Part shown: positions 1 through 64,000 of the stretch, one piece after another | Layout of the letters: each line of letters opens with the position of its first letter | Position numbering within the stretch: position 1 is the first letter of the stretch | NCBI RefSeq assembly: GCF_002150005.2 | Contig: NZ_MSPP01000003.1 | Coordinates: 124,001 to 188,000 of the forward strand | Length of the DNA: 64,000 nucleotides | Origin: Marivivens niveibacter | Lineage (GTDB): Bacteria > Pseudomonadota > Alphaproteobacteria > Rhodobacterales > Rhodobacteraceae | Direction of reading: 5' to 3' | Made by a program: the position numbers and the translations under genes | The notes under the pieces: generated by a model | Seen by the model: the letters and a program-made list of their open reading frames with translations, nothing else | What the model was told of the DNA's origin: nothing | Database searches by the model: none

Positions 1-341
1 GCCCATATGATTCGACCGTTATGCGATGAGTCGATTTTTCTGCGCCTGCATTCATTAATCGTGCAATTTTAGGTGGTTTAGTAAAGACTTTTGCCACTTT
101 AACGTTCTACCTTTTTGGGTAATCGGTGCCAAAGTTTAATATTTTAGACCATGCGAACAAATCTATTCGCATGGTCTTTTTGTATCCTTTTGGAAGCTTT
201 TGGATGCTGAAGAATATTCTGTAAGGCTCTTGGTTGGCCTTGTTAGCCTTCTGTTTCCTTAAGGTTTCCCCCTTGCACAGCGACAATCTGATCGTGGCCA
301 GTACGCCACCCTGATCGCCGGAGGCGGTCTGGATTTTCGGA
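1..341. other. Intergenic region with no gene seen
   Basis: No convincing reading frame starts here. The stretch holds a strong hairpin terminator (listed separately) that presumably ends a gene to the left of the window. The rest is the leader of the RTX gene. An in-frame stop at 312-314 limits how far that gene can extend upstream. Confidence 0.6.
146..181 (+). terminator. Rho-independent terminator
   Basis: A perfect 12-bp inverted repeat (AGACCATGCGAA / TTCGCATGGTCT) encloses an 8-nt loop and is followed at once by a run of T. It probably ends a plus-strand gene lying left of the window. Confidence 0.85.
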
Positions 342-3194
342 TTGCCTGTGGGGGCGAACGTGTCGGTTAACCAGTTAACATTTGAAGAGGCGGAATACAG
401 TTCAGACGTTCTGACTTCAGAGATGTTTGGCCTGAATTCGTTGTTTACAAAAGACAGCGTCAGAGAAGGTGGTCAGTATGACACTTTCGTTGATGAAATG
501 GGTGCGAATTCGTTTCGTTTCCCAGGCGGTACCGTAACAGAAAAAATTCTAAACCCTAATTCCGAAGAATATGATCGTTTCTGGGAATTGGATGGTGAAC
601 CGGTTCTGGACGATAATTTCATTACTGCCGGCCAATTCGTTGAGTATGCAAATAGCAAAGACGCGACAGTAGATTGGGTTCTGCCGACCGAAGGATATTT
701 TTCGTCGAAATCTGATAGCAACGGCAATCGCTACATTAACCACAATGCCGTCAATAACCTGATGGATCGCATCGATGCGCTGATCCGTGGCGAATACGGC
801 GACGTGAACATCGATACCATCACTATCGGCAACGAATACTGGTACGACAATGGCGACCGTTCGTCGGCTGTTGAATATGGCCGCATGGTCAACGTTATGG
901 CGGATAAGCTGAACACGGTGATCGAAAACTACCGTGCAGAGCTCGATGATCCAGACAGCTGGGAAGCGCCAAAAATCGCTATGCAGTCGGTTCTGCCTTG
1001 GGATGGGGATGATATCCCTAAAATCCTGAACCAGATCGACATTGAAACACGCGGTTATATCGACGTCATTGAATCCCACTACTACCCAAATACCTTGGAT
1101 GATGCGGTCAATGGTCAGGTCATGTTCGACCGCATGGATCAAATCGCGGATGCCGAAGGCTTTGGTGACGTTGAATACTACGTATCTGAATGGAACGTTC
1201 AGGCCCGCGATCACAGTGAATTCGGGATGGAGCAGGCATCGAACCTGATCCAGATTATGGAAACGATGTCCGAACGCGGTGTCGATCAAGCATCGGTTTG
1301 GGGCACAACCTATAAATCCTTGAGCACGCGTTTGGCGCGCATCTACAATGATACCGATGCGCCTGGTGGAACCGCTAGCGAATTGACCGCCGCGGGCGAG
1401 GTTATGCGGATGATGTCGCGCAGCCTAGAAGGCACGCAGGTACTGGACATCAGCACGCCGGCCTATCTGTCCGATCAAATCGGCGAAGATGGAGCGACTG
1501 ATCAAGTCTGGTTTAACGCCTTTGGTAGCGATGAAACAGTTGTGATCTTTATCTCGTCGCGTTCCGCAGACGGCATCGACCTAAACCTGAACATTGATGA
1601 GTTGGTTGGTGATTACGATCACCTTTGGGTTCAGCAACTGTCGACAATTGATAACCCTTGGTCGGATTGGCTGGATGAAAGCGATCCGTTGTCTGAACTG
1701 GCGCGCCCATACACAGAAACGTTCATGGGCGACGAAGTAACGGCCGACAATGGCACCATCAATCTGTCGCTGGATGGTTACGATATCGTAAAGCTGGAAT
1801 TCTCGACCGGTACGGGCGTCGATATGTGGGGCAATGATGCCCGTGTAGACCGTAATGCCGACTACAATGATACTCTGGTTGGTACAGATCACGGCGACAC
1901 GATCCAGGGCAACCTAGGCGATGATACGCTATACGGCATGGAAGGCCGCGATAGCATCTACGGCGGTGTCGGCGATGACTATCTGGATGGTGGTGACGGT
2001 GACGATACTATCGTGACTGGCGCAGGTAATGACACCGTTGTCGCGGGCGGCGGTGAAAACATCATTCTTGCCGAAGAAGGTGAAAACGACATCGATATCT
2101 CTGACGGCACGGGTCACCTGTTCGTTGATACGTCAGGCGACACGATTATCACCGGTTTTGATGTTGAGTCGGGCGATACATTGTCGTTCATGGGTGAGTA
2201 CGAAAATCTGTCTGACTTGATGGACACCGTTCAAATCTCTGACGATGATCTGGTATTTCTGCACGACGCTGGCGGAACAACTGAATTGATCGGCGCAGCA
2301 GGACAGTTGGATAAACTGGATGCGGCTTTGGTTGATTTTACCGCGCCAGAGGAAACAGCAGAGACAATCGCGCATGTCGTCAACATGGATGACTACGACG
2401 AGTTTGCGGATGTTATGCTGAATGGCACGCCCCAAGATGTTGTAGATTTTCTGGCGGACCTGTCCCCCGATCAAATCTCTGACATTCTGGAAGACGAAGA
2501 TCTGGACAAGCTGCTGGCCGATATCCCTGCGGAAAATCTGCCAGAGCTGTTGAACATGCTGGACGTTGATAACCTTGAAACCTTTTTCGAGGATACAGAG
2601 ACCGCCAGCCTGCTGGACTATCTGAATGCATTTGGCGCAGCAGCGGCTGATATTCTAGAAGCGCTTGAATCCGATCCGTTCAATGCATTCTTGAATACAC
2701 TGTCCTCTGACATGGACACCGTCAGCCGCTATGCGTTCGACCAAGAAACACATGACGCATTGTCCGAGGTGGCCGCGCCATTGGCAGCGGCGCAAATTGC
2801 CGAAGACGGCATAACTGGCCTCCCACCAGAAGAGGAAGCCGCCGAGGCCGAAGACGACGTGCCAGACCTAGAGGCTGGACTGGCTGGTGACTGTTTCGTT
2901 GCGACAGCGGCGTATCAGGACAAATATCATCCAGATGTGGCCTATCTGCGCAAAGTTCGCGACCATGTCTTGGTTCACTACGCTTTGGGTCGTGTGTTCA
3001 TCTGGGTGTACTGGCGCGTTGGTCCATGGTTGGCCCGCAGCCTGAAACCATACCCTCGTGCTCTGCGCATGGCGCGCGGCATTCTGGGCTTTGTCATTTC
3101 GACCCTGCGTAATCGCGACGTGGTTGCTCGTAATGATCATGGCTTCAAAAGCTCGGTTTATCTGTCTTTGCGGAAGCCTTCGGGTCGCAAGTAA
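342..3194 (+). CDS. Large RTX protein with glycosidase-like N-terminal domain and C-terminal CFI-box
   Basis: The 950-residue protein has three visible parts. Residues 1 to about 440 resemble a clan GH-A TIM-barrel glycoside hydrolase, with GGTVTEK near the start, a candidate acid/base glutamate in GNEYW (about E165) and a candidate nucleophile in SEWN (about E283). Residues about 505-575 hold glycine/aspartate nonapeptide RTX repeats such as GDDTLYG and GDDYLDGG, which bind calcium in type I secreted proteins. After an acidic region, residues about 849-916 form a CFI-box-like C-terminus (CFVATAAY, then LRKVRDH and a hydrophobic segment). The substrate is unknown; polysaccharide cleavage at the surface is an inference. 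No ATG fits the start: TTG 342 or GTG 348/360 are candidates and the next ATG is 423, so the 5' end is uncertain. It lies just outside the island, before tRNA-Phe. Confidence 0.75.
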   Translation: MPVGANVSVNQLTFEEAEYSSDVLTSEMFGLNSLFTKDSVREGGQYDTFVDEMGANSFRFPGGTVTEKILNPNSEEYDRFWELDGEPVLDDNFITAGQFVEYANSKDATVDWVLPTEGYFSSKSDSNGNRYINHNAVNNLMDRIDALIRGEYGDVNIDTITIGNEYWYDNGDRSSAVEYGRMVNVMADKLNTVIENYRAELDDPDSWEAPKIAMQSVLPWDGDDIPKILNQIDIETRGYIDVIESHYYPNTLDDAVNGQVMFDRMDQIADAEGFGDVEYYVSEWNVQARDHSEFGMEQASNLIQIMETMSERGVDQASVWGTTYKSLSTRLARIYNDTDAPGGTASELTAAGEVMRMMSRSLEGTQVLDISTPAYLSDQIGEDGATDQVWFNAFGSDETVVIFISSRSADGIDLNLNIDELVGDYDHLWVQQLSTIDNPWSDWLDESDPLSELARPYTETFMGDEVTADNGTINLSLDGYDIVKLEFSTGTGVDMWGNDARVDRNADYNDTLVGTDHGDTIQGNLGDDTLYGMEGRDSIYGGVGDDYLDGGDGDDTIVTGAGNDTVVAGGGENIILAEEGENDIDISDGTGHLFVDTSGDTIITGFDVESGDTLSFMGEYENLSDLMDTVQISDDDLVFLHDAGGTTELIGAAGQLDKLDAALVDFTAPEETAETIAHVVNMDDYDEFADVMLNGTPQDVVDFLADLSPDQISDILEDEDLDKLLADIPAENLPELLNMLDVDNLETFFEDTETASLLDYLNAFGAAAADILEALESDPFNAFLNTLSSDMDTVSRYAFDQETHDALSEVAAPLAAAQIAEDGITGLPPEEEAAEAEDDVPDLEAGLAGDCFVATAAYQDKYHPDVAYLRKVRDHVLVHYALGRVFIWVYWRVGPWLARSLKPYPRALRMARGILGFVISTLRNRDVVARNDHGFKSSVYLSLRKPSGRK

Positions 3195-3210
3195 GTAAAG
3201 AAAAATCACT

Positions 3211-3241
3211 CCAGATGCATTTTGTTTGAAAATGCCTCTGG
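3211..3241 (+). terminator. Hairpin after the RTX gene, possible terminator
   Basis: A 13-bp stem with one mismatch (CCAGATGCATTTT / AAAATGCCTCTGG) lies 17 bp after the RTX stop codon. There is no T-run after it, so it may act as a weak or Rho-assisted terminator or as an mRNA-stabilising stem. Confidence 0.45.
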
Positions 3242-3306
3242 ACACCCTCGCACAAGCAAATTAGAAGGCCGCTACCCAAGCAAAAGCAAACGCTTTTGCA
3301 TCCCGT

Positions 3307-3381
3307 GCCCGGGTAGCTCAGGGGTAGAGCAGTGGATTGAAAATCCTCGTGTCGGTGGTTCGATTCCGCCCCTGGGCACCA
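3307..3381 (+). tRNA. tRNA-Phe (GAA)
   Basis: The cloverleaf is complete: acceptor GCCCGGG pairs with CCTGGGC, the D-arm is present, the anticodon loop TTGAAAA gives anticodon GAA, the T-arm is GGTGG-TTCGATT-CCGCC, and the CCA end is encoded. There is a T-T mismatch in the anticodon stem. Its last 66 bp (3316-3381) are repeated exactly at 31767-31832, so this gene is the integration site of the island and was rebuilt by island-borne sequence. Confidence 0.95.
3316..3381 (+). repeat. attL: left 66-bp direct repeat within tRNA-Phe
   Basis: This copy is identical to 31767-31832. It covers the tRNA from the D-stem to the encoded CCA. The identity ends after CCA (next base T here, C at the right copy). 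Such a tRNA 3'-end duplication is the classic footprint of site-specific integration by a tyrosine recombinase. Confidence 0.93.
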
Positions 3382-3450
3382 TTTTTTCCTTTTTGAAAAC
3401 AATGACTTGCCCCAGTTGCTTCATAAAGCTTGTTCTCTTTATCGCGAGTT

Positions 3451-3469
3451 GGGGTTACGCCAGGGTTAC
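3451..3469 (+). promoter_or_regulatory. Putative integrase arm-type sites, left end (2 copies)
   Basis: GGGGTTAC at 3451 and AGGGTTAC at 3462 lie 11 bp apart, 70 bp inside attL. The same octamer occurs three times, also at 11-bp spacing and in the same orientation, inside the right end (31613-31642). Arm-type sites for integrase or excisionase are the simplest explanation; this is inferred from sequence only. Confidence 0.6.
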
Positions 3470-3612
3470 ATTTCAGCTCAATTCGAAGACACAAGCTAGC
3501 GACTCTATTTCCCTAATTATTTCGCAGTTGCAGAAAAACTCCCATAGGACAGATCCGAAAATATGTGAATATAGGAAGGCTCAATTTAATTTTGAGCGAG
3601 GTATGCCGAATC

Positions 3613-3822
3613 ATGACCAACACTATATTTCCAACCAGATTTGTTCCGATTGATGTTGTAGCTAAGCGTTACTCTGTATCGGAAGATAGTATTCGACGTC
3701 TTGTGCGTGAGAAAAAGTTTCCACCGGGCTATAAAATTGGTGGTAGCACCCGCTGGAAAATCGCCGATCTGGACGAGTTTGACGAAAATCTATCGACTGC
3801 GCAGCCAGCATTAGCTGCTTGA
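3613..3822 (+). CDS. AlpA-like helix-turn-helix regulator / excisionase
   Basis: This 69-residue protein is essentially one MerR-type helix-turn-helix (AlpA / excisionase family). DVVAKRYSVSEDSIRRLV forms the DNA-binding helices, and KFPPGYKIGGSTRWKIADLDEF is the typical wing and second half of the domain. In phages, satellites and islands such proteins activate integrase expression or act as recombination directionality factors. The ATG at 3613 gives the family's usual length and follows a GAGG-like ribosome site; an upstream in-frame start at 3565 would add residues unlike the family. Its position just inside attL fits a role in excision control. Confidence 0.8.
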   Translation: MTNTIFPTRFVPIDVVAKRYSVSEDSIRRLVREKKFPPGYKIGGSTRWKIADLDEFDENLSTAQPALAA

Positions 3823-4414
3823 GTATTTCGAGGCCGATTTTGTGTCAGCGCGGAAATAATGGCGATTGTGCGGGAGGCTTACCGAGCCTCCCCTCCCGTC
3901 GCGTCCACAGGCTCTATGAGGGCCTCTACGTGGTTTATCGATACGATTGGAGGGCTTGCTAAAGGCTTAACGACTTTCGAGGTCGGGGTTCTCCTCTACT
4001 AACATCTAAAATTTCTGTTGGTATTCGGTGCCCCCATTTTTTGGTTTCAGAGATGATGCCAACGGTCAGCGCGAACTAGTCACCCGCACCAAGGTGAGGC
4101 TGAATTGCCGCGGCTTACAAAGCTCCAACGCTGGCCCGAATTCAAATCGGACCTGAAGATGTTGTAGTTTCATTGCGACCAATGCGTTTCTTTCGAGCAT
4201 TGTGCGGCTACGGTTCAAAAAATAGAAGCACAAACAATACCGCTCCAGTCACCTTACGTCACAGTTCACGCCGGTTCACATTGTTGAGCGCAACACTTGA
4301 GGCACTCTCTGGCTTGGCCATATCGCCCACCACGTTGGACGTTCTAGGCCTCAACTACCTATCGTAGTTGCTATCCGAAGGGCATCCACACTGCATACTC
4401 ACGGAGACATGGTA
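3823..4414. other. Noncoding stretch in the island
   Basis: No frame with convincing protein features was found in these roughly 590 bp. A hairpin GGGAGGCT / AGCCTCCC at 3872-3892 follows the AlpA-like gene and could end its transcript. The remainder is likely the regulatory leader of the MarR-like gene. Confidence 0.4.
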
Positions 4415-4768
4415 ATGAACGCCTTCAATGACGACGACGACAAAAGGAAAAATTTCAGAACGATCTTCCGGCTGCTGAACGCCTTTCGTGAAGTAGATCG
4501 CGACATACCGATATCGACCGCATTAGTTTTCTGTTGGGTGGCTCTGAACGAAGGGGCAACACAAGTTGAGATGAGAAATACTCTGGATATGCCTTCAGCT
4601 ACCTCGTCCCGCAATCTTGCGGCACTCTCGAAGGTGCATCGCCTAGGTAAACCGGGTCTCGACTTGATCGAATGGGTTGAAAACCCTGAGGACCGTCGTG
4701 CAAAGCTGTTCTTTCTAAGTCGTAAGGGCGAAGCCCTATTGGAAGAACTTTTGGTCACCTTCGGGTGA
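4415..4768 (+). CDS. MarR-like winged-helix regulator
   Basis: The 117-residue protein has the layout of a small MarR/winged-helix regulator. A leading helix is followed by LVFCWVALNEGATQVEMR (helices 2-3), a recognition segment DMPSATSSRNLAAL, and a wing with the family's DRR-like stretch (NPEDRRAKLFFLSRKG). The ATG at 4415 sits 8 nt after GGAG and is preferred to the ATG at 4409. A GGTCACC / GGTGACC hairpin overlaps the stop codon. It belongs to the island's left regulatory cluster with the AlpA-like and XRE-like genes. Its target is unknown. Confidence 0.7.
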   Translation: MNAFNDDDDKRKNFRTIFRLLNAFREVDRDIPISTALVFCWVALNEGATQVEMRNTLDMPSATSSRNLAALSKVHRLGKPGLDLIEWVENPEDRRAKLFFLSRKGEALLEELLVTFG

Positions 4769-4929
4769 CCTTCGATGGCGTCGTGATGGAAACCGTTCTG
4801 GGTGATAATAAGACCGTCAGTGCAATCAGTTATTCGCGCTGACGGTTCGTATTATTTGCCTTTATGTCAAAATACTTCCACAGGTTTACAGTCTACTGTT
4901 GGGGGGGGAGGCAAATATTGGTCCGTCCT

Positions 4930-5328
4930 TCATTTGGCGAATACCTGTCTTAAGGCGTTGCGCGATTTTGCTGTAAGTCGTGGATCTGTGTCGCAAGTAA
5001 CATCCCTAACTTCCGCTAGAATTGATCGTTCATTATTGCTGATCGGTTCCCTCAAGATATCAATAATAGCTCTTGCGGCTGTAGCGCCTACGGATTGCTG
5101 CATTGCTAACCGCATCAAATATGCAGGGTCGCATTCCAGAGCTGATGCCAATGAAGGCACGCGATCAAGCGGTATCTTGTTTTTACCCTGCTTTAGCATT
5201 GTCATCATATTCGCGTTCGAAAACCCTGCTTGTGTAGCTATGTCTGCTTGAGACTTACGGTGTGAAAGAGCTTTTATCTGTTGCGCAATGAAGATTGTTG
5301 CGGGGTCGTTTTCATATGGTTTGTTCAT
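4930..5328 (-). CDS. XRE-like helix-turn-helix protein
   Basis: This 132-residue protein has an N-terminal HTH: about residues 14-60 include RKSQADIATQAGFSNANMM, then KIPLDRVPSLASALECDPAYLM, which is the usual XRE/Cro ending. The C-terminal 60 residues are unassigned. The start has a good ribosome site (AGAGGTTCAA then ATG). Similar proteins act as repressors in prophages and islands. It is transcribed away from the orphan membrane protein gene, with a 230-bp gap between them. Confidence 0.7.
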   Translation of the reverse strand: MNKPYENDPATIFIAQQIKALSHRKSQADIATQAGFSNANMMTMLKQGKNKIPLDRVPSLASALECDPAYLMRLAMQQSVGATAARAIIDILREPISNNERSILAEVRDVTCDTDPRLTAKSRNALRQVFAK

Positions 5329-5558
5329 TTGAACCTCTTGTTATCGATGGTTCAAATTTAACGTGTATGTCAGAGTGCGTCGGGTGGGAGCTTTTTGGGT
5401 CTCGTCAAGTTTGCTGAATTTTTAGCGGCTCTTGGCGATCTAAGTTGCTAAGAGCTAAACGCAACCCACGCTAGATTTTCGACCTTGAAGTCGGAAAAGC
5501 AGACGACTTTTGTATGTGTGGCTTGTTGCTGAAACGTTAAATAAGGACGCTTTTCGGA

Positions 5559-6677
5559 TCATTGCCTTATAGCCCAACGAGTTGTTTTTCGCTGTAGGTA
5601 TCCCAGAATTATCGACGACATTAGCCCTGCAAGTCCTAGCAATACTCCCAGAACACCATCCGTAAATTTGAATGTGGTGCGCAGAATGCGACTTTTTCCA
5701 AAAATACGAAAATATCCAGCAGTCTCGGTGCCGAGAATTTGGCTGACCTTAGTTGTTCTTTGCAATTCAGTCACATTGTCGGATTGGGAAATTAAATAAA
5801 GTGCTTGTGTTGGGTTCGTATCGCTTAGGAGCGTCCCGATGTCAGATATAGCTTCAACGGCTGGTTCAAGCGCGCGCATGTTCTTTACCTGTTCGAGATC
5901 ATCTATGGACCTTACATTCTTTAGACGGTGCCAGTGAATTCCTTCTCGTGCTGCGTTAACTAAAATGCGAGAAATGGCTGGAGGCAATTGTCCGGTTGTA
6001 TGTGCGAACTTTAAGAAACCTGCGCCAGCTTTAATCGTTGCTCCCGATTTAATGGTCGCAGGGGAACGAGCTGCAACCAGACTTATTGCTGTAACTGATA
6101 AGCCAATTATGGATAGTAAAACGTCTACCTGGTCTATTTCGTTGCCTTGAGAATGCGCAATTCCCGCACGAGTGAGACCGGTGATGTCAGCAATTGGGGT
6201 AAGGTTGACAGCAAGCCCGCAGGCCATTGCAATACTCAGTTCGCAGTTATCTGCTGACCACATACAGCTGGCGCACTCTCTCCCTAGAGCCAGTAAAGAC
6301 TGGTCTTGTTCTTTAGCGGCCTCTAAGGCTGCTGTTGTCTCTGGCTCAAGTGTAAGTGCGGCGTTCGAGGCGATTAACTCTAAGCTGTCGATGATAACCC
6401 AGTTTCGAGGCTCTTGAACTAGCTCTTCAATGAGCATGTCATTGATTGTAGCGGCGGATAAGTCTTTGTTCGAGATATATGTTATTTCACGCCTAATCTG
6501 ATCCATTCCAGCGTCAACGAATAATGCTGTGTATGGTTGTGAAAGGAATGTCGTCAGCGAAACCGTCAATAACACCAAAGATGAAATACGTATCGCGAGA
6601 GCCCCAATTTTAATCCATGAAATACCCAACCGTCTGTGCGCCTCTGGGGTTAATTGTGCGCAATCGCGCAGTTGCAA
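5559..6677 (-). CDS. Hypothetical multi-pass membrane protein
   Basis: I do not recognise this 372-residue protein. Hydrophobic segments lie near residues 22-44, 150-172, 188-206 and 343-362, with a soluble-looking stretch between the last two. Four cysteines cluster near residues 133-154 (C-x2-C-x7-C-x8-C spacing). The annotated start is TTG with no strong ribosome site; the first internal ATG is about residue 58 and would remove the first membrane segment. It lies back to back with the helicase gene of the defence operon, separated by 220 bp, so both may share a promoter region. A role as a membrane partner or effector is speculation. Confidence 0.55.
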   Translation of the reverse strand: MQLRDCAQLTPEAHRRLGISWIKIGALAIRISSLVLLTVSLTTFLSQPYTALFVDAGMDQIRREITYISNKDLSAATINDMLIEELVQEPRNWVIIDSLELIASNAALTLEPETTAALEAAKEQDQSLLALGRECASCMWSADNCELSIAMACGLAVNLTPIADITGLTRAGIAHSQGNEIDQVDVLLSIIGLSVTAISLVAARSPATIKSGATIKAGAGFLKFAHTTGQLPPAISRILVNAAREGIHWHRLKNVRSIDDLEQVKNMRALEPAVEAISDIGTLLSDTNPTQALYLISQSDNVTELQRTTKVSQILGTETAGYFRIFGKSRILRTTFKFTDGVLGVLLGLAGLMSSIILGYLQRKTTRWAIRQ

Positions 6678-6897
6678 ATTTGAATCTTTAGAGCACAGCG
6701 TAGGTGGAATATGCGCTCAAGTAATATGTTTTTTTGATGTTTGCGCTGCTTTTGGGTCCGGAAATCCATACCTCGAGGGTTGAAGGGCTCGTCTTGAAAG
6801 ACAATTGGAGTCGGTGCAGTGTTGCAACCCTGGTGAGTATGTATCGTCCTGTTTTTATCGGCAACTTTTGACTTCAGAAATGAAAAAATAACGCTTC

Positions 6898-9800
6898 ATG
6901 TCGTTGCTATTGAATACAGTTCGTGCGTTTCCGCGCGGCCGCACCATTGAAGAATTGCACGCGCTAGTAGGCACTAGTTTTAGCTCATTAGAGCGGCATG
7001 CTCTGCTAGCCGAGTTAGAGACACTACTACAAGCCGGTGAGGTGCAAAAAACTTCAAACGGTAAGTGGAAGCCAGTGCATCGGCAAATGTCTGGTGGGTC
7101 AACTTTCGAGAAACCTTCCCCATCGGCAGTTACAAATCAAACGTTGGAAAACGAAATTCTTCGTGCTGCGAAGTGTTTTGTGACGTCTGGGGTGAAAACT
7201 GAGTCCTCTTCTGTCGAAACTGCTCAGGACGTAGGTGAGCTAGATGCCCATGCTCTTGTTCGTTATTATAGATCGGCACTCCGTTCTGATCCTAGAGGTG
7301 CTCTTCAAGAGAATGTTGATCGCTACGGCACGAAGTGGCACTTATTGTCAGGCCGAAATCGATTAGTCCCATCAGATCAAAATCCGCTAACTTTACGGAT
7401 AGTTCTTGATGACTTGTCTCCGGAGTTTCGCACATCGTTGTTGAAGCGCGAGGCAAATGAAAACGCGCTTGCGATCGGCTGGCCTATGTATGTGGGTAGA
7501 AAAGAAGGCGTCCCTAGCATCTGGCCAGTAGGGTTAATCGCTGCGAATTGGCGCCGCCAGAACGATGAACTCTTAATCCAGGTTGATGCAGATGATGTAT
7601 TGGTTAACCCGAAATGGGTTAAAGACGCTGCAAATAAAACCGGATGGCGACGAGACGATTTAGCTGCCGTTTTCGACGATGAGAATGGTGTCGGTCTCGG
7701 ACGTGACGATTTTGTTTCTAGGCTGAAAGAAGCCGCCGCTACCAGCATTTTATCTGACATTTCGGCAAGCGACTTGACCGATAGTGTCAATGTCAACGAG
7801 TTGGGCATTCACAACGCGGCGGGATTATTTTTACACGATGATTCGAGTTTTACATCCGGCGCTGTGCGTGACCTGGATGAAATTGGGACCTGGGATAAGA
7901 CCATACTGGCTCGGACAGCGTTGGGCGTAGTTTTGGGGTTAGAGGGCACTCCGCCACGGAAAGACGTTCATTCTCTTAACGTCGGCCCGTTGAACGCTGA
8001 ACAAATTGAAGCCGTCTCCAATGCATGTTCGGCGCCGTTAAGCGTTGTCACAGGACCTCCTGGAACAGGGAAGTCCCAAGCAATCGTATCTATGGCGGCA
8101 TCTGTGTTATCTAATGGTGGGTCTGTCTTGGTCGCTTCTAAGAACCATCAGGCTTTAGACGCTGTAGAAGATAGACTTGGTTCAATTGCAAAAGAAACTC
8201 CGTTTATCGTTCGCACGTTAGATCCGGCAAAAAATAAAGACGTTAGCTTTGCGTCACTGCTCAAGGAACTGGTCACGGAAACTTCTGGTGCCGGGTCTAT
8301 AATCGATCAATCATTAGTCGCTGACTGCTTTAGGATGGCTGAGCGTCGGTCGGTTGCTTTCAATAAGGAAGTTCGCCGCGCTAAGTTGGAGTGCCAGATC
8401 GCTGATGTTCACGATCAATTGGTTGCCAGAAGTGTAGTTTTGCGGTCAGAGGTTGATGATCCAGAGCTTGATCGCGATGACAAGCAAGAGCGATCGATGG
8501 TTCGACGGTTTTTGGATAGGCTGATTGAGCTGATTTTAAGCACAAGTAGCAACCCTGAGACGCTTTCAGTTCAAAAACAATCGACCGATTTGAATAGATT
8601 GCTTACGGATTTGCGAACTGAAAGGGATGCGCTAGGTGAGAGCTTCGACTTGGTGGATCTGACAAATCGTATTGCCGAACTTACTAAAAAGATTTTGCCA
8701 CTTATTTTGGCTAATCGAACGAACTTAACTCACGAAGATATCGATGCATTAGATCAACGGTTGGCGGATCTGGAATTTTCGCCTGTTCGCAACAAAATAT
8801 CATCAGACATTGCTTATCAAGTTGTGGAACATAGACCCTTATGGCTTGCATCAGTGTTAGGCACTCCAAATCGCATCCCACTTATTGCCGGACTATTCGA
8901 TTTAGTGATTTTTGATGAGGCAAGCCAGTGTGATATTGCATCTGCTTTTCCTTTGATGGCCCGCGCAAAGCGTGCGGTAGTGGTTGGTGACAACAATCAA
9001 TTGAATTCTATAGCTCCGATCGGCCAAGCGCAGGATCGAAACTTAATGCAGGCGCAGGGGCTCCCAGTATCGCAAATGGCTCGGTTCGCCCAAAGCCGCC
9101 AATCATTGTTTGATTTCGCACGTCGGGTGCCTGGAGCTGAAAAAACATTATTAAAGCAGCAATACCGTTCTGCCGGACCAATCGTAGATTATATTAGTAA
9201 GAACTTCTACGGTGGGGAGTTGAAGACTGCGTATGATCCTTCGTTCATCAAACCACCAAAAAGCCAAAAGCCCGGCATCCATTGGACAAATATTCCTGCA
9301 CCGCTTTCATTAGGTTCCGGCAACGTAAACAGTGCTGAAATAACGGCGATTGTAAGCCACCTTGAACACCTTTTAGTGCACGAAGACTACAGTGGGACAG
9401 TCGGTGTAACTTCACCCTTCCGTGATCAAGTCGCAGCAATCGGCGATGCCGTGAGGCAGAAAATACCCGAACAAAAGTTGATAGGGGCGGAGTTTAAAGT
9501 CGCTACCGTCGATGGCTTCCAAGGGCAGGAGAGAGATCTGATAATTTTCTCGCCTACGCTGGGGGCAGCGAGCGCGCCAAGTGCTTTGACTTTCATGCAA
9601 AGTGACCCAAGACGTTTAAACGTTGCAATTTCCCGAGCTCGAGCGGTAGCGCATGTTTTTGGCGATTTGTCTTTTGCAAGGTCCAGAAAAGTAAGAACTT
9701 TGGCGTCACTGGCTGCCGCGGCAACTGAACCACGTTCACGCGTTGGAGAAGGGCGGTTTGATAGCCATTGGGAAGAGATCGTATATTACGGTTTGAAAAA

Positions 9801-10065
9801 GCGTGGTCTCGACCCGAAGCCGCAATACGACATTGCCGGCAGGCGCTTGGATTTTGCTCTTTTCGGGGCGAGCGGTATCAAACTCGATCTCGAAGTAGAT
9901 GGCCGCAAATGGCACCAAAATGCGGACGGAACTCGTAAAATTTCTGATTACTGGCGTGATCACCAACTTATTTCACTCGGCTGGCGTGTGCGTCGGTTCT
10001 GGGTCGACGAATTAGCCAAAGACTTGGAGGCTTGCTTTGACATCATCGAAAACGACCTATCGTAA
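6898..10065 (+). CDS. UPF1-like SF1 helicase fused to Vsr/DUF559-like nuclease
   Basis: This is the first gene of the five-gene defence-like operon (1055 residues). Residues 1-60 look like a winged helix. The helicase core has Walker A GPPGTGKSQ near residue 386, a UPF1/DNA2-type Walker B DEASQCD near 673, motif III GDNNQL, and motifs V/VI VDGFQGQERD (near 870) and NVAISRARA. The last 105 residues fit a PD-(D/E)XK nuclease of the Vsr/DUF559 type: HWEE, then RRLDFAL, then DLEVDGRKWH, ending in a helix-rich tail. UPF1-like helicases act on RNA or DNA, and CoCoNuT-type McrBC systems carry one. The ribosome site is weak. The 3' end overlaps the next gene by 29 bp, implying coupled translation. 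Confidence 0.85.
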   Translation: MSLLLNTVRAFPRGRTIEELHALVGTSFSSLERHALLAELETLLQAGEVQKTSNGKWKPVHRQMSGGSTFEKPSPSAVTNQTLENEILRAAKCFVTSGVKTESSSVETAQDVGELDAHALVRYYRSALRSDPRGALQENVDRYGTKWHLLSGRNRLVPSDQNPLTLRIVLDDLSPEFRTSLLKREANENALAIGWPMYVGRKEGVPSIWPVGLIAANWRRQNDELLIQVDADDVLVNPKWVKDAANKTGWRRDDLAAVFDDENGVGLGRDDFVSRLKEAAATSILSDISASDLTDSVNVNELGIHNAAGLFLHDDSSFTSGAVRDLDEIGTWDKTILARTALGVVLGLEGTPPRKDVHSLNVGPLNAEQIEAVSNACSAPLSVVTGPPGTGKSQAIVSMAASVLSNGGSVLVASKNHQALDAVEDRLGSIAKETPFIVRTLDPAKNKDVSFASLLKELVTETSGAGSIIDQSLVADCFRMAERRSVAFNKEVRRAKLECQIADVHDQLVARSVVLRSEVDDPELDRDDKQERSMVRRFLDRLIELILSTSSNPETLSVQKQSTDLNRLLTDLRTERDALGESFDLVDLTNRIAELTKKILPLILANRTNLTHEDIDALDQRLADLEFSPVRNKISSDIAYQVVEHRPLWLASVLGTPNRIPLIAGLFDLVIFDEASQCDIASAFPLMARAKRAVVVGDNNQLNSIAPIGQAQDRNLMQAQGLPVSQMARFAQSRQSLFDFARRVPGAEKTLLKQQYRSAGPIVDYISKNFYGGELKTAYDPSFIKPPKSQKPGIHWTNIPAPLSLGSGNVNSAEITAIVSHLEHLLVHEDYSGTVGVTSPFRDQVAAIGDAVRQKIPEQKLIGAEFKVATVDGFQGQERDLIIFSPTLGAASAPSALTFMQSDPRRLNVAISRARAVAHVFGDLSFARSRKVRTLASLAAAATEPRSRVGEGRFDSHWEEIVYYGLKKRGLDPKPQYDIAGRRLDFALFGASGIKLDLEVDGRKWHQNADGTRKISDYWRDHQLISLGWRVRRFWVDELAKDLEACFDIIENDLS

Positions 10066-11818
10066 AACTAATTTCAATACCGTGATAGCTTCCGTTCTTG
10101 CCGTTGCCGCTTTGGGCACAGTCGGTTTTTTGGGCGTTCAGATGAACGCTTTAAATGCGCGGTATGGGCAAATTGCGTCCGATATTGATTACTATTCAAA
10201 TGAAAATTCGCGCCTTTTGGATGAGCGCGCATCTTTGATTGCAAATAGGTCAGAGATACAGTCGCAGATCAGCTTGCTTCGAGCGGAACTACAGCAAGCA
10301 GAGGTAGCCCGCGATGCAGCTTCACGGGCTAAAGATGACGCTAGCGTTCTTCTCGAGGCGAGAAGAGCAGATTTGGACGATGTAGAAGCACGTCTGACAG
10401 CGGCGCAGTCGACCCTAAGGGAGGCGGCACAAATCGATGCTACTTTGGGGGCTTTACGAAGTTCCGTAAGAGATCTTGAGACTGAAGAGGCCGACCTCAT
10501 AAACACTCGAGATGGGCTGATTGAAGAAGTTGAGAGTTTCACAGCTTCCAGAGACCAGATCCAGAACTCCGTCGCGACATTGTCGGAGCGACGTGATGCA
10601 TTGGATCGTGAAATTGAAGAACTACGGAACGATAAATTATCAATTTCAGGCGACGTGGATGGACTTCGAAGGGTAGTTGAAAGCTTGGAGCGTCGGCAAT
10701 CAGAACTGTCCGATGTTGAACAACAATTGTCCAATGCTCAGAGCGAACTTTCGATTGTCGAAGGGAGGCTCGACACGATCCGTCCAGATTTAGAGGAGGT
10801 TCAGTCTCAGATATCCGTTCGTGAGAAAGCTATGGAGGAGCTTCGTGCTGAGGTTGATGACTTGTCTGCGCAACGAGATACTCTGAGAGCATCGGTAGCT
10901 TCTTTGGAGCAGCGAGAGTCTGACGCTAGAGCCTCACTTGCAAGTATCGATGAAGACCATCGTGGTTTGCAGGCTTCCTTACAGACCTTGAGCGACCGTC
11001 GCGATGAGTTGGAGCAGACCGTGTCGGATCTCGAAGGGCGGAGACAGGCAATGGAACAGCAACTCGGGGAATTAGAGGCGATAATTTCAACCAGAGAAGC
11101 CATTCGCGCTCGAAATTTGGATGCGCAAGCCGAAGTGGAAATGTTGGAGGCGCGAAAAGCAGAACTGGACGCCCTAGTTGGCAACCTAGCGGCCCAAGTC
11201 GCGACGCGGCGCGCAGAAATAGAGCAACTGAGTTTAGATGAGGCAGATGCGGAGCAAGCGAGACAGTTATTGGCGCAAACTGTTACCCGAACTAGTGAAT
11301 TAGAAACGGAAATCAGTAACTTGGTTGCGTCAAAGTCGGAACTCGAAGGAGAGTTAGAGCCTCTTCAAGTTCAGGTGCAGAGTTTACGGCAGAATATTTC
11401 ACTGCTCTCGGATGAAAGAAGCCGCCTTGCAGCTGAAATTAACGAAAATGAAGCTTCTGTTTCCGATTTGGAAGTAGCGCTTAACAGGCTTTCTGAAGCT
11501 CAAGCCGCAGTCCTTGAGGCAGAGCGCCAACGGGAGGCCCTAGCTGCTGAAATCGCGCGCTTGGAGGCTGATCGTTCGGTGTTGAGCCCAATAGTTGATC
11601 AGTTGAAGCTTGAAGCAGGAAATTTGAGAGCTGAAATTTCTGCATTGCAAACGGAAGAGCAGGATTTTCAAGAAAGGACTGTTCGGGCTCGTGCAGCTTT
11701 CGTTCAGCTATCGAATGAAATTATTCGACAACAGTCTGAGCTAACAGGGGGCTCCTCACCGGGGGAAGAGACTATTCCAACTGAAATTTCACCGATTGAA
11801 GTCGAAGTCACAGAATGA
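10037..11818 (+). CDS. Membrane-anchored long coiled-coil protein
   Basis: The 593-residue protein has one membrane segment (about residues 13-33). From about residue 45 it is almost entirely heptad-rich coiled coil, full of repeats such as LEAR, LEQR and SELE, to a short disordered tail rich in E, P and T. Its start is TTG at 10037 with a strong GGAGG 6-7 nt before it, inside the helicase gene. Its stop overlaps the ATG of the McrB-like gene. The architecture suggests a rod anchored in the inner membrane, acting as a scaffold or sensor for the ATPase next door. It has no MotA/ZorA-like multi-pass channel domain, so Zorya is unlikely. Confidence 0.8.
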   Translation: MTSSKTTYRKTNFNTVIASVLAVAALGTVGFLGVQMNALNARYGQIASDIDYYSNENSRLLDERASLIANRSEIQSQISLLRAELQQAEVARDAASRAKDDASVLLEARRADLDDVEARLTAAQSTLREAAQIDATLGALRSSVRDLETEEADLINTRDGLIEEVESFTASRDQIQNSVATLSERRDALDREIEELRNDKLSISGDVDGLRRVVESLERRQSELSDVEQQLSNAQSELSIVEGRLDTIRPDLEEVQSQISVREKAMEELRAEVDDLSAQRDTLRASVASLEQRESDARASLASIDEDHRGLQASLQTLSDRRDELEQTVSDLEGRRQAMEQQLGELEAIISTREAIRARNLDAQAEVEMLEARKAELDALVGNLAAQVATRRAEIEQLSLDEADAEQARQLLAQTVTRTSELETEISNLVASKSELEGELEPLQVQVQSLRQNISLLSDERSRLAAEINENEASVSDLEVALNRLSEAQAAVLEAERQREALAAEIARLEADRSVLSPIVDQLKLEAGNLRAEISALQTEEQDFQERTVRARAAFVQLSNEIIRQQSELTGGSSPGEETIPTEISPIEVEVTE

Positions 11819-13845
11819 TTGGGCAGACAATGTTTGATGCTAATTTGTATATCTTTATTGCGCTCTGTGTATCTGTAGTGGTCCTGATTATTCTGAGCCT
11901 TTCTAGAGCAATAGTTCATGATAAAGTGATTAACTTGCAGGCGCCCCTTGCAACCGAAAGCGAGGTATTAGCTCGCATTCGCGAGAAGCGCGAAACGTTA
12001 ACTGATTTAGAAGGTGAGTTGGAAAAACGTCGGGCTGCTCTAGCGAATGTTGCAGATATCCAAGCTGAGTTGGATGCAACGGTTCGTCAACTTGATGAAG
12101 CAAAGACAGAGTGGGAACAGATGTCAGAAAGGCGCGAGGAAATACTCGCCCTTCGACACGAAACAGAACAGGCGCGAGTTGAACGGCTCGAGATTGAAAC
12201 TGAACTGGTCGGACAGAAAGCGGAACTTGAACATGTTCGCGATCGCTTGGAACGGGCCGACGCATTAGTGGGTCGGATTGAAGAGCTGGAGAGCCGAAAG
12301 ACTGAGCTTGAGATTTCACTTGCTGCTCTGCGGGACGAAGAACAAGATTTGAAAGATGCAGAAGCCGAGCTGCGTAGAATTGTTGAGAAAATCGATGATT
12401 TGACCCAGCTAGAGGGCACTTTGACCGGAAAACTTGAGGCCAAGAAGGCTGAAATTTCTGAACAGCAAGAGCGGATAAATTCTCTTCGAAACTTCCGAGC
12501 TGGGGTTGATGCGGAGCTTGATGCCGTCAACGCCACACTGGCGGCCGCCAAGCAAAAGTCGACCGATGTTGAAGAGCACGCTGCTCGGCTTGAGGAACAA
12601 GTGTTAACTCTAGAAGCGCGAAAAGCAGTTTTAGAAGATGCGGTTCGCAAATTGAATGCAAAATCTTCGGGCGGGGCTGACCCGGATGAAGATCCGATGC
12701 GTGAATTGAAGCAGCGCCCTCAGGTGATCGAGCGTCTTGTCGAGTGGAGTGAGCCTGAACGAATTGATGAAGCAGATGCGATCAAGAACGTGAAAAAGCG
12801 CTTTGATGCCTTTGCCTTACAATATCCAGAACGGACACTTCGAGCGTTTCATACTTCGATGAAAGTTAATGATACTACTCAAATGACAGTCCTGGCGGGT
12901 ATCTCGGGAACAGGCAAGAGCCAACTTCCTCGTCAATATGCGGCGGGAATGGGGATTGGATTCTTACAGGTTCCAGTTCAGCCTAGATGGGATAGCCCGC
13001 AAGACCTAATGGGTTTTTATAACTATATCGAAGGCCGCTTCAGACCAACCGATATGGCTCGAGCACTCTACGCGCTGGATACCATCAACAATCCGGAAAA
13101 CGCTGTTCAAGATAGAATGATGATGGTGCTCTTGGACGAGATGAATTTGGCACGCGTCGAGTATTATTTCTCTGATTTCCTCAGCCGACTTGAGAGCCGT
13201 CCAGCTCGAGATGCTGTTGGAGAAGCGAACTTAAGAAAAGACGCGGAGATTGAACTGGAAATTCCTAACGCTGTTACGCGGATTTTCCCGGGCTATAACC
13301 TGCTGTTTGCGGGCACGATGAACGAGGATGAGAGCACTCAATCACTGTCTGATAAAGTCGTCGACCGAGCAAACGTAATGCGTTTCGGGGCTCCGAAAAC
13401 CATTTCCAAAGGTCAACGAAAAACTGGGGCTATAGAAGCGAATGCATTAAGCCTCAAAGCGTGGGAACGCTGGTGTAACCGAAGTCTTCGTGCCGATGAA
13501 AAGAGCGCGGTCGATGATGCCGTAAACTCGATGTTGGAGCTAATGCGAGATTTCGGGAAGCCTTTTGGTCACCGGCTTGGTCGAGCAATTGAGGCCTATG
13601 CTACGGTCTACCCTGAAGCTGAAGGCGTTAGTGACCGTGTTGGAACTGCTCTTGCGGATCAAATTGAAATGCGACTTTTGCCAAAGCTTCGGGGTGTTGA
13701 TGTTGAAGAAAAAGCCGCTGAGTTTGAAGCCTTGGAACGTATGGCCTCAAAGTTTGGTGACGATAGCCTTGCGGAGGCTGTGCGGAAATCGGTCGAAGAC
13801 GCAGAACTGACCGGTCAATTTGTTTGGAAAGGGGTTATTCGCTGA
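11815..13845 (+). CDS. Membrane-anchored coiled-coil McrB-type AAA+ ATPase
   Basis: The 676-residue protein begins with a membrane helix (about residues 10-32), followed by about 240 residues of coiled coil, then an AAA+ domain from about residue 290. That domain shows Walker A GISGTGKSQL (near 362), Walker B and the McrB-type signature LLDEMNLARVEYYFSDFL (near 437), and a sensor/GTMN region AGTMNEDEST (near 498). These are the McrB hallmarks, which couple nucleotide hydrolysis to a DUF2357/McrC partner, and that partner is the next gene. A TM anchor plus coiled coil in place of a DNA-reading domain is unusual and recalls CoCoNuT CnuB proteins. The stop overlaps the next start (TGATG). Confidence 0.85.
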   Translation: MIGQTMFDANLYIFIALCVSVVVLIILSLSRAIVHDKVINLQAPLATESEVLARIREKRETLTDLEGELEKRRAALANVADIQAELDATVRQLDEAKTEWEQMSERREEILALRHETEQARVERLEIETELVGQKAELEHVRDRLERADALVGRIEELESRKTELEISLAALRDEEQDLKDAEAELRRIVEKIDDLTQLEGTLTGKLEAKKAEISEQQERINSLRNFRAGVDAELDAVNATLAAAKQKSTDVEEHAARLEEQVLTLEARKAVLEDAVRKLNAKSSGGADPDEDPMRELKQRPQVIERLVEWSEPERIDEADAIKNVKKRFDAFALQYPERTLRAFHTSMKVNDTTQMTVLAGISGTGKSQLPRQYAAGMGIGFLQVPVQPRWDSPQDLMGFYNYIEGRFRPTDMARALYALDTINNPENAVQDRMMMVLLDEMNLARVEYYFSDFLSRLESRPARDAVGEANLRKDAEIELEIPNAVTRIFPGYNLLFAGTMNEDESTQSLSDKVVDRANVMRFGAPKTISKGQRKTGAIEANALSLKAWERWCNRSLRADEKSAVDDAVNSMLELMRDFGKPFGHRLGRAIEAYATVYPEAEGVSDRVGTALADQIEMRLLPKLRGVDVEEKAAEFEALERMASKFGDDSLAEAVRKSVEDAELTGQFVWKGVIR

Positions 13846-15338
13846 TGATGCGATATTCCCGTCCTTGGAACGGTCAAGAAATCAGTCAAGAGCAAGCGTT
13901 TAGACCTGATGACTGTCTCATATCGGAATGCACATCATTATCCGAAGCCGGAGCGCATTCCGTTTTGATGTCCAACGGCTCCGGAACTCAGCAAAGCTAT
14001 CTATTACAGCATCCTTACCCTAAACGGCCAATCGAGCATTCTCCTTTGAGGAGTGGCTTTTTTACTCGTCCACGAGCCGGAAAAGAAAAGGACGCAACGC
14101 CAGAAGCGCTCGAAGCGTTCCAGCGAATGAATGAAGTCGTTGCTCGCGTTCAGGAGTTGCAGGAGGCTCTCGATGAGCCAAGTAAACTGTGGAGCAATTT
14201 GCAGGCCTCTTGGGATAAGGCTGAGCAGGAAGACGAGCCGCGAATGGCGGAAATTGTTCGTCAAGCAAGGGACCTGGAAAAGCCGCTTAAGGAACTCAAA
14301 CAACGAATTAGGCGCGTGCTACGGAGGCAAACTGAACTTACATCATTGGATCGAGTTCAAGAGATGGACCGATCATCAATGGTGTGGTTATCAAGACAGC
14401 CAGGCAATACGATCGCTGAACGTGCAGGAAGTAGCCAACGCATCATGGCTGTTGTGCGAAAAGAGAACTTTGATACTCTCGAAAACCGCGTGCTACATGC
14501 CTATTCGGATTTGGCCGCGAATGTAGGAAAAGAATGGATCAGAGAGCACACTCGTGCTCGAGGCAGTGAACGATACCGACAAGTCGAAAACTTCATAAAG
14601 CTGTGTATTTCTTTGTCGCGAGATCTACGCGAACTGGGAATTGGTATCGCAACGTCTGACGTTACCCCCAATTATGTATTGATGGAGGATAAGGGGTATC
14701 GACGCGTCCGAGAAGCTTGGGAAAAACTGCTTAGGCGCGAAGATGCCAAAGATGAGCTCTGGAAGTGGCAAGCAGAAACCTGGACAGATTTTTCAGTTCT
14801 GTTGTTGGTTCTGTCGATTTTTGAGATGCCAGACACCGAGTTAATTGCTCAATCACCAATCTTGTTTAATGACGAGGCGGTAAAGGGCGTTTGGTATAAG
14901 CAAGACCGACCAATTGCGGTTTTCTGGCTAAAATCAATAAACCGCGTTGTCGAAGTTATGGCGCGTCCAGATCGCCCAGGCACCTTGATGTATCTCTCGA
15001 GGGCACATGTTGCACTTCGGGTTTCTGATCCCTCTGACCCGTCGGCGTATCCTCATAGGGTCGCCGTTTGGACTCCACATGCGCTACGAAAATTAGACTT
15101 ATTAGGTGCAAGCGAAGGTGCTTTTCGCAGGCTCTATGATCTGCAGAGATTGCCAAGTCAGACTGAGCGCATAAAGCACGGACTCATTTTGACACCGGCT
15201 CATGGCGAGGCTCAGACAGAGGATATTGAGCAATCCGGTCTTCTAGTTCATGCAATTTCTTTGGACGGTTCTGGGGCTCCTTTAGCAAATGGTCGTCGGG
15301 CTATTCGAGCATTTTTGACGCGAGATATTTGGGGCTAA
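13845..15338 (+). CDS. DUF2357 protein (McrC-side partner)
   Basis: This 497-residue protein contains a coiled-coil stretch (about residues 80-165). It then has a region matching DUF2357, with the typical ENFDTLENRVLHAY near residue 206 and a following helical bundle. DUF2357 is the N-terminal domain of McrC-type proteins that dock on McrB rings. I see no intact PD-(D/E)XK motif in the C-terminal half, so cleavage may come from the nuclease on the helicase subunit. The start ATG at 13845 overlaps the previous stop (TGATG) and has AAGGGG upstream. The stop is one base from the next gene. The family call is by motif; the missing nuclease is an inference. Confidence 0.7.
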   Translation: MMRYSRPWNGQEISQEQAFRPDDCLISECTSLSEAGAHSVLMSNGSGTQQSYLLQHPYPKRPIEHSPLRSGFFTRPRAGKEKDATPEALEAFQRMNEVVARVQELQEALDEPSKLWSNLQASWDKAEQEDEPRMAEIVRQARDLEKPLKELKQRIRRVLRRQTELTSLDRVQEMDRSSMVWLSRQPGNTIAERAGSSQRIMAVVRKENFDTLENRVLHAYSDLAANVGKEWIREHTRARGSERYRQVENFIKLCISLSRDLRELGIGIATSDVTPNYVLMEDKGYRRVREAWEKLLRREDAKDELWKWQAETWTDFSVLLLVLSIFEMPDTELIAQSPILFNDEAVKGVWYKQDRPIAVFWLKSINRVVEVMARPDRPGTLMYLSRAHVALRVSDPSDPSAYPHRVAVWTPHALRKLDLLGASEGAFRRLYDLQRLPSQTERIKHGLILTPAHGEAQTEDIEQSGLLVHAISLDGSGAPLANGRRAIRAFLTRDIWG

Positions 15339-15339
15339 G

Positions 15340-17724
15340 ATGCGTAAACTAAAACTTTGCGGTTATGACCTGAATGGGTTGGTCGATCGTGTGGCCAAGA
15401 ATTGGACTTTTACGGCGGGGGGCGACACGCTCATTGGTGGAGAGAATCTCTCTCAGCCTATTGTCGCTCCGAGTATTGTTCGTCTACTAGGCGATCGGAA
15501 ACCAATCTGGGTCGGTGGTGCCCAAGCATCCTTTGCTCCACATGGTCGTGGTGGTGGTTGGGGAGATATTGGTAAGGTAGAAAATAGAATGCTCGTCCGT
15601 GAGGTTCTCGCGGATCAAGGTGCAGACCGGGATCAACTTGCAGCTTGCATGAGCGGATTGGCAAGTGGTGCTCGTTTCTCAGTAGTATCAATTGATGAAC
15701 ATGATGCCGCTATTGAGCAGCTGCAGGAAAGGCTAATTTCCGCAATCGCAAAAGCTCGCTTGGGTCGGCCATTACTTGTGTGGCGCTCTGTCTTGGTCGT
15801 TCTAGGGCAATTGTTGGATGCTGGTGAAGCTTTTGCCCCTAAGGACAAAATGAAGGTCGGGGTCATAAGTCACAATGCATCAGGTTTGAGCCTCCAAACT
15901 TTGATTTTGCGCTCAACGAACTTGGAAACTGGGCCGGAGTTTGCTCCTGAACGTCGCCAAAATGCAGAATTAGTGGCAACTTCTCAGGGCTACGAAGGAT
16001 TATTGAAGCGCGCCCAAGCTAAATTTGAACGTAAAATCGACTTGAGTAGCGAGCAATGTGCGCAATTTGAAGCGCAATTAAAGCTAGCATTGCACGGCCG
16101 AAGCGATGAAGTTTTGACTCGCAATTCTCGCGGGGCCTTTGTTCATATCCCAGCTTTCGATTGTTCCACTGAGCAAAAGCCTATCGAGGGTGATGTATTT
16201 GGTAAGCTCGATGGCTGTGACATTGTTTTGTTTGAGACGTTGTCCGAGGGATCTACAAGAAAGTTTCTCTTCGAGGATATTCAAAGGCGTCTTAGTTTAC
16301 CATTGATCTTAACGAAGCCAGAGGTGGTAGCTAGAGGAGCGTTAGAAGCTGCGCGCCGCTTGTCAAACGGATACCCAGTCTATTTTGATTTTCTACCAAC
16401 TATTTCGACGATCGTGCTCAAAGACTTTAGCGCAAAGAACTTCGATCTAGTCAATGCGGACGAAACTTTACCGGCTGGCAGGATTTATCGATCTAAAAGT
16501 CCCGCAAAATTTGCGATGCAACCGGGTCAGTCAAGTATCTCAATTTACTTGAAAAAGCAAATGATTGACCGCCCAAGGAAGGCGAAAATCGATATTGGAG
16601 CAGGGGCCGACGAAATTGTGCCAGTTGGCTTGAGCGTCGAACAAGCACCCGCAGCGGGGCGAGCTAAACTTATTGTGGAGTCTCCGTCTCTTTCTCGTCA
16701 GTTTTTCATTGACTGGGACTCCGCTGAAGAGTTGAGCCAGACTTGGGACGAGCTTTTAGAAGAGCTTTCTGAGGGAAGCGCGTCGATTCCAAAACGCTTG
16801 GTTTTGCCTTCATCTATGGATCTTTGGAACGGAATTGACGGAAATGAAGGGATTGCAGAGATTGTAACAAGGGAAGCCCTTAAGAAAAGCCCCGATTGGA
16901 AGACACTCGCTAAAGCATTTGCGAGATCTTACAAGAGAGCTTACCCGATCTCGAGTGAAGGAGAGATTCCTAAAGAGGTAGACGACGACGTTTTGAGAAG
17001 TCTGGACGATTTAACTGATCGTGCGTTGGTTGATGTAATGGATCGGCTTGAGGCTCGAAGGCCCGGTGAGAATGAGACGTTGCAGTTCTTAACTTGGCAG
17101 TTCAAGCGTGTGGATCCGAAATTGACGTCTGCACTACTGCAAATTCTACACGAACGTAATTCGAAGGGACGGCATATAACCGTCCGATATCCAGGATCTT
17201 GGGTGTTGTTTTATCAGGGCGTTGGGCGCACTTGTTCAGATACGACACGAGAGCAAGAAGCCATAAATGTTATGCTTCACAATTCAACCGCACCGTGGAA
17301 TTGGCGACATCAGACCGCAGCATTAGCGTTTATTTTGTCACGTTCTGATACTGCACCGATGCACCTCTCACAAACTGAAGTAAGCTTCCTGACATCCAAG
17401 GCGTTAGAAGAATTCTCGGAACAGCTAGGCTCAAACTATACGAAGTTTAATTACGCTCCATTCTTGCTTGGGGGGCTAATTCGTTGGCGCTTGAAGTCAC
17501 CCTACGCGTTCATGTTAGGTTCGGACCCCTTGGCAGAAAAGGTTCAAGCCGCAATCCTCAAAACTATTGCTGATCTTCAACGCCTTTCACGCAACAGTTG
17601 GGAAGAAAAAGCAAAGGCCGAGCGCTACACGAGAGTTTTGGAGGGCCTGTTGGATGAGCTGAATGGAGTTAGTTCTAACCCGGATTTGCTGTTGGATCTC
17701 TTTAATCTCAAAGATTCATCATGA
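15340..17724 (+). CDS. Degenerate Hsp70/actin-fold-like protein of the defence operon
   Basis: This 794-residue last gene of the operon is not closely familiar. Weak Hsp70-like landmarks occur in order: GYDLNG near residue 8, where phosphate-1 (GIDLGTT) would be; an SSEQCAQFEAQLKLAL stretch like the ALS segment; IVLFETLSEGSTRKFLFED near 295, like the VGGSTR loop; then KPEVVARGALEAARRLSNG near 325, like the NPDEAVAxGAA segment. A region resembling a substrate-binding domain follows (to about 450). The GG-x-T/phosphate motifs are missing, so it is probably a pseudo-ATPase. Residues about 500-794 are unassigned and mostly helical. The start follows the previous stop by one base, and the gene ends 2 bp from a convergent nuclease gene. 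Confidence 0.6.
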   Translation: MRKLKLCGYDLNGLVDRVAKNWTFTAGGDTLIGGENLSQPIVAPSIVRLLGDRKPIWVGGAQASFAPHGRGGGWGDIGKVENRMLVREVLADQGADRDQLAACMSGLASGARFSVVSIDEHDAAIEQLQERLISAIAKARLGRPLLVWRSVLVVLGQLLDAGEAFAPKDKMKVGVISHNASGLSLQTLILRSTNLETGPEFAPERRQNAELVATSQGYEGLLKRAQAKFERKIDLSSEQCAQFEAQLKLALHGRSDEVLTRNSRGAFVHIPAFDCSTEQKPIEGDVFGKLDGCDIVLFETLSEGSTRKFLFEDIQRRLSLPLILTKPEVVARGALEAARRLSNGYPVYFDFLPTISTIVLKDFSAKNFDLVNADETLPAGRIYRSKSPAKFAMQPGQSSISIYLKKQMIDRPRKAKIDIGAGADEIVPVGLSVEQAPAAGRAKLIVESPSLSRQFFIDWDSAEELSQTWDELLEELSEGSASIPKRLVLPSSMDLWNGIDGNEGIAEIVTREALKKSPDWKTLAKAFARSYKRAYPISSEGEIPKEVDDDVLRSLDDLTDRALVDVMDRLEARRPGENETLQFLTWQFKRVDPKLTSALLQILHERNSKGRHITVRYPGSWVLFYQGVGRTCSDTTREQEAINVMLHNSTAPWNWRHQTAALAFILSRSDTAPMHLSQTEVSFLTSKALEEFSEQLGSNYTKFNYAPFLLGGLIRWRLKSPYAFMLGSDPLAEKVQAAILKTIADLQRLSRNSWEEKAKAERYTRVLEGLLDELNGVSSNPDLLLDLFNLKDSS

Positions 17725-17726
17725 GT

Positions 17727-18083
17727 TTAACTATCACACCAATTAGCAGAATACCCGGGCTGCCAGACTGCCGCATGCCCTTCTTCTAATAGTACGCTAC
17801 CGGCTGTCCTGCCATCGCTGAGAATTAGGCTACCTAGAATCCGACCGAAGCGATCTCTAACGCCCGTATCCTCTATGCCAACCGCTTGGCTTACAAGTTC
17901 TGACATTCGCGCCGTAGCAGCTCGACCTAATTCCAATTCTTGCTGGCAGTCAGGGCGATATGTTTCTGGGGTGTCGAAACCAGATATGTTTGGAGCGCCA
18001 TCGCCCAAAAGGCGAACACTTTGACCGTCACATTTGACTGTGTCACCGTCAACAACTGCAATTAAGGCACAAACTAGTAACAT
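17727..18083 (-). CDS. Staphylococcal-nuclease-like (SNase) protein
   Basis: The 118-residue protein carries SNase/OB-fold features: VVDGDTVKCDGQSVRLLG, then GFDTPETYRP, VRDRFGRILG and LLEEGHAAVWQ. These give the usual D/T, E and R active-site region of thermonuclease-like enzymes that cut single-stranded DNA or RNA. An N-terminal hydrophobic stretch (MLLVCALIAVV) may be a short signal peptide. The start at 18083 is set by GGAGG 6 nt upstream; a longer frame to 18158 has no ribosome site. It converges on the Hsp70-like gene with a 2-bp gap and may be an accessory effector of the defence operon or an independent cargo gene. Confidence 0.75.
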   Translation of the reverse strand: MLLVCALIAVVDGDTVKCDGQSVRLLGDGAPNISGFDTPETYRPDCQQELELGRAATARMSELVSQAVGIEDTGVRDRFGRILGSLILSDGRTAGSVLLEEGHAAVWQPGYSANWCDS

Positions 18084-18339
18084 CTCGACCTCCGTTAACC
18101 TTTTGTTAACTATTGTCGAGATCGGTGCAATCTCTTTTCCGGCTAGGTCGTCGTGCACCAGCTTGGTTCTTTTGCTTTGAAATGCCTATTTTAAGATAGA
18201 AATACTCACCAAATTTTACAGAAAGTTGTCCGCCGCATCTACTTAGTTAAGCAACTCAGTTCCAACGCTAATCACGCTGCTTGACAGATTATTTCAACAC
18301 GGCTCATCTAGAGGTATTCTATAAATATTTGGTTCAAAT

Positions 18340-18570
18340 ATGTTGATTATCTCATGTGTAGTTTCGGTTGTTGTATTCATTGGGTTTATGTCGCTGGTGG
18401 GCTCACCGTCTGAAGTTGAAACGGTTATCGGTCTAGTCATCGCAGCAATTGCATTTCTTGCGACGTTTATTATCGCGTGGCGAGTGAAGTCGAAGTCTCA
18501 TGAGCAGGCACAAAATGAAAAAATTGCTGCACTTGAACGCGAGATAGCGACCTTGAGAGCGAAACAATGA
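18340..18570 (+). CDS. Small two-helix membrane protein with coiled-coil tail
   Basis: A 76-residue protein has two predicted membrane helices (about residues 3-19 and 28-47) and a charged C-terminal heptad tail (NEKIAALEREIATLRAKQ). I do not recognise a family. It stands alone between the SNase gene and the noncoding array region, and the ribosome site is weak. The composition makes a real gene likely, but its function is unknown. Confidence 0.5.
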   Translation: MLIISCVVSVVVFIGFMSLVGSPSEVETVIGLVIAAIAFLATFIIAWRVKSKSHEQAQNEKIAALEREIATLRAKQ

Positions 18571-18908
18571 TCTGTGTGTCACGAGGCTCTTCAGGGCAAA
18601 AATAAGGGGCGTTTAGCAATTGTCCGTGCTCCATGTCGTCGCAATCCTTAACTGAAAGGGAGCGACTAGTTAAAAGAGATTGAAATTTGGACAACCGTTC
18701 AACGGGCGAAGTCCTAGGAAAATGAAGGTGTGTTCATGGGGATGCATCCATCGTTCGAACCAAATTTTGGTTCAACCCTCCACCTTTATCAGAGTGGAGC
18801 GGGAGCGGCCGCTGCTGCTCGTCGAGTTTAAGTCGTTTGATTGTCTGGAGCTTCTGCTCCACCTGTCAATATTATCGCAGCCAGTTTGCGTAATATGATT
18901 ACTCACGA

Positions 18909-19105
18909 AGTTGACAAATGTTGACAGAAGCCGATTTTTGTCAACATTTTGGCCTAATTTGTCAACATAATCACTGAAAACGTCAACATTTCTCGTTGAA
19001 AATGTAAACTTATGAGCCTCAAATGTTTACATTTTCAGAGCTTTGTAAACATCAATTCCCCTTATTTTGTTGGGCTTTGCGTGGTCATGTTGACAAAAGT
19101 TGACA
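18909..19105. repeat. Helically phased TGTTGACA/TGTCAACA/TGTAAACA array
   Basis: Ten near-palindromic octamers of the form TGTnnACA or close variants start at 18909, 18919, 18939, 18960, 18981, 19003, 19024, 19044, 19088 and 19098. The inner six are spaced 20-22 bp apart, two helical turns. The two outer pairs are spaced 10 bp. A protein bound at all of them would sit on one face of the helix. Candidates are replication iterons, a partition site or an extended operator. Confidence 0.75.
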
Positions 19106-19174
19106 TCGATTTGAGTTTTCTGGTTTTTCTTGAGTGAGAAAGGTCGTCAAACGCAATCGTAATTTTATCGGTGA

Positions 19175-19286
19175 AATCGAAAGGGAATACCTCTTAAAAG
19201 GCACTTTATGGAGCCTGTTTCGATTAAAATCGTATCATTTCGATTTCCAAAGATGATTTTCAGGGTTCGGATGGCGGAAATCGAAA
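19175..19286. repeat. Second phased array: TTTCGATT / AATCGAAA
   Basis: The octamer occurs at 19175 (AATCGAAA), 19218 and 19238 (TTTCGATT) and 19279 (AATCGAAA). The steps are 43, 20 and 41 bp, again close to multiples of two helical turns, and the outer copies are inverted relative to the inner ones. It lies directly beside the TGTTGACA array and probably binds a different protein. Confidence 0.55.
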
Positions 19287-19520
19287 CAAGAATGGCTACA
19301 ATGGCCCGCATTCGTCTGTCGATGGCTTTGGGTATTATCTAACGTTTGGGCGGCGTTTTGTGCCGCTTAGATCGAAGAAGGTGGAAGATGGCATCGCCAC
19401 GCGTTGCAACGTTTGATGGAGCTAATCCACCTCAACCCTACACCTAGGAAGTTTGCATAGCTTCACCAGTAACCAACTGATCGGTATTCTGCATTATCGT
19501 TGGAGCTGGGAGCGGGGGCT

Positions 19521-20399
19521 TTAGCGCATTGCGCTACCCGCCAACATAGCCGCGCCGCGTGCCATCTGGTTTATGTCTGCAATGGCTTCTGCGATCGACC
19601 CAAATTCAAACTTGCCGCCGGTCAGTTCTTCGGGAAGGCGTTCGCCAAGTAATTCGTCAAAGCTGACGCTGTCTGATCCATCGTAGTCAAAGGAATGTAG
19701 AACAGCACTCCCCGCAATTGGCGCGATGAGAAACCCAGCAGCACTGAAGCTAGCAACCTGCTGGCTTGATGAATTTGAATCCATAGCCGTGCCTAGCGCG
19801 ATACTCGAACGGAAAATTCGCGCTAGCTCTGCGACAGTGAGCTCACCATCTCCTGTTATATCGGCAACGTCGAACATTGTGCGGGCACACGCTCCAGTGT
19901 TCTCGCGACATGTCCAAGCCGCTTTGTCAAAGCCTTGAAGAACTTCGAAGGGTTCGCCCAGCAAAATTTTCGCGGGTGCGAGAATGTCCGAGCACCTCCG
20001 CAACTCTACCATATCAAATGCTTCGGGAGTGGTAGAAGGATGAATAGACCCATCCGTAAGTGCCAGGTGAAGATCTTGGGGTGTTTCCGCAGCAAAGTCT
20101 TGGTTGGGCCATGCTTGGATAAATTGTTCGCCCTCTACGGTTGCAATGAACGCCGATGAATCGTCCGAACTCGCGCGAACTAGAAACCAATCGTCGATTT
20201 CCGTCTCCGAAATTTCAGAGCTTTCAAGTATGACGCCAGTTTCACCATCGCCAAATGCTGCCAGGGTATAGCCTTGAAACTCCAAACTGGATGGATCGCC
20301 ACAGTTGTTCGTCGTCCAAAGACCGACAAGTTCATCTTGGGCAAGCCCAGTTGTTGGTAGCCATGCCAAAACTGCAAAGATTAAGTGTTTTCGACCCAT
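19521..20399 (-). CDS. Exported EF-hand protein
   Basis: The 292-residue protein starts with a Sec signal peptide (MGRKHLIFAVLAWLPTTGLA, cut before QDE). Two EF-hand loops lie in the second half, DITGDGELTVAE and DYDGSDSVSFDE, both with the acidic residues for calcium at positions 1, 3, 5 and 12 or close to it. The N-terminal half has no recognised domain and contains paired cysteines. The start at 20399 follows GGGAGGAAT; a longer frame to 20552 adds non-signal sequence. It is presumably a periplasmic or outer-surface calcium-dependent protein. Its role on the island is unclear. Confidence 0.75.
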   Translation of the reverse strand: MGRKHLIFAVLAWLPTTGLAQDELVGLWTTNNCGDPSSLEFQGYTLAAFGDGETGVILESSEISETEIDDWFLVRASSDDSSAFIATVEGEQFIQAWPNQDFAAETPQDLHLALTDGSIHPSTTPEAFDMVELRRCSDILAPAKILLGEPFEVLQGFDKAAWTCRENTGACARTMFDVADITGDGELTVAELARIFRSSIALGTAMDSNSSSQQVASFSAAGFLIAPIAGSAVLHSFDYDGSDSVSFDELLGERLPEELTGGKFEFGSIAEAIADINQMARGAAMLAGSAMR

Positions 20400-20691
20400 C
20401 GATATTCCTCCCAGCCTCAATTGATAGGAGCACCCTCGTCCTCGATGGTCCACGTGGCAATGCTGGAAATCCCTTCCTCTCAGGTATCTATTGTCACCAT
20501 CGAATGTCAGAACGCGGCCATAGCCCTTGAATCGACGATCAGCCTTTTGCACACTTTTTGTCAGAGTTTTTCATGAATTTGCCCCGCTACGGTCATCACG
20601 AAGCGATAGCTACATAGCTATATGGCCATATTCGGCGATCTTTTCTCCTAATAACTGTATAAGGGGAAACCACTACCAATTCAGTGAATTG

Positions 20692-21885
20692 TTAATACAG
20701 TTTCCTCCAAGCATTCCCTTCACGATCAGTTAGGTTCTGTAAAGCTGTTCTAATGTTCTTACTCAACTCCGAGTAACTAATAAAATCGACCGCGCCTTCC
20801 TTTCTAATACTGGGCGTCCTGAAGGGATTTCCTCTCCGTCTTAAGTGAGCTTTGAGAACTTTGAAGACATTGCTTCTGAATGGCTTTAGTAGCAGGTCTC
20901 TTCCTTGAACTGCGATTGTGCCGCCGTTTCTGAATGTATCTATTCCGGTAATGTCGTTAAATTTACTTTTCGATTGAGGCGTCGTTTTTCCTAGAAGTGG
21001 TAACTTAAATTGAAAGAAGTCACCCTGCATCTTGGTGAAGGAGTAGGATCTAAAATCAGCAACCTCGGTTAGCTCGTTTTCTCTTAGCCAATCTTTTCCT
21101 GTTCTGACCTCAATACGTGCACGTTTCTCATCCTCGGCTAAAGCTTTGGATGTATGCTTGGTCTGTGTATCAATGACCTTATGCATGATCCGGGTCAGTG
21201 ATCCATGTTTGCGTGCTCCCAGGTAAAACGTAGCGTCTACTGCGGCCGACTTATAAAGATCATGGTCGTATACATTGACATATGGAGGCAAAGGATTGCT
21301 CGTATCCGGTGTTACGAACTCTGTTTCTTTTGGTAATTTGCCCCATGTAAATCTTGGTTTTTTCAAACTAGATTTGAAATGTTCACCTTTGGCGTAGAGC
21401 GTTTTGGTGAGGAGTCCTACCATGCGTTGGTGCTCAATATCGCGCCTAGCGTGAGAGTAGGCATCAACACTTACTTCGATATCGACCACCTGCGGCGCAG
21501 TTCCATAAGGATGTTGCTTAGCCAGTTTTTCTAGTCGTTGTGCCACGAACGCTAATGATTCTGGTTCTTGGAACTTGATCCGGAACGCCTGCGATGTGCC
21601 ATGTCCGTTACCATCGATTTCCTTCACGAAGCACTTCCGGCTTTGGGTTTGTAATAGGCTATGCTGAATGTGTCTGACCTGGCTGTTTGTTGTTAGACGA
21701 ATTTCTACCTCTACCCAGTCAATGACGGCTTTGAATGTATATTTACCCAAATTGAAATCAGGTGTGGGGACAATGCGGTTCTTGTATCTCGGCTGGTGTC
21801 CATTGGCTGGTTGAAGCTTGAATTCAAGCGGAGGGATTTTTGATGACGTCTTTGCGGTATGCAGTGGTGAAGTGATCTTGGTCAT
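20692..21885 (-). CDS. Rep_trans-like replication initiation / mobilisation protein
   Basis: This 397-residue protein resembles the replication initiation factor (Rep_trans) fold used by filamentous phages, rolling-circle plasmids and MobT-type relaxases. The strand motifs are VIDWVEVEI near residue 54, VVDIEVSVDAY near 140, and TFYLGARKHGSLTRIMHK followed by RARIEVRTGKDWL, which is the typical family pattern of a glycine/serine segment, a K and then R-x-E. The catalytic tyrosine cannot be picked by eye. It lies downstream of hsdR (81-bp gap). With the phased array 1.6 kb further on, it suggests that the island can replicate or mobilise after excision. The family call is tentative. Confidence 0.5.
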   Translation of the reverse strand: MTKITSPLHTAKTSSKIPPLEFKLQPANGHQPRYKNRIVPTPDFNLGKYTFKAVIDWVEVEIRLTTNSQVRHIQHSLLQTQSRKCFVKEIDGNGHGTSQAFRIKFQEPESLAFVAQRLEKLAKQHPYGTAPQVVDIEVSVDAYSHARRDIEHQRMVGLLTKTLYAKGEHFKSSLKKPRFTWGKLPKETEFVTPDTSNPLPPYVNVYDHDLYKSAAVDATFYLGARKHGSLTRIMHKVIDTQTKHTSKALAEDEKRARIEVRTGKDWLRENELTEVADFRSYSFTKMQGDFFQFKLPLLGKTTPQSKSKFNDITGIDTFRNGGTIAVQGRDLLLKPFRSNVFKVLKAHLRRRGNPFRTPSIRKEGAVDFISYSELSKNIRTALQNLTDREGNAWRKLY

Positions 21886-21966
21886 TGAACGTTAGGTGTA
21901 AAAAATGAAATTTATGTTCGCCGAAGGGTAGCTTCGGCAAGTGATCGAATACCTTATGTTTTTCAA

Positions 21967-24900
21967 TCACTTCAGGTCGGCTGCAATCGCCTCGGCTTGC
22001 TTTAGAACGGTTTTTACTGCGTCCAGTGTCAAATCTGGTGGGTAGCCGTAGAACGTGAGGATCTTTTTCACCGCGACCCGCATCTTTGCACGCACGTTAT
22101 CGCGGCGCCACCAATCTGCACCAGCATTGTTCCTGACGGTTTTAACGAGCTCTGTAGCAATCACCTTTAGTTTGTCATTAGACATGATGTCGATTGCGCT
22201 CTTGTTTTGCGCCAAAGCGTCATAAAATGACCGTTCTTCAGGCGTTAGCCCATCTTCTGGCTGTTCGCGCAAATCTCTGGCGATTTCGATCAATTCTTGG
22301 ATGATTTGTAGGGCATCCACACTGCGGTTGTGATAGCGGGCGATCGCTTGCTCTAATCTACCGGAAAACTCTTCGTTTTTGACAACATTGCTGCGCGTTT
22401 TCGCTTTAATCTCGCCGTTTAACAACTTCTTCAGTGCCTCAACGGCAAGGTTTTTGTGCTCCATGTTCTGGAGCTCAATCATGAATTCTTCGGAAAGGAC
22501 GCTGATATCTGGCCGGTCAAATCCGCAAGTCTCTAGGATGTCGACGACCTCGGTAGATGCAACCGCGTTATTCACAAGCTGTTGGATGGCGAAATCAGGG
22601 CGAGCAGATCCCGCACTAGGCGCGCCCACCCCTAATTTTTCTAAACCCGAGCGGATCGCTGTAAAGAATGCCACTTCAACCGCATGATCGGTTGCCTGTG
22701 GGCTACCTGAAGCAAGTTTATATGCCTTCACGAGTGCGGCAACTGCATTCAGGAATCTTTTCAGAAACGTTTCGTCCTCTTGCCTCTTTGCAAGCACATG
22801 TTCGATAGCAAATTGCAGCGCTCCGAAACGCGAGTTTGCGTCGCCGTTGAGGGCGTCCTGATATTCGAACCCGTGCATGACCTGCCTGATGACGTCCAGA
22901 GCGTCTAGGAAGGTCGCTACAGCGTCAGCTTCGCTAATTCCGGTCTCTGCCTGGTCTGACTGCGAGTAGTGCGCTAGGGCGGCTCTCAGGTCCGCTGCGA
23001 GCCCTATGTAGTCCACTACCAGTCCTGCCGGTTTCCCTTTGAAAACTCGATTGACCCGTGCGATCGCCTGCATCAAGCCATGGCCCTTCATCGGTTTGTC
23101 TACATACAGGGTGTGCATGCACGGTGCATCGAAACCTGTTAGCCACATATCCCGAACGATCACGATCTTCAGCGGATCTTTAACGTCCTTATACCGATTT
23201 CGAATGGCTTCTTGCTTTGACTTGGAGCGGATGTGGGGTTGCATCGATTGTTCGTCACTGGCGCTTCCAGTCATGATGACCTTTATTGAGCCTGTGTCGT
23301 CAGTGTCGCCATGCCAATCGGGGCGCGCTGCCACAATGCGATTGTAGACCTCTACGCAGATGCGTCGGCTCATGCATACGATCATGGCTTTACCGTCGAT
23401 CGCTTTCATTCGCTCATCGAAATGGGTCAAAATATCTTCGACAACAGCATCTAGTCGCTTATCTGCGCCGACTAATGCTTCAACTTGGGTCCACCGTTTT
23501 GCAACGGAAGAAGTGGCGTTGTCATCCAAGTCTTCGGTCGCTTCGTCAAAATCTTCATCTATGTGTGAGACAGCGGCTTCATCGAGTTCGATTTTGGCAA
23601 CGCGGGCTTCGTAGTAGATCGGCACAGTCGCGCCATCTTGAACTGCTTGGGATATGTCGTAAACGTCGATGTATTCGCCAAATACCCCGCGAGTATTTGC
23701 TCCAACCAATTCGACAGGCGTGCCAGTAAAGGCAACATACACAGCGTTCGGCAAAGCTTTGCGAAGTTGGTAAGCTAGGCCGTGTTTTATGTCGCCTGTT
23801 TTAGAAATTTTTGCATCGAAACCGTATTGGCTGCGATGTGCCTCATCTACTAACACGATGACATTGGAGCGCTCGGTTAACTCCGGAAAAATATCGCCTT
23901 CATCTGGTCTGAACTTTTGGATCGTTGAAAATATGACGCCGCCAACTTCGCGGGCGAGCAAAGTTTTCACGTCGGAGATGCTTTCAGCTTGAACCGGTTC
24001 TTCCCCCAGAATGTCCTTGCAGCGCCCGAACGTTCCGAAGAGTTGATTGTCCAGATCGTTGCGATCTGTGAGCACAAGGAGGGTTGGGTTCTCTAACGTG
24101 GGGTGGTGCATGACCCTGCCAGCGAGAAACGTCATCAGGAGCGATTTTCCAGACCCCTGAGTGTGCCAGATGACCCCAGCCTTACCATCCCCACCTCGTG
24201 CGCCCTGAATGGCCTCTACGGCCTTCCTGACGGCGAAGAACTGATGGTAGCCTGCGACCTTTTTGATCGGTCCTCTACCTTCATCTTCAAACACAACATA
24301 CCAACGTAAAAGGTCGAGCAGTGTCTCGCGGTTCAAAAGGCCCTTTGCAAGTGTCGAAAGGGCCAAATCTGACCCGCTAGGAACCAACGATACGCCGTCT
24401 AAAGTGCGCCATTTCATAAAACGATCTAAATTCGCGGATAGCGAGCCATAGCGGGCGGTATGTCCGTCACTGATAACGTTCAGTAGCGATGTCCGGAACA
24501 GGTCTGGGATGTCATGTTTATATGTTTCGATTTGGTTCCAAGCCGCTTCGATATCCTTACCCTCAGTTCCCTTCAGTTCGATAACAACAAAGGGCAACCC
24601 GTTGAGGAAGATAACCACATCGGGAATTCGGGTGTTGCTTCCAACCACGTCGAATTGGTTGATTGCTCTCCAATCATTGACCGCGTCTGTCCAATCAACA
24701 AGCTTGACGACTGCATTGCGTTCTTCGCCTTGATCAAAATACGTCGTTTTTATGCCGTCGACGAGCAGTTGATGGAGGCGCCTGTTTTCTTGGATTATGT
24801 CAGTCGTGAAAACAGCATCTAAGACCTTATTTGCCGCCTCCGATAGTGCGCGCTCGGGTAAGTCTGGGTTCAGTCTTGTCAGCGCATCTCGAAATATGGG

Positions 24901-25044
24901 TTCTAGTATCGTTTGATGATAAGAAGATCTTAGGCTGTCTGGGATGTCAGGAGCGGCTTGTGAACCATGAACGGACGGAATGTTTTGCTGTTCGAGTTCC
25001 GCAAGAAGATAATTTTCGAGGTCAGCTTCAGTCAAAAACGCCAT
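21967..25044 (-). CDS. hsdR: Type I restriction enzyme R subunit
   Basis: The 1025-residue HsdR has an N-terminal PD-(D/E)XK nuclease with [18 protein letters not shown] (about residues 150-170). An SF2 translocase follows: Walker [10 protein letters not shown] near 295, DEAHRSQYG near 398, AFTGTPVEL, and motif VI in QAIARVNRV. The C-terminal helical domain that docks on the methylase is also present. It cuts DNA lacking host methylation after translocation. The start abuts the stop of the DUF4268 gene, so both are probably translated together. Length and motif order are normal for the family. Confidence 0.95.
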
Positions 25045-26184
25045 TTATTCGGTTTCCAAGGATTTTTTGCGCATTTCGGCGGAAATTTTCTGAATATTCG
25101 GGGTGAAAAAGGTCTCAAATTTTGAATGATTGTCCGCAAGCCATGCGATCATGTCGGGCCAATTTTCTTTGCTGTAACCTTGAACTGCTTTCTTCACCAA
25201 CAGAACGCCTGCATTCCGTTTTTCCGGATATTGCCATTCGAGCGGCTCGGCGAAATCGTTAGGATTGATATCGGTCTGATCCTTCAATTTTTCCATAAAG
25301 GCTTGGTTGAGGTCTCGGTCGCCAAAGTCGAAATGTATCTCGACGCGGATTTCATGCCTGAGAAATGACAATTTCAGCGATACACCCGGAACGTCGATGC
25401 TCGATGTGATGCTGCGGTCCTTGCGGGGGCTGTTGCTGAGCCATCGAGTGTTTCCACGTTTGCGAAAATCTTCCAACAGATCGGCCCAAAACGCCAATCG
25501 CATCTCGTGGCTCCACCGTTTGTGGCCCTTAGTTGCCTTTTCTTCGGTCTCTTTCGCCGTCATTTGTATCATAAATTCAGCGGCTTCAGGTGTCGGGATC
25601 ACCTGTTGGATGTCCACGAATAGACTATCGCCGTGCTGGTAAGGTGTTACTCTTAGGCAGCGGGCGTCAATGTCATGCTCTCTCAGCCAAAGCACCGTTG
25701 ACGTTACTTCTTTGCGAAAATGTGCCGCAATAAACATTAGTCTCTGGGCATGCCCTTCGTTGAGCACGACGCCATCGAGGCTGTCTACGTCCAAGAACTC
25801 ACACATGCGTTCGTTCGCATTTCCACCGCCGCAGTAACGGTCTAGGTATTGTTGATAAATAACGAGGATTTGGGACTTGGTCAGGCTCGACACATAGGCG
25901 GCATACTTCAACGCTTGCCAGGCGACATCACGGCCGGAATCGTCAAGCTTATTTTCAATGATGACCAGTTGTCCCTCTTGGTCGATGGCGAGTAGGTCCA
26001 ATCGCTCACGAGTATCGGCAAACCCATCAAACTCTTTTTGAATGATCAAGAGTTCTTCGCCCAGGGCATCAGGCTGGTTCGCAAGCCATTCCTGAAGATG
26101 TTCGCGTTCGCGTAATTTCAACTCTGAAAAGCGCGCGGAATATAGTTTTTGAATGCGATTTTTTGTGAGATCTACCTGAAACAT
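25045..26184 (-). CDS. DUF4268 / PD-(D/E)XK-like protein in the hsd locus
   Basis: The 379-residue protein has an N-terminal half with a nuclease-like pattern, ERLDLLAID then QLVIIENKL (D...ExK), resembling NucS/archaeal endonuclease-type cores. Its C-terminal half (from about residue 220) resembles DUF4268, often found beside restriction systems. It is one base upstream of hsdR and in the same direction, so it is likely an accessory nuclease or regulator of the type I system. Whether it is catalytically active cannot be told here. Confidence 0.65.
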   Translation of the reverse strand: MFQVDLTKNRIQKLYSARFSELKLREREHLQEWLANQPDALGEELLIIQKEFDGFADTRERLDLLAIDQEGQLVIIENKLDDSGRDVAWQALKYAAYVSSLTKSQILVIYQQYLDRYCGGGNANERMCEFLDVDSLDGVVLNEGHAQRLMFIAAHFRKEVTSTVLWLREHDIDARCLRVTPYQHGDSLFVDIQQVIPTPEAAEFMIQMTAKETEEKATKGHKRWSHEMRLAFWADLLEDFRKRGNTRWLSNSPRKDRSITSSIDVPGVSLKLSFLRHEIRVEIHFDFGDRDLNQAFMEKLKDQTDINPNDFAEPLEWQYPEKRNAGVLLVKKAVQGYSKENWPDMIAWLADNHSKFETFFTPNIQKISAEMRKKSLETE

Positions 26185-26265
26185 AAATTAAAAACCTAAA
26201 TTTCCCGAAAGTTACCTAAGTCTCTGCTGAAAAAGAAAAATACCTTCGAAAACACCCATTATTTT

Positions 26266-26988
26266 CTAACTATCGCTGTGATCACGGCCCAGCCTTAGGA
26301 TGTCGCGGACTAGGCTGGGTATGTTTGCCATCCCGCCACTCAACGCTGTAACGCCTAGTTGAACTGCTTTTTTCCCAATTTCTGAACCAGCGCCTTTGAC
26401 GGCTTGTTCAATAAACATCCGGAATAGATTTTGTCTTTCGACCCCCGCCAGTTCATCGCGATGCCTTAATAATTCGTCCTCGATTTTCGCTCTCGCGCCT
26501 TCGGGCATGACTTCGAACGCCAGTGCCAGAAATTTGTCGCCTGAAAGAACGATAATTGAACTGTTGAAGGATGAATCGACGATGCCATAGTCTTTTTGGA
26601 CCAAATCCTTGGCGAATTCGCGCAAGTATCCGTCTTCTATTTGAATGCGAACCTTATCAGACACGAAAAGGTCGTCATTTTCTTCACGGATGCGGTTCTC
26701 GATGATGATCCTCAAGCGACGCAATGCTTCGGTTTCATCGGTTAGTTGGCGGTAGGACAGTTCGTCCAGCATCGATCGCACTTTGCCCCGTTTTGCGCGG
26801 AGTTTTTGAGCGATTTCGAAGGCCGTTGGTGGATTTTCGAAAGACCAGCCGTCGCTATGTTCGATCAACAGGCGCAACACCAGTAAATCGATCTCGCGTT
26901 TGGTCATCGTCGTAAAGCCGCCCGACAAATATGCTGTCAAAAAGTCCGTGGCAAAGCTGTCTCTATCCAGCTGATCTAAAATCGTCAT
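26266..26988 (-). CDS. Hypothetical protein between hsdS and DUF4268 gene
   Basis: The 240-residue protein is not recognised. Residues about 30-85 look like a winged helix (KREIDLLVLRLLIEH, then AFEIAQKLRAKRGKVRSML). The rest is helical, with a glycine-containing amphipathic C-terminus (QLGVTALSGGMANIPSLV). Its start overlaps the hsdS stop by 4 bp (ATGA), so translation is coupled. A regulatory or toxin-like accessory role in the restriction locus is possible; no closer call is justified. Confidence 0.6.
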   Translation of the reverse strand: MTILDQLDRDSFATDFLTAYLSGGFTTMTKREIDLLVLRLLIEHSDGWSFENPPTAFEIAQKLRAKRGKVRSMLDELSYRQLTDETEALRRLRIIIENRIREENDDLFVSDKVRIQIEDGYLREFAKDLVQKDYGIVDSSFNSSIIVLSGDKFLALAFEVMPEGARAKIEDELLRHRDELAGVERQNLFRMFIEQAVKGAGSEIGKKAVQLGVTALSGGMANIPSLVRDILRLGRDHSDS

Positions 26989-28334
26989 GATACAGCATCC
27001 AACTCTTCTTTCGCCTCGCCAACGCGAAGCTCGCCAGACATGAGGCGGGGCAGGAGGGTGTCGCGGAGGGTTGCGAGGGTTTGGTTTTCGGCCGTAATGT
27101 TACGGACCTGTTCATCAATTGGCCGCACGATATCTTCAAATGCGTCACGTAACTCATTTGGCGAAAGGACGAGCTCAAGGCTGGAAAGCTGTTTTTTGTT
27201 GATGGAACCGAAGACAGTTCCTTCGTTATCATAGGCCTTTAAGGCATCCGATAGCGCCCACATCGCTTCATAACCGTAGGCATTGCGGCCTGACTTCTCC
27301 GCAAGAGACGCTACGCCTCGACCGATGCAGCATTGTTCCCAAGCTCGGTTTAGATCACCAACAGGTGCTCGAACGCTCAATAGGATACTATCACGCGGGG
27401 CCATTCGAGATGGAGCCGAGCAGTATTTTCTGATCTTTGGAAACCTGAAGCCAAAATCTGTCCTTCCTTGATAGAATGGTAGACCGTTTCCGTTCTCGTT
27501 ATATGTGTCTCCGGGCGGGGACTGGCCCATTACGATATCGAATGCATCTACCAACGATCCAATGTCCCACCCTTCCGGCAAACCGTCCTCGCCGAAGCTG
27601 TCGGGGAAGAGGGCGGCGGTGGCGGGGTCCATGTGGGCGGGGGCTCGGCCTTGGGCTTTGGCGTGGACGGGGTCAAAGTCGATAAACCACGACCGATAAA
27701 GCGCCCGCGCCATCTCCTCCAGCGTCGCCGCGGTCTTGCGGTTCAGCTCGATCTTGTCATCCAACGCCCCCAATACTGCCGCGATCTCGCGTTGTTCATT
27801 TCTATCGGGAAACACGAATTCCACAGACTTTTGTGCTTTTAGGCCAATAGTGGGAATGGTGGAAATCCCGGTCACTCGGGTCAAGAAATCTTGAAATATC
27901 CGTGTGTCGAAAAAATATTTTAGAAATTGGCGGTCGATCCTACCGTTCTCAGCTACGCGATACAGAGTTATTTGAGGATTTAGTATAATCTCACCACAAT
28001 GGTCTGGCGGAACGATGGCTGTCTTTCCGATCGAACCTTTATGGGTGAGTAAAACATCCCCCGCCTTTGCGCGCCCCTTGGTTAGACTTTCTGCCGTCTT
28101 GTGGTTGAGCCTCTTGGCTCCAGTCAGATCAATGCGACCTGAGGCCATTTCTGCACCAGTAATTAGCGGCAAGCCAATCGGACCAAATTCTTCGGCCTTT
28201 GGGTATTTTGAACCGTGATTTCCATCCTGAATTACCAATAAGTCACCGGCCCTTAGAAGTTCTTCAAACGTCGCTCGCTCCCAAGAGCCAGGCCAACTGG
28301 AAGCATCCGCAATTTCTAAGCGACCAGCAGTCAT
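26985..28334 (-). CDS. hsdS: Type I restriction specificity subunit S
   Basis: The 449-residue protein has two target-recognition domains separated by conserved helices. The first conserved region holds NEQREIAAVLGALDDKIELNRKTAATLEEMARALYRSWFIDFDP, which I name by position (about residues 183-226) as the central spacer; the second is at the C-terminus (NQTLATLRDTLLPRLMSGELRV pattern). It determines the DNA sequence recognised by the HsdM2S methylase. It overlaps hsdM by 4 bp at its start and the next gene by 4 bp at its end. The conserved helices are markedly more GC-rich than the recognition domains, a mosaic typical of domain exchange. Confidence 0.92.
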   Translation of the reverse strand: MTAGRLEIADASSWPGSWERATFEELLRAGDLLVIQDGNHGSKYPKAEEFGPIGLPLITGAEMASGRIDLTGAKRLNHKTAESLTKGRAKAGDVLLTHKGSIGKTAIVPPDHCGEIILNPQITLYRVAENGRIDRQFLKYFFDTRIFQDFLTRVTGISTIPTIGLKAQKSVEFVFPDRNEQREIAAVLGALDDKIELNRKTAATLEEMARALYRSWFIDFDPVHAKAQGRAPAHMDPATAALFPDSFGEDGLPEGWDIGSLVDAFDIVMGQSPPGDTYNENGNGLPFYQGRTDFGFRFPKIRKYCSAPSRMAPRDSILLSVRAPVGDLNRAWEQCCIGRGVASLAEKSGRNAYGYEAMWALSDALKAYDNEGTVFGSINKKQLSSLELVLSPNELRDAFEDIVRPIDEQVRNITAENQTLATLRDTLLPRLMSGELRVGEAKEELDAVS

Positions 28335-29854
28335 TCCAACGCTCCCAGCCGGGCCTCGATCTCGGCTTCCAGCCGCTGCCCTTCGGCGAACTGGCCGCGC
28401 AGTTCTCCCATCAGGCGCTCGAACTTCTCCTCAAAAGGCTCGCCGTCATCTTCTGCCGCGCCTGCGCCGACATAGCGACCAGGGGTCAGGACGAAGTTAT
28501 GCTTGGCGATTTCATCGAGGTCTGCCGATTTACAGAAGCCCGGCTCATCCTCATATGTGCCTGCATCAGGCTCTCCGCGCCACGCATGGTAAGCCGTCGC
28601 GATTTTGCCGATCTCGTCGGGTGATAGCTCTTTCTGCTTGCGCGATCCAGGCACCAGCGCCCCCATCTTGCGGGCATCGATGAAGAGGACCTCTCCGCGA
28701 CGATCGCGCAGCTTCGCTTCCTTCGCGATGCCATTCGATTTATCCTTGGCAAGGATCCACAAGCAGGCTGGGATCTGGGTGCCGTAGAACAGTTGGCCGG
28801 GTAGGGCGACCATTGCGTCAATTGCGTCCGCTTGCACCAGTGCGCTACGAATATCGCCTTCTCCGCCCGACATCGACGACATAGATCCGTTTGCCATGAC
28901 AACGCCCGCAATCCCCCGCGAGGAAAGGCGACTGTATACGTGTTGTATCCAAGCAAAGTTGGCGTTACCGCTTGGCGGCGTCCCGTGTTTCCAACGGACG
29001 TCTTCGCGCAACAGGTCTCCGGACCAATCAGAGATGTTGAATGGCGGGTTTGCTAGGATGTAGTCGAACCGTTCATCGGGGAATTCATCCCGCAAAAGCG
29101 TTCCTTCGGAATTCCAGCGAATATCAGCGAAGATACCACGAATAGCGAGGTTCATCCGCGCCAAACCAAAGGTCGTGTGGTTCCGTTCTTGTCCGTAGAT
29201 CGCGATGTCGTTGGATTGGCCTTGGTGTGCCTCGATGAACTTTTCTGACTGCACAAAGAAACCACCAGTGCCGCAGCAGGGGTCATAAACGCGCCCCTTT
29301 GTTGGTTCGATCATTTCAATGAGTGTCGAGACGACGGACTGAGGTGTGTAGAATTCGCCGCCACGTTTGCCTTCGTTTCCCGCAAATTCACCGATGCAGT
29401 ATTCGTAGATGCGGCCGATTAGGTCAAAGTCGGCTTTGGTGCCGTCCAATTTGATATCGTTGGTAAACAGCTCGATCAGTCCCGTAAGCATCGTTTTGTC
29501 GAGGCTTTCGCGACCGAAAACTTTGGGAAGTGCCCCTTTGAGGCTGGGGTTTTCGGTTTCGATATCACGCATGGCGCTATCGATCATCACGCCAATCTCA
29601 GGGTTTTTCGAATTTTTGGCGATGTGAGACCATCGCGCCTTTTCGGGAACCCAGAAAACACTCTCGGCTAGATATTCATCACGATCTTCAGGATCGGAAA
29701 TGCCGTCGTTTGATAGTTCGGCGTGCAGGCGTTCAAAGGCGACTGATACATACCGTAGAAAAAGGAGGCCAAGTGCGATGTGTTTGTATTCGCCTGCATC
29801 CATTGCGCCGCGCATTTTGTCAGCGGCGGTAAAAAGGGTCTTCTCAATGCTCAT
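28331..29854 (-). CDS. hsdM: Type I restriction-modification methylase subunit M
   Basis: The 507-residue N6-adenine methyltransferase has an N-terminal helical domain (KHIALGLLFLRYVSVAFE), SAM-binding motif I DPCCGTGGFFVQ (near residue 190) and catalytic motif IV NPPF (near residue 269). It pairs with HsdS to methylate the host target. It is the first gene of the hsd transcript, and its stop overlaps the hsdS start. All key residues are intact. Confidence 0.96.
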   Translation of the reverse strand: MSIEKTLFTAADKMRGAMDAGEYKHIALGLLFLRYVSVAFERLHAELSNDGISDPEDRDEYLAESVFWVPEKARWSHIAKNSKNPEIGVMIDSAMRDIETENPSLKGALPKVFGRESLDKTMLTGLIELFTNDIKLDGTKADFDLIGRIYEYCIGEFAGNEGKRGGEFYTPQSVVSTLIEMIEPTKGRVYDPCCGTGGFFVQSEKFIEAHQGQSNDIAIYGQERNHTTFGLARMNLAIRGIFADIRWNSEGTLLRDEFPDERFDYILANPPFNISDWSGDLLREDVRWKHGTPPSGNANFAWIQHVYSRLSSRGIAGVVMANGSMSSMSGGEGDIRSALVQADAIDAMVALPGQLFYGTQIPACLWILAKDKSNGIAKEAKLRDRRGEVLFIDARKMGALVPGSRKQKELSPDEIGKIATAYHAWRGEPDAGTYEDEPGFCKSADLDEIAKHNFVLTPGRYVGAGAAEDDGEPFEEKFERLMGELRGQFAEGQRLEAEIEARLGALE

Positions 29855-29973
29855 TCCGGTTCCCGTTAGATAGTCGGACGGTGACGGTTGGCACCCGCGA
29901 AAATCAACTTTTGCGGGTGCGGTTGCGCTGAGACTAAAGGAATGGAAAATTTGCGCAATTCCGAAATAGCTGG

Positions 29974-30159
29974 CTAGCTATTCCTTCGTTGGGAATTGAT
30001 TTGATCTACAGATTTTTGCGTTTCAAAGCATAAGAACAAAAAGTCACGCATGCTGAGGCCTGACTGAGCAGCGTAAGCCTTGAAAGAACGGTGCCAATGA
30101 GCAGGCATGTTAAATGTCATGCCGATTTGGCGGTTGTTATCGGAGTCCTTGGGGGGCAT
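29974..30159 (-). CDS. Small RHH-like (ribbon-helix-helix) protein
   Basis: This 61-residue protein has the layout of a ribbon-helix-helix DNA-binding protein. A basic start precedes a beta strand (QIGMTFNMP), then helix 1 (HWHRSFKAYAAQSG) and helix 2 (SMRDFLFLCFETQKSV). The ATG at 30159 has AAGG 7 nt upstream; the frame could run up to 30216 but that adds no family-like sequence. It may be an antitoxin, a partition accessory (ParG-like) or a repressor of the nearby integrase or hsd genes. No toxin gene is beside it. Confidence 0.6.
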   Translation of the reverse strand: MPPKDSDNNRQIGMTFNMPAHWHRSFKAYAAQSGLSMRDFLFLCFETQKSVDQINSQRRNS

Positions 30160-30244
30160 TTGTAGCCTTTCTATTTGTGTTCTATGAAAAGCTACAAAGC
30201 TGATTTTTTGAGTCAATAGTTATTTTAAATCAATAAGTTAGTGT

Positions 30245-31609
30245 TTATTTACCTTGGGCCTCTATTTGGTCTAGGGCTTCGGCTAATCGAGCGAGTGCCG
30301 TTGCTTGTGGATTTTCCGAGCTCTCCAATATTTTCGTATTGGTCAAAATATACACGCCAGCAGTGTCGCTCCCGCCTTCGCTTCGGAGAGGGGTTGCGTG
30401 ATCAAGGATGGTTTCGATCACTGCAAGCGGTTGCCCAATTTCGCGCATTAATGTGCCAGCGGTCCTTCTAAGGTCGTGGCGGTGCCAATTATGAACACCC
30501 GTTTGTTTATTCAGGGCTGTTTGAAAACGATCCCAGTTTCCCAGAGGACCTTTGCCAGTGCTATTTGGGAAAACAAAATCGGTCGGTTTCGCCGTTTCCC
30601 ATCCGGGAAGTGATTTGAGTAAGTTTATGATGGCCGAAGGGAGTGGGAGATCTTGGCCTCTCGGGCCGCCTTTGGTCGCCTTTACGGATGGTTTCCGCCA
30701 AATGGAATTGTCCTTGTCGACTTGGCTCCAAGTCATCTTGCAAACCTCCTCACGTCTCGCGGCTGTCATCAACATGAAGCGCAGTGCAATCGGCCTGTAG
30801 TCGTTTTCAGGTTGAATTGAGTTGTTTCCAATTTGTGGAGCCGGATATCGAAGTAAGGGGAGAATGCTGCGCAGTTCTTGGTCGTTCAAAACTCTGGAGC
30901 GCACTCCTTCTATGGAAGGGTCTGAGTTGGCGGGATCGTGGGTCGTTTGAACGGCGGCAACTTCAATTTGGGGTCTTCGTGCTGCACCAATTTTAGAAAA
31001 CCTTCCTCGTCCGGCGACCCAATCAAAAACTGGTGACAAGTAAGCTCGTGCTTTAGACACTTGCCCATTGGCTGAAGTCTTCGCGGAGCTGGCGTTTGCT
31101 GGAACGTAGCTAGACATAGCGTCAGCTAAGGCCTCTGCTGTTATTTTCGATACTGGTGTATCTAGAAGATCTTTAAAAACACGACTTAAGACACGTTCGG
31201 CTTGGGCGAGTTCAGTCTTGGGGCCGGCGGGTTGCCAAATTTTCAAACGTTTTCCTGGGCCGTTTTTGTATTCAGAAATAATATCGCGAAGTGAGGGGGA
31301 GCTTTCTGCTTGGCTCGTCTGTTCTCTCAAGGCTCGCTTTTCACCGTTGATATCGACGCCTTCCTTCAGCTGCTTGTAAATTTCGCCGGCTTTTATCCGT
31401 GCGTCTTGTAGGGATAGGCTTGGATATTTCCCTATGGTGATGGTTCTTGTTTTTCCCTGATTGTCTCGGACCCTTGTGGCAAAGCTGATTGCTCCACTTG
31501 GTGATATTCGAGCGATCAATCCTGTGGTGATTGTGTCCTTGATTTCCTGCCGCGAGTTAGAGGGCTTAACTTTCTGTAGAAAAGAGTTGGTAATTTTAAG
31601 TGTGGGCAT
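30245..31609 (-). CDS. Tyrosine integrase of the tRNA-Phe island
   Basis: The 454-residue phage-type integrase has an N-terminal DUF4102-like arm-binding domain (TIGKYPSLSLQDARIKAGE), a core-binding domain and the catalytic domain. Catalytic residues are visible: R in TAARREEV (near residue 282), HDLRR (near 377), the H of LDH, and Y in TAGVYIL (near 420). It catalyses integration at the tRNA-Phe 3' end and excision. Unlike many islands, int lies beside the truncated att copy and not beside the complete tRNA. Three GGGGTTAC repeats lie just before its ATG, so integrase binding could also repress its own transcription. Confidence 0.95.
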   Translation of the reverse strand: MPTLKITNSFLQKVKPSNSRQEIKDTITTGLIARISPSGAISFATRVRDNQGKTRTITIGKYPSLSLQDARIKAGEIYKQLKEGVDINGEKRALREQTSQAESSPSLRDIISEYKNGPGKRLKIWQPAGPKTELAQAERVLSRVFKDLLDTPVSKITAEALADAMSSYVPANASSAKTSANGQVSKARAYLSPVFDWVAGRGRFSKIGAARRPQIEVAAVQTTHDPANSDPSIEGVRSRVLNDQELRSILPLLRYPAPQIGNNSIQPENDYRPIALRFMLMTAARREEVCKMTWSQVDKDNSIWRKPSVKATKGGPRGQDLPLPSAIINLLKSLPGWETAKPTDFVFPNSTGKGPLGNWDRFQTALNKQTGVHNWHRHDLRRTAGTLMREIGQPLAVIETILDHATPLRSEGGSDTAGVYILTNTKILESSENPQATALARLAEALDQIEAQGK

Positions 31610-31612
31610 TCT

Positions 31613-31642
31613 GGGGTTACGCTGGGGTTACGCTGGGGTTAC
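31613..31642 (+). promoter_or_regulatory. Putative integrase arm-type sites, right end (3 copies)
   Basis: GGGGTTAC repeats at 31613, 31624 and 31635, each 11 bp apart, within three tandem copies of an 11-bp unit. The same motif at the same spacing is found at 3451 and 3462 inside the left end. The cluster begins 4 bp before the integrase start codon on the opposite strand, so it overlaps the int leader. Confidence 0.65.
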
Positions 31643-31766
31643 AAAATTGCTTCTATTGGGTGCGGGCGCCTGCGTCCTCCTGCATGTGCCTGCGCGAGTT
31701 GGTAGTTATTTATCTAACTGATTTTAAATCACTATTTTTGATATTGATCAAGTATTATTGGGATTT

Positions 31767-31832
31767 GCTCAGGGGTAGAGCAGTGGATTGAAAATCCTCG
31801 TGTCGGTGGTTCGATTCCGCCCCTGGGCACCA
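31767..31832 (+). repeat. attR: right 66-bp direct repeat (truncated tRNA-Phe)
   Basis: Identical to 3316-3381. It lacks the 5' acceptor strand and the first bases of the D-arm, so it cannot make a tRNA. It marks the right end of the island and the original tRNA 3' end before integration. Confidence 0.93.
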
Positions 31833-31966
31833 CTTTTTCTACAATTGAAATCTATGATCTGATCTGCGCCATCGCTGTGTCGTGCGGTTTTGCGTCGCGT
31901 CTGTATGTGATGACAAAACCTGTCAAAGGCCTTAATAGCTTAAGTGAACTTGCATGTGGGTGCCTT

Positions 31967-31988
31967 TTGGTATACTGCGGCATACAAT
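31967..31988. promoter_or_regulatory. Partial palindrome / candidate promoter upstream of acnB
   Basis: TTGGTATAC-TGCG-GCATACAAT forms an imperfect inverted repeat about 77-98 bp before the acnB start. TATACT inside it could be an extended -10 element. The last 10 bases, GGCATACAAT, recur on the reverse strand upstream of mdh (58713-58722). No transcription start is known. Confidence 0.35.
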
Positions 31989-32064
31989 GAGCTTTCCCGG
32001 ACTCGCCAGAAGCTTCTGACACCCGGCGCTCTAGCTACTTAAACATATAGCCGACGGGACAATC

Positions 32065-34854
32065 ATGAGCTTATACGCTGATTACTTGAACGAGATCGAA
32101 ACGCGCAAAGGCGAAGGTCTGCACCCAAAGCCGATCGACGATGGCGCACTGGTTGCTGAGTTGATCGCGCAGATCAAAGACGAAGCAAACGAACACCGCG
32201 CAGATTCGCTGCAGTTTCTGATCTACAACACCCTGCCAGGCACCACGAGCGCCGCAGGCGTGAAAGCAGCGTTCCTGAAAGAAATCATTCTGGGCGAAGT
32301 AACCGTTGCTGAAATCACTCCAGAGTTCGCATTCGAGCTGCTGTCGCACATGAAAGGCGGCCCTTCGGTTGCTGTTCTGCTGGATCTGGCGCTGGGCGAT
32401 GACGCTTCAATCGCGGGTCAGGCTGCTGACGTTCTGAAAACCCAAGTGTTCCTGTACGACGCTGACATGGCTCGTCTGGGTGAAGCGTTCAAAGCAGGCA
32501 ACGCAGTCGCCAAAGACATTCTGGAGAGCTACGCCAAGGCGGAATTCTTTACCAAACTGCCAGACGTCGAAGAAGAAATCGAAGTCGTGACTTACATCGC
32601 TGCCGAAGGCGATATCTCGACCGACCTTTTGTCGCCAGGTAATCAGGCGCACTCGCGTTCGGACCGTGAACTGCACGGCAAATGCATGATCACGCCAGAA
32701 GCGCAGGCCGAAATCCAAGAGCTGCAAAAACAGCACCCAACCAAACGCGTTATGCTGATCGCTGAAAAAGGCACCATGGGCGTTGGTTCGTCCCGTATGT
32801 CCGGCGTGAATAACGTGGCGCTGTGGACCGGTAAACAAGCCAGCCCATACGTTCCATTCGTGAACATCGCACCAGTTGTTGCTGGCACAAACGGCATTTC
32901 GCCGATCTTCCTGACCACTGTTGGCGTGACCGGTGGTATTGGTCTGGACCTGAAAAACTGGGTCAAGAAAGTCGACGCAGACGGCAAGCCGATCCTGAAC
33001 AACGACGACAGCCCTGTTCTGGAGCAGAAATATTCGGTCGAAACCGGTACAGTTCTGAAAATCAACACCAAAGAAAAGAAACTGCTGAGCGACACTGGCG
33101 AAGAGCTGGTTGACGTTTCGGGTGCTTTCACTCCGCAAAAAGTGGAATTCATGAAAGCCGGCGGTTCCTATGCCGTTGTATTCGGTAAGAAACTGCAGAC
33201 ATTCGCGGCGGAAACTTTGGGCGTTGAGGCAACCCCAGTGTTCGCACCAGCCAAAGAGATCAGCAAACCTGATCAGGGCCTGACCGCAGTTGAAAAAATC
33301 TTTAACCGCAACGCTGTTGGCGTCACCTCCAAAGACCCGCTGCACGCAGGTTCCGACGTTCGCGTCAAAGTAAACATCGTTGGTTCGCAGGACACCACTG
33401 GTCTGATGACGTCGCAAGAACTAGAGGCGATGGCGGCAACCACCATTTCGCCGCTGGTCGATGGTGCGTATCAGTCGGGCTGTCACACGGCATCCGTTTG
33501 GGACAAAAAGGCTCAGGCTAACATCCCGAAACTGATGAAGTTCATGAACGATTTCGGCCTGATCACCGCGCGTGACCCGAAAGGTGAATACCATTCGATG
33601 ACCGACGTTATTCACAAAGTGCTGAATGACATCACTGTCAGCGACTGGGACATCATCATCGGCGGCGACAGCCACACCCGTATGTCCAAAGGCGTCGCAT
33701 TCGGTGCTGACTCGGGTACTGTTGCGCTGGCGCTGGCAACTGGCGAAGCCACCATGCCAATCCCTGAATCGGTCAAAGTCACTTTTAAAGGTGAAATGAA
33801 AGACCACATGGATTTCCGTGACGTGGTACACGCGACCCAATCGCAGATGCTGAAACAGCACGGCGACAACGTATTCCAAGGCCGCATCATCGAAGTTCAC
33901 ATCGGCACCCTGCTGGCGGACCAAGCGTTCACCTTTACCGACTGGACCGCAGAGATGAAGGCGAAAGCTTCGATCTGTATTTCCAACGATGAAACCCTGA
34001 TCGGATCGCTGGAACTGGCGAAAGACCGTATTCAGGTGATGATCGACAAGGGTATGGATAACGAAGCCAAAACCCTACAGGGCCTGATCGACAAAGCAGA
34101 CGCGCGTATCGCAGAAATCAAATCGGGCGCAAAACCTGCCCTGACCCCTGATGACAATGCGAAATACTACGCCGAAGTCGTTGTTGATCTGGACGCCATC
34201 GACGAACCAATGATCGCTGACCCTGACGTGAACAACGAAGACGTGTCCAAGCGTTACACCCACGACACCATTCGCCCAATCTCCTACTACGGTGGCGAGA
34301 AAAAGGTCGATTTGGGCTTTGTCGGTTCGTGCATGGTTCACAAAGGCGACATGAAAATCGTTGCTCAGATGTTGAAAAACCTAGAGGCAGCAAACGGCGA
34401 AGTGAAATTCAACGCGCCGCTGGTTGTTGCAGCTCCGACCTACAACATCATCGACGAACTGAAGGCCGAAGGTGACTGGGACATCCTGCAGAAGTATTCG
34501 GGCTTTGAGTTCGACGATCTGTTCCCCAAAGCGCAAGCACGCACCGAATACGAGAACATCATGTACCTCGAGCGTCCGGGCTGTAACCTGTGCATGGGTA
34601 ACCAGGAAAAAGCAGCAAAAGGTGACACCGTTCTGGCAACCTCGACCCGCCTGTTCCAAGGCCGCGTGGTAGAGGACAGCGCCGAGAAGAAAGGTGAATC
34701 TCTGCTGGCATCGACCCCAGTTGTGGTTCTGTCCGCAATTCTGGGCCGTACGCCAACCATCAGCGAATACAAACAGGCGATTGAAGGCATCAACCTGACC
34801 AAATTCGCGCCGCCTCTGGCAAAACCTGCGACCACGCAGTCGGCACACTTCTAA
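32065..34854 (+). CDS. acnB: Aconitate hydratase B
   Basis: The 929-residue bifunctional aconitase B converts citrate to isocitrate in the TCA cycle and may act on 2-methylisocitrate. The N-terminal HEAT-like domain (SLYADYLNEIETRK) is followed by the swivel region, the GGDSHTRMSKGVAFGADSG signature, and the C-terminal iron-sulfur ligands in PGCNLCMGNQ (cluster cysteines, with C in QSGCHTAS earlier). Length and order fit the alphaproteobacterial form. It starts 230 bp right of the island boundary and ends before a double terminator. Confidence 0.97.
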   Translation: MSLYADYLNEIETRKGEGLHPKPIDDGALVAELIAQIKDEANEHRADSLQFLIYNTLPGTTSAAGVKAAFLKEIILGEVTVAEITPEFAFELLSHMKGGPSVAVLLDLALGDDASIAGQAADVLKTQVFLYDADMARLGEAFKAGNAVAKDILESYAKAEFFTKLPDVEEEIEVVTYIAAEGDISTDLLSPGNQAHSRSDRELHGKCMITPEAQAEIQELQKQHPTKRVMLIAEKGTMGVGSSRMSGVNNVALWTGKQASPYVPFVNIAPVVAGTNGISPIFLTTVGVTGGIGLDLKNWVKKVDADGKPILNNDDSPVLEQKYSVETGTVLKINTKEKKLLSDTGEELVDVSGAFTPQKVEFMKAGGSYAVVFGKKLQTFAAETLGVEATPVFAPAKEISKPDQGLTAVEKIFNRNAVGVTSKDPLHAGSDVRVKVNIVGSQDTTGLMTSQELEAMAATTISPLVDGAYQSGCHTASVWDKKAQANIPKLMKFMNDFGLITARDPKGEYHSMTDVIHKVLNDITVSDWDIIIGGDSHTRMSKGVAFGADSGTVALALATGEATMPIPESVKVTFKGEMKDHMDFRDVVHATQSQMLKQHGDNVFQGRIIEVHIGTLLADQAFTFTDWTAEMKAKASICISNDETLIGSLELAKDRIQVMIDKGMDNEAKTLQGLIDKADARIAEIKSGAKPALTPDDNAKYYAEVVVDLDAIDEPMIADPDVNNEDVSKRYTHDTIRPISYYGGEKKVDLGFVGSCMVHKGDMKIVAQMLKNLEAANGEVKFNAPLVVAAPTYNIIDELKAEGDWDILQKYSGFEFDDLFPKAQARTEYENIMYLERPGCNLCMGNQEKAAKGDTVLATSTRLFQGRVVEDSAEKKGESLLASTPVVVLSAILGRTPTISEYKQAIEGINLTKFAPPLAKPATTQSAHF

Positions 34855-34859
34855 TCACA

Positions 34860-34926
34860 AAAGGCGCCGGTCGGATGATCGGCGCCTTTGCTTATTGAAA
34901 AGGACCCCAATTTCGGGGTCCTTTTT
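34860..34926. terminator. Two terminator hairpins between acnB and ugd
   Basis: Hairpin one, AAAGGCGCC...GGCGCCTTT (34860-34889), follows the acnB stop by 5 bp. Hairpin two, AAAAGGACCCC...GGGGTCCTTTTT (34898-34926), is symmetric and has A and T runs on its two sides, so it can end transcription in both directions. Confidence 0.85.
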
Positions 34927-34928
34927 AT

Positions 34929-36095
34929 TTAGTCCGCACCGAATAGATCGCGGGTAAAGATTTTGTCGGCTACGTCGCTGATGTCATCGGTCATGCGGTT
35001 CGCGATAATCACGTCACATTGCGATTTGAACACGTCCAGATCGCGTTCAACGCGCGAGCCAAAGAAATCATCATCCTCAAGCACGGGTTCGTAGACGACA
35101 ACGCTGATGCCTTTGGCCTTGATGCGTTTCATGATGCCTTGGATCGATGACTGGCGGAAATTGTCAGATCCAGCTTTCATAACCAAACGGTAAACGCCGA
35201 CCTGTTTTGGTGCGCGTGCAATGATCTGGTCTGCCAGATAATCCTTGCGTGTACGGTTTGCGTCCACGATGGCCGCGATAAGGTTCTGCGGAACCTCGGA
35301 ATAGTTCGCCAGCAGCTGTTTGGTATCTTTGGGTAGGCAGTAACCGCCGTAGCCGAATGACGGGTTGTTGTAATGTGACCCGATCCGCGGATCTAGGCTC
35401 ACGCCGTTGATGATCTGGCGACTGTCCATGCCGCGCGAAAGGGCATAGCTGTCCAATTCGTTAAAGAACGCGACCCGCATCGCAAGATAGGTGTTGGCAA
35501 ACAGCTTAATCGCTTCGGCCTCTGACGGGTCAGTGAATAGAACTTCGACATTGGTTTCTTCAGCGCCCTGCAGCAACAGATCGGCAAACGTGCGGGCACG
35601 ATCTGATTGTTCCCCAACGATGATGCGGCTGGGGTGCAGGTTGTCGTACAGCGCGCGTCCTTCGCGCAGGAATTCTGGTGAAAACAGAATGCGATCGGTG
35701 TCTTTTTCTGCGCGGATACGGTCGATAAAGCCGACTGGGATTGTCGATTTTACAACGATTGCGGCTGTGTCATTCACGGCCAAGACCTGATCAATCACCG
35801 CCTCGACGCTCGAAGTATCAAAGTAGTTGCTGACAGTGTCATAGTTGGTCGGGGTGGCGACGATCACAAATTCCGCGTCGGAATAGGCAGCAGCGCCATC
35901 GGTCGTCGCTGTCAGCGTCAATTCGCGGTTTTTCAGAAACTCCGACAGTTCTGCATCCACAATCGGCGCAATACCTTTGTTGACCATCGACACACGTTCA
36001 TCAGATATGTCTACGGCGGTCACATCGTTGTGCTGGGCCAAAAGGACGGCGTTAGACAGGCCCACATAGCCCAATCCTGCAACTGCAATTTTCAT
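34929..36095 (-). CDS. ugd: UDP-glucose/GDP-mannose 6-dehydrogenase family protein
   Basis: The 388-residue enzyme starts with a Rossmann fold ([19 protein letters not shown]) and contains [15 protein letters not shown] and the catalytic cysteine motif [13 protein letters not shown]. It oxidises UDP-glucose (or a related sugar nucleotide) to the uronic acid with NAD, for exopolysaccharide or lipopolysaccharide. The start at 36095 begins directly at the NAD-binding strand; a frame to 36137 adds an unlikely basic leader. Substrate specificity within the family is not settled by sequence reading. Confidence 0.88.
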
Positions 36096-36303
36096 TTTAA
36101 TAACCTTGGTCGACGGGCGCAAAGACCGCAAAATCACTTTAAATTAGCGTTGCGAGACGTAGGAGGTAAAGCGGATAACGCCAAACTGTTGTATCCGGAT
36201 CGATTTTCAAAGACCGCAATTGCATCTTTTGGTTTTCAAACCTATCGCAGATGCAACGTTGCCCTAAGGTAAAATGCTGAAGGGCCTATTTTTAGGTGAT
36301 GAC

Positions 36304-37092
36304 ATGAACAATCCGTTCAAAACTCGTTTAGCAGAGCCCAAGATGATCGCAGCAGCGTGGTCCGAATTGGGCAGCCCTGACACAGCTGAAATCATGGTGC
36401 GCCACGGTTGGGATGTCATCGTGATCGACGGCGAACATGGGCGCGGCGGTTTAGAGGATTGGGTCCATGTATCCCGCGCAGTCGAAGCCGCAGGCGGGAC
36501 AGTGGTTTTACGTCTACCCGAAGGGTCTGACACCGTAATCAAACAAGCATTGGATCGGGGATTTCGTAATTTCATCGTGCCGATGGTAAATTCGGCCGAG
36601 GAAGCGCGCCGCATCGTATCCGCATTCCATTACCCATCTCGCGGCCATCGCGGCTATGCCGCGCCGATCGTGCGTGGTTCCAATTGGGGCGCGACGCCTA
36701 ACTATGCCCGTGAAAACGCCTCTGAAGAGGTCGTAATTATGGTGCAATGTGAACATGTTGATGCGGTCGCTGATCTAGAACAGATTGCGGCGATTGACGG
36801 TGTCGATGCGATCTTTATCGGGCCAAACGATCTAGCCGCCTCGGCAGGGTATCTGGAGCGTATGGACGATCCAGCGTTCTTGCCTGTGCTGGATCAGGTC
36901 GAAACCATCGCGAAAAAACATGGCAAACCTCTGGCTACCGTGCGCGGTCCCGGTCGGGACTGGGATGAATTGGAACGCCGTGGTTTCCGTTTAGTGGCGG
37001 GTATCAATGATGTATCGCTTATCATTGATGGTGCGCGGGCAGAATTGGAAAAACTGACGGGCCAATCTGCTGGGGCGGCTGGACGTTATTGA
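36304..37092 (+). CDS. HpcH/HpaI-type class II aldolase
   Basis: The 262-residue enzyme shows the HpcH/HpaI aldolase pattern: AAAWSELGSPDTAEI, DVIVIDGEHGRGG, VVLRLPEGSD, MVNSAEEARR, RGYAAPIVR, VQCEHVDAV and IFIGPNDLAASAG. The metal-binding E and D (in QCEH and GPND regions) and the catalytic H45/R70 equivalents appear present. It cleaves 2-oxo-4-hydroxy acids to pyruvate and an aldehyde; the natural substrate is unknown. The start at 36304 follows AGGTGA. Its end overlaps the convergent oxyR by 7 bp. Confidence 0.85.
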   Translation: MNNPFKTRLAEPKMIAAAWSELGSPDTAEIMVRHGWDVIVIDGEHGRGGLEDWVHVSRAVEAAGGTVVLRLPEGSDTVIKQALDRGFRNFIVPMVNSAEEARRIVSAFHYPSRGHRGYAAPIVRGSNWGATPNYARENASEEVVIMVQCEHVDAVADLEQIAAIDGVDAIFIGPNDLAASAGYLERMDDPAFLPVLDQVETIAKKHGKPLATVRGPGRDWDELERRGFRLVAGINDVSLIIDGARAELEKLTGQSAGAAGRY

Positions 37093-37979
37093 TCCTGCCG
37101 GCACGACCTGACGACATCCGAAATCTGGCGTAAATGATCAGACAGTGGGCTTGTTTTACGCCAGATCATCCCGATTGTTCGGCGCGGTTGGGGATCTGGA
37201 AAATGTGAAACGGCGACAGACGCGGATCGCGTTTCCACGGGCACAGCCATTTCTGGTATCAGGGTAACCCCCATGCCTGCGCCGACCATTTGGACCAAAG
37301 TGGACAGCGAACTGCCGTCCATCACTTCACGTGGGCGGACGGATGGCATCGAACAAAACGATAGCGCCTGATCGCGAAAACAGTGGCCTTCTTCTAGTAA
37401 CAGCAGACGCATTTCCCGCAGGATTTCAGCCGATGGAACGGGTTTGTTCGCATCGTTTTCGGGCCGAACCAAAACGAAATCTTCGGTGAACAGGGGCACC
37501 TCTTCGAATTGGGTTTCCGAAACGGGTAGCGCCACAATCGCGGTGTCGATTCGGCCAGCGGTTAGCTCTTCGATCAGGCGCGGTGTGATTGTTTCGCGGA
37601 TGTGGACCGTCAGACTGGGAAATACCGTATCAATCTGCCGCATTAGGCTGGGCAGCAGGTACGGCGCGACAGTCGGAATCACCCCGATCCGAAGTGGCCC
37701 TGCGATGCCCGTCGCAGCGGTTCGCGCAAAGTCGCCTAATTCATCGACGGCGCGTAGGATATCGCGGACGCGTTTAACGTATTCTTCGCCAAAGGTCGTC
37801 AGGCGAATGTTGCGCGTTGTCCGTTCAAACAACGGTGCGCCAACAGTTGCCTCTAATTCCTTGATTTGCATGGACAGCGCGGGCTGCGTGATCGCGCAAG
37901 CATCGGCGGCATGTCCAAAATGCCCCAGGCGTGCGACGGCATCAAAGTAACGTAATTGTCGGAGTGTGATGTTATCCAT
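37086..37979 (-). CDS. oxyR: Hydrogen peroxide-sensing LysR regulator OxyR
   Basis: The 297-residue LysR-type regulator has an N-terminal winged HTH (LRQLRYFDAVARLGHFGHAA...TQPALSMQIKELE) and a substrate-like domain. Two cysteines in GHCFRDQALSFC are spaced nine apart, as in the peroxide-forming pair of OxyR. It is divergent to katG with a 127-bp AT-rich gap, the usual arrangement for OxyR control of catalase-peroxidase. Confidence 0.93.
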   Translation of the reverse strand: MDNITLRQLRYFDAVARLGHFGHAADACAITQPALSMQIKELEATVGAPLFERTTRNIRLTTFGEEYVKRVRDILRAVDELGDFARTAATGIAGPLRIGVIPTVAPYLLPSLMRQIDTVFPSLTVHIRETITPRLIEELTAGRIDTAIVALPVSETQFEEVPLFTEDFVLVRPENDANKPVPSAEILREMRLLLLEEGHCFRDQALSFCSMPSVRPREVMDGSSLSTLVQMVGAGMGVTLIPEMAVPVETRSASVAVSHFPDPQPRRTIGMIWRKTSPLSDHLRQISDVVRSCRQDQ

Positions 37980-40311
<2,332 letters not shown>

Positions 40312-40330
40312 AGACACCCGTAGGATGGGG

Positions 40331-40363
40331 TGGGGGTCGCGCTTCGGCGCGGCCCCATTTTTT
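40331..40363. terminator. Terminator between katG and the DUF374 gene
   Basis: A GC-rich hairpin with TTCG loop (GGGTCGCGC-TTCG-GCGCGGCCC, small bulge) is followed by seven T. It ends katG and overlaps the 3' end of the convergent gene. Confidence 0.8.
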
Positions 40364-41039
40364 ATGTGCTGGCGATCTGTACGGCTGTGTCCTGAACCGA
40401 CGTTAATGCCGTCTCTAACGCGGCACTGTCAGCCGCGCGTTGGGTGTCATCAGCGTCTTTGGCTAATGCATGGTCCCATTCAAGAAACAGCGCAGCCCCG
40501 CTGGTGAACGGGAGAGGCAGGACCATTTTATCCCATGTCCCCAAAATGCGGTGCCGTTTGGTCGAAAAACCAAAGGTGTACACCTTTGCGCCCGACCGCC
40601 GCGCCCAATCCAACGGTGCCGGTTTCAACTGACGTGCCGGGCCTGTTGGGCCATCCGCGGTCAATCCCATTGATCCGCGGGCCCGTAGGTGGCGCAGCAC
40701 CTTGCGGGATGCGGTTAAATTGGTGTCTTTGGCCGACATCGAAATAGGCGAGAGCCCAAATCGCGATTGAACCCCTGCCGATAGATTTCCCGCAGGTGAC
40801 GGATCGCGCAGGGTAACCAGTTTCACCTTTTGATTGGCAACATGTGCAGGAGCCATCAGGATGGCGCAGTGCCACATGACCAAAATGGTCGGACCTTCGG
40901 TGACGGACTGGCGAAACCCTTCGCCGCCGCGAATATCCCATCGTGTTGTGGCAAAGCAAAATCGCAAATACAGCGTCAAGGCACCGCTGACGGCAGCGTT
41001 GATGATGGCTGAATTTTCGATCTTTTTGCGTAGGTTCAT
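40362..41039 (-). CDS. DUF374 / LPLAT-like acyltransferase family protein
   Basis: The 225-residue protein has an N-terminal hydrophobic segment and then the DUF374 pattern: ILVMWHCAILMAP (the H-containing active-site region), ISMSAKDTNLTAS, and LTADGPTGPARQLKP. Relatives act on lipid A or on membrane lipids at the inner membrane. It converges on katG and is divergent from the Hsp70-like gene. The exact acyl acceptor is unknown. Confidence 0.8.
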   Translation of the reverse strand: MNLRKKIENSAIINAAVSGALTLYLRFCFATTRWDIRGGEGFRQSVTEGPTILVMWHCAILMAPAHVANQKVKLVTLRDPSPAGNLSAGVQSRFGLSPISMSAKDTNLTASRKVLRHLRARGSMGLTADGPTGPARQLKPAPLDWARRSGAKVYTFGFSTKRHRILGTWDKMVLPLPFTSGAALFLEWDHALAKDADDTQRAADSAALETALTSVQDTAVQIAST

Positions 41040-41212
41040 ACGGGGACCAGACGTAACAGTGTTGGGTGTTTGTTTTGGCTGTTTGATACCAATGCGTGCA
41101 ATCCAATCAAGGTGAATAGCGCAAGACTTTGGTCATAATTGAAACTGTTGCAGCTATTGGTCGGGTGCGGTAGGTCGCGGTCCTTGATTTTGCTTCACAG
41201 ACGGGCGGGGAT

Positions 41213-42448
41213 ATGACGATGACAAGTTTAGGAATTGATTTTGGTACATCCAATTCCGCCGCTGCCTTTGTCCGCGATGGGCAAATTGTACGGGTCCACT
41301 TTGATGGTGATCAGGACACATTGCCTACGGCTGTGTTTTTCCCCGACAGCGGGGACATGCAGATCGGGCGGGCCGCAGCGACATCCCTGATCGAAGGTGA
41401 AGAAGGCAGATATATGCGCGCCCTAAAGTCAGTCTTGGGCACGTCTTTGTTCCACGAAAAACGGTTGATTGGCGGTAAACGCCAGACGCTTGCCGACATT
41501 GTGACGCAGTTTTTAGTGCGATTGCGCAATGGTGCAATCCAGCGCGCGGGCCACGAATTCGATCGTGTCGTATCGGGGCGGCCTGTACGGTTCCACCACG
41601 ATCCAGACCGCGACGCGCGCGCCGAACAGGATTTGCGCGACTGTTATCTGGCGGCTGGTTTCCAAACGGTAGAGTTTCTTTTCGAACCCGAAGCGGCAGC
41701 AATTGCCAGCGCGGCACAGGTGACCGATCAAGCGGTCGGGGTAATCGTCGATATCGGCGGCGGTACATCGGATTTTACCGTCTTTCGAAATGCAGATACC
41801 GGCCCATCGGTTATTGCGAGTCATGGTATCCGCTTGGGCGGAACGGATTTCGATCAAACGGTGTCCCTTGCTCATGCAATGCCGTTGTTTGGCTTGGGCG
41901 GCGAACTACGCCGTACGTTGGGCGATGGGTTACTGCCTGTACCTCGCGCGATCTATGGCGACCTGTCCAACTGGGCGATGATCCCATTCCTATATACCCG
42001 TGAAACGGAACGCATGGTTGACGATCTGGTCAAACATGCCGTCGAGCCAGAGAAGCTGAACCGTCTGTCTGCGGTCATTCAGGATCGGCTGGGGCACGAT
42101 GTGGCATTTGCCGTCGAACGCGGGAAAATCGCCGCAAACTCGGGCGTAGGGGCCGCTGCGATTGATTTAGGCGTCGTTGAAAAATCACTGGCGGCACCTG
42201 TCAGCGCAGGGTCAATGAATGCAGCCCTATCCGGATACCGTGACGATTTACGCGCCGCGATGTACGAGACACTGATGAAGGCGCAAGTCGCGCCACAACA
42301 GGTCGGGTATGTGGTCTTGGTTGGTGGATCTAGCCTGATGCAGTTTGTCCAAGACGAAGCACTAGCCGTGATACCGCAGGCGAAAATCATCGAAACCAAC
42401 GCATTTACAGCCGTGGTTGACGGGCTGGCGATTGCCGCAGCTGCGTAA
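41213..42448 (+). CDS. Hsp70-family protein, YegD-like
   Basis: The 411-residue protein is a true actin-fold ATPase: LGIDFGTSNSAAAF (phosphate 1), FLFEPEAAAIASA, VDIGGGTSDFTVF (phosphate 2) and VVLVGGSSLMQFVQ (adenosine loop). It lacks a peptide-binding domain, as in E. coli YegD. The client or role is unknown. The start may be 41213 or 41219, because two ATG codons lie six bases apart after a GCGGGGAT region. Confidence 0.9.
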   Translation: MTMTSLGIDFGTSNSAAAFVRDGQIVRVHFDGDQDTLPTAVFFPDSGDMQIGRAAATSLIEGEEGRYMRALKSVLGTSLFHEKRLIGGKRQTLADIVTQFLVRLRNGAIQRAGHEFDRVVSGRPVRFHHDPDRDARAEQDLRDCYLAAGFQTVEFLFEPEAAAIASAAQVTDQAVGVIVDIGGGTSDFTVFRNADTGPSVIASHGIRLGGTDFDQTVSLAHAMPLFGLGGELRRTLGDGLLPVPRAIYGDLSNWAMIPFLYTRETERMVDDLVKHAVEPEKLNRLSAVIQDRLGHDVAFAVERGKIAANSGVGAAAIDLGVVEKSLAAPVSAGSMNAALSGYRDDLRAAMYETLMKAQVAPQQVGYVVLVGGSSLMQFVQDEALAVIPQAKIIETNAFTAVVDGLAIAAAA

Positions 42449-42554
42449 GCGTCGTGTTCTAGGCGGGTCGTGTGGCATGGGCGCAAATATGTTCAGCGCG
42501 CTACGGGGCCACAGATTGACGACACGAGGTTCAAAGCAGATTTTAAGGGAAATT

Positions 42555-42630
42555 TGGTGGAGCCTAGCGGGATCGAACCGCTGACCTCCTGCATGCCATG
42601 CAGGCGCTCTCCCAGCTGAGCTAAGGCCCC
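42555..42630 (-). tRNA. tRNA-Ala (GGC)
   Basis: Read on the reverse strand, the gene begins GGGGCCTTAGCTCAGC, has anticodon stem CCTGC/GCAGG with loop ATGGCAT (anticodon GGC), T-arm with TTCGATC, and ends GGCTCCACCA with CCA encoded. The acceptor stem has one G-U pair. The flanks show no sign of an island. Confidence 0.95.
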
Positions 42631-42736
42631 ACGTTTTGGCGTTTCCGCCATGGGCAGCGGCGTTCCCGTCGCTGTTCCGGTTCTTTATAATCGGGCTCGG
42701 ACGGGTGCAAGACCAAAATCGCCCGAGCCAGAAAAA

Positions 42737-43060
42737 TTAGTTATCGTCGTCGTCGTTGGCTGCAACGTCGCCCAGATCGTCGAACGACACGTTATCATCG
42801 TCGTCTTCGTCCAGTACATCATCACCCAGATCAACGTCTTCGTCATCATCGTCCAGGATCAGATCGTCTTCTTCGTCCGAAGCTTTCAGTTTCTTGGTCT
42901 GTGCGTCTTCGGCGTCCGCTACCATGGTGCGGGTCTTGGACGACTCGATGTTCACGATTTCGCCGGTGTATGGGCTGACGATCGGATCTTTGTTCAGGTC
43001 ATAAAAACGTTTGCCGGTCGTCGGGCAAACACGTTTTGTACCCCATTCTTCTTTGGGCAT
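42737..43060 (-). CDS. TIGR02300 family protein (FYDLN acidic protein)
   Basis: The 107-residue protein starts with PKEEWGTKRVCPTTGKRFYDLN, with one Cys and the FYDLN core, then a SPYTGE segment and a long acidic tail of D and E. This family is widespread in alphaproteobacteria and has no firm function. The ATG at 43060 has AAGGGG 8 nt upstream; ATG 43066 would leave no spacing, and 43120 is less likely. Confidence 0.85.
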   Translation of the reverse strand: MPKEEWGTKRVCPTTGKRFYDLNKDPIVSPYTGEIVNIESSKTRTMVADAEDAQTKKLKASDEEDDLILDDDDEDVDLGDDVLDEDDDDNVSFDDLGDVAANDDDDN

Positions 43061-43166
43061 AGTCATCCCCTTAAACTTGTCACGCTCTTGCGGTGGAATG
43101 ATGCCACCTGCCATAAGCAATTAGACGTGTCAAAGCCTTTGACACACGAATTCTAGGAAAAAGCAT

Positions 43167-43856
43167 ATGGGACGTCTTGTTCTGGGTGGCAACCCCCCGA
43201 TTGAGGTCAGTTTACGCAGATCGCCCCGTGCACGCCGTTTAAGCCTGCGAATTTCCCGTTTGGACGGTCGTGTGACGATGACTCTGCCAAATCCTGTGCC
43301 TGAAAGAGAGGCGATGGCGTTTCTGCGCGATCGCGAAAATTGGGTGCGCGACCATCTATCGGGGCTAGAGGGCGAACGTTTTGTTGCGATCGGGCAGGTG
43401 ATTCCCTTTGGCGGGACAGAGTATGCAATCACGGCGCATGACAAACGTCGGGTTGAAGTTGCTGATGACCGTTTGATGGTACCCAATGATCCTGATCGGG
43501 TTGCTGCGCGTGTTCAGGGGTTTTTGAAAACCCATGCGCGTGATGCGCTGGCGACGGCGTCGGATAAATATGCGGCGATGCTGGGCCGCGGCTATGGGCG
43601 TATTACGCTGCGCGATACCAGATCCAGATGGGGGTCATGCACGTCGCGCGGTGATTTGATGTATAGCTGGCGGCTGATCATGGCACCGCCGCATATTCTG
43701 GATTATGTCGCGGCGCATGAGGTCGCTCATTTGATCGAAATGAATCATTCCGCCGCTTTTTGGGATGTTGTTCATAGCCTGTACCCCGACTTTGAAACGG
43801 CCCGCAGGTGGCTTCGTGATCACGGTGGGGCATTGCATCGCATTCGTTTCGATTGA
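43167..43856 (+). CDS. YgjP/DUF45-type metallopeptidase
   Basis: The 229-residue protein has the DUF45 signature: WGSCTSRGDLMYSWRLIMAP then a zinc site HEVAHLIEMNHSAAFW near residue 184, with HExxH and the downstream H. These are cytoplasmic zinc proteins of the YgjP/SprT-like type with poorly known substrates. It precedes the GntR regulator by 30 bp in the same direction. Its last part overlaps no operator that I can support. Confidence 0.88.
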   Translation: MGRLVLGGNPPIEVSLRRSPRARRLSLRISRLDGRVTMTLPNPVPEREAMAFLRDRENWVRDHLSGLEGERFVAIGQVIPFGGTEYAITAHDKRRVEVADDRLMVPNDPDRVAARVQGFLKTHARDALATASDKYAAMLGRGYGRITLRDTRSRWGSCTSRGDLMYSWRLIMAPPHILDYVAAHEVAHLIEMNHSAAFWDVVHSLYPDFETARRWLRDHGGALHRIRFD

Positions 43857-43869
43857 CGGCGGTGATTGA

Positions 43870-43879
43870 TGTGATCACA
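43870..43879. promoter_or_regulatory. TGTGATCACA palindrome in the GntR leader
   Basis: A perfect 10-bp palindrome lies 8-17 bp before the GntR/FCD ATG, directly beside its ribosome site (AGGG). The same palindrome occurs as 21-bp-spaced pairs upstream of sucC and sdhC. Binding here would block the gene's own expression, so autorepression is likely. Confidence 0.55.
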
Positions 43880-43886
43880 TAGGGAT

Positions 43887-44537
43887 ATGATTACGCCCCA
43901 ACGCCCATCCGAACAGTCAGGCGCGGCCCATGAACGGGTTTATCGCGCCCTTCGAACTCAAGTCATGCACGGAGAGATCCTGCCGGGGCAATCGTTGACG
44001 CTACGGGGGATTGGCAAAGAGTTCGGCGTATCCATGACCCCAGCCCGCGAAGCTGTGCGCCGTTTGGTCGCCGAAGGCGCATTGTTTTTGTCGTCGTCGG
44101 GCCGCGTGTCCACGCCAGAGCTGTCTAACGATCGTATCGAAGAATTGGCCGCGCTGCGTGCGTTGTTAGAACCTGAATTGGCCAGCCGTGCTTTGCCCCG
44201 TGCACACTTTGCCCTGATCGAACGTCTAGAAACGATCAACAGCGGCGTCAGCCAAATGGTCGCACGCCATGACGCGTCTGGTTATATCAAGATGAACCTT
44301 GAATTTCACCGCACGCTGTATCTGCGCGCACAGGCGCCAGCGATCCTTGCTATGGCGGAAACGGTTTGGTTGCAGCTGGGACCGACGATGCGGGCCTTGT
44401 ATGGACGCCTAAACCGCAAAGAACCGCCGCCCCACCATAAACTGATCCTTAGCGCCCTAAAGGCGGGGGACGAACCTGGTTTGCGTTTGGCTGTACGGGC
44501 TGACGTGACCCAAGGTTTGAAAATGCTACGCGGTTAG
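43887..44537 (+). CDS. GntR/FCD family transcriptional regulator, candidate TCA-cycle regulator
   Basis: The 216-residue protein has an N-terminal GntR winged helix (VYRALRTQVMHGEILPGQSLTLR, then GVSMTPAREAVRRL) and a C-terminal helical FCD domain (NLEFHRTLYLRAQAPAI, HHKLILSALKAGDE). The FCD domain usually binds a metal and a carboxylic acid; the first two ligand positions (N..H, H) are present and the last histidine seems replaced near RADV. A perfect TGTGATCACA site lies in its leader and pairs of this site precede sucC and sdhC, so I infer that it controls these operons. AkgR of Rhodobacter comes to mind but identity is not proven. Confidence 0.85.
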   Translation: MITPQRPSEQSGAAHERVYRALRTQVMHGEILPGQSLTLRGIGKEFGVSMTPAREAVRRLVAEGALFLSSSGRVSTPELSNDRIEELAALRALLEPELASRALPRAHFALIERLETINSGVSQMVARHDASGYIKMNLEFHRTLYLRAQAPAILAMAETVWLQLGPTMRALYGRLNRKEPPPHHKLILSALKAGDEPGLRLAVRADVTQGLKMLRG

Positions 44538-45373
44538 GCGGTTGCGCGGGTTTGCGCGATTTTCGACAGGATCGCACGGAAATCCTGCGCCGGTAATTGC
44601 AGCATCTTCGCGATCTGGGTCACAGCGTTGTATTCAGCGGCTTTGATTTCGCCGTTCAATGTGGCAACGCTTAGCGCGCCCTCTAGCACCAGTTCGCGAC
44701 CATTTTGATTCAGGTCAGCACCGATTGCATCAATGGCTGTCGGATCGTCGCGTGTGTAATCCAGAATATCCTGAATTTGCTGTGCGCTGTATTTTTTGCC
44801 GGTCAGTTTTGCCAGTGTCTGCGAGATTTTAGAAATATCGTTTGAATGGTCCTGACCGTCTGCCGTGGTCACAAAGCACATGGCAGCCAAAACCTGAACG
44901 GCTGTGTTATCGCTGTTGCTATCGGTCGATTTGAGGCTGCGACGCATCGAGGCACGCATAATCATGGCAAGTACCATTAGCGCCACGATGCCGATTGCGC
45001 CAAAGACGGAATAGTTACGCAAGCGGTAAGCAAAAGGTGTTTGAGGTTCGGCAGGTAGTGCCGCAGGAAAATCGCCCGTTTGTTGGAATAGCGCGAATTG
45101 TTCTGCTGTTGGGATGGTGTAATCCGTTGCAGCACATTCATTTGTCGCTAGCGCGTAGGCGTCTGCTGAATACGTGATTTCCACGCCAAATGCGCTGCGT
45201 GCCGTCCCCAGATAGCACAATGACAAAGGGGCCCCGGTTTCATCCGACAGCGGCGTTGGTGCCAGATACGTCAGCTTTGGGGCTGACCTGATAACACTCT
45301 CGGCTTGTGCCGTTTGTGGCGAAACACACCACGCAGCAGCGACAAGCGCTAACGATTTTGCGAAACAACGCAT
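44534..45373 (-). CDS. Exported or membrane TerB-like protein
   Basis: The 279-residue protein has a signal peptide (CFAKSLALVAAAWCVSPQTAQA), a membrane segment near residues 124-141 (FGAIGIVALMVLAMIMRAS) and a C-terminal TerB/DjlA-like helical domain (about residues 165-275: DQDHSND, LAKLTGKKYSAQQ, LVLEGALSVATLNGEIKAAE). TerB-like domains bind metal or proteins; the topology here would place the domain in the cytoplasm. The end overlaps the convergent GntR gene by 4 bp. The function is unknown. Confidence 0.7.
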   Translation of the reverse strand: MRCFAKSLALVAAAWCVSPQTAQAESVIRSAPKLTYLAPTPLSDETGAPLSLCYLGTARSAFGVEITYSADAYALATNECAATDYTIPTAEQFALFQQTGDFPAALPAEPQTPFAYRLRNYSVFGAIGIVALMVLAMIMRASMRRSLKSTDSNSDNTAVQVLAAMCFVTTADGQDHSNDISKISQTLAKLTGKKYSAQQIQDILDYTRDDPTAIDAIGADLNQNGRELVLEGALSVATLNGEIKAAEYNAVTQIAKMLQLPAQDFRAILSKIAQTRATA

Positions 45374-45481
45374 AACTTTTTCCTCATTCCTGCATTATCC
45401 AATTGCTGGCCAAACATGGCGCTGATGGGGCAGCTGTCGGGAAACATCGTGCAATTGTGGCGAATCCTGTCGCCCAGGCGC

Positions 45482-45512
45482 AAAAAAGGGCGGCTTTTAG
45501 GGCCGCCCTTTG
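45482..45512 (-). terminator. lpd terminator
   Basis: Read on the reverse strand, AAGGGCGGC and GCCGCCCTT form a stem followed by six T. It lies 25 bp past the lpd stop and ends the sucCDAB-lpd transcript. Confidence 0.85.
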
Positions 45513-45536
45513 GGTATTTGAACATTGCCGCAGGGA

Positions 45537-46925
45537 TTAGGCGTGGATCGCGCCGTCGCCGCAGGCCAACGCCGCTTCGCGAACTGCTTCGGAGAAGGTT
45601 GGGTGGGCGTGACAGGTACGTGCCAGATCCTCGGCTGCGGCGCCAAATTCCATCGCAACGCAAATTTCGTGGATCAGGTCGCCAGCCGCTGGGCCAATCA
45701 GGTGAGCGCCCAGAACGCGGTCGGTTTCTTTGTCCGCCAGAATTTTGACGAAACCGTCGCCCATGAACACAGCCTTTGCGCGGCCGTTGCCCATAAAGCT
45801 GAATTTACCGACCTTATATGCGCGACCTTCTTCTTTCAGCTGCTCTTCGGTTTTGCCAACCGATGCAACCTCTGGCGAGGTGTAGATAACGCCCGGGATC
45901 ACGTCATAGTTCACGTGGCCAGCTTGACCTGCCAGAACCTCGGCGACGGCCATGCCTTCGTCTTCGGCTTTGTGGGCCAGCATTGGGCCTTCGATCGCAT
46001 CGCCGATGGCGTAGACGCCTTTTATGTTGGTCGCGTAGTGCGCGTCGGTTTTGATCTGGCCGCGTTCGGTCAGTTCAACACCCAGCGCGTCCAGACCCAG
46101 ACCAGCGGTGTAAGGACGGCGGCCCGTTGCGACCAGAACGACATCGGCGTCGATGGTGGCTTCAGAATCGTCTTTGCGCAGTTTGTAGGTGACTTTGGCT
46201 TTTTTGTTCTTGGTCTCAACACCCTGAACAGCCGCGCCCATGATGAAGTTCAGGCCCTGCTTTTGCAGCATTTTCTGGAACGTTTTCTGAACGTCGCCGT
46301 CCATGCCTGGGGTGATTTTGTCCAAGAATTCGACAACGGTCACTTCGGTGCCCAGACGTTTGTAGGCCGAACCCAGCTCCAGACCGATCACGCCTGCGCC
46401 GATGACAACCATCGATTTCGGGATTTTCGGCAGCGACAGCGCGCCAGTCGAGGTCACAACGGTTTCTTCGTCAATTTCGATGCCCGGCAGCGACGAAGGT
46501 TCGGAACCCGACGCGATGATGATGTTTTTCGCTTCGTGCACGTCATCGCCGACTTTGACCTTGCCAGCCTCTGGGATGGATGCCCAACCTTTGATCCAAT
46601 CAACCTTGTTCTTTTTGAACAGGAATTCGATGCCTTTGGTGTTACCGTCGATGACCGACTGTTTGTATTCCTGCATCACAGGCCAATCGACAGATGGCGA
46701 TTTGCCTTTTAGGCCCATCTTGGCAAAGTTTTCTTCGGCTTCGTGCAGCGAATGGGTCGCGTGCAGCAGCGCCTTGGACGGGATACAGCCCACGTTCAGG
46801 CAGGTGCCGCCCAGTGTTTCGCGGCCTTCGACCACGGCTGTTTTCAGGCCCAGCTGGGCGCAGCGGATTGCACAGACATAGCCGCCGGGACCGGCGCCGA
46901 TTACGATAACGTCATAGCTGGACAT
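45537..46925 (-). CDS. lpd: Dihydrolipoyl dehydrogenase (E3)
   Basis: The 462-residue flavoenzyme reoxidises the lipoyl groups of the 2-oxoglutarate (and possibly other) dehydrogenase complexes with NAD. It shows FAD-binding [17 protein letters not shown], the redox disulfide [16 protein letters not shown]-binding [13 protein letters not shown], and the C-terminal HAHPTFSEA active-site histidine of the partner subunit. The start at 46925 follows AGGAGACAGCA; a longer frame to 46988 adds a leader unlike the family. It is the last gene of the suc cluster. Confidence 0.97.
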
Positions 46926-46965
46926 TGCTGTCTCCTGTTTGTTTGCCACGGCTGTGGCAGGGTAT

Positions 46966-47379
46966 TCAAAATAAAAGGGCGGATGCAATCATCGCCATTG
47001 TTGCGAATAGGCCAACGGCCCAGATGGCACTGCGCCAAGGGCGCCAGCCGAAATAATATGCGGGCACATACAGCACGCGCGCGGCCAGATAGACCCATGC
47101 GCAACTGGCAGTGAAACCCGTGGATTTATCACCCATCGTCACGACGACGACAGCGATGGTGAATAGGATCAACGCTTCGAAATTGTTGTTCATGGCGCGG
47201 TGCAGACGGCCTGTGCCGATGCTGACCTGTTCCATCAACGGTTTGTCCATTTTCTGCGGATCACGCGCCGACGTCGTTTTGCCGGTGCCCAATTCGATAT
47301 TGGCAGGCACGGACATCAAAACGATCTGACCAAATTGCAGCAGACCAGCAAGGGCAAGAACGGTAAGCTCGGGGGTCAT
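46966..47379 (-). CDS. MAPEG family membrane protein
   Basis: The 137-residue protein has about four membrane helices and the MAPEG signature [19 protein letters not shown] proteins include glutathione-dependent enzymes and related inner-membrane proteins; the substrate is unknown. It overlaps the upstream gene by 4 bp and lies 40 bp before lpd, so it is co-transcribed inside the suc operon. Confidence 0.82.
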
Positions 47380-47900
47380 TTCGTACTCTCGTATGTTGCC
47401 ATTAGTTCTGTCACCTTTTCTATTTCGTCGTCAGTGAATGTCGAGGACGGCCCACTGACCTGCAATTCTTGCAGTGTGTACCATTCGCCTTCTGTTATCA
47501 CTTTGCCGCGTTTCAGAACCTTGTTTACCGTTGTGCGGAACAGCCCCGCTTTGTCATAAAAATCGAACGCCGTATGGGCGCGAAAGTCGTCCAGAAAACC
47601 ACTGATGCCTTGGGCAACATCGTTTCCTTGGGTCATCAGGTCGCGCAGGTCATTAGCCGTGAGCGCGTACCATTTCTGAACCTCTTGGATGAAAAATCGT
47701 TTGCCGCGGGCGGTGGATTGTTCATCAAAAAGGTCGAGCCATTCTTTCCCCGATATAACCAACGTATTCAGATCCGGTTCCGCGTTTTGTCCGTGCAGTT
47801 GCTTGAACAGGGCAATTTGCCAGTCGCGGTAAAAATCCAAACCTTTTGTCAGTGTTTCCAGTTCGGCCCGCAGTTGCGCGATATCGTCGGTTGATGACAT
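47376..47900 (-). CDS. Hypothetical protein in the suc operon
   Basis: The 174-residue protein is not recognised. It starts with a heptad-like helix (DIAQLRAELETLTKGLDF) and continues as a mainly helical, soluble protein with several aromatic residues (KEWLDLFDEQ, FLDDFRAHTAFDFY). There is no signal peptide. It overlaps the MAPEG start by 4 bp (ATGA), so the two are translationally coupled. A link to the dehydrogenase complex is not shown. Confidence 0.7.
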   Translation of the reverse strand: MSSTDDIAQLRAELETLTKGLDFYRDWQIALFKQLHGQNAEPDLNTLVISGKEWLDLFDEQSTARGKRFFIQEVQKWYALTANDLRDLMTQGNDVAQGISGFLDDFRAHTAFDFYDKAGLFRTTVNKVLKRGKVITEGEWYTLQELQVSGPSSTFTDDEIEKVTELMATYESTK

Positions 47901-47928
47901 AGGCGTTCGCCAGAAAGGGGTAGGGGGT

Positions 47929-47951
47929 GTCGGGGGCGCGTGGCCCCCGAC
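47929..47951 (-). terminator. Hairpin after sucB
   Basis: A stem GTCGGGGG / CCCCCGAC with a short loop lies 11 bp past the sucB stop and lacks a T-run on the reverse strand. It probably stabilises the mRNA end or gives partial termination. Confidence 0.5.
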
Positions 47952-47961
47952 GGGTGTTTTA

Positions 47962-49170
47962 TTACAGGTCCATCAGCAGGCGACGTGGATCCTCTAGCGC
48001 TTCTTTTACGCGAACAAGGAAGGTCACAGCGCCTTTGCCGTCTACGATGCGGTGGTCGTAGGACAGAGCCAGATACATCATCGGACGGATCACAACCTGA
48101 CCGTTGATCGCCATTGGACGATCTTGGATTTTATGCATGCCCAAGATACCCGACTGAGGAGGGTTCAGGATAGGCGACGACATCAACGAACCGTACACAC
48201 CACCGTTCGAAATGGTGAAGGTGCCGCCCTGCATTTCTGCCATGGACAGTTTACCGTCACGTGCGCGTGCGCCTTTTTCTGCGATCGCTTTTTCGATTTC
48301 AGCGAACGACATCTGGTCAGCGTCGTTCAGCACAGGAACAACCAGACCGGTTGGTGTACCAGCCGCGATGCCCATGTTGACATAGTTTTTGTAAACGATG
48401 TCGGTGCCGTCGATTTCTGCGTTAACTTCAGGAACTTCTTTCAGCGCGTGGATACAGGCTTTGGTAAAGAAGGACATAAAGCCCAGTTTGACGCCGTGCT
48501 TTTTCAAGAACAGGTCTTTGTATTCGTTACGCAGCGCCATCACCTCGGTCATGTCGACCTCGTTGTAGGTGGTCAGCATTGCAGCGGTGTTCTGCGAATC
48601 TTTCAGACGCTTTGCGATGGTCTGACGCAGACGGGTCATTTTAACGCGCTCTTCGCGTTCGGCCTGCGATGCAGCAACCGGTGCACGTGGTGCAGCCGAC
48701 GCAGCAGGTACTGCCGATGCGCCGCCAGAGATGGCTTTCAGAACGTCTTCTTTCATGACGCGGCCATCTTTGCCCGAACCCTGAACATCAGCCGCAGCGA
48801 TGTTGTTTTCGGCCATCAGTTTTTTCGCCGATGGGGCGTCTTCGACGTCTTTGCCGCCCGACGAAGCTGGTGCAGCAGCAGGTGCTGGTGCGGCTTCTTC
48901 TTTTGCAGCGGCAGGTGCAGGGGCTGCGCCTTCGCCTTCGTTGATGTGCGCCAGCAGGGCGTCAACACCTACGGTTTCACCTTCGGCAGCGACGATGTCG
49001 CCCAAGGTGCCAGCCGCAGGGGATGGCACTTCGACGGTGACTTTGTCGGTTTCCAGTTCGCACAGCATTTCGTCAACTGCGACGGCATCGCCAGGCTTTT
49101 TGAACCAGGTGGCGACGGTGGCTTCGGTGACGGATTCACCTAGCGTTGGCACACGGACTTCGATGCTCAT
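47962..49170 (-). CDS. sucB: Dihydrolipoyl succinyltransferase (2-oxoglutarate dehydrogenase E2)
   Basis: The 402-residue E2 core protein has an N-terminal lipoyl domain (lipoylated K in [14 protein letters not shown]), an alanine/proline linker and the E1/E3-binding segment ([20 protein letters not shown]). The catalytic domain ends in [20 protein letters not shown] with the active-site H. It transfers succinyl groups to CoA in the TCA cycle. It starts 3 bp after sucA. Confidence 0.97.
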
Positions 49171-49173
49171 GGT

Positions 49174-52143
49174 TTAGTTTCCTTCGATGGTCAGCGCGTC
49201 GTTCACCAGCGCTGCTTGTTGGGCTTTGTGTTGCGAGGCAAGGCCGGTTGCTGGCGATGCCGATGGGGCGCGGCCCGCGTAAACGGGACGTTTATGTTTC
49301 GCGTCGATGCGGGTCAGAACCCATTCGATGTTTGGTTCAACGAACGACCATGCACCTTGGTTGCGTGGCTCTTCTTGGCACCAGACCATCTCGGCGTTTT
49401 TGAAACGCTCTAGTTCTTTCATCATCGACTGAGCTGGGAACGGATAGAACTGTTCCAGACGGAGGATGTAGACATCGTCCAGACCACGTGCATCGCGTTC
49501 TTCTAGAAGGTCATAATATACCTTGCCCGAGCACATGACGACGCGTTTGATTTTGTCGTCTGCGACCAGTTTCGCGGTCGAGCGGCCAGTGTTCTTTTCA
49601 TTGTCTGCATCATCCCACAGGACGCGGTGGAACGACGATCCGGTGGTGAAATCTTTCATGTCCGATACGCACAGTTTGTGGCGCAGCAGCGATTTCGGGG
49701 TCATCAGAACCAGCGGTTTGCGGTAGTTGCGGTGCAACTGACGGCGCAGGATGTGGAAATAGTTCGCAGGGGTCGAACAGTTGGCAACGATCCAGTTGTC
49801 ACCGCCACACATCTGCAAGAAACGCTCTAGACGCGCGGACGAGTGCTCTGGGCCTTGGCCTTCGAAACCGTGTGGCAGCAGCATGACCAGACCGGACATA
49901 CGCAGCCATTTGGATTCGCCCGACGAAATGAACTGGTCGAACATGATCTGCGCACCGTTGGCGAAATCGCCGAACTGTGCTTCCCACATGACCAGAGCGT
50001 TCGGCTCTGCCAGCGAGTAACCATATTCAAAGCCCAGCACCGCGTATTCCGACAGCATAGAGTCGATCACTTCGTAATGCGCTTGGCCTTCGCGAATGTG
50101 GTTCAGCGGGTAGTAACGTTCTTCGGTTTTCTGATCGATCAGACCCGAATGACGCTGAGAGAACGTACCGCGGGTCGCGTCCTGACCGGACAGACGCACA
50201 GGGTAGCCTTCGGTTTGCAAGGTGCCAAATGCCAACGCTTCGGCTGTTGCCCAGTCGAAACCGGTGCCGTTGTCGAACATTGCCTTTTTGGCGTCCAGCT
50301 GGCGGGCAACGGTGCGGTGAATGTTGAAACCTTCTGGATAAGTGGTCAGCGCTTTACCGACCTCTTTCAGGGTTTCTTCTTTCACTGCGGTTTTGCCGCG
50401 CTGGTATTTACCTTCTTTCTGGCGGTCCATGTGCGACCAACGACCGTCCAGCCAGTCAGCTTTGTTCGGCTTGTATTCTTTACCCGCTTCGAACTCTTCG
50501 TTCAGCATGGCTTGGAATTGGGCCTTCATATCCTCGATTTCGCCTTCGGGGATCAGACCGTCTTTGACCAGACGTTCGGTGTACAGCTGTAGCGTGGTCT
50601 TGTGCTTTTTGATGTTGGTGTACATCGCCGGGTTGGTGAACATCGGCTCGTCGCCTTCGTTGTGACCAAAGCGGCGGTAGCAGAAGATATCCAGAACAAC
50701 GTCTTTGTGGAATTTCTGACGGAATTCGGTCGCAACTTTCGCAGCGTGGACAACGGCCTCTGGGTCGTCGCCGTTCACGTGGAAAATCGGAGCCTCAACC
50801 ATCAGCGCGATGTCGGTAGGATATGGCGACGAACGCGAGAAGTGTGGAGCGGTGGTGAAACCGATCTGGTTGTTCACAACGATGTGGATCGTGCCGCCAG
50901 TGCGGTGACCTTTCAAACCCGACAGGCCGAAACATTCCGCAACAACACCCTGGCCTGCGAATGCAGCATCACCGTGCAACAGGATCGGCAGGGTGGTGTG
51001 GCGGGTTGGGTCATTCATCTGGTCGGTTTTCGCGCGCGCCTTGCCCAGAACAACAGGGTTCACCGCCTCTAGGTGCGATGGGTTTGCGGTCAGCGACAGG
51101 TGAACTTCGTTACCGTCGAATTCACGGTCGGACGAAGCGCCCAAGTGGTATTTCACGTCGCCCGAACCATCAACGTCCTCAGGCTTGAACGAGCCGCCCT
51201 GGAATTCGTTGAAGATCGCGCGATACGGTTTGGACATCACGTTCGCCAGAACCGACAGACGGCCACGGTGAGGCATGCCGATTACGATGTCTTTCACACC
51301 CAACGCCCCGCCGCGTTTGATGATCTGTTCCATCGCTGGGATCAGGCTTTCGCCGCCGTCCAGACCGAAACGTTTCGTGCCCATGTATTTCACGTGCAGG
51401 AATTTTTCGAACCCTTCGGCTTCGACCAGTTTGTTCAGGATCGCCTTACGGCCATTCTGGGTAAAGGTGATCTCTTTACCGAAACCTTCGATGCGCTCTT
51501 TCAGCCAGCCAGCTTGCTCTGGATCGGAAATGTGCATGTACTGCAGGGCAAAGGTGCCGCAATAGGTGCGGCGCACGATCGCGATGATTTCGTTCATCGT
51601 CGCGACTTCTAGGCCCAGAACGTTGTCGATAAAGATCGGACGATCCATGTCGGCTTCGGTAAAGCCGTAGGTTTTTGGGTCCAGCTCTGGGTGCGGTGTC
51701 TTGTCCGTCATGCCCAGTGGGTCCAGATCAGCGATCAGGTGACCACGGATACGGTAGGCGCGGATGATCATCAGGGCGCGGATCGAATCCAGAACAGCGC
51801 TGCGCACTTGTTCTTCGGAAATCTGAACGCCTTTTTCCGCTGCTTTTGATTTGATCTTATCCCCAGCTGCTTTGGGGTCTGCTGGCCACTGGCCGTCCAG
51901 CGCAGCGGTCAGATCGTCGTTTGGCACTGGCGGCCAGTCGTTACGAGACCACGATGGGCCTGCGGCCTCTGCCTTGGCGTCTACCGCAGCGTCACCCAGT
52001 GCCGCGAAAAATTCGCGCCAGGATTCGTCAACAGCGCCAGGGTTTTCGGCGTATTTTGCATAAAGCTGTTCGATATATTCGGCGTTATGTCCTTGTAGAA
52101 AGGACGATGCGTGGAATACGTCGTTTGGGGATTGATCGTTCAT
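49174..52143 (-). CDS. sucA: 2-Oxoglutarate dehydrogenase E1
   Basis: The 989-residue thiamine diphosphate enzyme decarboxylates 2-oxoglutarate and succinylates the lipoyl group of SucB. Family landmarks are the N-terminal SFLQGHNAEYIEQLYAKY, the thiamine region GMPHRGRLSVLANV and GDAAFAGQGVVAECFGL, GHNEGDEPMFTNPAMY, and the C-terminal AQFGDFANGAQIMFDQFI and RLEQFYPFP. It lies between the membrane protein gene and sucB in one operon, with very short gaps. Confidence 0.97.
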   Translation of the reverse strand: MNDQSPNDVFHASSFLQGHNAEYIEQLYAKYAENPGAVDESWREFFAALGDAAVDAKAEAAGPSWSRNDWPPVPNDDLTAALDGQWPADPKAAGDKIKSKAAEKGVQISEEQVRSAVLDSIRALMIIRAYRIRGHLIADLDPLGMTDKTPHPELDPKTYGFTEADMDRPIFIDNVLGLEVATMNEIIAIVRRTYCGTFALQYMHISDPEQAGWLKERIEGFGKEITFTQNGRKAILNKLVEAEGFEKFLHVKYMGTKRFGLDGGESLIPAMEQIIKRGGALGVKDIVIGMPHRGRLSVLANVMSKPYRAIFNEFQGGSFKPEDVDGSGDVKYHLGASSDREFDGNEVHLSLTANPSHLEAVNPVVLGKARAKTDQMNDPTRHTTLPILLHGDAAFAGQGVVAECFGLSGLKGHRTGGTIHIVVNNQIGFTTAPHFSRSSPYPTDIALMVEAPIFHVNGDDPEAVVHAAKVATEFRQKFHKDVVLDIFCYRRFGHNEGDEPMFTNPAMYTNIKKHKTTLQLYTERLVKDGLIPEGEIEDMKAQFQAMLNEEFEAGKEYKPNKADWLDGRWSHMDRQKEGKYQRGKTAVKEETLKEVGKALTTYPEGFNIHRTVARQLDAKKAMFDNGTGFDWATAEALAFGTLQTEGYPVRLSGQDATRGTFSQRHSGLIDQKTEERYYPLNHIREGQAHYEVIDSMLSEYAVLGFEYGYSLAEPNALVMWEAQFGDFANGAQIMFDQFISSGESKWLRMSGLVMLLPHGFEGQGPEHSSARLERFLQMCGGDNWIVANCSTPANYFHILRRQLHRNYRKPLVLMTPKSLLRHKLCVSDMKDFTTGSSFHRVLWDDADNEKNTGRSTAKLVADDKIKRVVMCSGKVYYDLLEERDARGLDDVYILRLEQFYPFPAQSMMKELERFKNAEMVWCQEEPRNQGAWSFVEPNIEWVLTRIDAKHKRPVYAGRAPSASPATGLASQHKAQQAALVNDALTIEGN

Positions 52144-52152
52144 GATAGAACC

Positions 52153-52881
52153 TCAGTTCGAGGGGGCGGGGAAAGTCAGTCGCGTCAACACTCCGTTCGA
52201 CGCGGCAAGGGGCGGGACAGGTTCGGTTTCTGGGACCAGTTGCATGACGTAGATCGTCGCTTCGGCGTCGTCATCCTCGACTGTGCCGGAATAGGTCACC
52301 ATGCGATACCCGTTAAGGTCGATATGGTCGTGGTCTTCTTCGGCGTTCATTTCTTCATCGGCGTCGTGGCCAATGTCCGTTTCTGTGCCGGCAAAGAAAT
52401 CATTGGTTAGGCGGTCATCGGCCAGCGCGATTGCGCATTCGACCTGTAGGCGCCCATCAGGCACCATGTAACCAGCCAACAACAGGGTGGCGCCGTTCTG
52501 TTCCAAAATGGCGCGGCCATTCATCAGGGTCATCGCATCAGCCGCCGCAGCGCCCGCGCGATAGTCCATCATGCCCGCCCAATCGGTTGGCTGTGGCGCA
52601 TTGATTGGCAAAAACGCGTCGATCAGGCGCGCCATAGCAGCGATGCGGTCGTTCGCGTCGGTCCAGCCTTCGGCCTCAAGTCCAGCGACATAATCGTTTT
52701 TACCTGAAAGAGGTACATAGCAAGTATCGAACGGCGGAGACAGTGGATCACTGTCGGTCGCGCCGTAGGCGAAAGAGCTAAGTAAGATTAAACCCAGTGC
52801 GGCGATCAGCATCACAAAGACCCGTGGGGCAAGCGTGTCGCGATCTGCGTTGAACTGGAAAAAGTTGCGAAGGCCACGCAT
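52153..52881 (-). CDS. Hypothetical membrane-anchored protein between sucD and sucA
   Basis: The 242-residue protein has one hydrophobic segment near residues 22-42 (VFVMLIAALGLILLSSFAYGA). This could be a signal anchor or cleaved signal peptide; the rest is periplasmic-looking and acidic, with an HDADEEMNAEEDHDHIDL stretch rich in H, D and E. I do not recognise a family. The start at 52881 has GGAGG 8 nt upstream; the frame to 52938 lacks that. It sits 9 bp before sucA, so it is co-transcribed with it. Confidence 0.65.
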   Translation of the reverse strand: MRGLRNFFQFNADRDTLAPRVFVMLIAALGLILLSSFAYGATDSDPLSPPFDTCYVPLSGKNDYVAGLEAEGWTDANDRIAAMARLIDAFLPINAPQPTDWAGMMDYRAGAAAADAMTLMNGRAILEQNGATLLLAGYMVPDGRLQVECAIALADDRLTNDFFAGTETDIGHDADEEMNAEEDHDHIDLNGYRMVTYSGTVEDDDAEATIYVMQLVPETEPVPPLAASNGVLTRLTFPAPSN

Positions 52882-52980
52882 ATCAGTAGCCTCCGCCAAT
52901 TGTTGTATGCGCCCATGTCTTAACAGCCGATAGGCCAAAGGACTCGGCTGTTAGGGACATATGTTGGGCACGCGGGCGCA

Positions 52981-53868
52981 TTATTCGCCTTTGATCGCTT
53001 TCATGACGGCTTCGCCTAGGGTCGCAGGGCTGTCTGCAACAACGATACCAGCCGATTTCATGGCTTCGATTTTGGATTCTGCGTCACCTTTGCCGCCAGC
53101 GACGATTGCGCCAGCGTGGCCCATGCGGCGGCCTGGAGGTGCAGTACGGCCAGCGATGAAACCAGCGACTGGTTTCCAGCGGCCTTTTTTGCGCTGTTCA
53201 GCCAGGAATTCTGCAGCTTCTTCTTCTGCAGTACCACCGATCTCACCGATCATGATGATCGACTGAGTTTCGTCGTCGTCCAGGAACATGTCCAGCACGT
53301 CGATGTGTTCGGTGCCTTTGATTGGGTCGCCGCCGATACCAACAGCAGTCGACTGGCCCAGACCGATGTCTGCAGTCTGTTTCACTGCCTCATAGGTCAG
53401 GGTGCCCGAACGGGACACAACGCCAACCGAACCACGTTTGTGGATGTGGCCAGGCATAATGCCGATCTTACATGCGTCAGGGGTGATGATACCTGGGCAG
53501 TTTGGACCAATCAGGCGCGATTTGGAATCTGCCAGCGCGCGCTTTACCTTCATCATGTCCAGCACAGGGATGCCTTCGGTGATGCAGACGATCAGTTCCA
53601 TTTCTGCGTCGATCGCTTCTAGGATCGAATCTGCCGCGAAGGGCGGAGGAACGTAGATCACCGATGCGTTCGCTTCGGTCACTGCTTTAGCTTCGTGAAC
53701 CGAGTTGAACACAGGCAGGTCCAGGTGCGATTGACCGCCTTTGCCTGGGGTCACACCGCCAACCATTTTGGTGCCGTATGCGATTGCCTGTTCCGAGTGG
53801 AACGTACCCTGCGAGCCGGTGAAGCCCTGACAGATGACCTTTGTGTTTTCATCTACGAGAATTGCCAT
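52981..53868 (-). CDS. sucD: Succinyl-CoA synthetase alpha subunit
   Basis: The 295-residue subunit has the N-terminal CoA-binding Rossmann fold ([25 protein letters not shown]), [17 protein letters not shown], and the active-site phosphohistidine region ([17 protein letters not shown]). With SucC it makes succinate and ATP or GTP. It starts 12 bp after the lipoprotein gene in the sucCD-AB order. Confidence 0.97.
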
Positions 53869-53880
53869 GTGATTGGCTCC

Positions 53881-54429
53881 TTAGAAATTTGCTGCATAGA
53901 CGGCCAAGCCGCCCTGCGCGAGTTCATATGACAAGCGGCTAGTTGCGCCATTTACGCCTGCCACTGAAATTGAAGAAGAAGAAATAAGGCCCGGTTTTGA
54001 GCGTCCTAATGCTGCCAGAGTGGTATTGTACCAGAGGGCAGCCTCTGCCACGGGCGCGTTGATGCCAGTGACAGGATTCTTGCCGGGAAAGGCCACTGCG
54101 CAGAAATCAGCTTTCTGCTCGGTGTCCCCCGAGAACAAAAGGATGTCGCTACCGGGTTGTTCCCATCGCTGCACAAGAGCGTTGCGACCGCCGTTCAGAG
54201 AAACCGAGGTCGTCGGCGAATAGCCTAGACGCTGGAATTTCTCTGGAAGCAACGAAAAGTCGCCGCTACTCGCTGCAGTAACGCAAAGAGAGTTGTAGAG
54301 CCCGGCTTCAGTGGCACGTGAGGATTCTGGAGGAGGCTGCGTTGCAGGGTTCCCTTCGTTATCCATACATGCACTCAGCGCGGCCAAGCCCGCTAATGCA
54401 ATTACAAATCTAGTTGCGCGATGGGCCAT
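53881..54429 (-). CDS. Predicted lipoprotein between sucC and sucD
   Basis: The 182-residue protein has a lipoprotein signal peptide ending in the lipobox LSAC ([18 protein letters not shown]), so it is probably anchored in a membrane on the periplasmic side. The mature part has no recognised family; it has several cysteines and serine-rich stretches. It starts 2 bp after sucC and is 12 bp before sucD, so it is a passenger within the core suc operon. Its function is unknown. Confidence 0.65.
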
Positions 54430-54431
54430 GC

Positions 54432-55628
54432 TTACCCCTTTACCGCTTTCACGATTTTCTCTGCACCATCAGACAGGTTGTCGGCGGCGATGACGTTCAG
54501 GCCAGAGGTGTTGATGATCTCTTTGCCTTTTTCGACGTTGGTACCTTCTAGGCGAACAACCAGTGGAACCTGCAGGCCGACTTCTTTAACGGCTGCAACA
54601 ACGCCTTCTGCGATCACGTCACAACGCATGATGCCGCCGAAGATGTTAACCAGAATACCTTTGACGTTCGGGTCAGAGGTGATGATTTTGAACGCTTCGG
54701 TGACTTTTTCTTTGGTAGCGCCGCCACCAACGTCAAGGAAGTTTGCAGGCTCTGCGCCGTACAGTTTGATGATGTCCATGGTGGCCATCGCCAGACCTGC
54801 ACCGTTCACCATACAACCGATTTCACCGTCCAGAGCGATGTAGTTCAGGTCGAATTTCGACGCTTCCAGCTCTTTTGGGTCTTCTTCGGTGGTGTCGCGC
54901 AGTTCAGCGATGTCTGGCTGGCGGTAGATCGCGTTGCCGTCAAAGCCAACTTTCGCATCCAGAAGTTTCAGGTTGCCCGAACCTTCCAGAACGATCAGCG
55001 GGTTGATTTCCAGCTGTTCCATGTCTTTTTCGATGAACGCCTTGTACAGGATGCCCATCAGTTTGACGCATTCTTTAACCTGTGGACCTTCCAGACCCAG
55101 CGCGAACGCAACGCGGCGGCCGTGGTATGGTTGGTAACCAGTAGCTGGATCAACCGAGAACGACAGGATTTTTTCTGGGGTCGAAGCAGCAACTTCTTCG
55201 ATGTCCATGCCGCCTTCGGTCGAACATACGAACGAAACGCGCGATGTCTGACGGTCGATCAGCAGAGCCAGGTACAGTTCGCGCTCGATGTCGGAACCGT
55301 CTTCGATGTAGATGCGGTTCACTTGCTTACCAGCAGGACCGGTCTGGTGCGTAACCAGAGTTTTGCCCAGCATCTGTTTCGCCATCTCGGCTGCTTCCTC
55401 TACGGAAAATGCCAGACGAACGCCGCCTTTTTCACCGGCTTCTGGTTCTACGAATTTACCTTTACCACGGCCACCGGCGTGGATCTGGGATTTTACAACC
55501 CATAGTGGGCCGTCCAGCTCGCCAGCTGCGGTTTTCGCGTCTTCAGCCTTTAGAACAGCGCGACCGTCGGAAACGGGTGCGCCATAGCTGCGCAGTAGCG
55601 CTTTGGCCTGATATTCATGGATGTTCAT
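54432..55628 (-). CDS. sucC: Succinyl-CoA synthetase beta subunit
   Basis: The 398-residue subunit starts [16 protein letters not shown], the family's N-terminus (ATP-grasp fold), and contains [22 protein letters not shown] and the C-terminal [15 protein letters not shown] CoA-ligase region. The start at 55628 is clear; a frame to 55670 adds an unlike leader. It is the first gene of the operon, downstream of paired TGTGATCACA sites. Confidence 0.97.
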
Positions 55629-55725
55629 CGAGTATCCCTCGCTGTGCTTCGGTTTTGTCCCACTAAACACAACAGAACGCCCAAAAGAACGTTTATTTTA
55701 GCTGTGAGCGGTAAAACCCGACATT

Positions 55726-55756
55726 TGTGATCACACTAGAAAAAGGTGTGATCACA
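55726..55756. promoter_or_regulatory. Paired TGTGATCACA operator upstream of sucC
   Basis: Two perfect palindromes TGTGATCACA (55726-55735 and 55747-55756) have starts exactly 21 bp apart, 98-128 bp before the sucC start. The same pair with the same spacing lies upstream of sdhC. Cooperative binding of two dimers on one helix face fits this geometry. Confidence 0.65.
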
Positions 55757-55760
55757 AATT

Positions 55761-56630
55761 TCACCAGTGCGGGAAATTGTTGTGAATACCCTTCGAGTCG
55801 TTGAACAGATCCAGCACTTGCTGATCTACGATTCCCCGGCGAACCAGTTCTGCAAGTGCGAAACCGGCGATATCTTTGCTTTGGGTGACCAAAGTCGCGA
55901 TTTGTACGGTCGCCCGAAGCTGGTGTTCGGTCCAGTCGCCAATGGTGCGCAGATCGCGGAAATAGATCGCATCCCCGTCCACAATTTGGCGTCTCCAGCG
56001 GCGGCGGGTTGGGCCTTCGCCCGCGGACAGGTGCAGCTTCATGATGCTGTCGAAATCATGCAGGCGGAACCCTTGGCCGACCAGTTCCAACTGAAGGTCA
56101 CCAAAGTCGGGTTCATTTTCATATAGCGGAAAAAAACGAACCTCAGTCCAGACACATACAGCGTTGGACAGTTTTCCACGGCCATTCGATATGATGTTCA
56201 ATTCGCTGCCCTGAACATCGATTTTCAACATGTCGATTTGCGGAACGTCGGTTAGGTCATCCAAACGTGACGTTTCGACGTTGAAGGTTTCCAGAACCTC
56301 CATGTATTTCGCCAAATTCGCGGTGATATCGATGGTCGATTGATCGGGGCCGTAACAGGACGAAAAACCAGAGCCGCGGTAAATGTTGAAATCGACGGGT
56401 GCGCCCGTGCCCAATGCGTTCGGGAAATAGGTTTCGTCGTCGGATTTCGCCGCATTCAATTTTGCCAGCGCTTCGGGTTGTGGTTCAAATCCTGTGATCC
56501 GAGCCAACCCATGGTCCAAAAGGGGGGCATAAGGCGCGGCGTTGTCGATCGGATTTGCGCCGATGTCGCAGACTTCGACTTTGCGCAGTGGCGCTGTTGT
56601 CAGAAGAACCGTTTTCAGATTGGCATCCAT
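55761..56630 (-). CDS. FkbM family methyltransferase
   Basis: The 289-residue protein has a SAM-dependent fold typical of FkbM enzymes (EVCDIGANPIDNAAPYAPLL, GFEPQPEALAKLNA, DMLKIDVQGSELNII). FkbM enzymes often O-methylate sugars in polysaccharides. It overlaps the glycosyltransferase gene by 16 bp and lies between mdh and sucC. It ends 5 bp before the sucC operator pair. The substrate is unknown. Confidence 0.8.
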   Translation of the reverse strand: MDANLKTVLLTTAPLRKVEVCDIGANPIDNAAPYAPLLDHGLARITGFEPQPEALAKLNAAKSDDETYFPNALGTGAPVDFNIYRGSGFSSCYGPDQSTIDITANLAKYMEVLETFNVETSRLDDLTDVPQIDMLKIDVQGSELNIISNGRGKLSNAVCVWTEVRFFPLYENEPDFGDLQLELVGQGFRLHDFDSIMKLHLSAGEGPTRRRWRRQIVDGDAIYFRDLRTIGDWTEHQLRATVQIATLVTQSKDIAGFALAELVRRGIVDQQVLDLFNDSKGIHNNFPHW

Positions 56631-57538
56631 GTGAACCCCTTAATATCGGCGCAGGCCCGCGCGACGGCATAATCCGCCATCCATTTCTGCATCAGCGCGA
56701 CTGTCTCTTTTTCGTGGATCAAATGATCCGTGACGCGGCAGTCATTCATATTGCGGCGATTATAGAAATTTTGGTTTCGATTGACCGGATTGTTTGCGGC
56801 AGCAAACCAACCATCGCCGCGCGTCTTTTTACGGGCAAACATTTCGGGCGTGCGAATGACAAAATGGATGACCTGCGCCAGTTTCCACGGATCCAACCCT
56901 TGGCCTTTTATCCGGTTATAGGGCGGGCCGTCATTTGACAGAAAACCGTCCTGCGCGGCATGGCCAGATGAATTGATATACTGATATGTATCATGTGACA
57001 TCGTGTCGGCCACAAGCGGACGGTGGATTGATAGACCGCTGATCTGTTTGTTCACGCGAAATAATGTTTTGCCCTGCCGCCAAGTCAGATCTGCGGGTTC
57101 TTGTGCCCATGTAAAGGCCGAGGAAATGTGACGACCAGGAAAACGAGTATTGTGACTGTCGCCATAGATGCGCCAAGCGATGGCCATTGCATCGAAATCC
57201 TGTGCGCCAATCAAATCGTCCAGCTTGCGTTCGCCCATCGACGGCAGCAGAAATTCATCGCTATCCAGCCACATGGCCCAATCGCCATCTTTGAACTGAC
57301 CTGCGCCCCACGCGATATTGGCCGCATTGCGCTGGGGGCTTTCGTTTTCGGGAACAGTGTGACGATGGTGTTCGACAGCGCCGATTGCATCCAGAGCGTC
57401 TAGTAAATCATCCGATCCGTCTGTGCAGTCGTTGGAATAGACGATCACACGGTCAAATCCGATCACGCGGTGATACGCGATCCATTCGAGTAGAAATGGA
57501 CCTTCGTTTCGTTGCGCACTGAACAGGATTTTCGTCAA
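56615..57538 (-). CDS. Glycosyltransferase family 2-like protein
   Basis: The 307-residue protein has the Glyco_tranf_2_4 pattern: ILFSAQRNEGPFLLEWIAYHRVIGFDRVIVYSNDCTDGS, described here by position as residues 4-42, then WAMWLDSDEFL as the DxD-like metal site. Such enzymes transfer a sugar to a surface glycan or protein. It is co-transcribed with the FkbM gene (16-bp overlap), suggesting that both decorate the same glycan. A terminator of mdh lies just upstream. Confidence 0.78.
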   Translation of the reverse strand: MTKILFSAQRNEGPFLLEWIAYHRVIGFDRVIVYSNDCTDGSDDLLDALDAIGAVEHHRHTVPENESPQRNAANIAWGAGQFKDGDWAMWLDSDEFLLPSMGERKLDDLIGAQDFDAMAIAWRIYGDSHNTRFPGRHISSAFTWAQEPADLTWRQGKTLFRVNKQISGLSIHRPLVADTMSHDTYQYINSSGHAAQDGFLSNDGPPYNRIKGQGLDPWKLAQVIHFVIRTPEMFARKKTRGDGWFAAANNPVNRNQNFYNRRNMNDCRVTDHLIHEKETVALMQKWMADYAVARACADIKGFTWMPI

Positions 57539-57554
57539 ATGTCTGGCCGGAAAA

Positions 57555-57585
57555 AGAAAAAGGTCTAGGCAGTGATGCCTAGACC
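57555..57585 (-). terminator. mdh terminator
   Basis: A perfect 10-bp stem GGTCTAGGCA / TGCCTAGACC (57562-57585) with a 4-nt loop is followed on the reverse strand by a T-run (57555-57561). It ends mdh 32 bp past its stop. Confidence 0.88.
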
Positions 57586-57616
57586 CATATCAATCAGGCG
57601 CTTTTCGCGCAATCTT

Positions 57617-58639
<1,023 letters not shown>

Positions 58640-58704
58640 TCAAGGGTGCCGCGATGCGGCAATTAGAATCCCCTGTTAGATAAGGGATGTTTGCGCTAAA
58701 TTTC

Positions 58705-58722
58705 GGCACACAATTGTATGCC
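58705..58722. promoter_or_regulatory. Near-palindrome upstream of mdh sharing GGCATACAAT with acnB
   Basis: GGCACACAATTGTATGCC is a near-perfect 18-bp palindrome between mdh and the divergent TauE gene. Its reverse strand contains GGCATACAAT, identical to the 10-mer upstream of acnB (31979-31988). Confidence 0.4.
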
Positions 58723-58776
58723 AAACGGTGATTTGATCAAGAATCATGCAACTGATTCTTCGGTTTTGGGGGAAAT

Positions 58777-59523
58777 ATGGTCGATATTTGGTTTTGGGTT
58801 GCGGCCGTTCTGGCGGCAATCAGCGTTGGCCTAAGCAAGGGCGGTTTGGCGTCGCTGGGCACGATAGCGGTGCCGATCATGGCGCTGGTGATGGACCCGA
58901 TCATGGCCGCAGGGTTGTTGCTACCTGTCTATATCGTGTCCGATATTTTTGGCGTTTATACCTATCGCAAGGCCTATGACGTTCCGGTTCTAAAGGTGGT
59001 TTTGATTGGCGGAACGTTGGGCGTGATCGCGGGCGGTTTGCTGGCATCGATCGTGCCAAAGGCGTTTGTGACGTTGCTGGTTGGCGTTATTGGCGCGGTG
59101 TTTACCCTAAATTTCATTTTGCGGCGCGGACGCGAGGTGTCTCCAGCGCCATTGAATAAGGCCAAGGGCAATTTCTGGATGTTCCTATCTGGCTTTACCA
59201 GTTTCGTCAGCCACGCAGGGGCACCGCCCTATCAGATGTTTGTTCTGCCGTTGAAATTGGACAAACTGGTTTTTGCTGGCACGACGACCATCGCATTTGC
59301 CTATATCAACGCCATCAAACTGATCCCCTATGCGATGCTGGGGCAGATCAACGTAAGCAGTTTGCGTAATGCAGCGATCCTGATGATCCCTGCTGTAATT
59401 TCCGTATTTGTGGGCGCCAAATTGGTCAAAGTGATCCCTGAAAAGATATTCTTTAACTTCGTGGTCATCACTCTGGGATTGGTGTCGATCAAATTGATCT
59501 ACGACGCGATCGGGCAGTTTTAA
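58777..59523 (+). CDS. TauE/SafE-type sulfite exporter family protein
   Basis: The 248-residue protein has about eight membrane helices and TauE/SafE landmarks (LSKGGLASLGTIAVPIMAL near residue 19 and SGFTSFVSHAGAPPYQM near 145). It is an inner-membrane exporter of an anion, often sulfite or sulfonates. It is divergent from mdh. Its substrate cannot be set from sequence. Confidence 0.85.
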   Translation: MVDIWFWVAAVLAAISVGLSKGGLASLGTIAVPIMALVMDPIMAAGLLLPVYIVSDIFGVYTYRKAYDVPVLKVVLIGGTLGVIAGGLLASIVPKAFVTLLVGVIGAVFTLNFILRRGREVSPAPLNKAKGNFWMFLSGFTSFVSHAGAPPYQMFVLPLKLDKLVFAGTTTIAFAYINAIKLIPYAMLGQINVSSLRNAAILMIPAVISVFVGAKLVKVIPEKIFFNFVVITLGLVSIKLIYDAIGQF

Positions 59524-59530
59524 TAAAAAT

Positions 59531-59552
59531 GGCCGCCCACGATGGGGCGGCC
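59531..59552. terminator. Bidirectional hairpin between TauE gene and PRC-barrel gene
   Basis: GGCCGCCC / GGGCGGCC with a short loop lies between two convergent genes, 8 bp past the TauE stop. An A-run precedes it on the plus strand, which gives a T-run for the reverse-strand gene. Confidence 0.7.
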
Positions 59553-59576
59553 GGAACTCGTTACAAGTCGTCTAAA

Positions 59577-60164
59577 TTACGATGCTTGGTACTCTGGCAT
59601 TTCGGCCAGAACTTCGGCGTTGGCGTTCATGTAAACTTGCATGTCGTCGCCATCGGTTTCTTCTAGGATCTGCAGGTCGTCATAAGCGATCTCAACTGGT
59701 TTTGCGCCCAGACCCAAGAAACCGCCCACGTCCAGAATAACAGCGTCAATGTCACCTTCAGCCGTCAGGACGATGTCACTGATGGTGCCCAGATCTTCGT
59801 CTTCCATGTTGTTGACGTCTTGGCCGATCAGCATTTCAGCGGTGAGTTCACCGACTGCAACGTTGGTGTAGCCGTCGATCATGATGATCTCTTCGCTGTC
59901 AGCGGTTGCCATGACTGTCGCGTCTGTTTCAGTCATTGCGTCGATTTCATCCATCGCATCATTTGCGGCATCAGCGATCGAGGTTTGAGCTTCGTCAATT
60001 GTTGCACCAAGACCGGTTTCAGCTTCGGCGGTTGCATCCATTTCTGCCGACATGGTGTCGCCCACTTGTGCGTCCATTTCGGTCGAAACGGCAGCGTGGC
60101 TTTCTGCCAGTGCAGGGCCAGCGATCATCAGGGCAGCAGCGGAGGTCAGTAGAATGTTTTTCAT
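59577..60164 (-). CDS. Exported PRC-barrel domain protein
   Basis: The 195-residue protein has a signal peptide (MKNILLTSAAALMIAGPALA) and an acidic, Ala/Met-rich spacer. A C-terminal PRC-barrel-like domain (LIGQDVNNMEDEDLGTISDIVLT, AVILDVGGFLGLG) starts near residue 120. The start at 60164 fits the signal peptide; the frame to 60218 does not. PRC barrels mediate protein or RNA contacts; the role here is unknown. Confidence 0.78.
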   Translation of the reverse strand: MKNILLTSAAALMIAGPALAESHAAVSTEMDAQVGDTMSAEMDATAEAETGLGATIDEAQTSIADAANDAMDEIDAMTETDATVMATADSEEIIMIDGYTNVAVGELTAEMLIGQDVNNMEDEDLGTISDIVLTAEGDIDAVILDVGGFLGLGAKPVEIAYDDLQILEETDGDDMQVYMNANAEVLAEMPEYQAS

Positions 60165-60404
60165 AATGTATTCCTTTATCTGTCGCCGGTGCGTCACCGG
60201 CATTTGCAGACACAACACCGCGCCGTCAGAAAAAGTTGCGAGAAAAGATATAATAATTTCAGGGAACTTTCGGCTGATTTCGGCGTTTCGGGCGCGTTCC
60301 TTCTAACTCTTTGGTCGAAGTGTCGCTGCGTTGCGGCAAATTTCCCTTTGAATGAATCGGTTATATATGTTCATTTCTGCGCAACAATATTGCGAGGTAG
60401 AATC

Positions 60405-61253
60405 ATGTCCGACCGTCCATTCCGTTCCGCTCTGTATATTCCGGGTTCCAAAGATCGCGCTTTGGACAAGGCACGTGGTCTGCCTGTCGATGCAATCCTG
60501 TTCGATCTAGAGGATGCCGTCGCACCAGATGAAAAGGTGAACGCACGTGACACGCTGGCGGCGGCCCTATCGGCTGGCGGATATGGCGCGCGTTACCGCG
60601 TTGTGCGCGTGAACGGTCTGGATACCGAATGGGGCGAGGCTGATTGCAAAGCCGCCGCTGAAATGGATTGCAACGCCGTTCTGGTGCCAAAGGTGAACAG
60701 CCCAGCGGACGTTGATGCCGTTGCTGCGCTAGTTGGCGACAAAAAGATCTGGGCGATGATGGAAACCCCGCTGGGCGTCATCAACGCTGCTGCAATTGCT
60801 GCGCACGACCGTATCGAAGGGTTCGTTTTGGGCACCAACGATCTGGCCAAAGATCTGAATACCCGCGAATCCGACAATCGCGAACCGCTGCTGTATAGCC
60901 TGCAGGCCTGCCTGTGCGCGGCCAAAGCATATGGCGTTGTCGCAATCGACGGCGTGTATAACGCCTTCAAAGACGACGAAGGCCTGAAAATCGAATGCGA
61001 TCAGGGCCGTGACATGGGCTTTGACGGGAAATCGTTGATCCACCCTGCGCAGGTCGAAATCACGAACACCGCATTTGCGCCAACCCCTGCGGAAATCGAA
61101 CTGGCCGAACGTCAGATCGCGGCATTTGAAGAGGCCGAAAAACAGGGTCTGGGTGTCGCCGTAGTTGATGGCAAGATCGTTGAAAACTTGCATATCGTTA
61201 CAGCCAAGGCCACGCTGGCCAAAGCCGCAGCAATTGCTGCCATCGAAAGCTAA
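60405..61253 (+). CDS. mcl2: Malyl-CoA thioesterase/lyase family protein (Mcl2-like)
   Basis: The 282-residue protein is a CoA ester lyase of the citrate lyase beta / malyl-CoA group: RSALYIPGSKDRALDKARG, ILFDLEDAVAPDEK (metal ligands), VVRVNG, VPKVNSPADV, MMETPLGVINAAAI and KSLIHPAQVEI. The length is nearer (3S)-malyl-CoA thioesterase (Mcl2) than the longer Mcl1, and in Rhodobacter mcl2 lies near mch and sdhC, as I recall. It acts in the ethylmalonyl-CoA pathway. The ATG at 60405 has GAGG upstream and starts at the family N-terminus. Confidence 0.8.
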   Translation: MSDRPFRSALYIPGSKDRALDKARGLPVDAILFDLEDAVAPDEKVNARDTLAAALSAGGYGARYRVVRVNGLDTEWGEADCKAAAEMDCNAVLVPKVNSPADVDAVAALVGDKKIWAMMETPLGVINAAAIAAHDRIEGFVLGTNDLAKDLNTRESDNREPLLYSLQACLCAAKAYGVVAIDGVYNAFKDDEGLKIECDQGRDMGFDGKSLIHPAQVEITNTAFAPTPAEIELAERQIAAFEEAEKQGLGVAVVDGKIVENLHIVTAKATLAKAAAIAAIES

Positions 61254-61259
61254 CGGGGC

Positions 61260-61293
61260 GGATCATTTCGCCCGAAAGGGAATGAAATGATCC
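61260..61293 (+). promoter_or_regulatory. Possible start-codon-sequestering hairpin of the NnrU gene
   Basis: GGATCATTTC and GAAATGATCC form a perfect 10-bp stem with a 14-nt loop. The ATG (61287-61289) lies in the 3' arm and the AAAGGG ribosome site in the loop. It could mask translation initiation. Confidence 0.4.
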
Positions 61294-61829
61294 TTCTTAT
61301 ATTAGGCGTTCTGTTATGGTCGGTCGCTCATCTGTTCAAACGACTGTCGCCCGCGCGGCGCGAAGCATTAGGCGCAAAGGGGCGGGGGCCCATCGCCTTG
61401 GCTTTGTTGCTGTCTGTGGTGTTGATGGTCGTTGGCTATCGGATGTGGTGGGCCGATCTGGCCTATGCGCCGCCCGTTTGGGGCAAACATCTGAACAACC
61501 TGTTGATGTTGTTCGCGGTTTACCTGTTCGCAGCGGCGGGCATGAAAACGGCGATCACGCGCAAAATCAGGCATCCGCAGCTGACGGGCTTCAAACTATG
61601 GGCCGTCGCGCACCTGCTCGCCAATGGCGATTGGGCGTCTGTGGTTCTGTTCGGCGGTTTGCTGATCTGGGCCGTGGCCGAGGTGATTTTGATCAGCCGC
61701 GCCACCACATGGGAAAAACCTGCGCCAGCGCCGATGGGCAAAGAAATTGGTGCGGTCGTTGGGACCGTGTTGGTTTACGGCGTAATTGCCTATATCCACA
61801 TCCTGCTGGGCTACATGCCCTTTGGTTAA
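61287..61829 (+). CDS. NnrU family membrane protein
   Basis: The 180-residue protein has about five membrane helices and the NnrU pattern (MILLILGVLLWSVAHLFKRLSP, LTGFKLWAVAHLLANGDWAS). NnrU was linked to nitrite and nitric oxide metabolism in denitrifiers, but many relatives occur without it. It follows mcl2 by 33 bp. A 10-bp stem (61260-61293) encloses its ribosome site and start codon. Confidence 0.82.
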   Translation: MILLILGVLLWSVAHLFKRLSPARREALGAKGRGPIALALLLSVVLMVVGYRMWWADLAYAPPVWGKHLNNLLMLFAVYLFAAAGMKTAITRKIRHPQLTGFKLWAVAHLLANGDWASVVLFGGLLIWAVAEVILISRATTWEKPAPAPMGKEIGAVVGTVLVYGVIAYIHILLGYMPFG

Positions 61830-61872
61830 TCCCGCGCCCCGTTGGGTCGCGGCCAATACAGGATGCGACCCG

Positions 61873-62076
61873 ATGAAGGCCTATCGTTTTCTATCCGAAG
61901 ATGACACCGCAGATTTCTGCCACAAAGTCACCGAAGCTCTGAGCAAAGGCTGGGAGCTTTATGGCGATCCTACCTATTCCTTTGATGCGGCCCGCGGCGT
62001 GATGCGCTGTGGTCAGGCCGTCGTGAAAGAGGTGGATGCCGAATATTCACGAGAGATAAAACTGGGACAGCTATGA
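61873..62076 (+). CDS. DUF1737 family small protein
   Basis: A 67-residue protein of the DUF1737 type: MKAYRFLSEDDTADFCHKV, SKGWELYGDPTYSFD and MRCGQAVVKEV. Such genes are small cytoplasmic proteins of unknown function, often beside lyases or hydratases of CoA metabolism. The start at 61873 is the first ATG that fits; the stop overlaps the mch start (ATGA), so the two are translationally coupled. Confidence 0.8.
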   Translation: MKAYRFLSEDDTADFCHKVTEALSKGWELYGDPTYSFDAARGVMRCGQAVVKEVDAEYSREIKLGQL

Positions 62077-63101
62077 CCAAAACCAATCCGGGACGTTTTT
62101 TCGAAGATTATCAGGTAGGGCAGGTGATCAAACACGCTGTCCCGCGCACCGTCGCCGAAGGCGAACGCGCATTGTACCACGCGCTGTATCCTGCACGTCA
62201 CGCGCTGTATTCGTCGGACGTGTTCGCCGCTGATTGCGGTCTGGACGGATCGCCGGTGGATGACCTGATCGCGTTTCACGTGGTCTTTGGGAAAACTGTT
62301 CCGGATGTATCGCTGAACGCGGTTGCGAACCTTGGCTATGCCGAAGGCCGCTGGCTGCTGCCCGTCTACCCCGGCGATACCCTGCGGTCCGAATCCGAGG
62401 TGATCGGGGTCAAAGAAAACTCGAACGGGAAAACCGGCGTTGTTTACGTCCGCACCCGCGGCATCAATCAGAACGACGATGTTGTTCTGGAATACGTCCG
62501 CTGGGTCATGGTCCGCAAAGGCAACGTTGATGCCCCAGCGCCAGAAACCGTGCTGCCTGATCTGAAAAAGGTGCTGTCGGTTGACGATCTGGTCATCCCG
62601 GAAGGCCTGACCTTTGAAAACTATTATTTCGATCTGGCGGGCGAACAGCATCGTTGGGGTGACTATGCCGTTGGCGAAATCATCGACCACGTTGATGGCG
62701 TCACCATTGAAGAGGCCGAACACATGCTGGCCACGCGCCTGTGGCAGAACACGGCCAAGGTGCATTTTGACCTGACTTTCCGCCCCGAAGGTCGCCTGAT
62801 CTATGGCGGTCACGTTATTTCGATGGCCCGCGCTTTGTCGTTCAACGGTCTGGCGAATGCGCAGATGATCGTTGGCCTGAACGGCGGCGCCCATGCGAAC
62901 CCGTGTTTCTCGGGTGATACGATCAAGGCGTGGACCGAAGTTCTGGATAAAGCCGAAACCGACTTTCCTGGCGTTGGTGCGATCCGCCTGCGTCTGGTTG
63001 CGACAAAGGATGGTTCGGTTGGCGACCTAAAAGGCGAGGACGGGAAATACAAATCTGGTGTCCTTCTGGACCTCGATTATTGGGCCCTGATGCCAGTGTA
63101 A
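62073..63101 (+). CDS. mch: Mesaconyl-CoA hydratase (MaoC-like)
   Basis: The 342-residue protein has two MaoC/hot-dog halves, with GRFFEDYQVGQVIKHAVPR at the start and RLIYGGHVISMARAL near the C-terminal half. It hydrates mesaconyl-CoA to beta-methylmalyl-CoA in the ethylmalonyl-CoA pathway. Length and sequence pattern match the Rhodobacter enzyme, and the mcl2-like gene is upstream. A terminator follows the stop. Confidence 0.9.
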   Translation: MTKTNPGRFFEDYQVGQVIKHAVPRTVAEGERALYHALYPARHALYSSDVFAADCGLDGSPVDDLIAFHVVFGKTVPDVSLNAVANLGYAEGRWLLPVYPGDTLRSESEVIGVKENSNGKTGVVYVRTRGINQNDDVVLEYVRWVMVRKGNVDAPAPETVLPDLKKVLSVDDLVIPEGLTFENYYFDLAGEQHRWGDYAVGEIIDHVDGVTIEEAEHMLATRLWQNTAKVHFDLTFRPEGRLIYGGHVISMARALSFNGLANAQMIVGLNGGAHANPCFSGDTIKAWTEVLDKAETDFPGVGAIRLRLVATKDGSVGDLKGEDGKYKSGVLLDLDYWALMPV

Positions 63102-63109
63102 AAGGTCAA

Positions 63110-63134
63110 AGCGTCGCGAATCGCGGCGCTTTTT
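63110..63134 (+). terminator. mch terminator
   Basis: AGCGTCGCG-AAT-CGCGGCGCT (one G-U pair) is followed by a run of T, 8 bp past the mch stop. Confidence 0.85.
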
Positions 63135-63161
63135 CATGACAAAAATAGTCGGAAATATATT

Positions 63162-63192
63162 TGTGATCACAGGTGGAAATCTCGTGATCACA
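63162..63192. promoter_or_regulatory. Paired TGTGATCACA operator upstream of sdhC
   Basis: TGTGATCACA at 63162-63171 and CGTGATCACA at 63183-63192 have starts exactly 21 bp apart, 119-149 bp before the sdhC start. The same spacing occurs upstream of sucC (55726/55747). Confidence 0.65.
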
Positions 63193-63310
63193 AACTGCTG
63201 TTTTAGCGCTAACTGCGTCAGTTTTTCATCGCTTGCCCTAATCGGATAGCGTGACAGGAACGTAAAAAACGCTAGAAGGATAGTACACCGGAAACCGGAA
63301 AGGAACTGTC

Positions 63311-63700
63311 ATGGGAGATATCCCCCGCGGGAACCGCCCGCTGTCGCCGTTTATGATCGGCCCATACTACCGCCTACAGATTACATCGATTTCGTCCATC
63401 ATGGTGCGTATCACTGGTATCGCATTGATGGGCGCTGTTTGTTTGGTCGTGGCGTGGCTGTTGGCTGCTGCATCGTCTGAAACCGCATTTGGCGTTGTTG
63501 ACGGACTGCTACGCAGCTTTGTTGGCGATATCGTCATGTTCTTGGCCACTTGGGCGCTGTGGTATCACGCGCTGGGCCGTTTGCGCCACGTGGTCTGGGA
63601 TTTCGGATATTGCCTGAACATCGAAACCGCTCAGAAACTGGGCTGGGGCATGTTCGCTGGTGCAACCGTTTTGGCTGTTCTGACAGCCATCGTATTCTAA
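63311..63700 (+). CDS. sdhC: Succinate dehydrogenase cytochrome b556 subunit
   Basis: The 129-residue inner-membrane subunit has three helices and the family start (NRPLSPFMIGPYYRLQITSISSIMVRITG). It includes the quinone-site R/S region and the heme-ligand H (HALGRLRHVVWDFG). It anchors the SdhAB dimer and passes electrons to quinone. The start follows GAAAGGAACTGTC. Paired TGTGATCACA sites lie upstream. Confidence 0.95.
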   Translation: MGDIPRGNRPLSPFMIGPYYRLQITSISSIMVRITGIALMGAVCLVVAWLLAAASSETAFGVVDGLLRSFVGDIVMFLATWALWYHALGRLRHVVWDFGYCLNIETAQKLGWGMFAGATVLAVLTAIVF

Positions 63701-63713
63701 AGGGGGCGTGACT

Positions 63714-64000
63714 ATGAGATATCTAACCGATCGCAAACGCGCCACCGGACTGGGCGCAGGCGGCGCAGGTAGCCACCACCACTGGAAAATGATCGTGTCG
63801 TCGATCTCGATCTGTGTGCTGACACCGTTCTTTATCACCACATTCGGTTTGGCGCTGGGCCGTTCGTATGACGACGCAATCGCGTTCCTGTCGCATCCGG
63901 TGTCCGTCGTCATCATGGCGCTTAGCCTGATTGTCGGCATCCAGCATTTCAAAATGGAAATCGACGAAGCGGTCGAGGACTACGTTGGCGGCATCGCCCG
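63714..64000 (+). CDS. sdhD: Succinate dehydrogenase membrane anchor subunit (partial)
   Basis: The first 95 residues of SdhD are present before the window ends. They begin MRYLTDRKRATGLGAGGAGSHHHWK, described here by position as the N-terminus (63714-63788), followed by two membrane helices and the QHFKMEIDEAVEDYV segment. With SdhC it holds the heme and the quinone site. The stop lies right of the window. Confidence 0.92.
   Translation, partial: MRYLTDRKRATGLGAGGAGSHHHWKMIVSSISICVLTPFFITTFGLALGRSYDDAIAFLSHPVSVVIMALSLIVGIQHFKMEIDEAVEDYVGGIA

Follow-up and report, generated by a model that had tools for sequence, protein, structure and literature searches.

What is the five-gene cluster at 6898-17724 on the forward strand of this Marivivens niveibacter DNA, and where in the cell would its products act? 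All coordinates are positions in the window, by which we mean the whole 64,000-nt stretch of DNA that was analysed. The five open reading frames lie where the original prediction put them (6898-10065, 10037-11818, 11815-13845, 13824 or 13845-15338, and 15340-17724), and the junctions are those it described, a 29-nt overlap, a 4-nt overlap, a TGATG and a 1-nt gap, so that neighbouring genes overlap or abut. The ATG at 13845 is favoured over the TTG at 13824 as the start of cnuC because of the relatives and the TGATG junction. The genes and the parts of their products referred to below are as follows.

6898..10065, + strand: cnuH (P0001), UPF1-like SF1 helicase with a C-terminal Vsr/MTES_1575-like nuclease; 1055 aa; Pfam and PDB profile matches
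6898..7083, + strand: CnuH N-terminal block, ~62 residues; mean pairwise identity 0.50 over 35 loci
9772..10053, + strand: Vsr/MTES-like nuclease domain of CnuH, residues 959-1052; PF18741, 1.5e-11
10037..11818, + strand: cnuA (P0002), N-terminal TM-like segment and long coiled-coil rod; 593 aa; TTG start within cnuH
10079..10138, + strand: CnuA hydrophobic segment, residues 15-34; 19-residue hydropathy 2.33
11815..13845, + strand: cnuB (P0003), TM-like segment, coiled coil and McrB-type AAA+ domain with NxD; 676 aa; PADLOC PDC-M26A
11845..11904, + strand: CnuB hydrophobic segment, residues 11-30; 19-residue hydropathy 3.05
13845..15338, + strand: cnuC (P0004), DUF2357 McrC-like protein with a seemingly inactivated PD-(D/E)xK-like C-terminal domain; DUF2357 match and model
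15340..17724, + strand: cnuD (P0005), Hsp70-fold protein with an all-helical C-terminal part; 794 aa; model matches DnaK

A complete Type III-B CoCoNuT

CoCoNuTs have been published as restriction-type systems on the basis of comparative genomics, and Type III-B among them was named from sequence (Bell et al. 2024, eLife 13:RP94800, PMC11090510). As the main text of that paper gives it, the III-B set consists of CnuH with a directly fused Vsr domain, a separate coiled-coil CnuA, a CnuB that joins a coiled coil to an NxD McrB domain, a CnuC with an inactivated nuclease and a separate Hsp70-like CnuD, with no TerY-P, and its hosts are primarily Alphaproteobacteria. The operon shares this whole component set, as well as alphaproteobacterial relatives, and judged by sequence it is almost certainly a complete, intact Type III-B CoCoNuT in the order CnuH-CnuA-CnuB-CnuC-CnuD. 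No TerY-P triad was found among the island proteins P0006-P0010, P0012-P0016 and P0019 (small ORFs aside), nor among the best 25 of 110 families matched by 105 ORFs in the flanks of the relatives. The kinship to McrBC and CoCoNuT systems that had been predicted is borne out by the NxD motif of CnuB (35/35), the DUF2357 match of CnuC and the UPF1-like CnuH. The operon had also been called an unusual variant. It is not an odd one, because the Hsp70-like CnuD and the fused Vsr domain both belong to the III-B description in the main text of PMC11090510; its N-terminal anchor segments, for their part, are shared by all intact relatives examined.

Conservation and spread

Is the five-gene arrangement conserved? 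The comparison covered 48 loci, namely 46 from scans, locus L022 and the window, some of which are near-copies. In 35 of the 48 all five genes are complete and arranged as they are here, which bears out a conserved neighbourhood, and the cluster is therefore not a chance one. Five of the incomplete loci are at a contig end (L035, L047, L048, L055, L060), and in five near-copy loci cnuH is interrupted at one shared place (L057, L058, L059, L061, L076). The remaining three have a split or short cnuB (L044), cnuD (L065) or cnuA (L040, whose cnuA ORF encodes 66 aa). Across the complete loci (n = 35), pairwise distances computed for each of the five proteins correlate at r = 0.84-0.92; when labels were shuffled 500 times, which was done for A/B and H/D only, r reached at most 0.21 and 0.18, respectively. 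The overlap of cnuA with cnuH, read as translational coupling, recurs as well. A TTG start of cnuA occurs in 35/35 complete loci, with an overlap with cnuH of 29 nt in 28, 32 nt in five, 38 nt in one and 41 nt in one, where the start was chosen by motif, a choice that favours the TTG/overlap position. The CnuH codon under this TTG always ends in TT (CTT in 25, ATT in nine, TTT in one); for comparison, CTT makes up 21% of CnuH Leu codons.

Among same-family genomes the spread is sporadic: CnuD is present in 16 of 394, in 14 of them at E below 1e-100, and several of these loci are partial or broken. Scanning genome contigs with CnuC located 42 loci, mainly from Rhodobacterales and Rhizobiales according to record titles, with one in a metagenome-assembled genome labelled Gammaproteobacteria. 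CnuC also matched one contig of a viral collection, which carries an integrase, and 23 plasmid records, three of them with 80% or more of the query covered; a scan of phage records gave no match. In 385 genomes of the class, the CnuB profile found only the window and one AAA-only match. Two neighbours, the divergent P0006 (5559-6677) and an SNase-like gene (17727-18158), were considered as extra subunits and ruled out by their absence from the 47 relative loci, in which neither has a tblastn match at 1e-4.

A mobile island with restriction-modification genes

The operon had been predicted to sit on a mobile island beside a type I restriction locus, and both features were found.

3307..3381, + strand: tRNA-Phe, integration target
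3316..3388, + strand: island left end, att copy; 73-nt direct repeat
31767..31839, + strand: island right end, att copy; 72/73 identical to the left copy
30245..31609, - strand: tyrosine integrase; Phage_integrase 6.3e-15, Arm-DNA-bind_3 3.8e-15
21967..29854, - strand: type I restriction-modification locus with hsdR, a DUF4268/PDC-S11 gene, a gene of no recognised family, hsdS and hsdM

A 73-nt direct repeat of the tRNA-Phe 3' end, together with the tyrosine integrase, delimits an island of ~28.5 kb that carries the operon beside the type I R-M genes. Its GC content is 0.488, compared with 0.506 in the left flank and 0.547 in the right. Two genomes (G117 and G398) were tried as clean empty sites: both have this tRNA-Phe and the left gene, and neither CnuH nor CnuB matches the segment extracted from them. 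No empty-site match is claimed, because acnB, which flanks the island on the right here, is on a different contig there and the right junction is non-syntenic; in G117 an mdoG-like gene follows the tRNA-Phe. Defence genes may recur at this tRNA-Phe (n=2), since a serine recombinase and cas9-cas1 come after it in a congener (G396, locus L090). In one relative (L078) the CoCoNuT genes stand beside Shedu and an R-M set. A scan of relatives' flanks covered 105 ORFs, of which 104 were picked from the 156 nearest of 226 (150 aa or more, 39 loci) and one, the L078 Shedu, was included knowingly; it gave ResIII in 5, Methylase_S in 3, Phage_integrase in 3, N6_Mtase in 2 and SduA_C in 2 of the 105. These defence-gene neighbours, counted without a background, are only suggestive.

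Could the operon instead be a mobile-element or housekeeping nucleic-acid machine that happens to reside on an island? The island also holds ORFs without a defence match (P0006, P0009 and P0010), which would suit such a role. Against it stand the sporadic occurrence in 16/394 same-family genomes, the adjoining type I R-M locus here and the Shedu and R-M set in L078, the McrC kinship of CnuC, and the publication of these systems as restriction-type on comparative-genomic grounds. We regard a non-defence role as very improbable. By contrast, an antiphage role, as read from sequence, is quite likely.

The helicase-nuclease, the McrB- and McrC-like pair and the Hsp70-like subunit

The predicted helicase-nuclease was recovered in CnuH. 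Its Pfam matches are AAA_12 (2.9e-29), AAA_11 (3.4e-20) and MTES_1575 (PF18741, 1.5e-11), and a profile search of the PDB hit SEN1 (3.9e-33) and UPF1 (1.1e-27). Over 35 loci, the conserved N-terminal block, which by eye only looks wHTH-like, is followed by an unconserved linker (identity 0.17). Similarly, a stretch at ~451-640, between Walker A and DEAS, is poorly conserved (identity 0.29). In the published III-B description, CnuH has a Sul7s-like wHTH at its N-terminus, an OB-fold and, following Walker A, a large insertion of helices. The DEASQ pattern itself occurs in 33/35 CnuH proteins. At the C-terminus, MTES_1575 and DUF559 (8.8e-5), which we take to be Vsr-like families, both score above cut-off. 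Residues D985, E999, D1001, H1006 and D1017 of this domain are invariant in a 34-sequence alignment, and 31/35 CnuH proteins match a stricter nuclease spacing pattern.

CnuB and CnuC resemble the McrB and McrC halves of a restriction machine. CnuB residues ~45-285 match coiled-coil families, and its Walker A and TMN-x-DE motifs are present in 35/35, the NxxD pattern in 0/35. Its match to the PADLOC candidate model PDC-M26A has an E-value of 1.7e-42, with the best stretch at 163-434 of 724 positions; no paper using the term PDC-M26 was found in the literature searched. CnuC matches DUF2357 (Pfam, 3.3e-6). Its model, built from 38 aligned sequences (pLDDT 85.8, pTM 0.84), has as best PDB matches the McrBC chains 7vsr_M (E 4.0e-4, probability 1.00) and 6hz4_M (1.1e-3, 0.99), which suggests an McrC-like fold by a distant match (TM-scores 0.21-0.32, large rmsd). 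The lysine position of the (D/E)xK motif is Q in 26, M in nine and K in none of the 35 loci. With this catalytic lysine lost, the PD-(D/E)xK-like domain appears from sequence to be inactivated, which leaves CnuH as the likely nuclease of the system.

CnuD has no Pfam, NCBIfam or PADLOC match up to E 0.1, and its sequence gave no PDB match up to E 1. The Hsp70 kinship that had been predicted is thus visible from the fold only: the CnuD model (pLDDT 88.1, pTM 0.64) matches DnaK (4b9q_A, E = 4.6e-13, probability 1.00, TM-score 0.38/0.48), and 192 PDB chains, DnaK and other Hsp70s, match it at E up to 0.001. Residues ~505-790 of the model are almost wholly helical; the published description of III-B gives CnuD HEAT-like helical repeats. 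The positions equivalent to Lys70, Glu171 and Asp194 of DnaK, which we take to be the Hsp70 catalytic positions, look by eye to be replaced in CnuD. Finally, CnuA shows no domain outside its coiled coil among the best 25 of 43 Pfam and the best 25 of 30 NCBIfam matches, and its rod diverges fast, with a mean identity of 0.21, where the CnuB coiled coil averages 0.39 and the CnuB AAA+ domain 0.67.

A probable pair of N-terminal membrane anchors

Are the membrane segments predicted for the products of the second and third genes peculiar to this operon? N-terminal segments were found in every intact relative examined. All 43 intact CnuA proteins (39 unique) have an N-terminal hydrophobic segment with a hydropathy of 1.54-2.68 and an uncharged core of 21-36 residues, and all 45 intact CnuB proteins (41 unique) have one with a hydropathy of 2.29-3.44 and a core of 20-31 residues. 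By a 19-residue hydropathy window with a cut-off of 1.6 in the first 75 residues, a segment is called in 34/35 CnuA and 35/35 CnuB, and in 0/35 each of CnuH, CnuC and CnuD. Internal windows of 1.6 or more occur in 34/35 CnuH, 4/35 CnuC and 6/35 CnuD, and at 1.54 the strongest N-terminal window in CnuD ties with the weakest CnuA segment; hydropathy alone is unspecific, and the transmembrane call therefore rests on position, length and conservation. Beyond the N-terminal segment the highest window is 1.16 in CnuA and 0.94 in CnuB. The transmembrane segments of both proteins are, on this sequence evidence, very probably real.

The main text of PMC11090510 names no membrane segments in III-B: the word transmembrane occurs six times there, never for this type, and the CnuA segment is additional to the published coiled-coil-only description. 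Nor did we find the CnuA and CnuB anchors in the literature searched, which lay mostly outside subscription papers. The anchors thus appear to be a conserved III-B feature, common to all intact relatives examined, that we have not found described.

With the labels III-A and III-C assigned here from neighbour genes, comparison systems gave a mixed picture. CnuB has no N-terminal hydrophobic segment in the III-A plasmid systems of Phytobacter, two Enterobacter (these three being near-identical) and Caballeronia. There is likewise none in the CnuB of a TerY-P-linked Pseudanabaena system (L093), which is a weak control because the NxD pattern was not detected in it. The III-C-like CnuB of Synechocystis pSYSX, assigned by its PLD gene, does have an N-terminal hydrophobic segment (2.39). 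This III-C sample is one sequence: the best 60 of 260 plasmid records gave four Synechocystis pSYSX copies and one Photobacterium plasmid beyond 80% cover.

How would the two proteins be oriented? In CnuB, K+R is higher after the segment than before it in 40/41, a rule that is almost automatic because few residues precede the segment; counting net charge instead does not discriminate (15 greater, 15 equal, 11 less). It is nevertheless highly probable that the CnuB AAA+ domain is cytosolic and its N-terminus outside. For CnuA, 38/39 have a higher net charge ahead of the segment than behind it, and the rod is placed in the periplasm on that account; K+R alone gives N > C in 30/39, with six ties and three reversed. 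Past residue 45, CnuA sequences trimmed to the TTG start contain 0 Cys in 17,111 residues (35 loci), compared with 7 in 8,575 residues of the CnuB coiled coil; the untrimmed longest CnuA ORFs have one Cys each in 5/39. The missing Cys is what a periplasmic rod would show, as drawn from related and so non-independent sequences. Overall, a periplasmic CnuA rod is predicted with fair confidence.

The same data bear on a different reading of the system, in which the membrane has no role in recognition: the machine would target RNA, either viral or aberrant, possibly on ribosomes as PMC11090510 suggests, with the hydrophobic segments serving to localise or oligomerise the proteins and the CnuA rod lying in the cytosol beside the coils of CnuB and CnuH. 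RNA is the suggested CoCoNuT target, and CnuA is suggested to bind other coiled coils, in the main text of PMC11090510, which perhaps also allows RNA targeting by III-B to be inferred from its Hsp70-like CnuD; neither RNA targeting nor coiled-coil binding by CnuA requires a membrane. The Hsp70 fold of CnuD and the split K+R counts of CnuA are compatible with this reading. However, the two anchors persist in all intact relatives, although mean identity in the CnuA rod is down to 0.21, and the CnuA net charges and missing Cys favour a periplasmic rod. We consider RNA targeting of this kind unlikely.

A proposed site of action at the inner membrane

We propose, with somewhat better than even confidence and by analogy with SNIPE or Zorya, that Type III-B CoCoNuTs are antiphage systems tethered to the inner membrane that work at the site of phage nucleic acid entry. 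The literature searched yielded no account of Type III-B acting against phage. In our model, CnuB would have its N-terminus out and its coiled coil and AAA+ domain inside, forming an McrB-like motor with CnuC as a non-cutting partner. CnuA would supply a second anchor, its rod probably periplasmic. CnuD, with its Hsp70 fold, would recognise the target, RNA or protein, and CnuH would be recruited, its helicase-nuclease degrading nucleic acid at the membrane, at the point of phage genome entry. That the target is the entering phage nucleic acid itself is plausible, if a little short of evenly balanced. Tethering would spare the host chromosome, as in SNIPE, which in the part of Saxton et al. (2026, PMC13190303) used here is an anchored N-out/C-in nuclease that cleaves phage DNA as it is injected and becomes toxic to its host once the transmembrane segment is removed.

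A more specific and tentative version is a trans-envelope machine, in which two opposite single-pass proteins place the ~400-600-residue CnuA rod in the periplasm and the CnuB GTPase in the cytosol. The rod would recognise a phage tail, an ejected protein or the entering DNA and signal via the paired transmembrane helices, firing the GTPase and CnuH at the injection site. If true, this would be an McrBC-type restriction machine sensing from outside the cytoplasm, of which we have seen none described.

The predicted trans-envelope layout and the invariant CnuH nuclease residues would also serve a sensor of envelope stress or phage adsorption that leads to abortive infection, with CnuA or CnuB sensing damage and CnuH degrading host DNA or RNA before phage release. 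In line with this, the part of Mariano et al. (2025, PMC11890865) used here attributes population-wide immunity to Zorya II. But the same data also fit direct restriction, and the sole effector domain recognised is the helicase-fused nuclease of CnuH; we think abortive infection improbable, slightly more so than the RNA reading. Under the preferred reading, direct action at the membrane, the anchors touch the question of how CoCoNuTs, which are diverse and named from sequence, find their targets, and paired anchors throughout the III-B systems examined would lead one to expect action at the inner membrane instead of in the cytosol.

Comparison with known systems

Some defence systems, among them Hhe, Mokosh (MkoA/MkoC) and ProA, resemble single components. 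The Mokosh protein MkoA matches the helicase region of CnuH (2.1e-51, PADLOC/NCBIfam models), and the ProA and Hhe matches extend into its nuclease region, to residue 1052 and to about 1037-1038, respectively; CnuH scores far under the NCBIfam cut-offs of both (ProA 153.9/1500 bits, Hhe 99.5/2000). Canonical McrBC combines an NxxD McrB with an McrC catalytic lysine, both of which are absent from the operon and from all complete loci (0/35, 0/35). According to the main text of PMC11090510, Types III-A and III-C share the NxD CnuB, DUF2357 CnuC, Hsp70-like domain and UPF1-like helicase, but III-A differs in its CnuC-CnuD fusion, HEPN effector and usual TerY-P, and III-C in its PLD effector. CoCoPALM, in the same text, likewise fuses a transmembrane segment and coiled coil (FtsB-like) to an NxD McrB GTPase, but it is tied to signal-peptidase-family proteins, and no UPF1-like helicase, CnuA or CnuD is named there. 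An assignment of CnuB to CoCoPALM was rejected: the helicase, CnuA and CnuD point to III-B, and neither the operon nor the scanned island proteins (small ORFs aside) include a signal-peptidase-family pilus assembly protein.

The closest parallels in location come from two other systems. Zorya, in the part of PMC11890865 used here, pairs a long-tailed complex in the inner membrane with a separate nuclease effector, as we propose for III-B, but its motor is MotAB-like and ion-driven and its ZorA tail is cytoplasmic. CnuA and CnuB have no second hydrophobic segment of the kind a ZorA/ZorB multi-pass motor would need, and ZorA appears among the PADLOC matches listed as a single match, at E 0.052, on P0004. 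SNIPE is an inner-membrane nuclease with an N-terminal transmembrane segment in the N-out/C-in orientation predicted for CnuB, but it is a single protein with DUF4041 and GIY-YIG, and no AAA+ motor, helicase or Hsp70 is named in the part of PMC13190303 used here. The III-B anchors would thus tie McrBC-like restriction to systems that separate self from non-self by location, such as SNIPE, or to those built into the inner membrane, such as Zorya.

Genes flanking the operon and elsewhere on the island

Two further genes of the window are listed here.

5559-6677, divergent to cnuH: orphan ORF, hydrophobic stretches by eye
25045-26184, minus strand: DUF4268 gene within the type I restriction-modification locus, PADLOC candidate PDC-S11 (strong match, 2.8e-150)

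The orphan ORF had no family match in Pfam, NCBIfam and PADLOC searches, and a tblastn search of 47 other CoCoNuT loci (1e-4) returned no relatives of it. On the other side, a thermonuclease/SNase-like gene (17727-18158) adjoins the operon, and such a gene likewise adjoins the III-C-like operon of the Synechocystis plasmid pSYSX (L079, 10224-10895); its presence beside both operons is possibly due to chance.

We note that in the congener genome G396, a serine recombinase and cas9-cas1 (L090, 4126-14211) follow the same tRNA-Phe as in the window. In Celeribacter sp. PS-C1, an integrase 53% identical to the island integrase of the window lies immediately downstream of the CoCoNuT operon (L045, 14011-15354).

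Operon variants and neighboring defence genes in relatives

A single 1292-aa ORF spans CnuC and CnuD at the related locus L048/L024 (3190-7068). Given the short contig and the split cnuB found there, this ORF could possibly be an assembly error; as it stands, it resembles the CnuCD fusion of Type III-A CoCoNuT. On a plasmid of Jannaschia sp. W003 (L081, 12525-15352), a gene whose similarity to CnuC is confined to the C-terminal part (36% identity) is followed by a CnuD-sized gene, next to a nitric oxide synthase gene; a Pfam search gave no match.

In Rhizobium tropici (L076, 6963-9267), IS21-type istAB genes separate two pieces of cnuH, and the relatives L057, L058, L059 and L061 have cnuH split into two parts that match these in size. 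In R. leguminosarum OyaliB (L078, 1-8170), the operon is immediately preceded by a Shedu nuclease gene and a set of restriction endonuclease/methyltransferase genes. Finally, DUF4041 and GIY-YIG genes (L076, 4532-5260 and 1-767) lie near the CoCoNuT copy of R. tropici. These are the two domain types of the membrane nuclease SNIPE (PMC13190303), annotated in R. tropici as separate CDSs.
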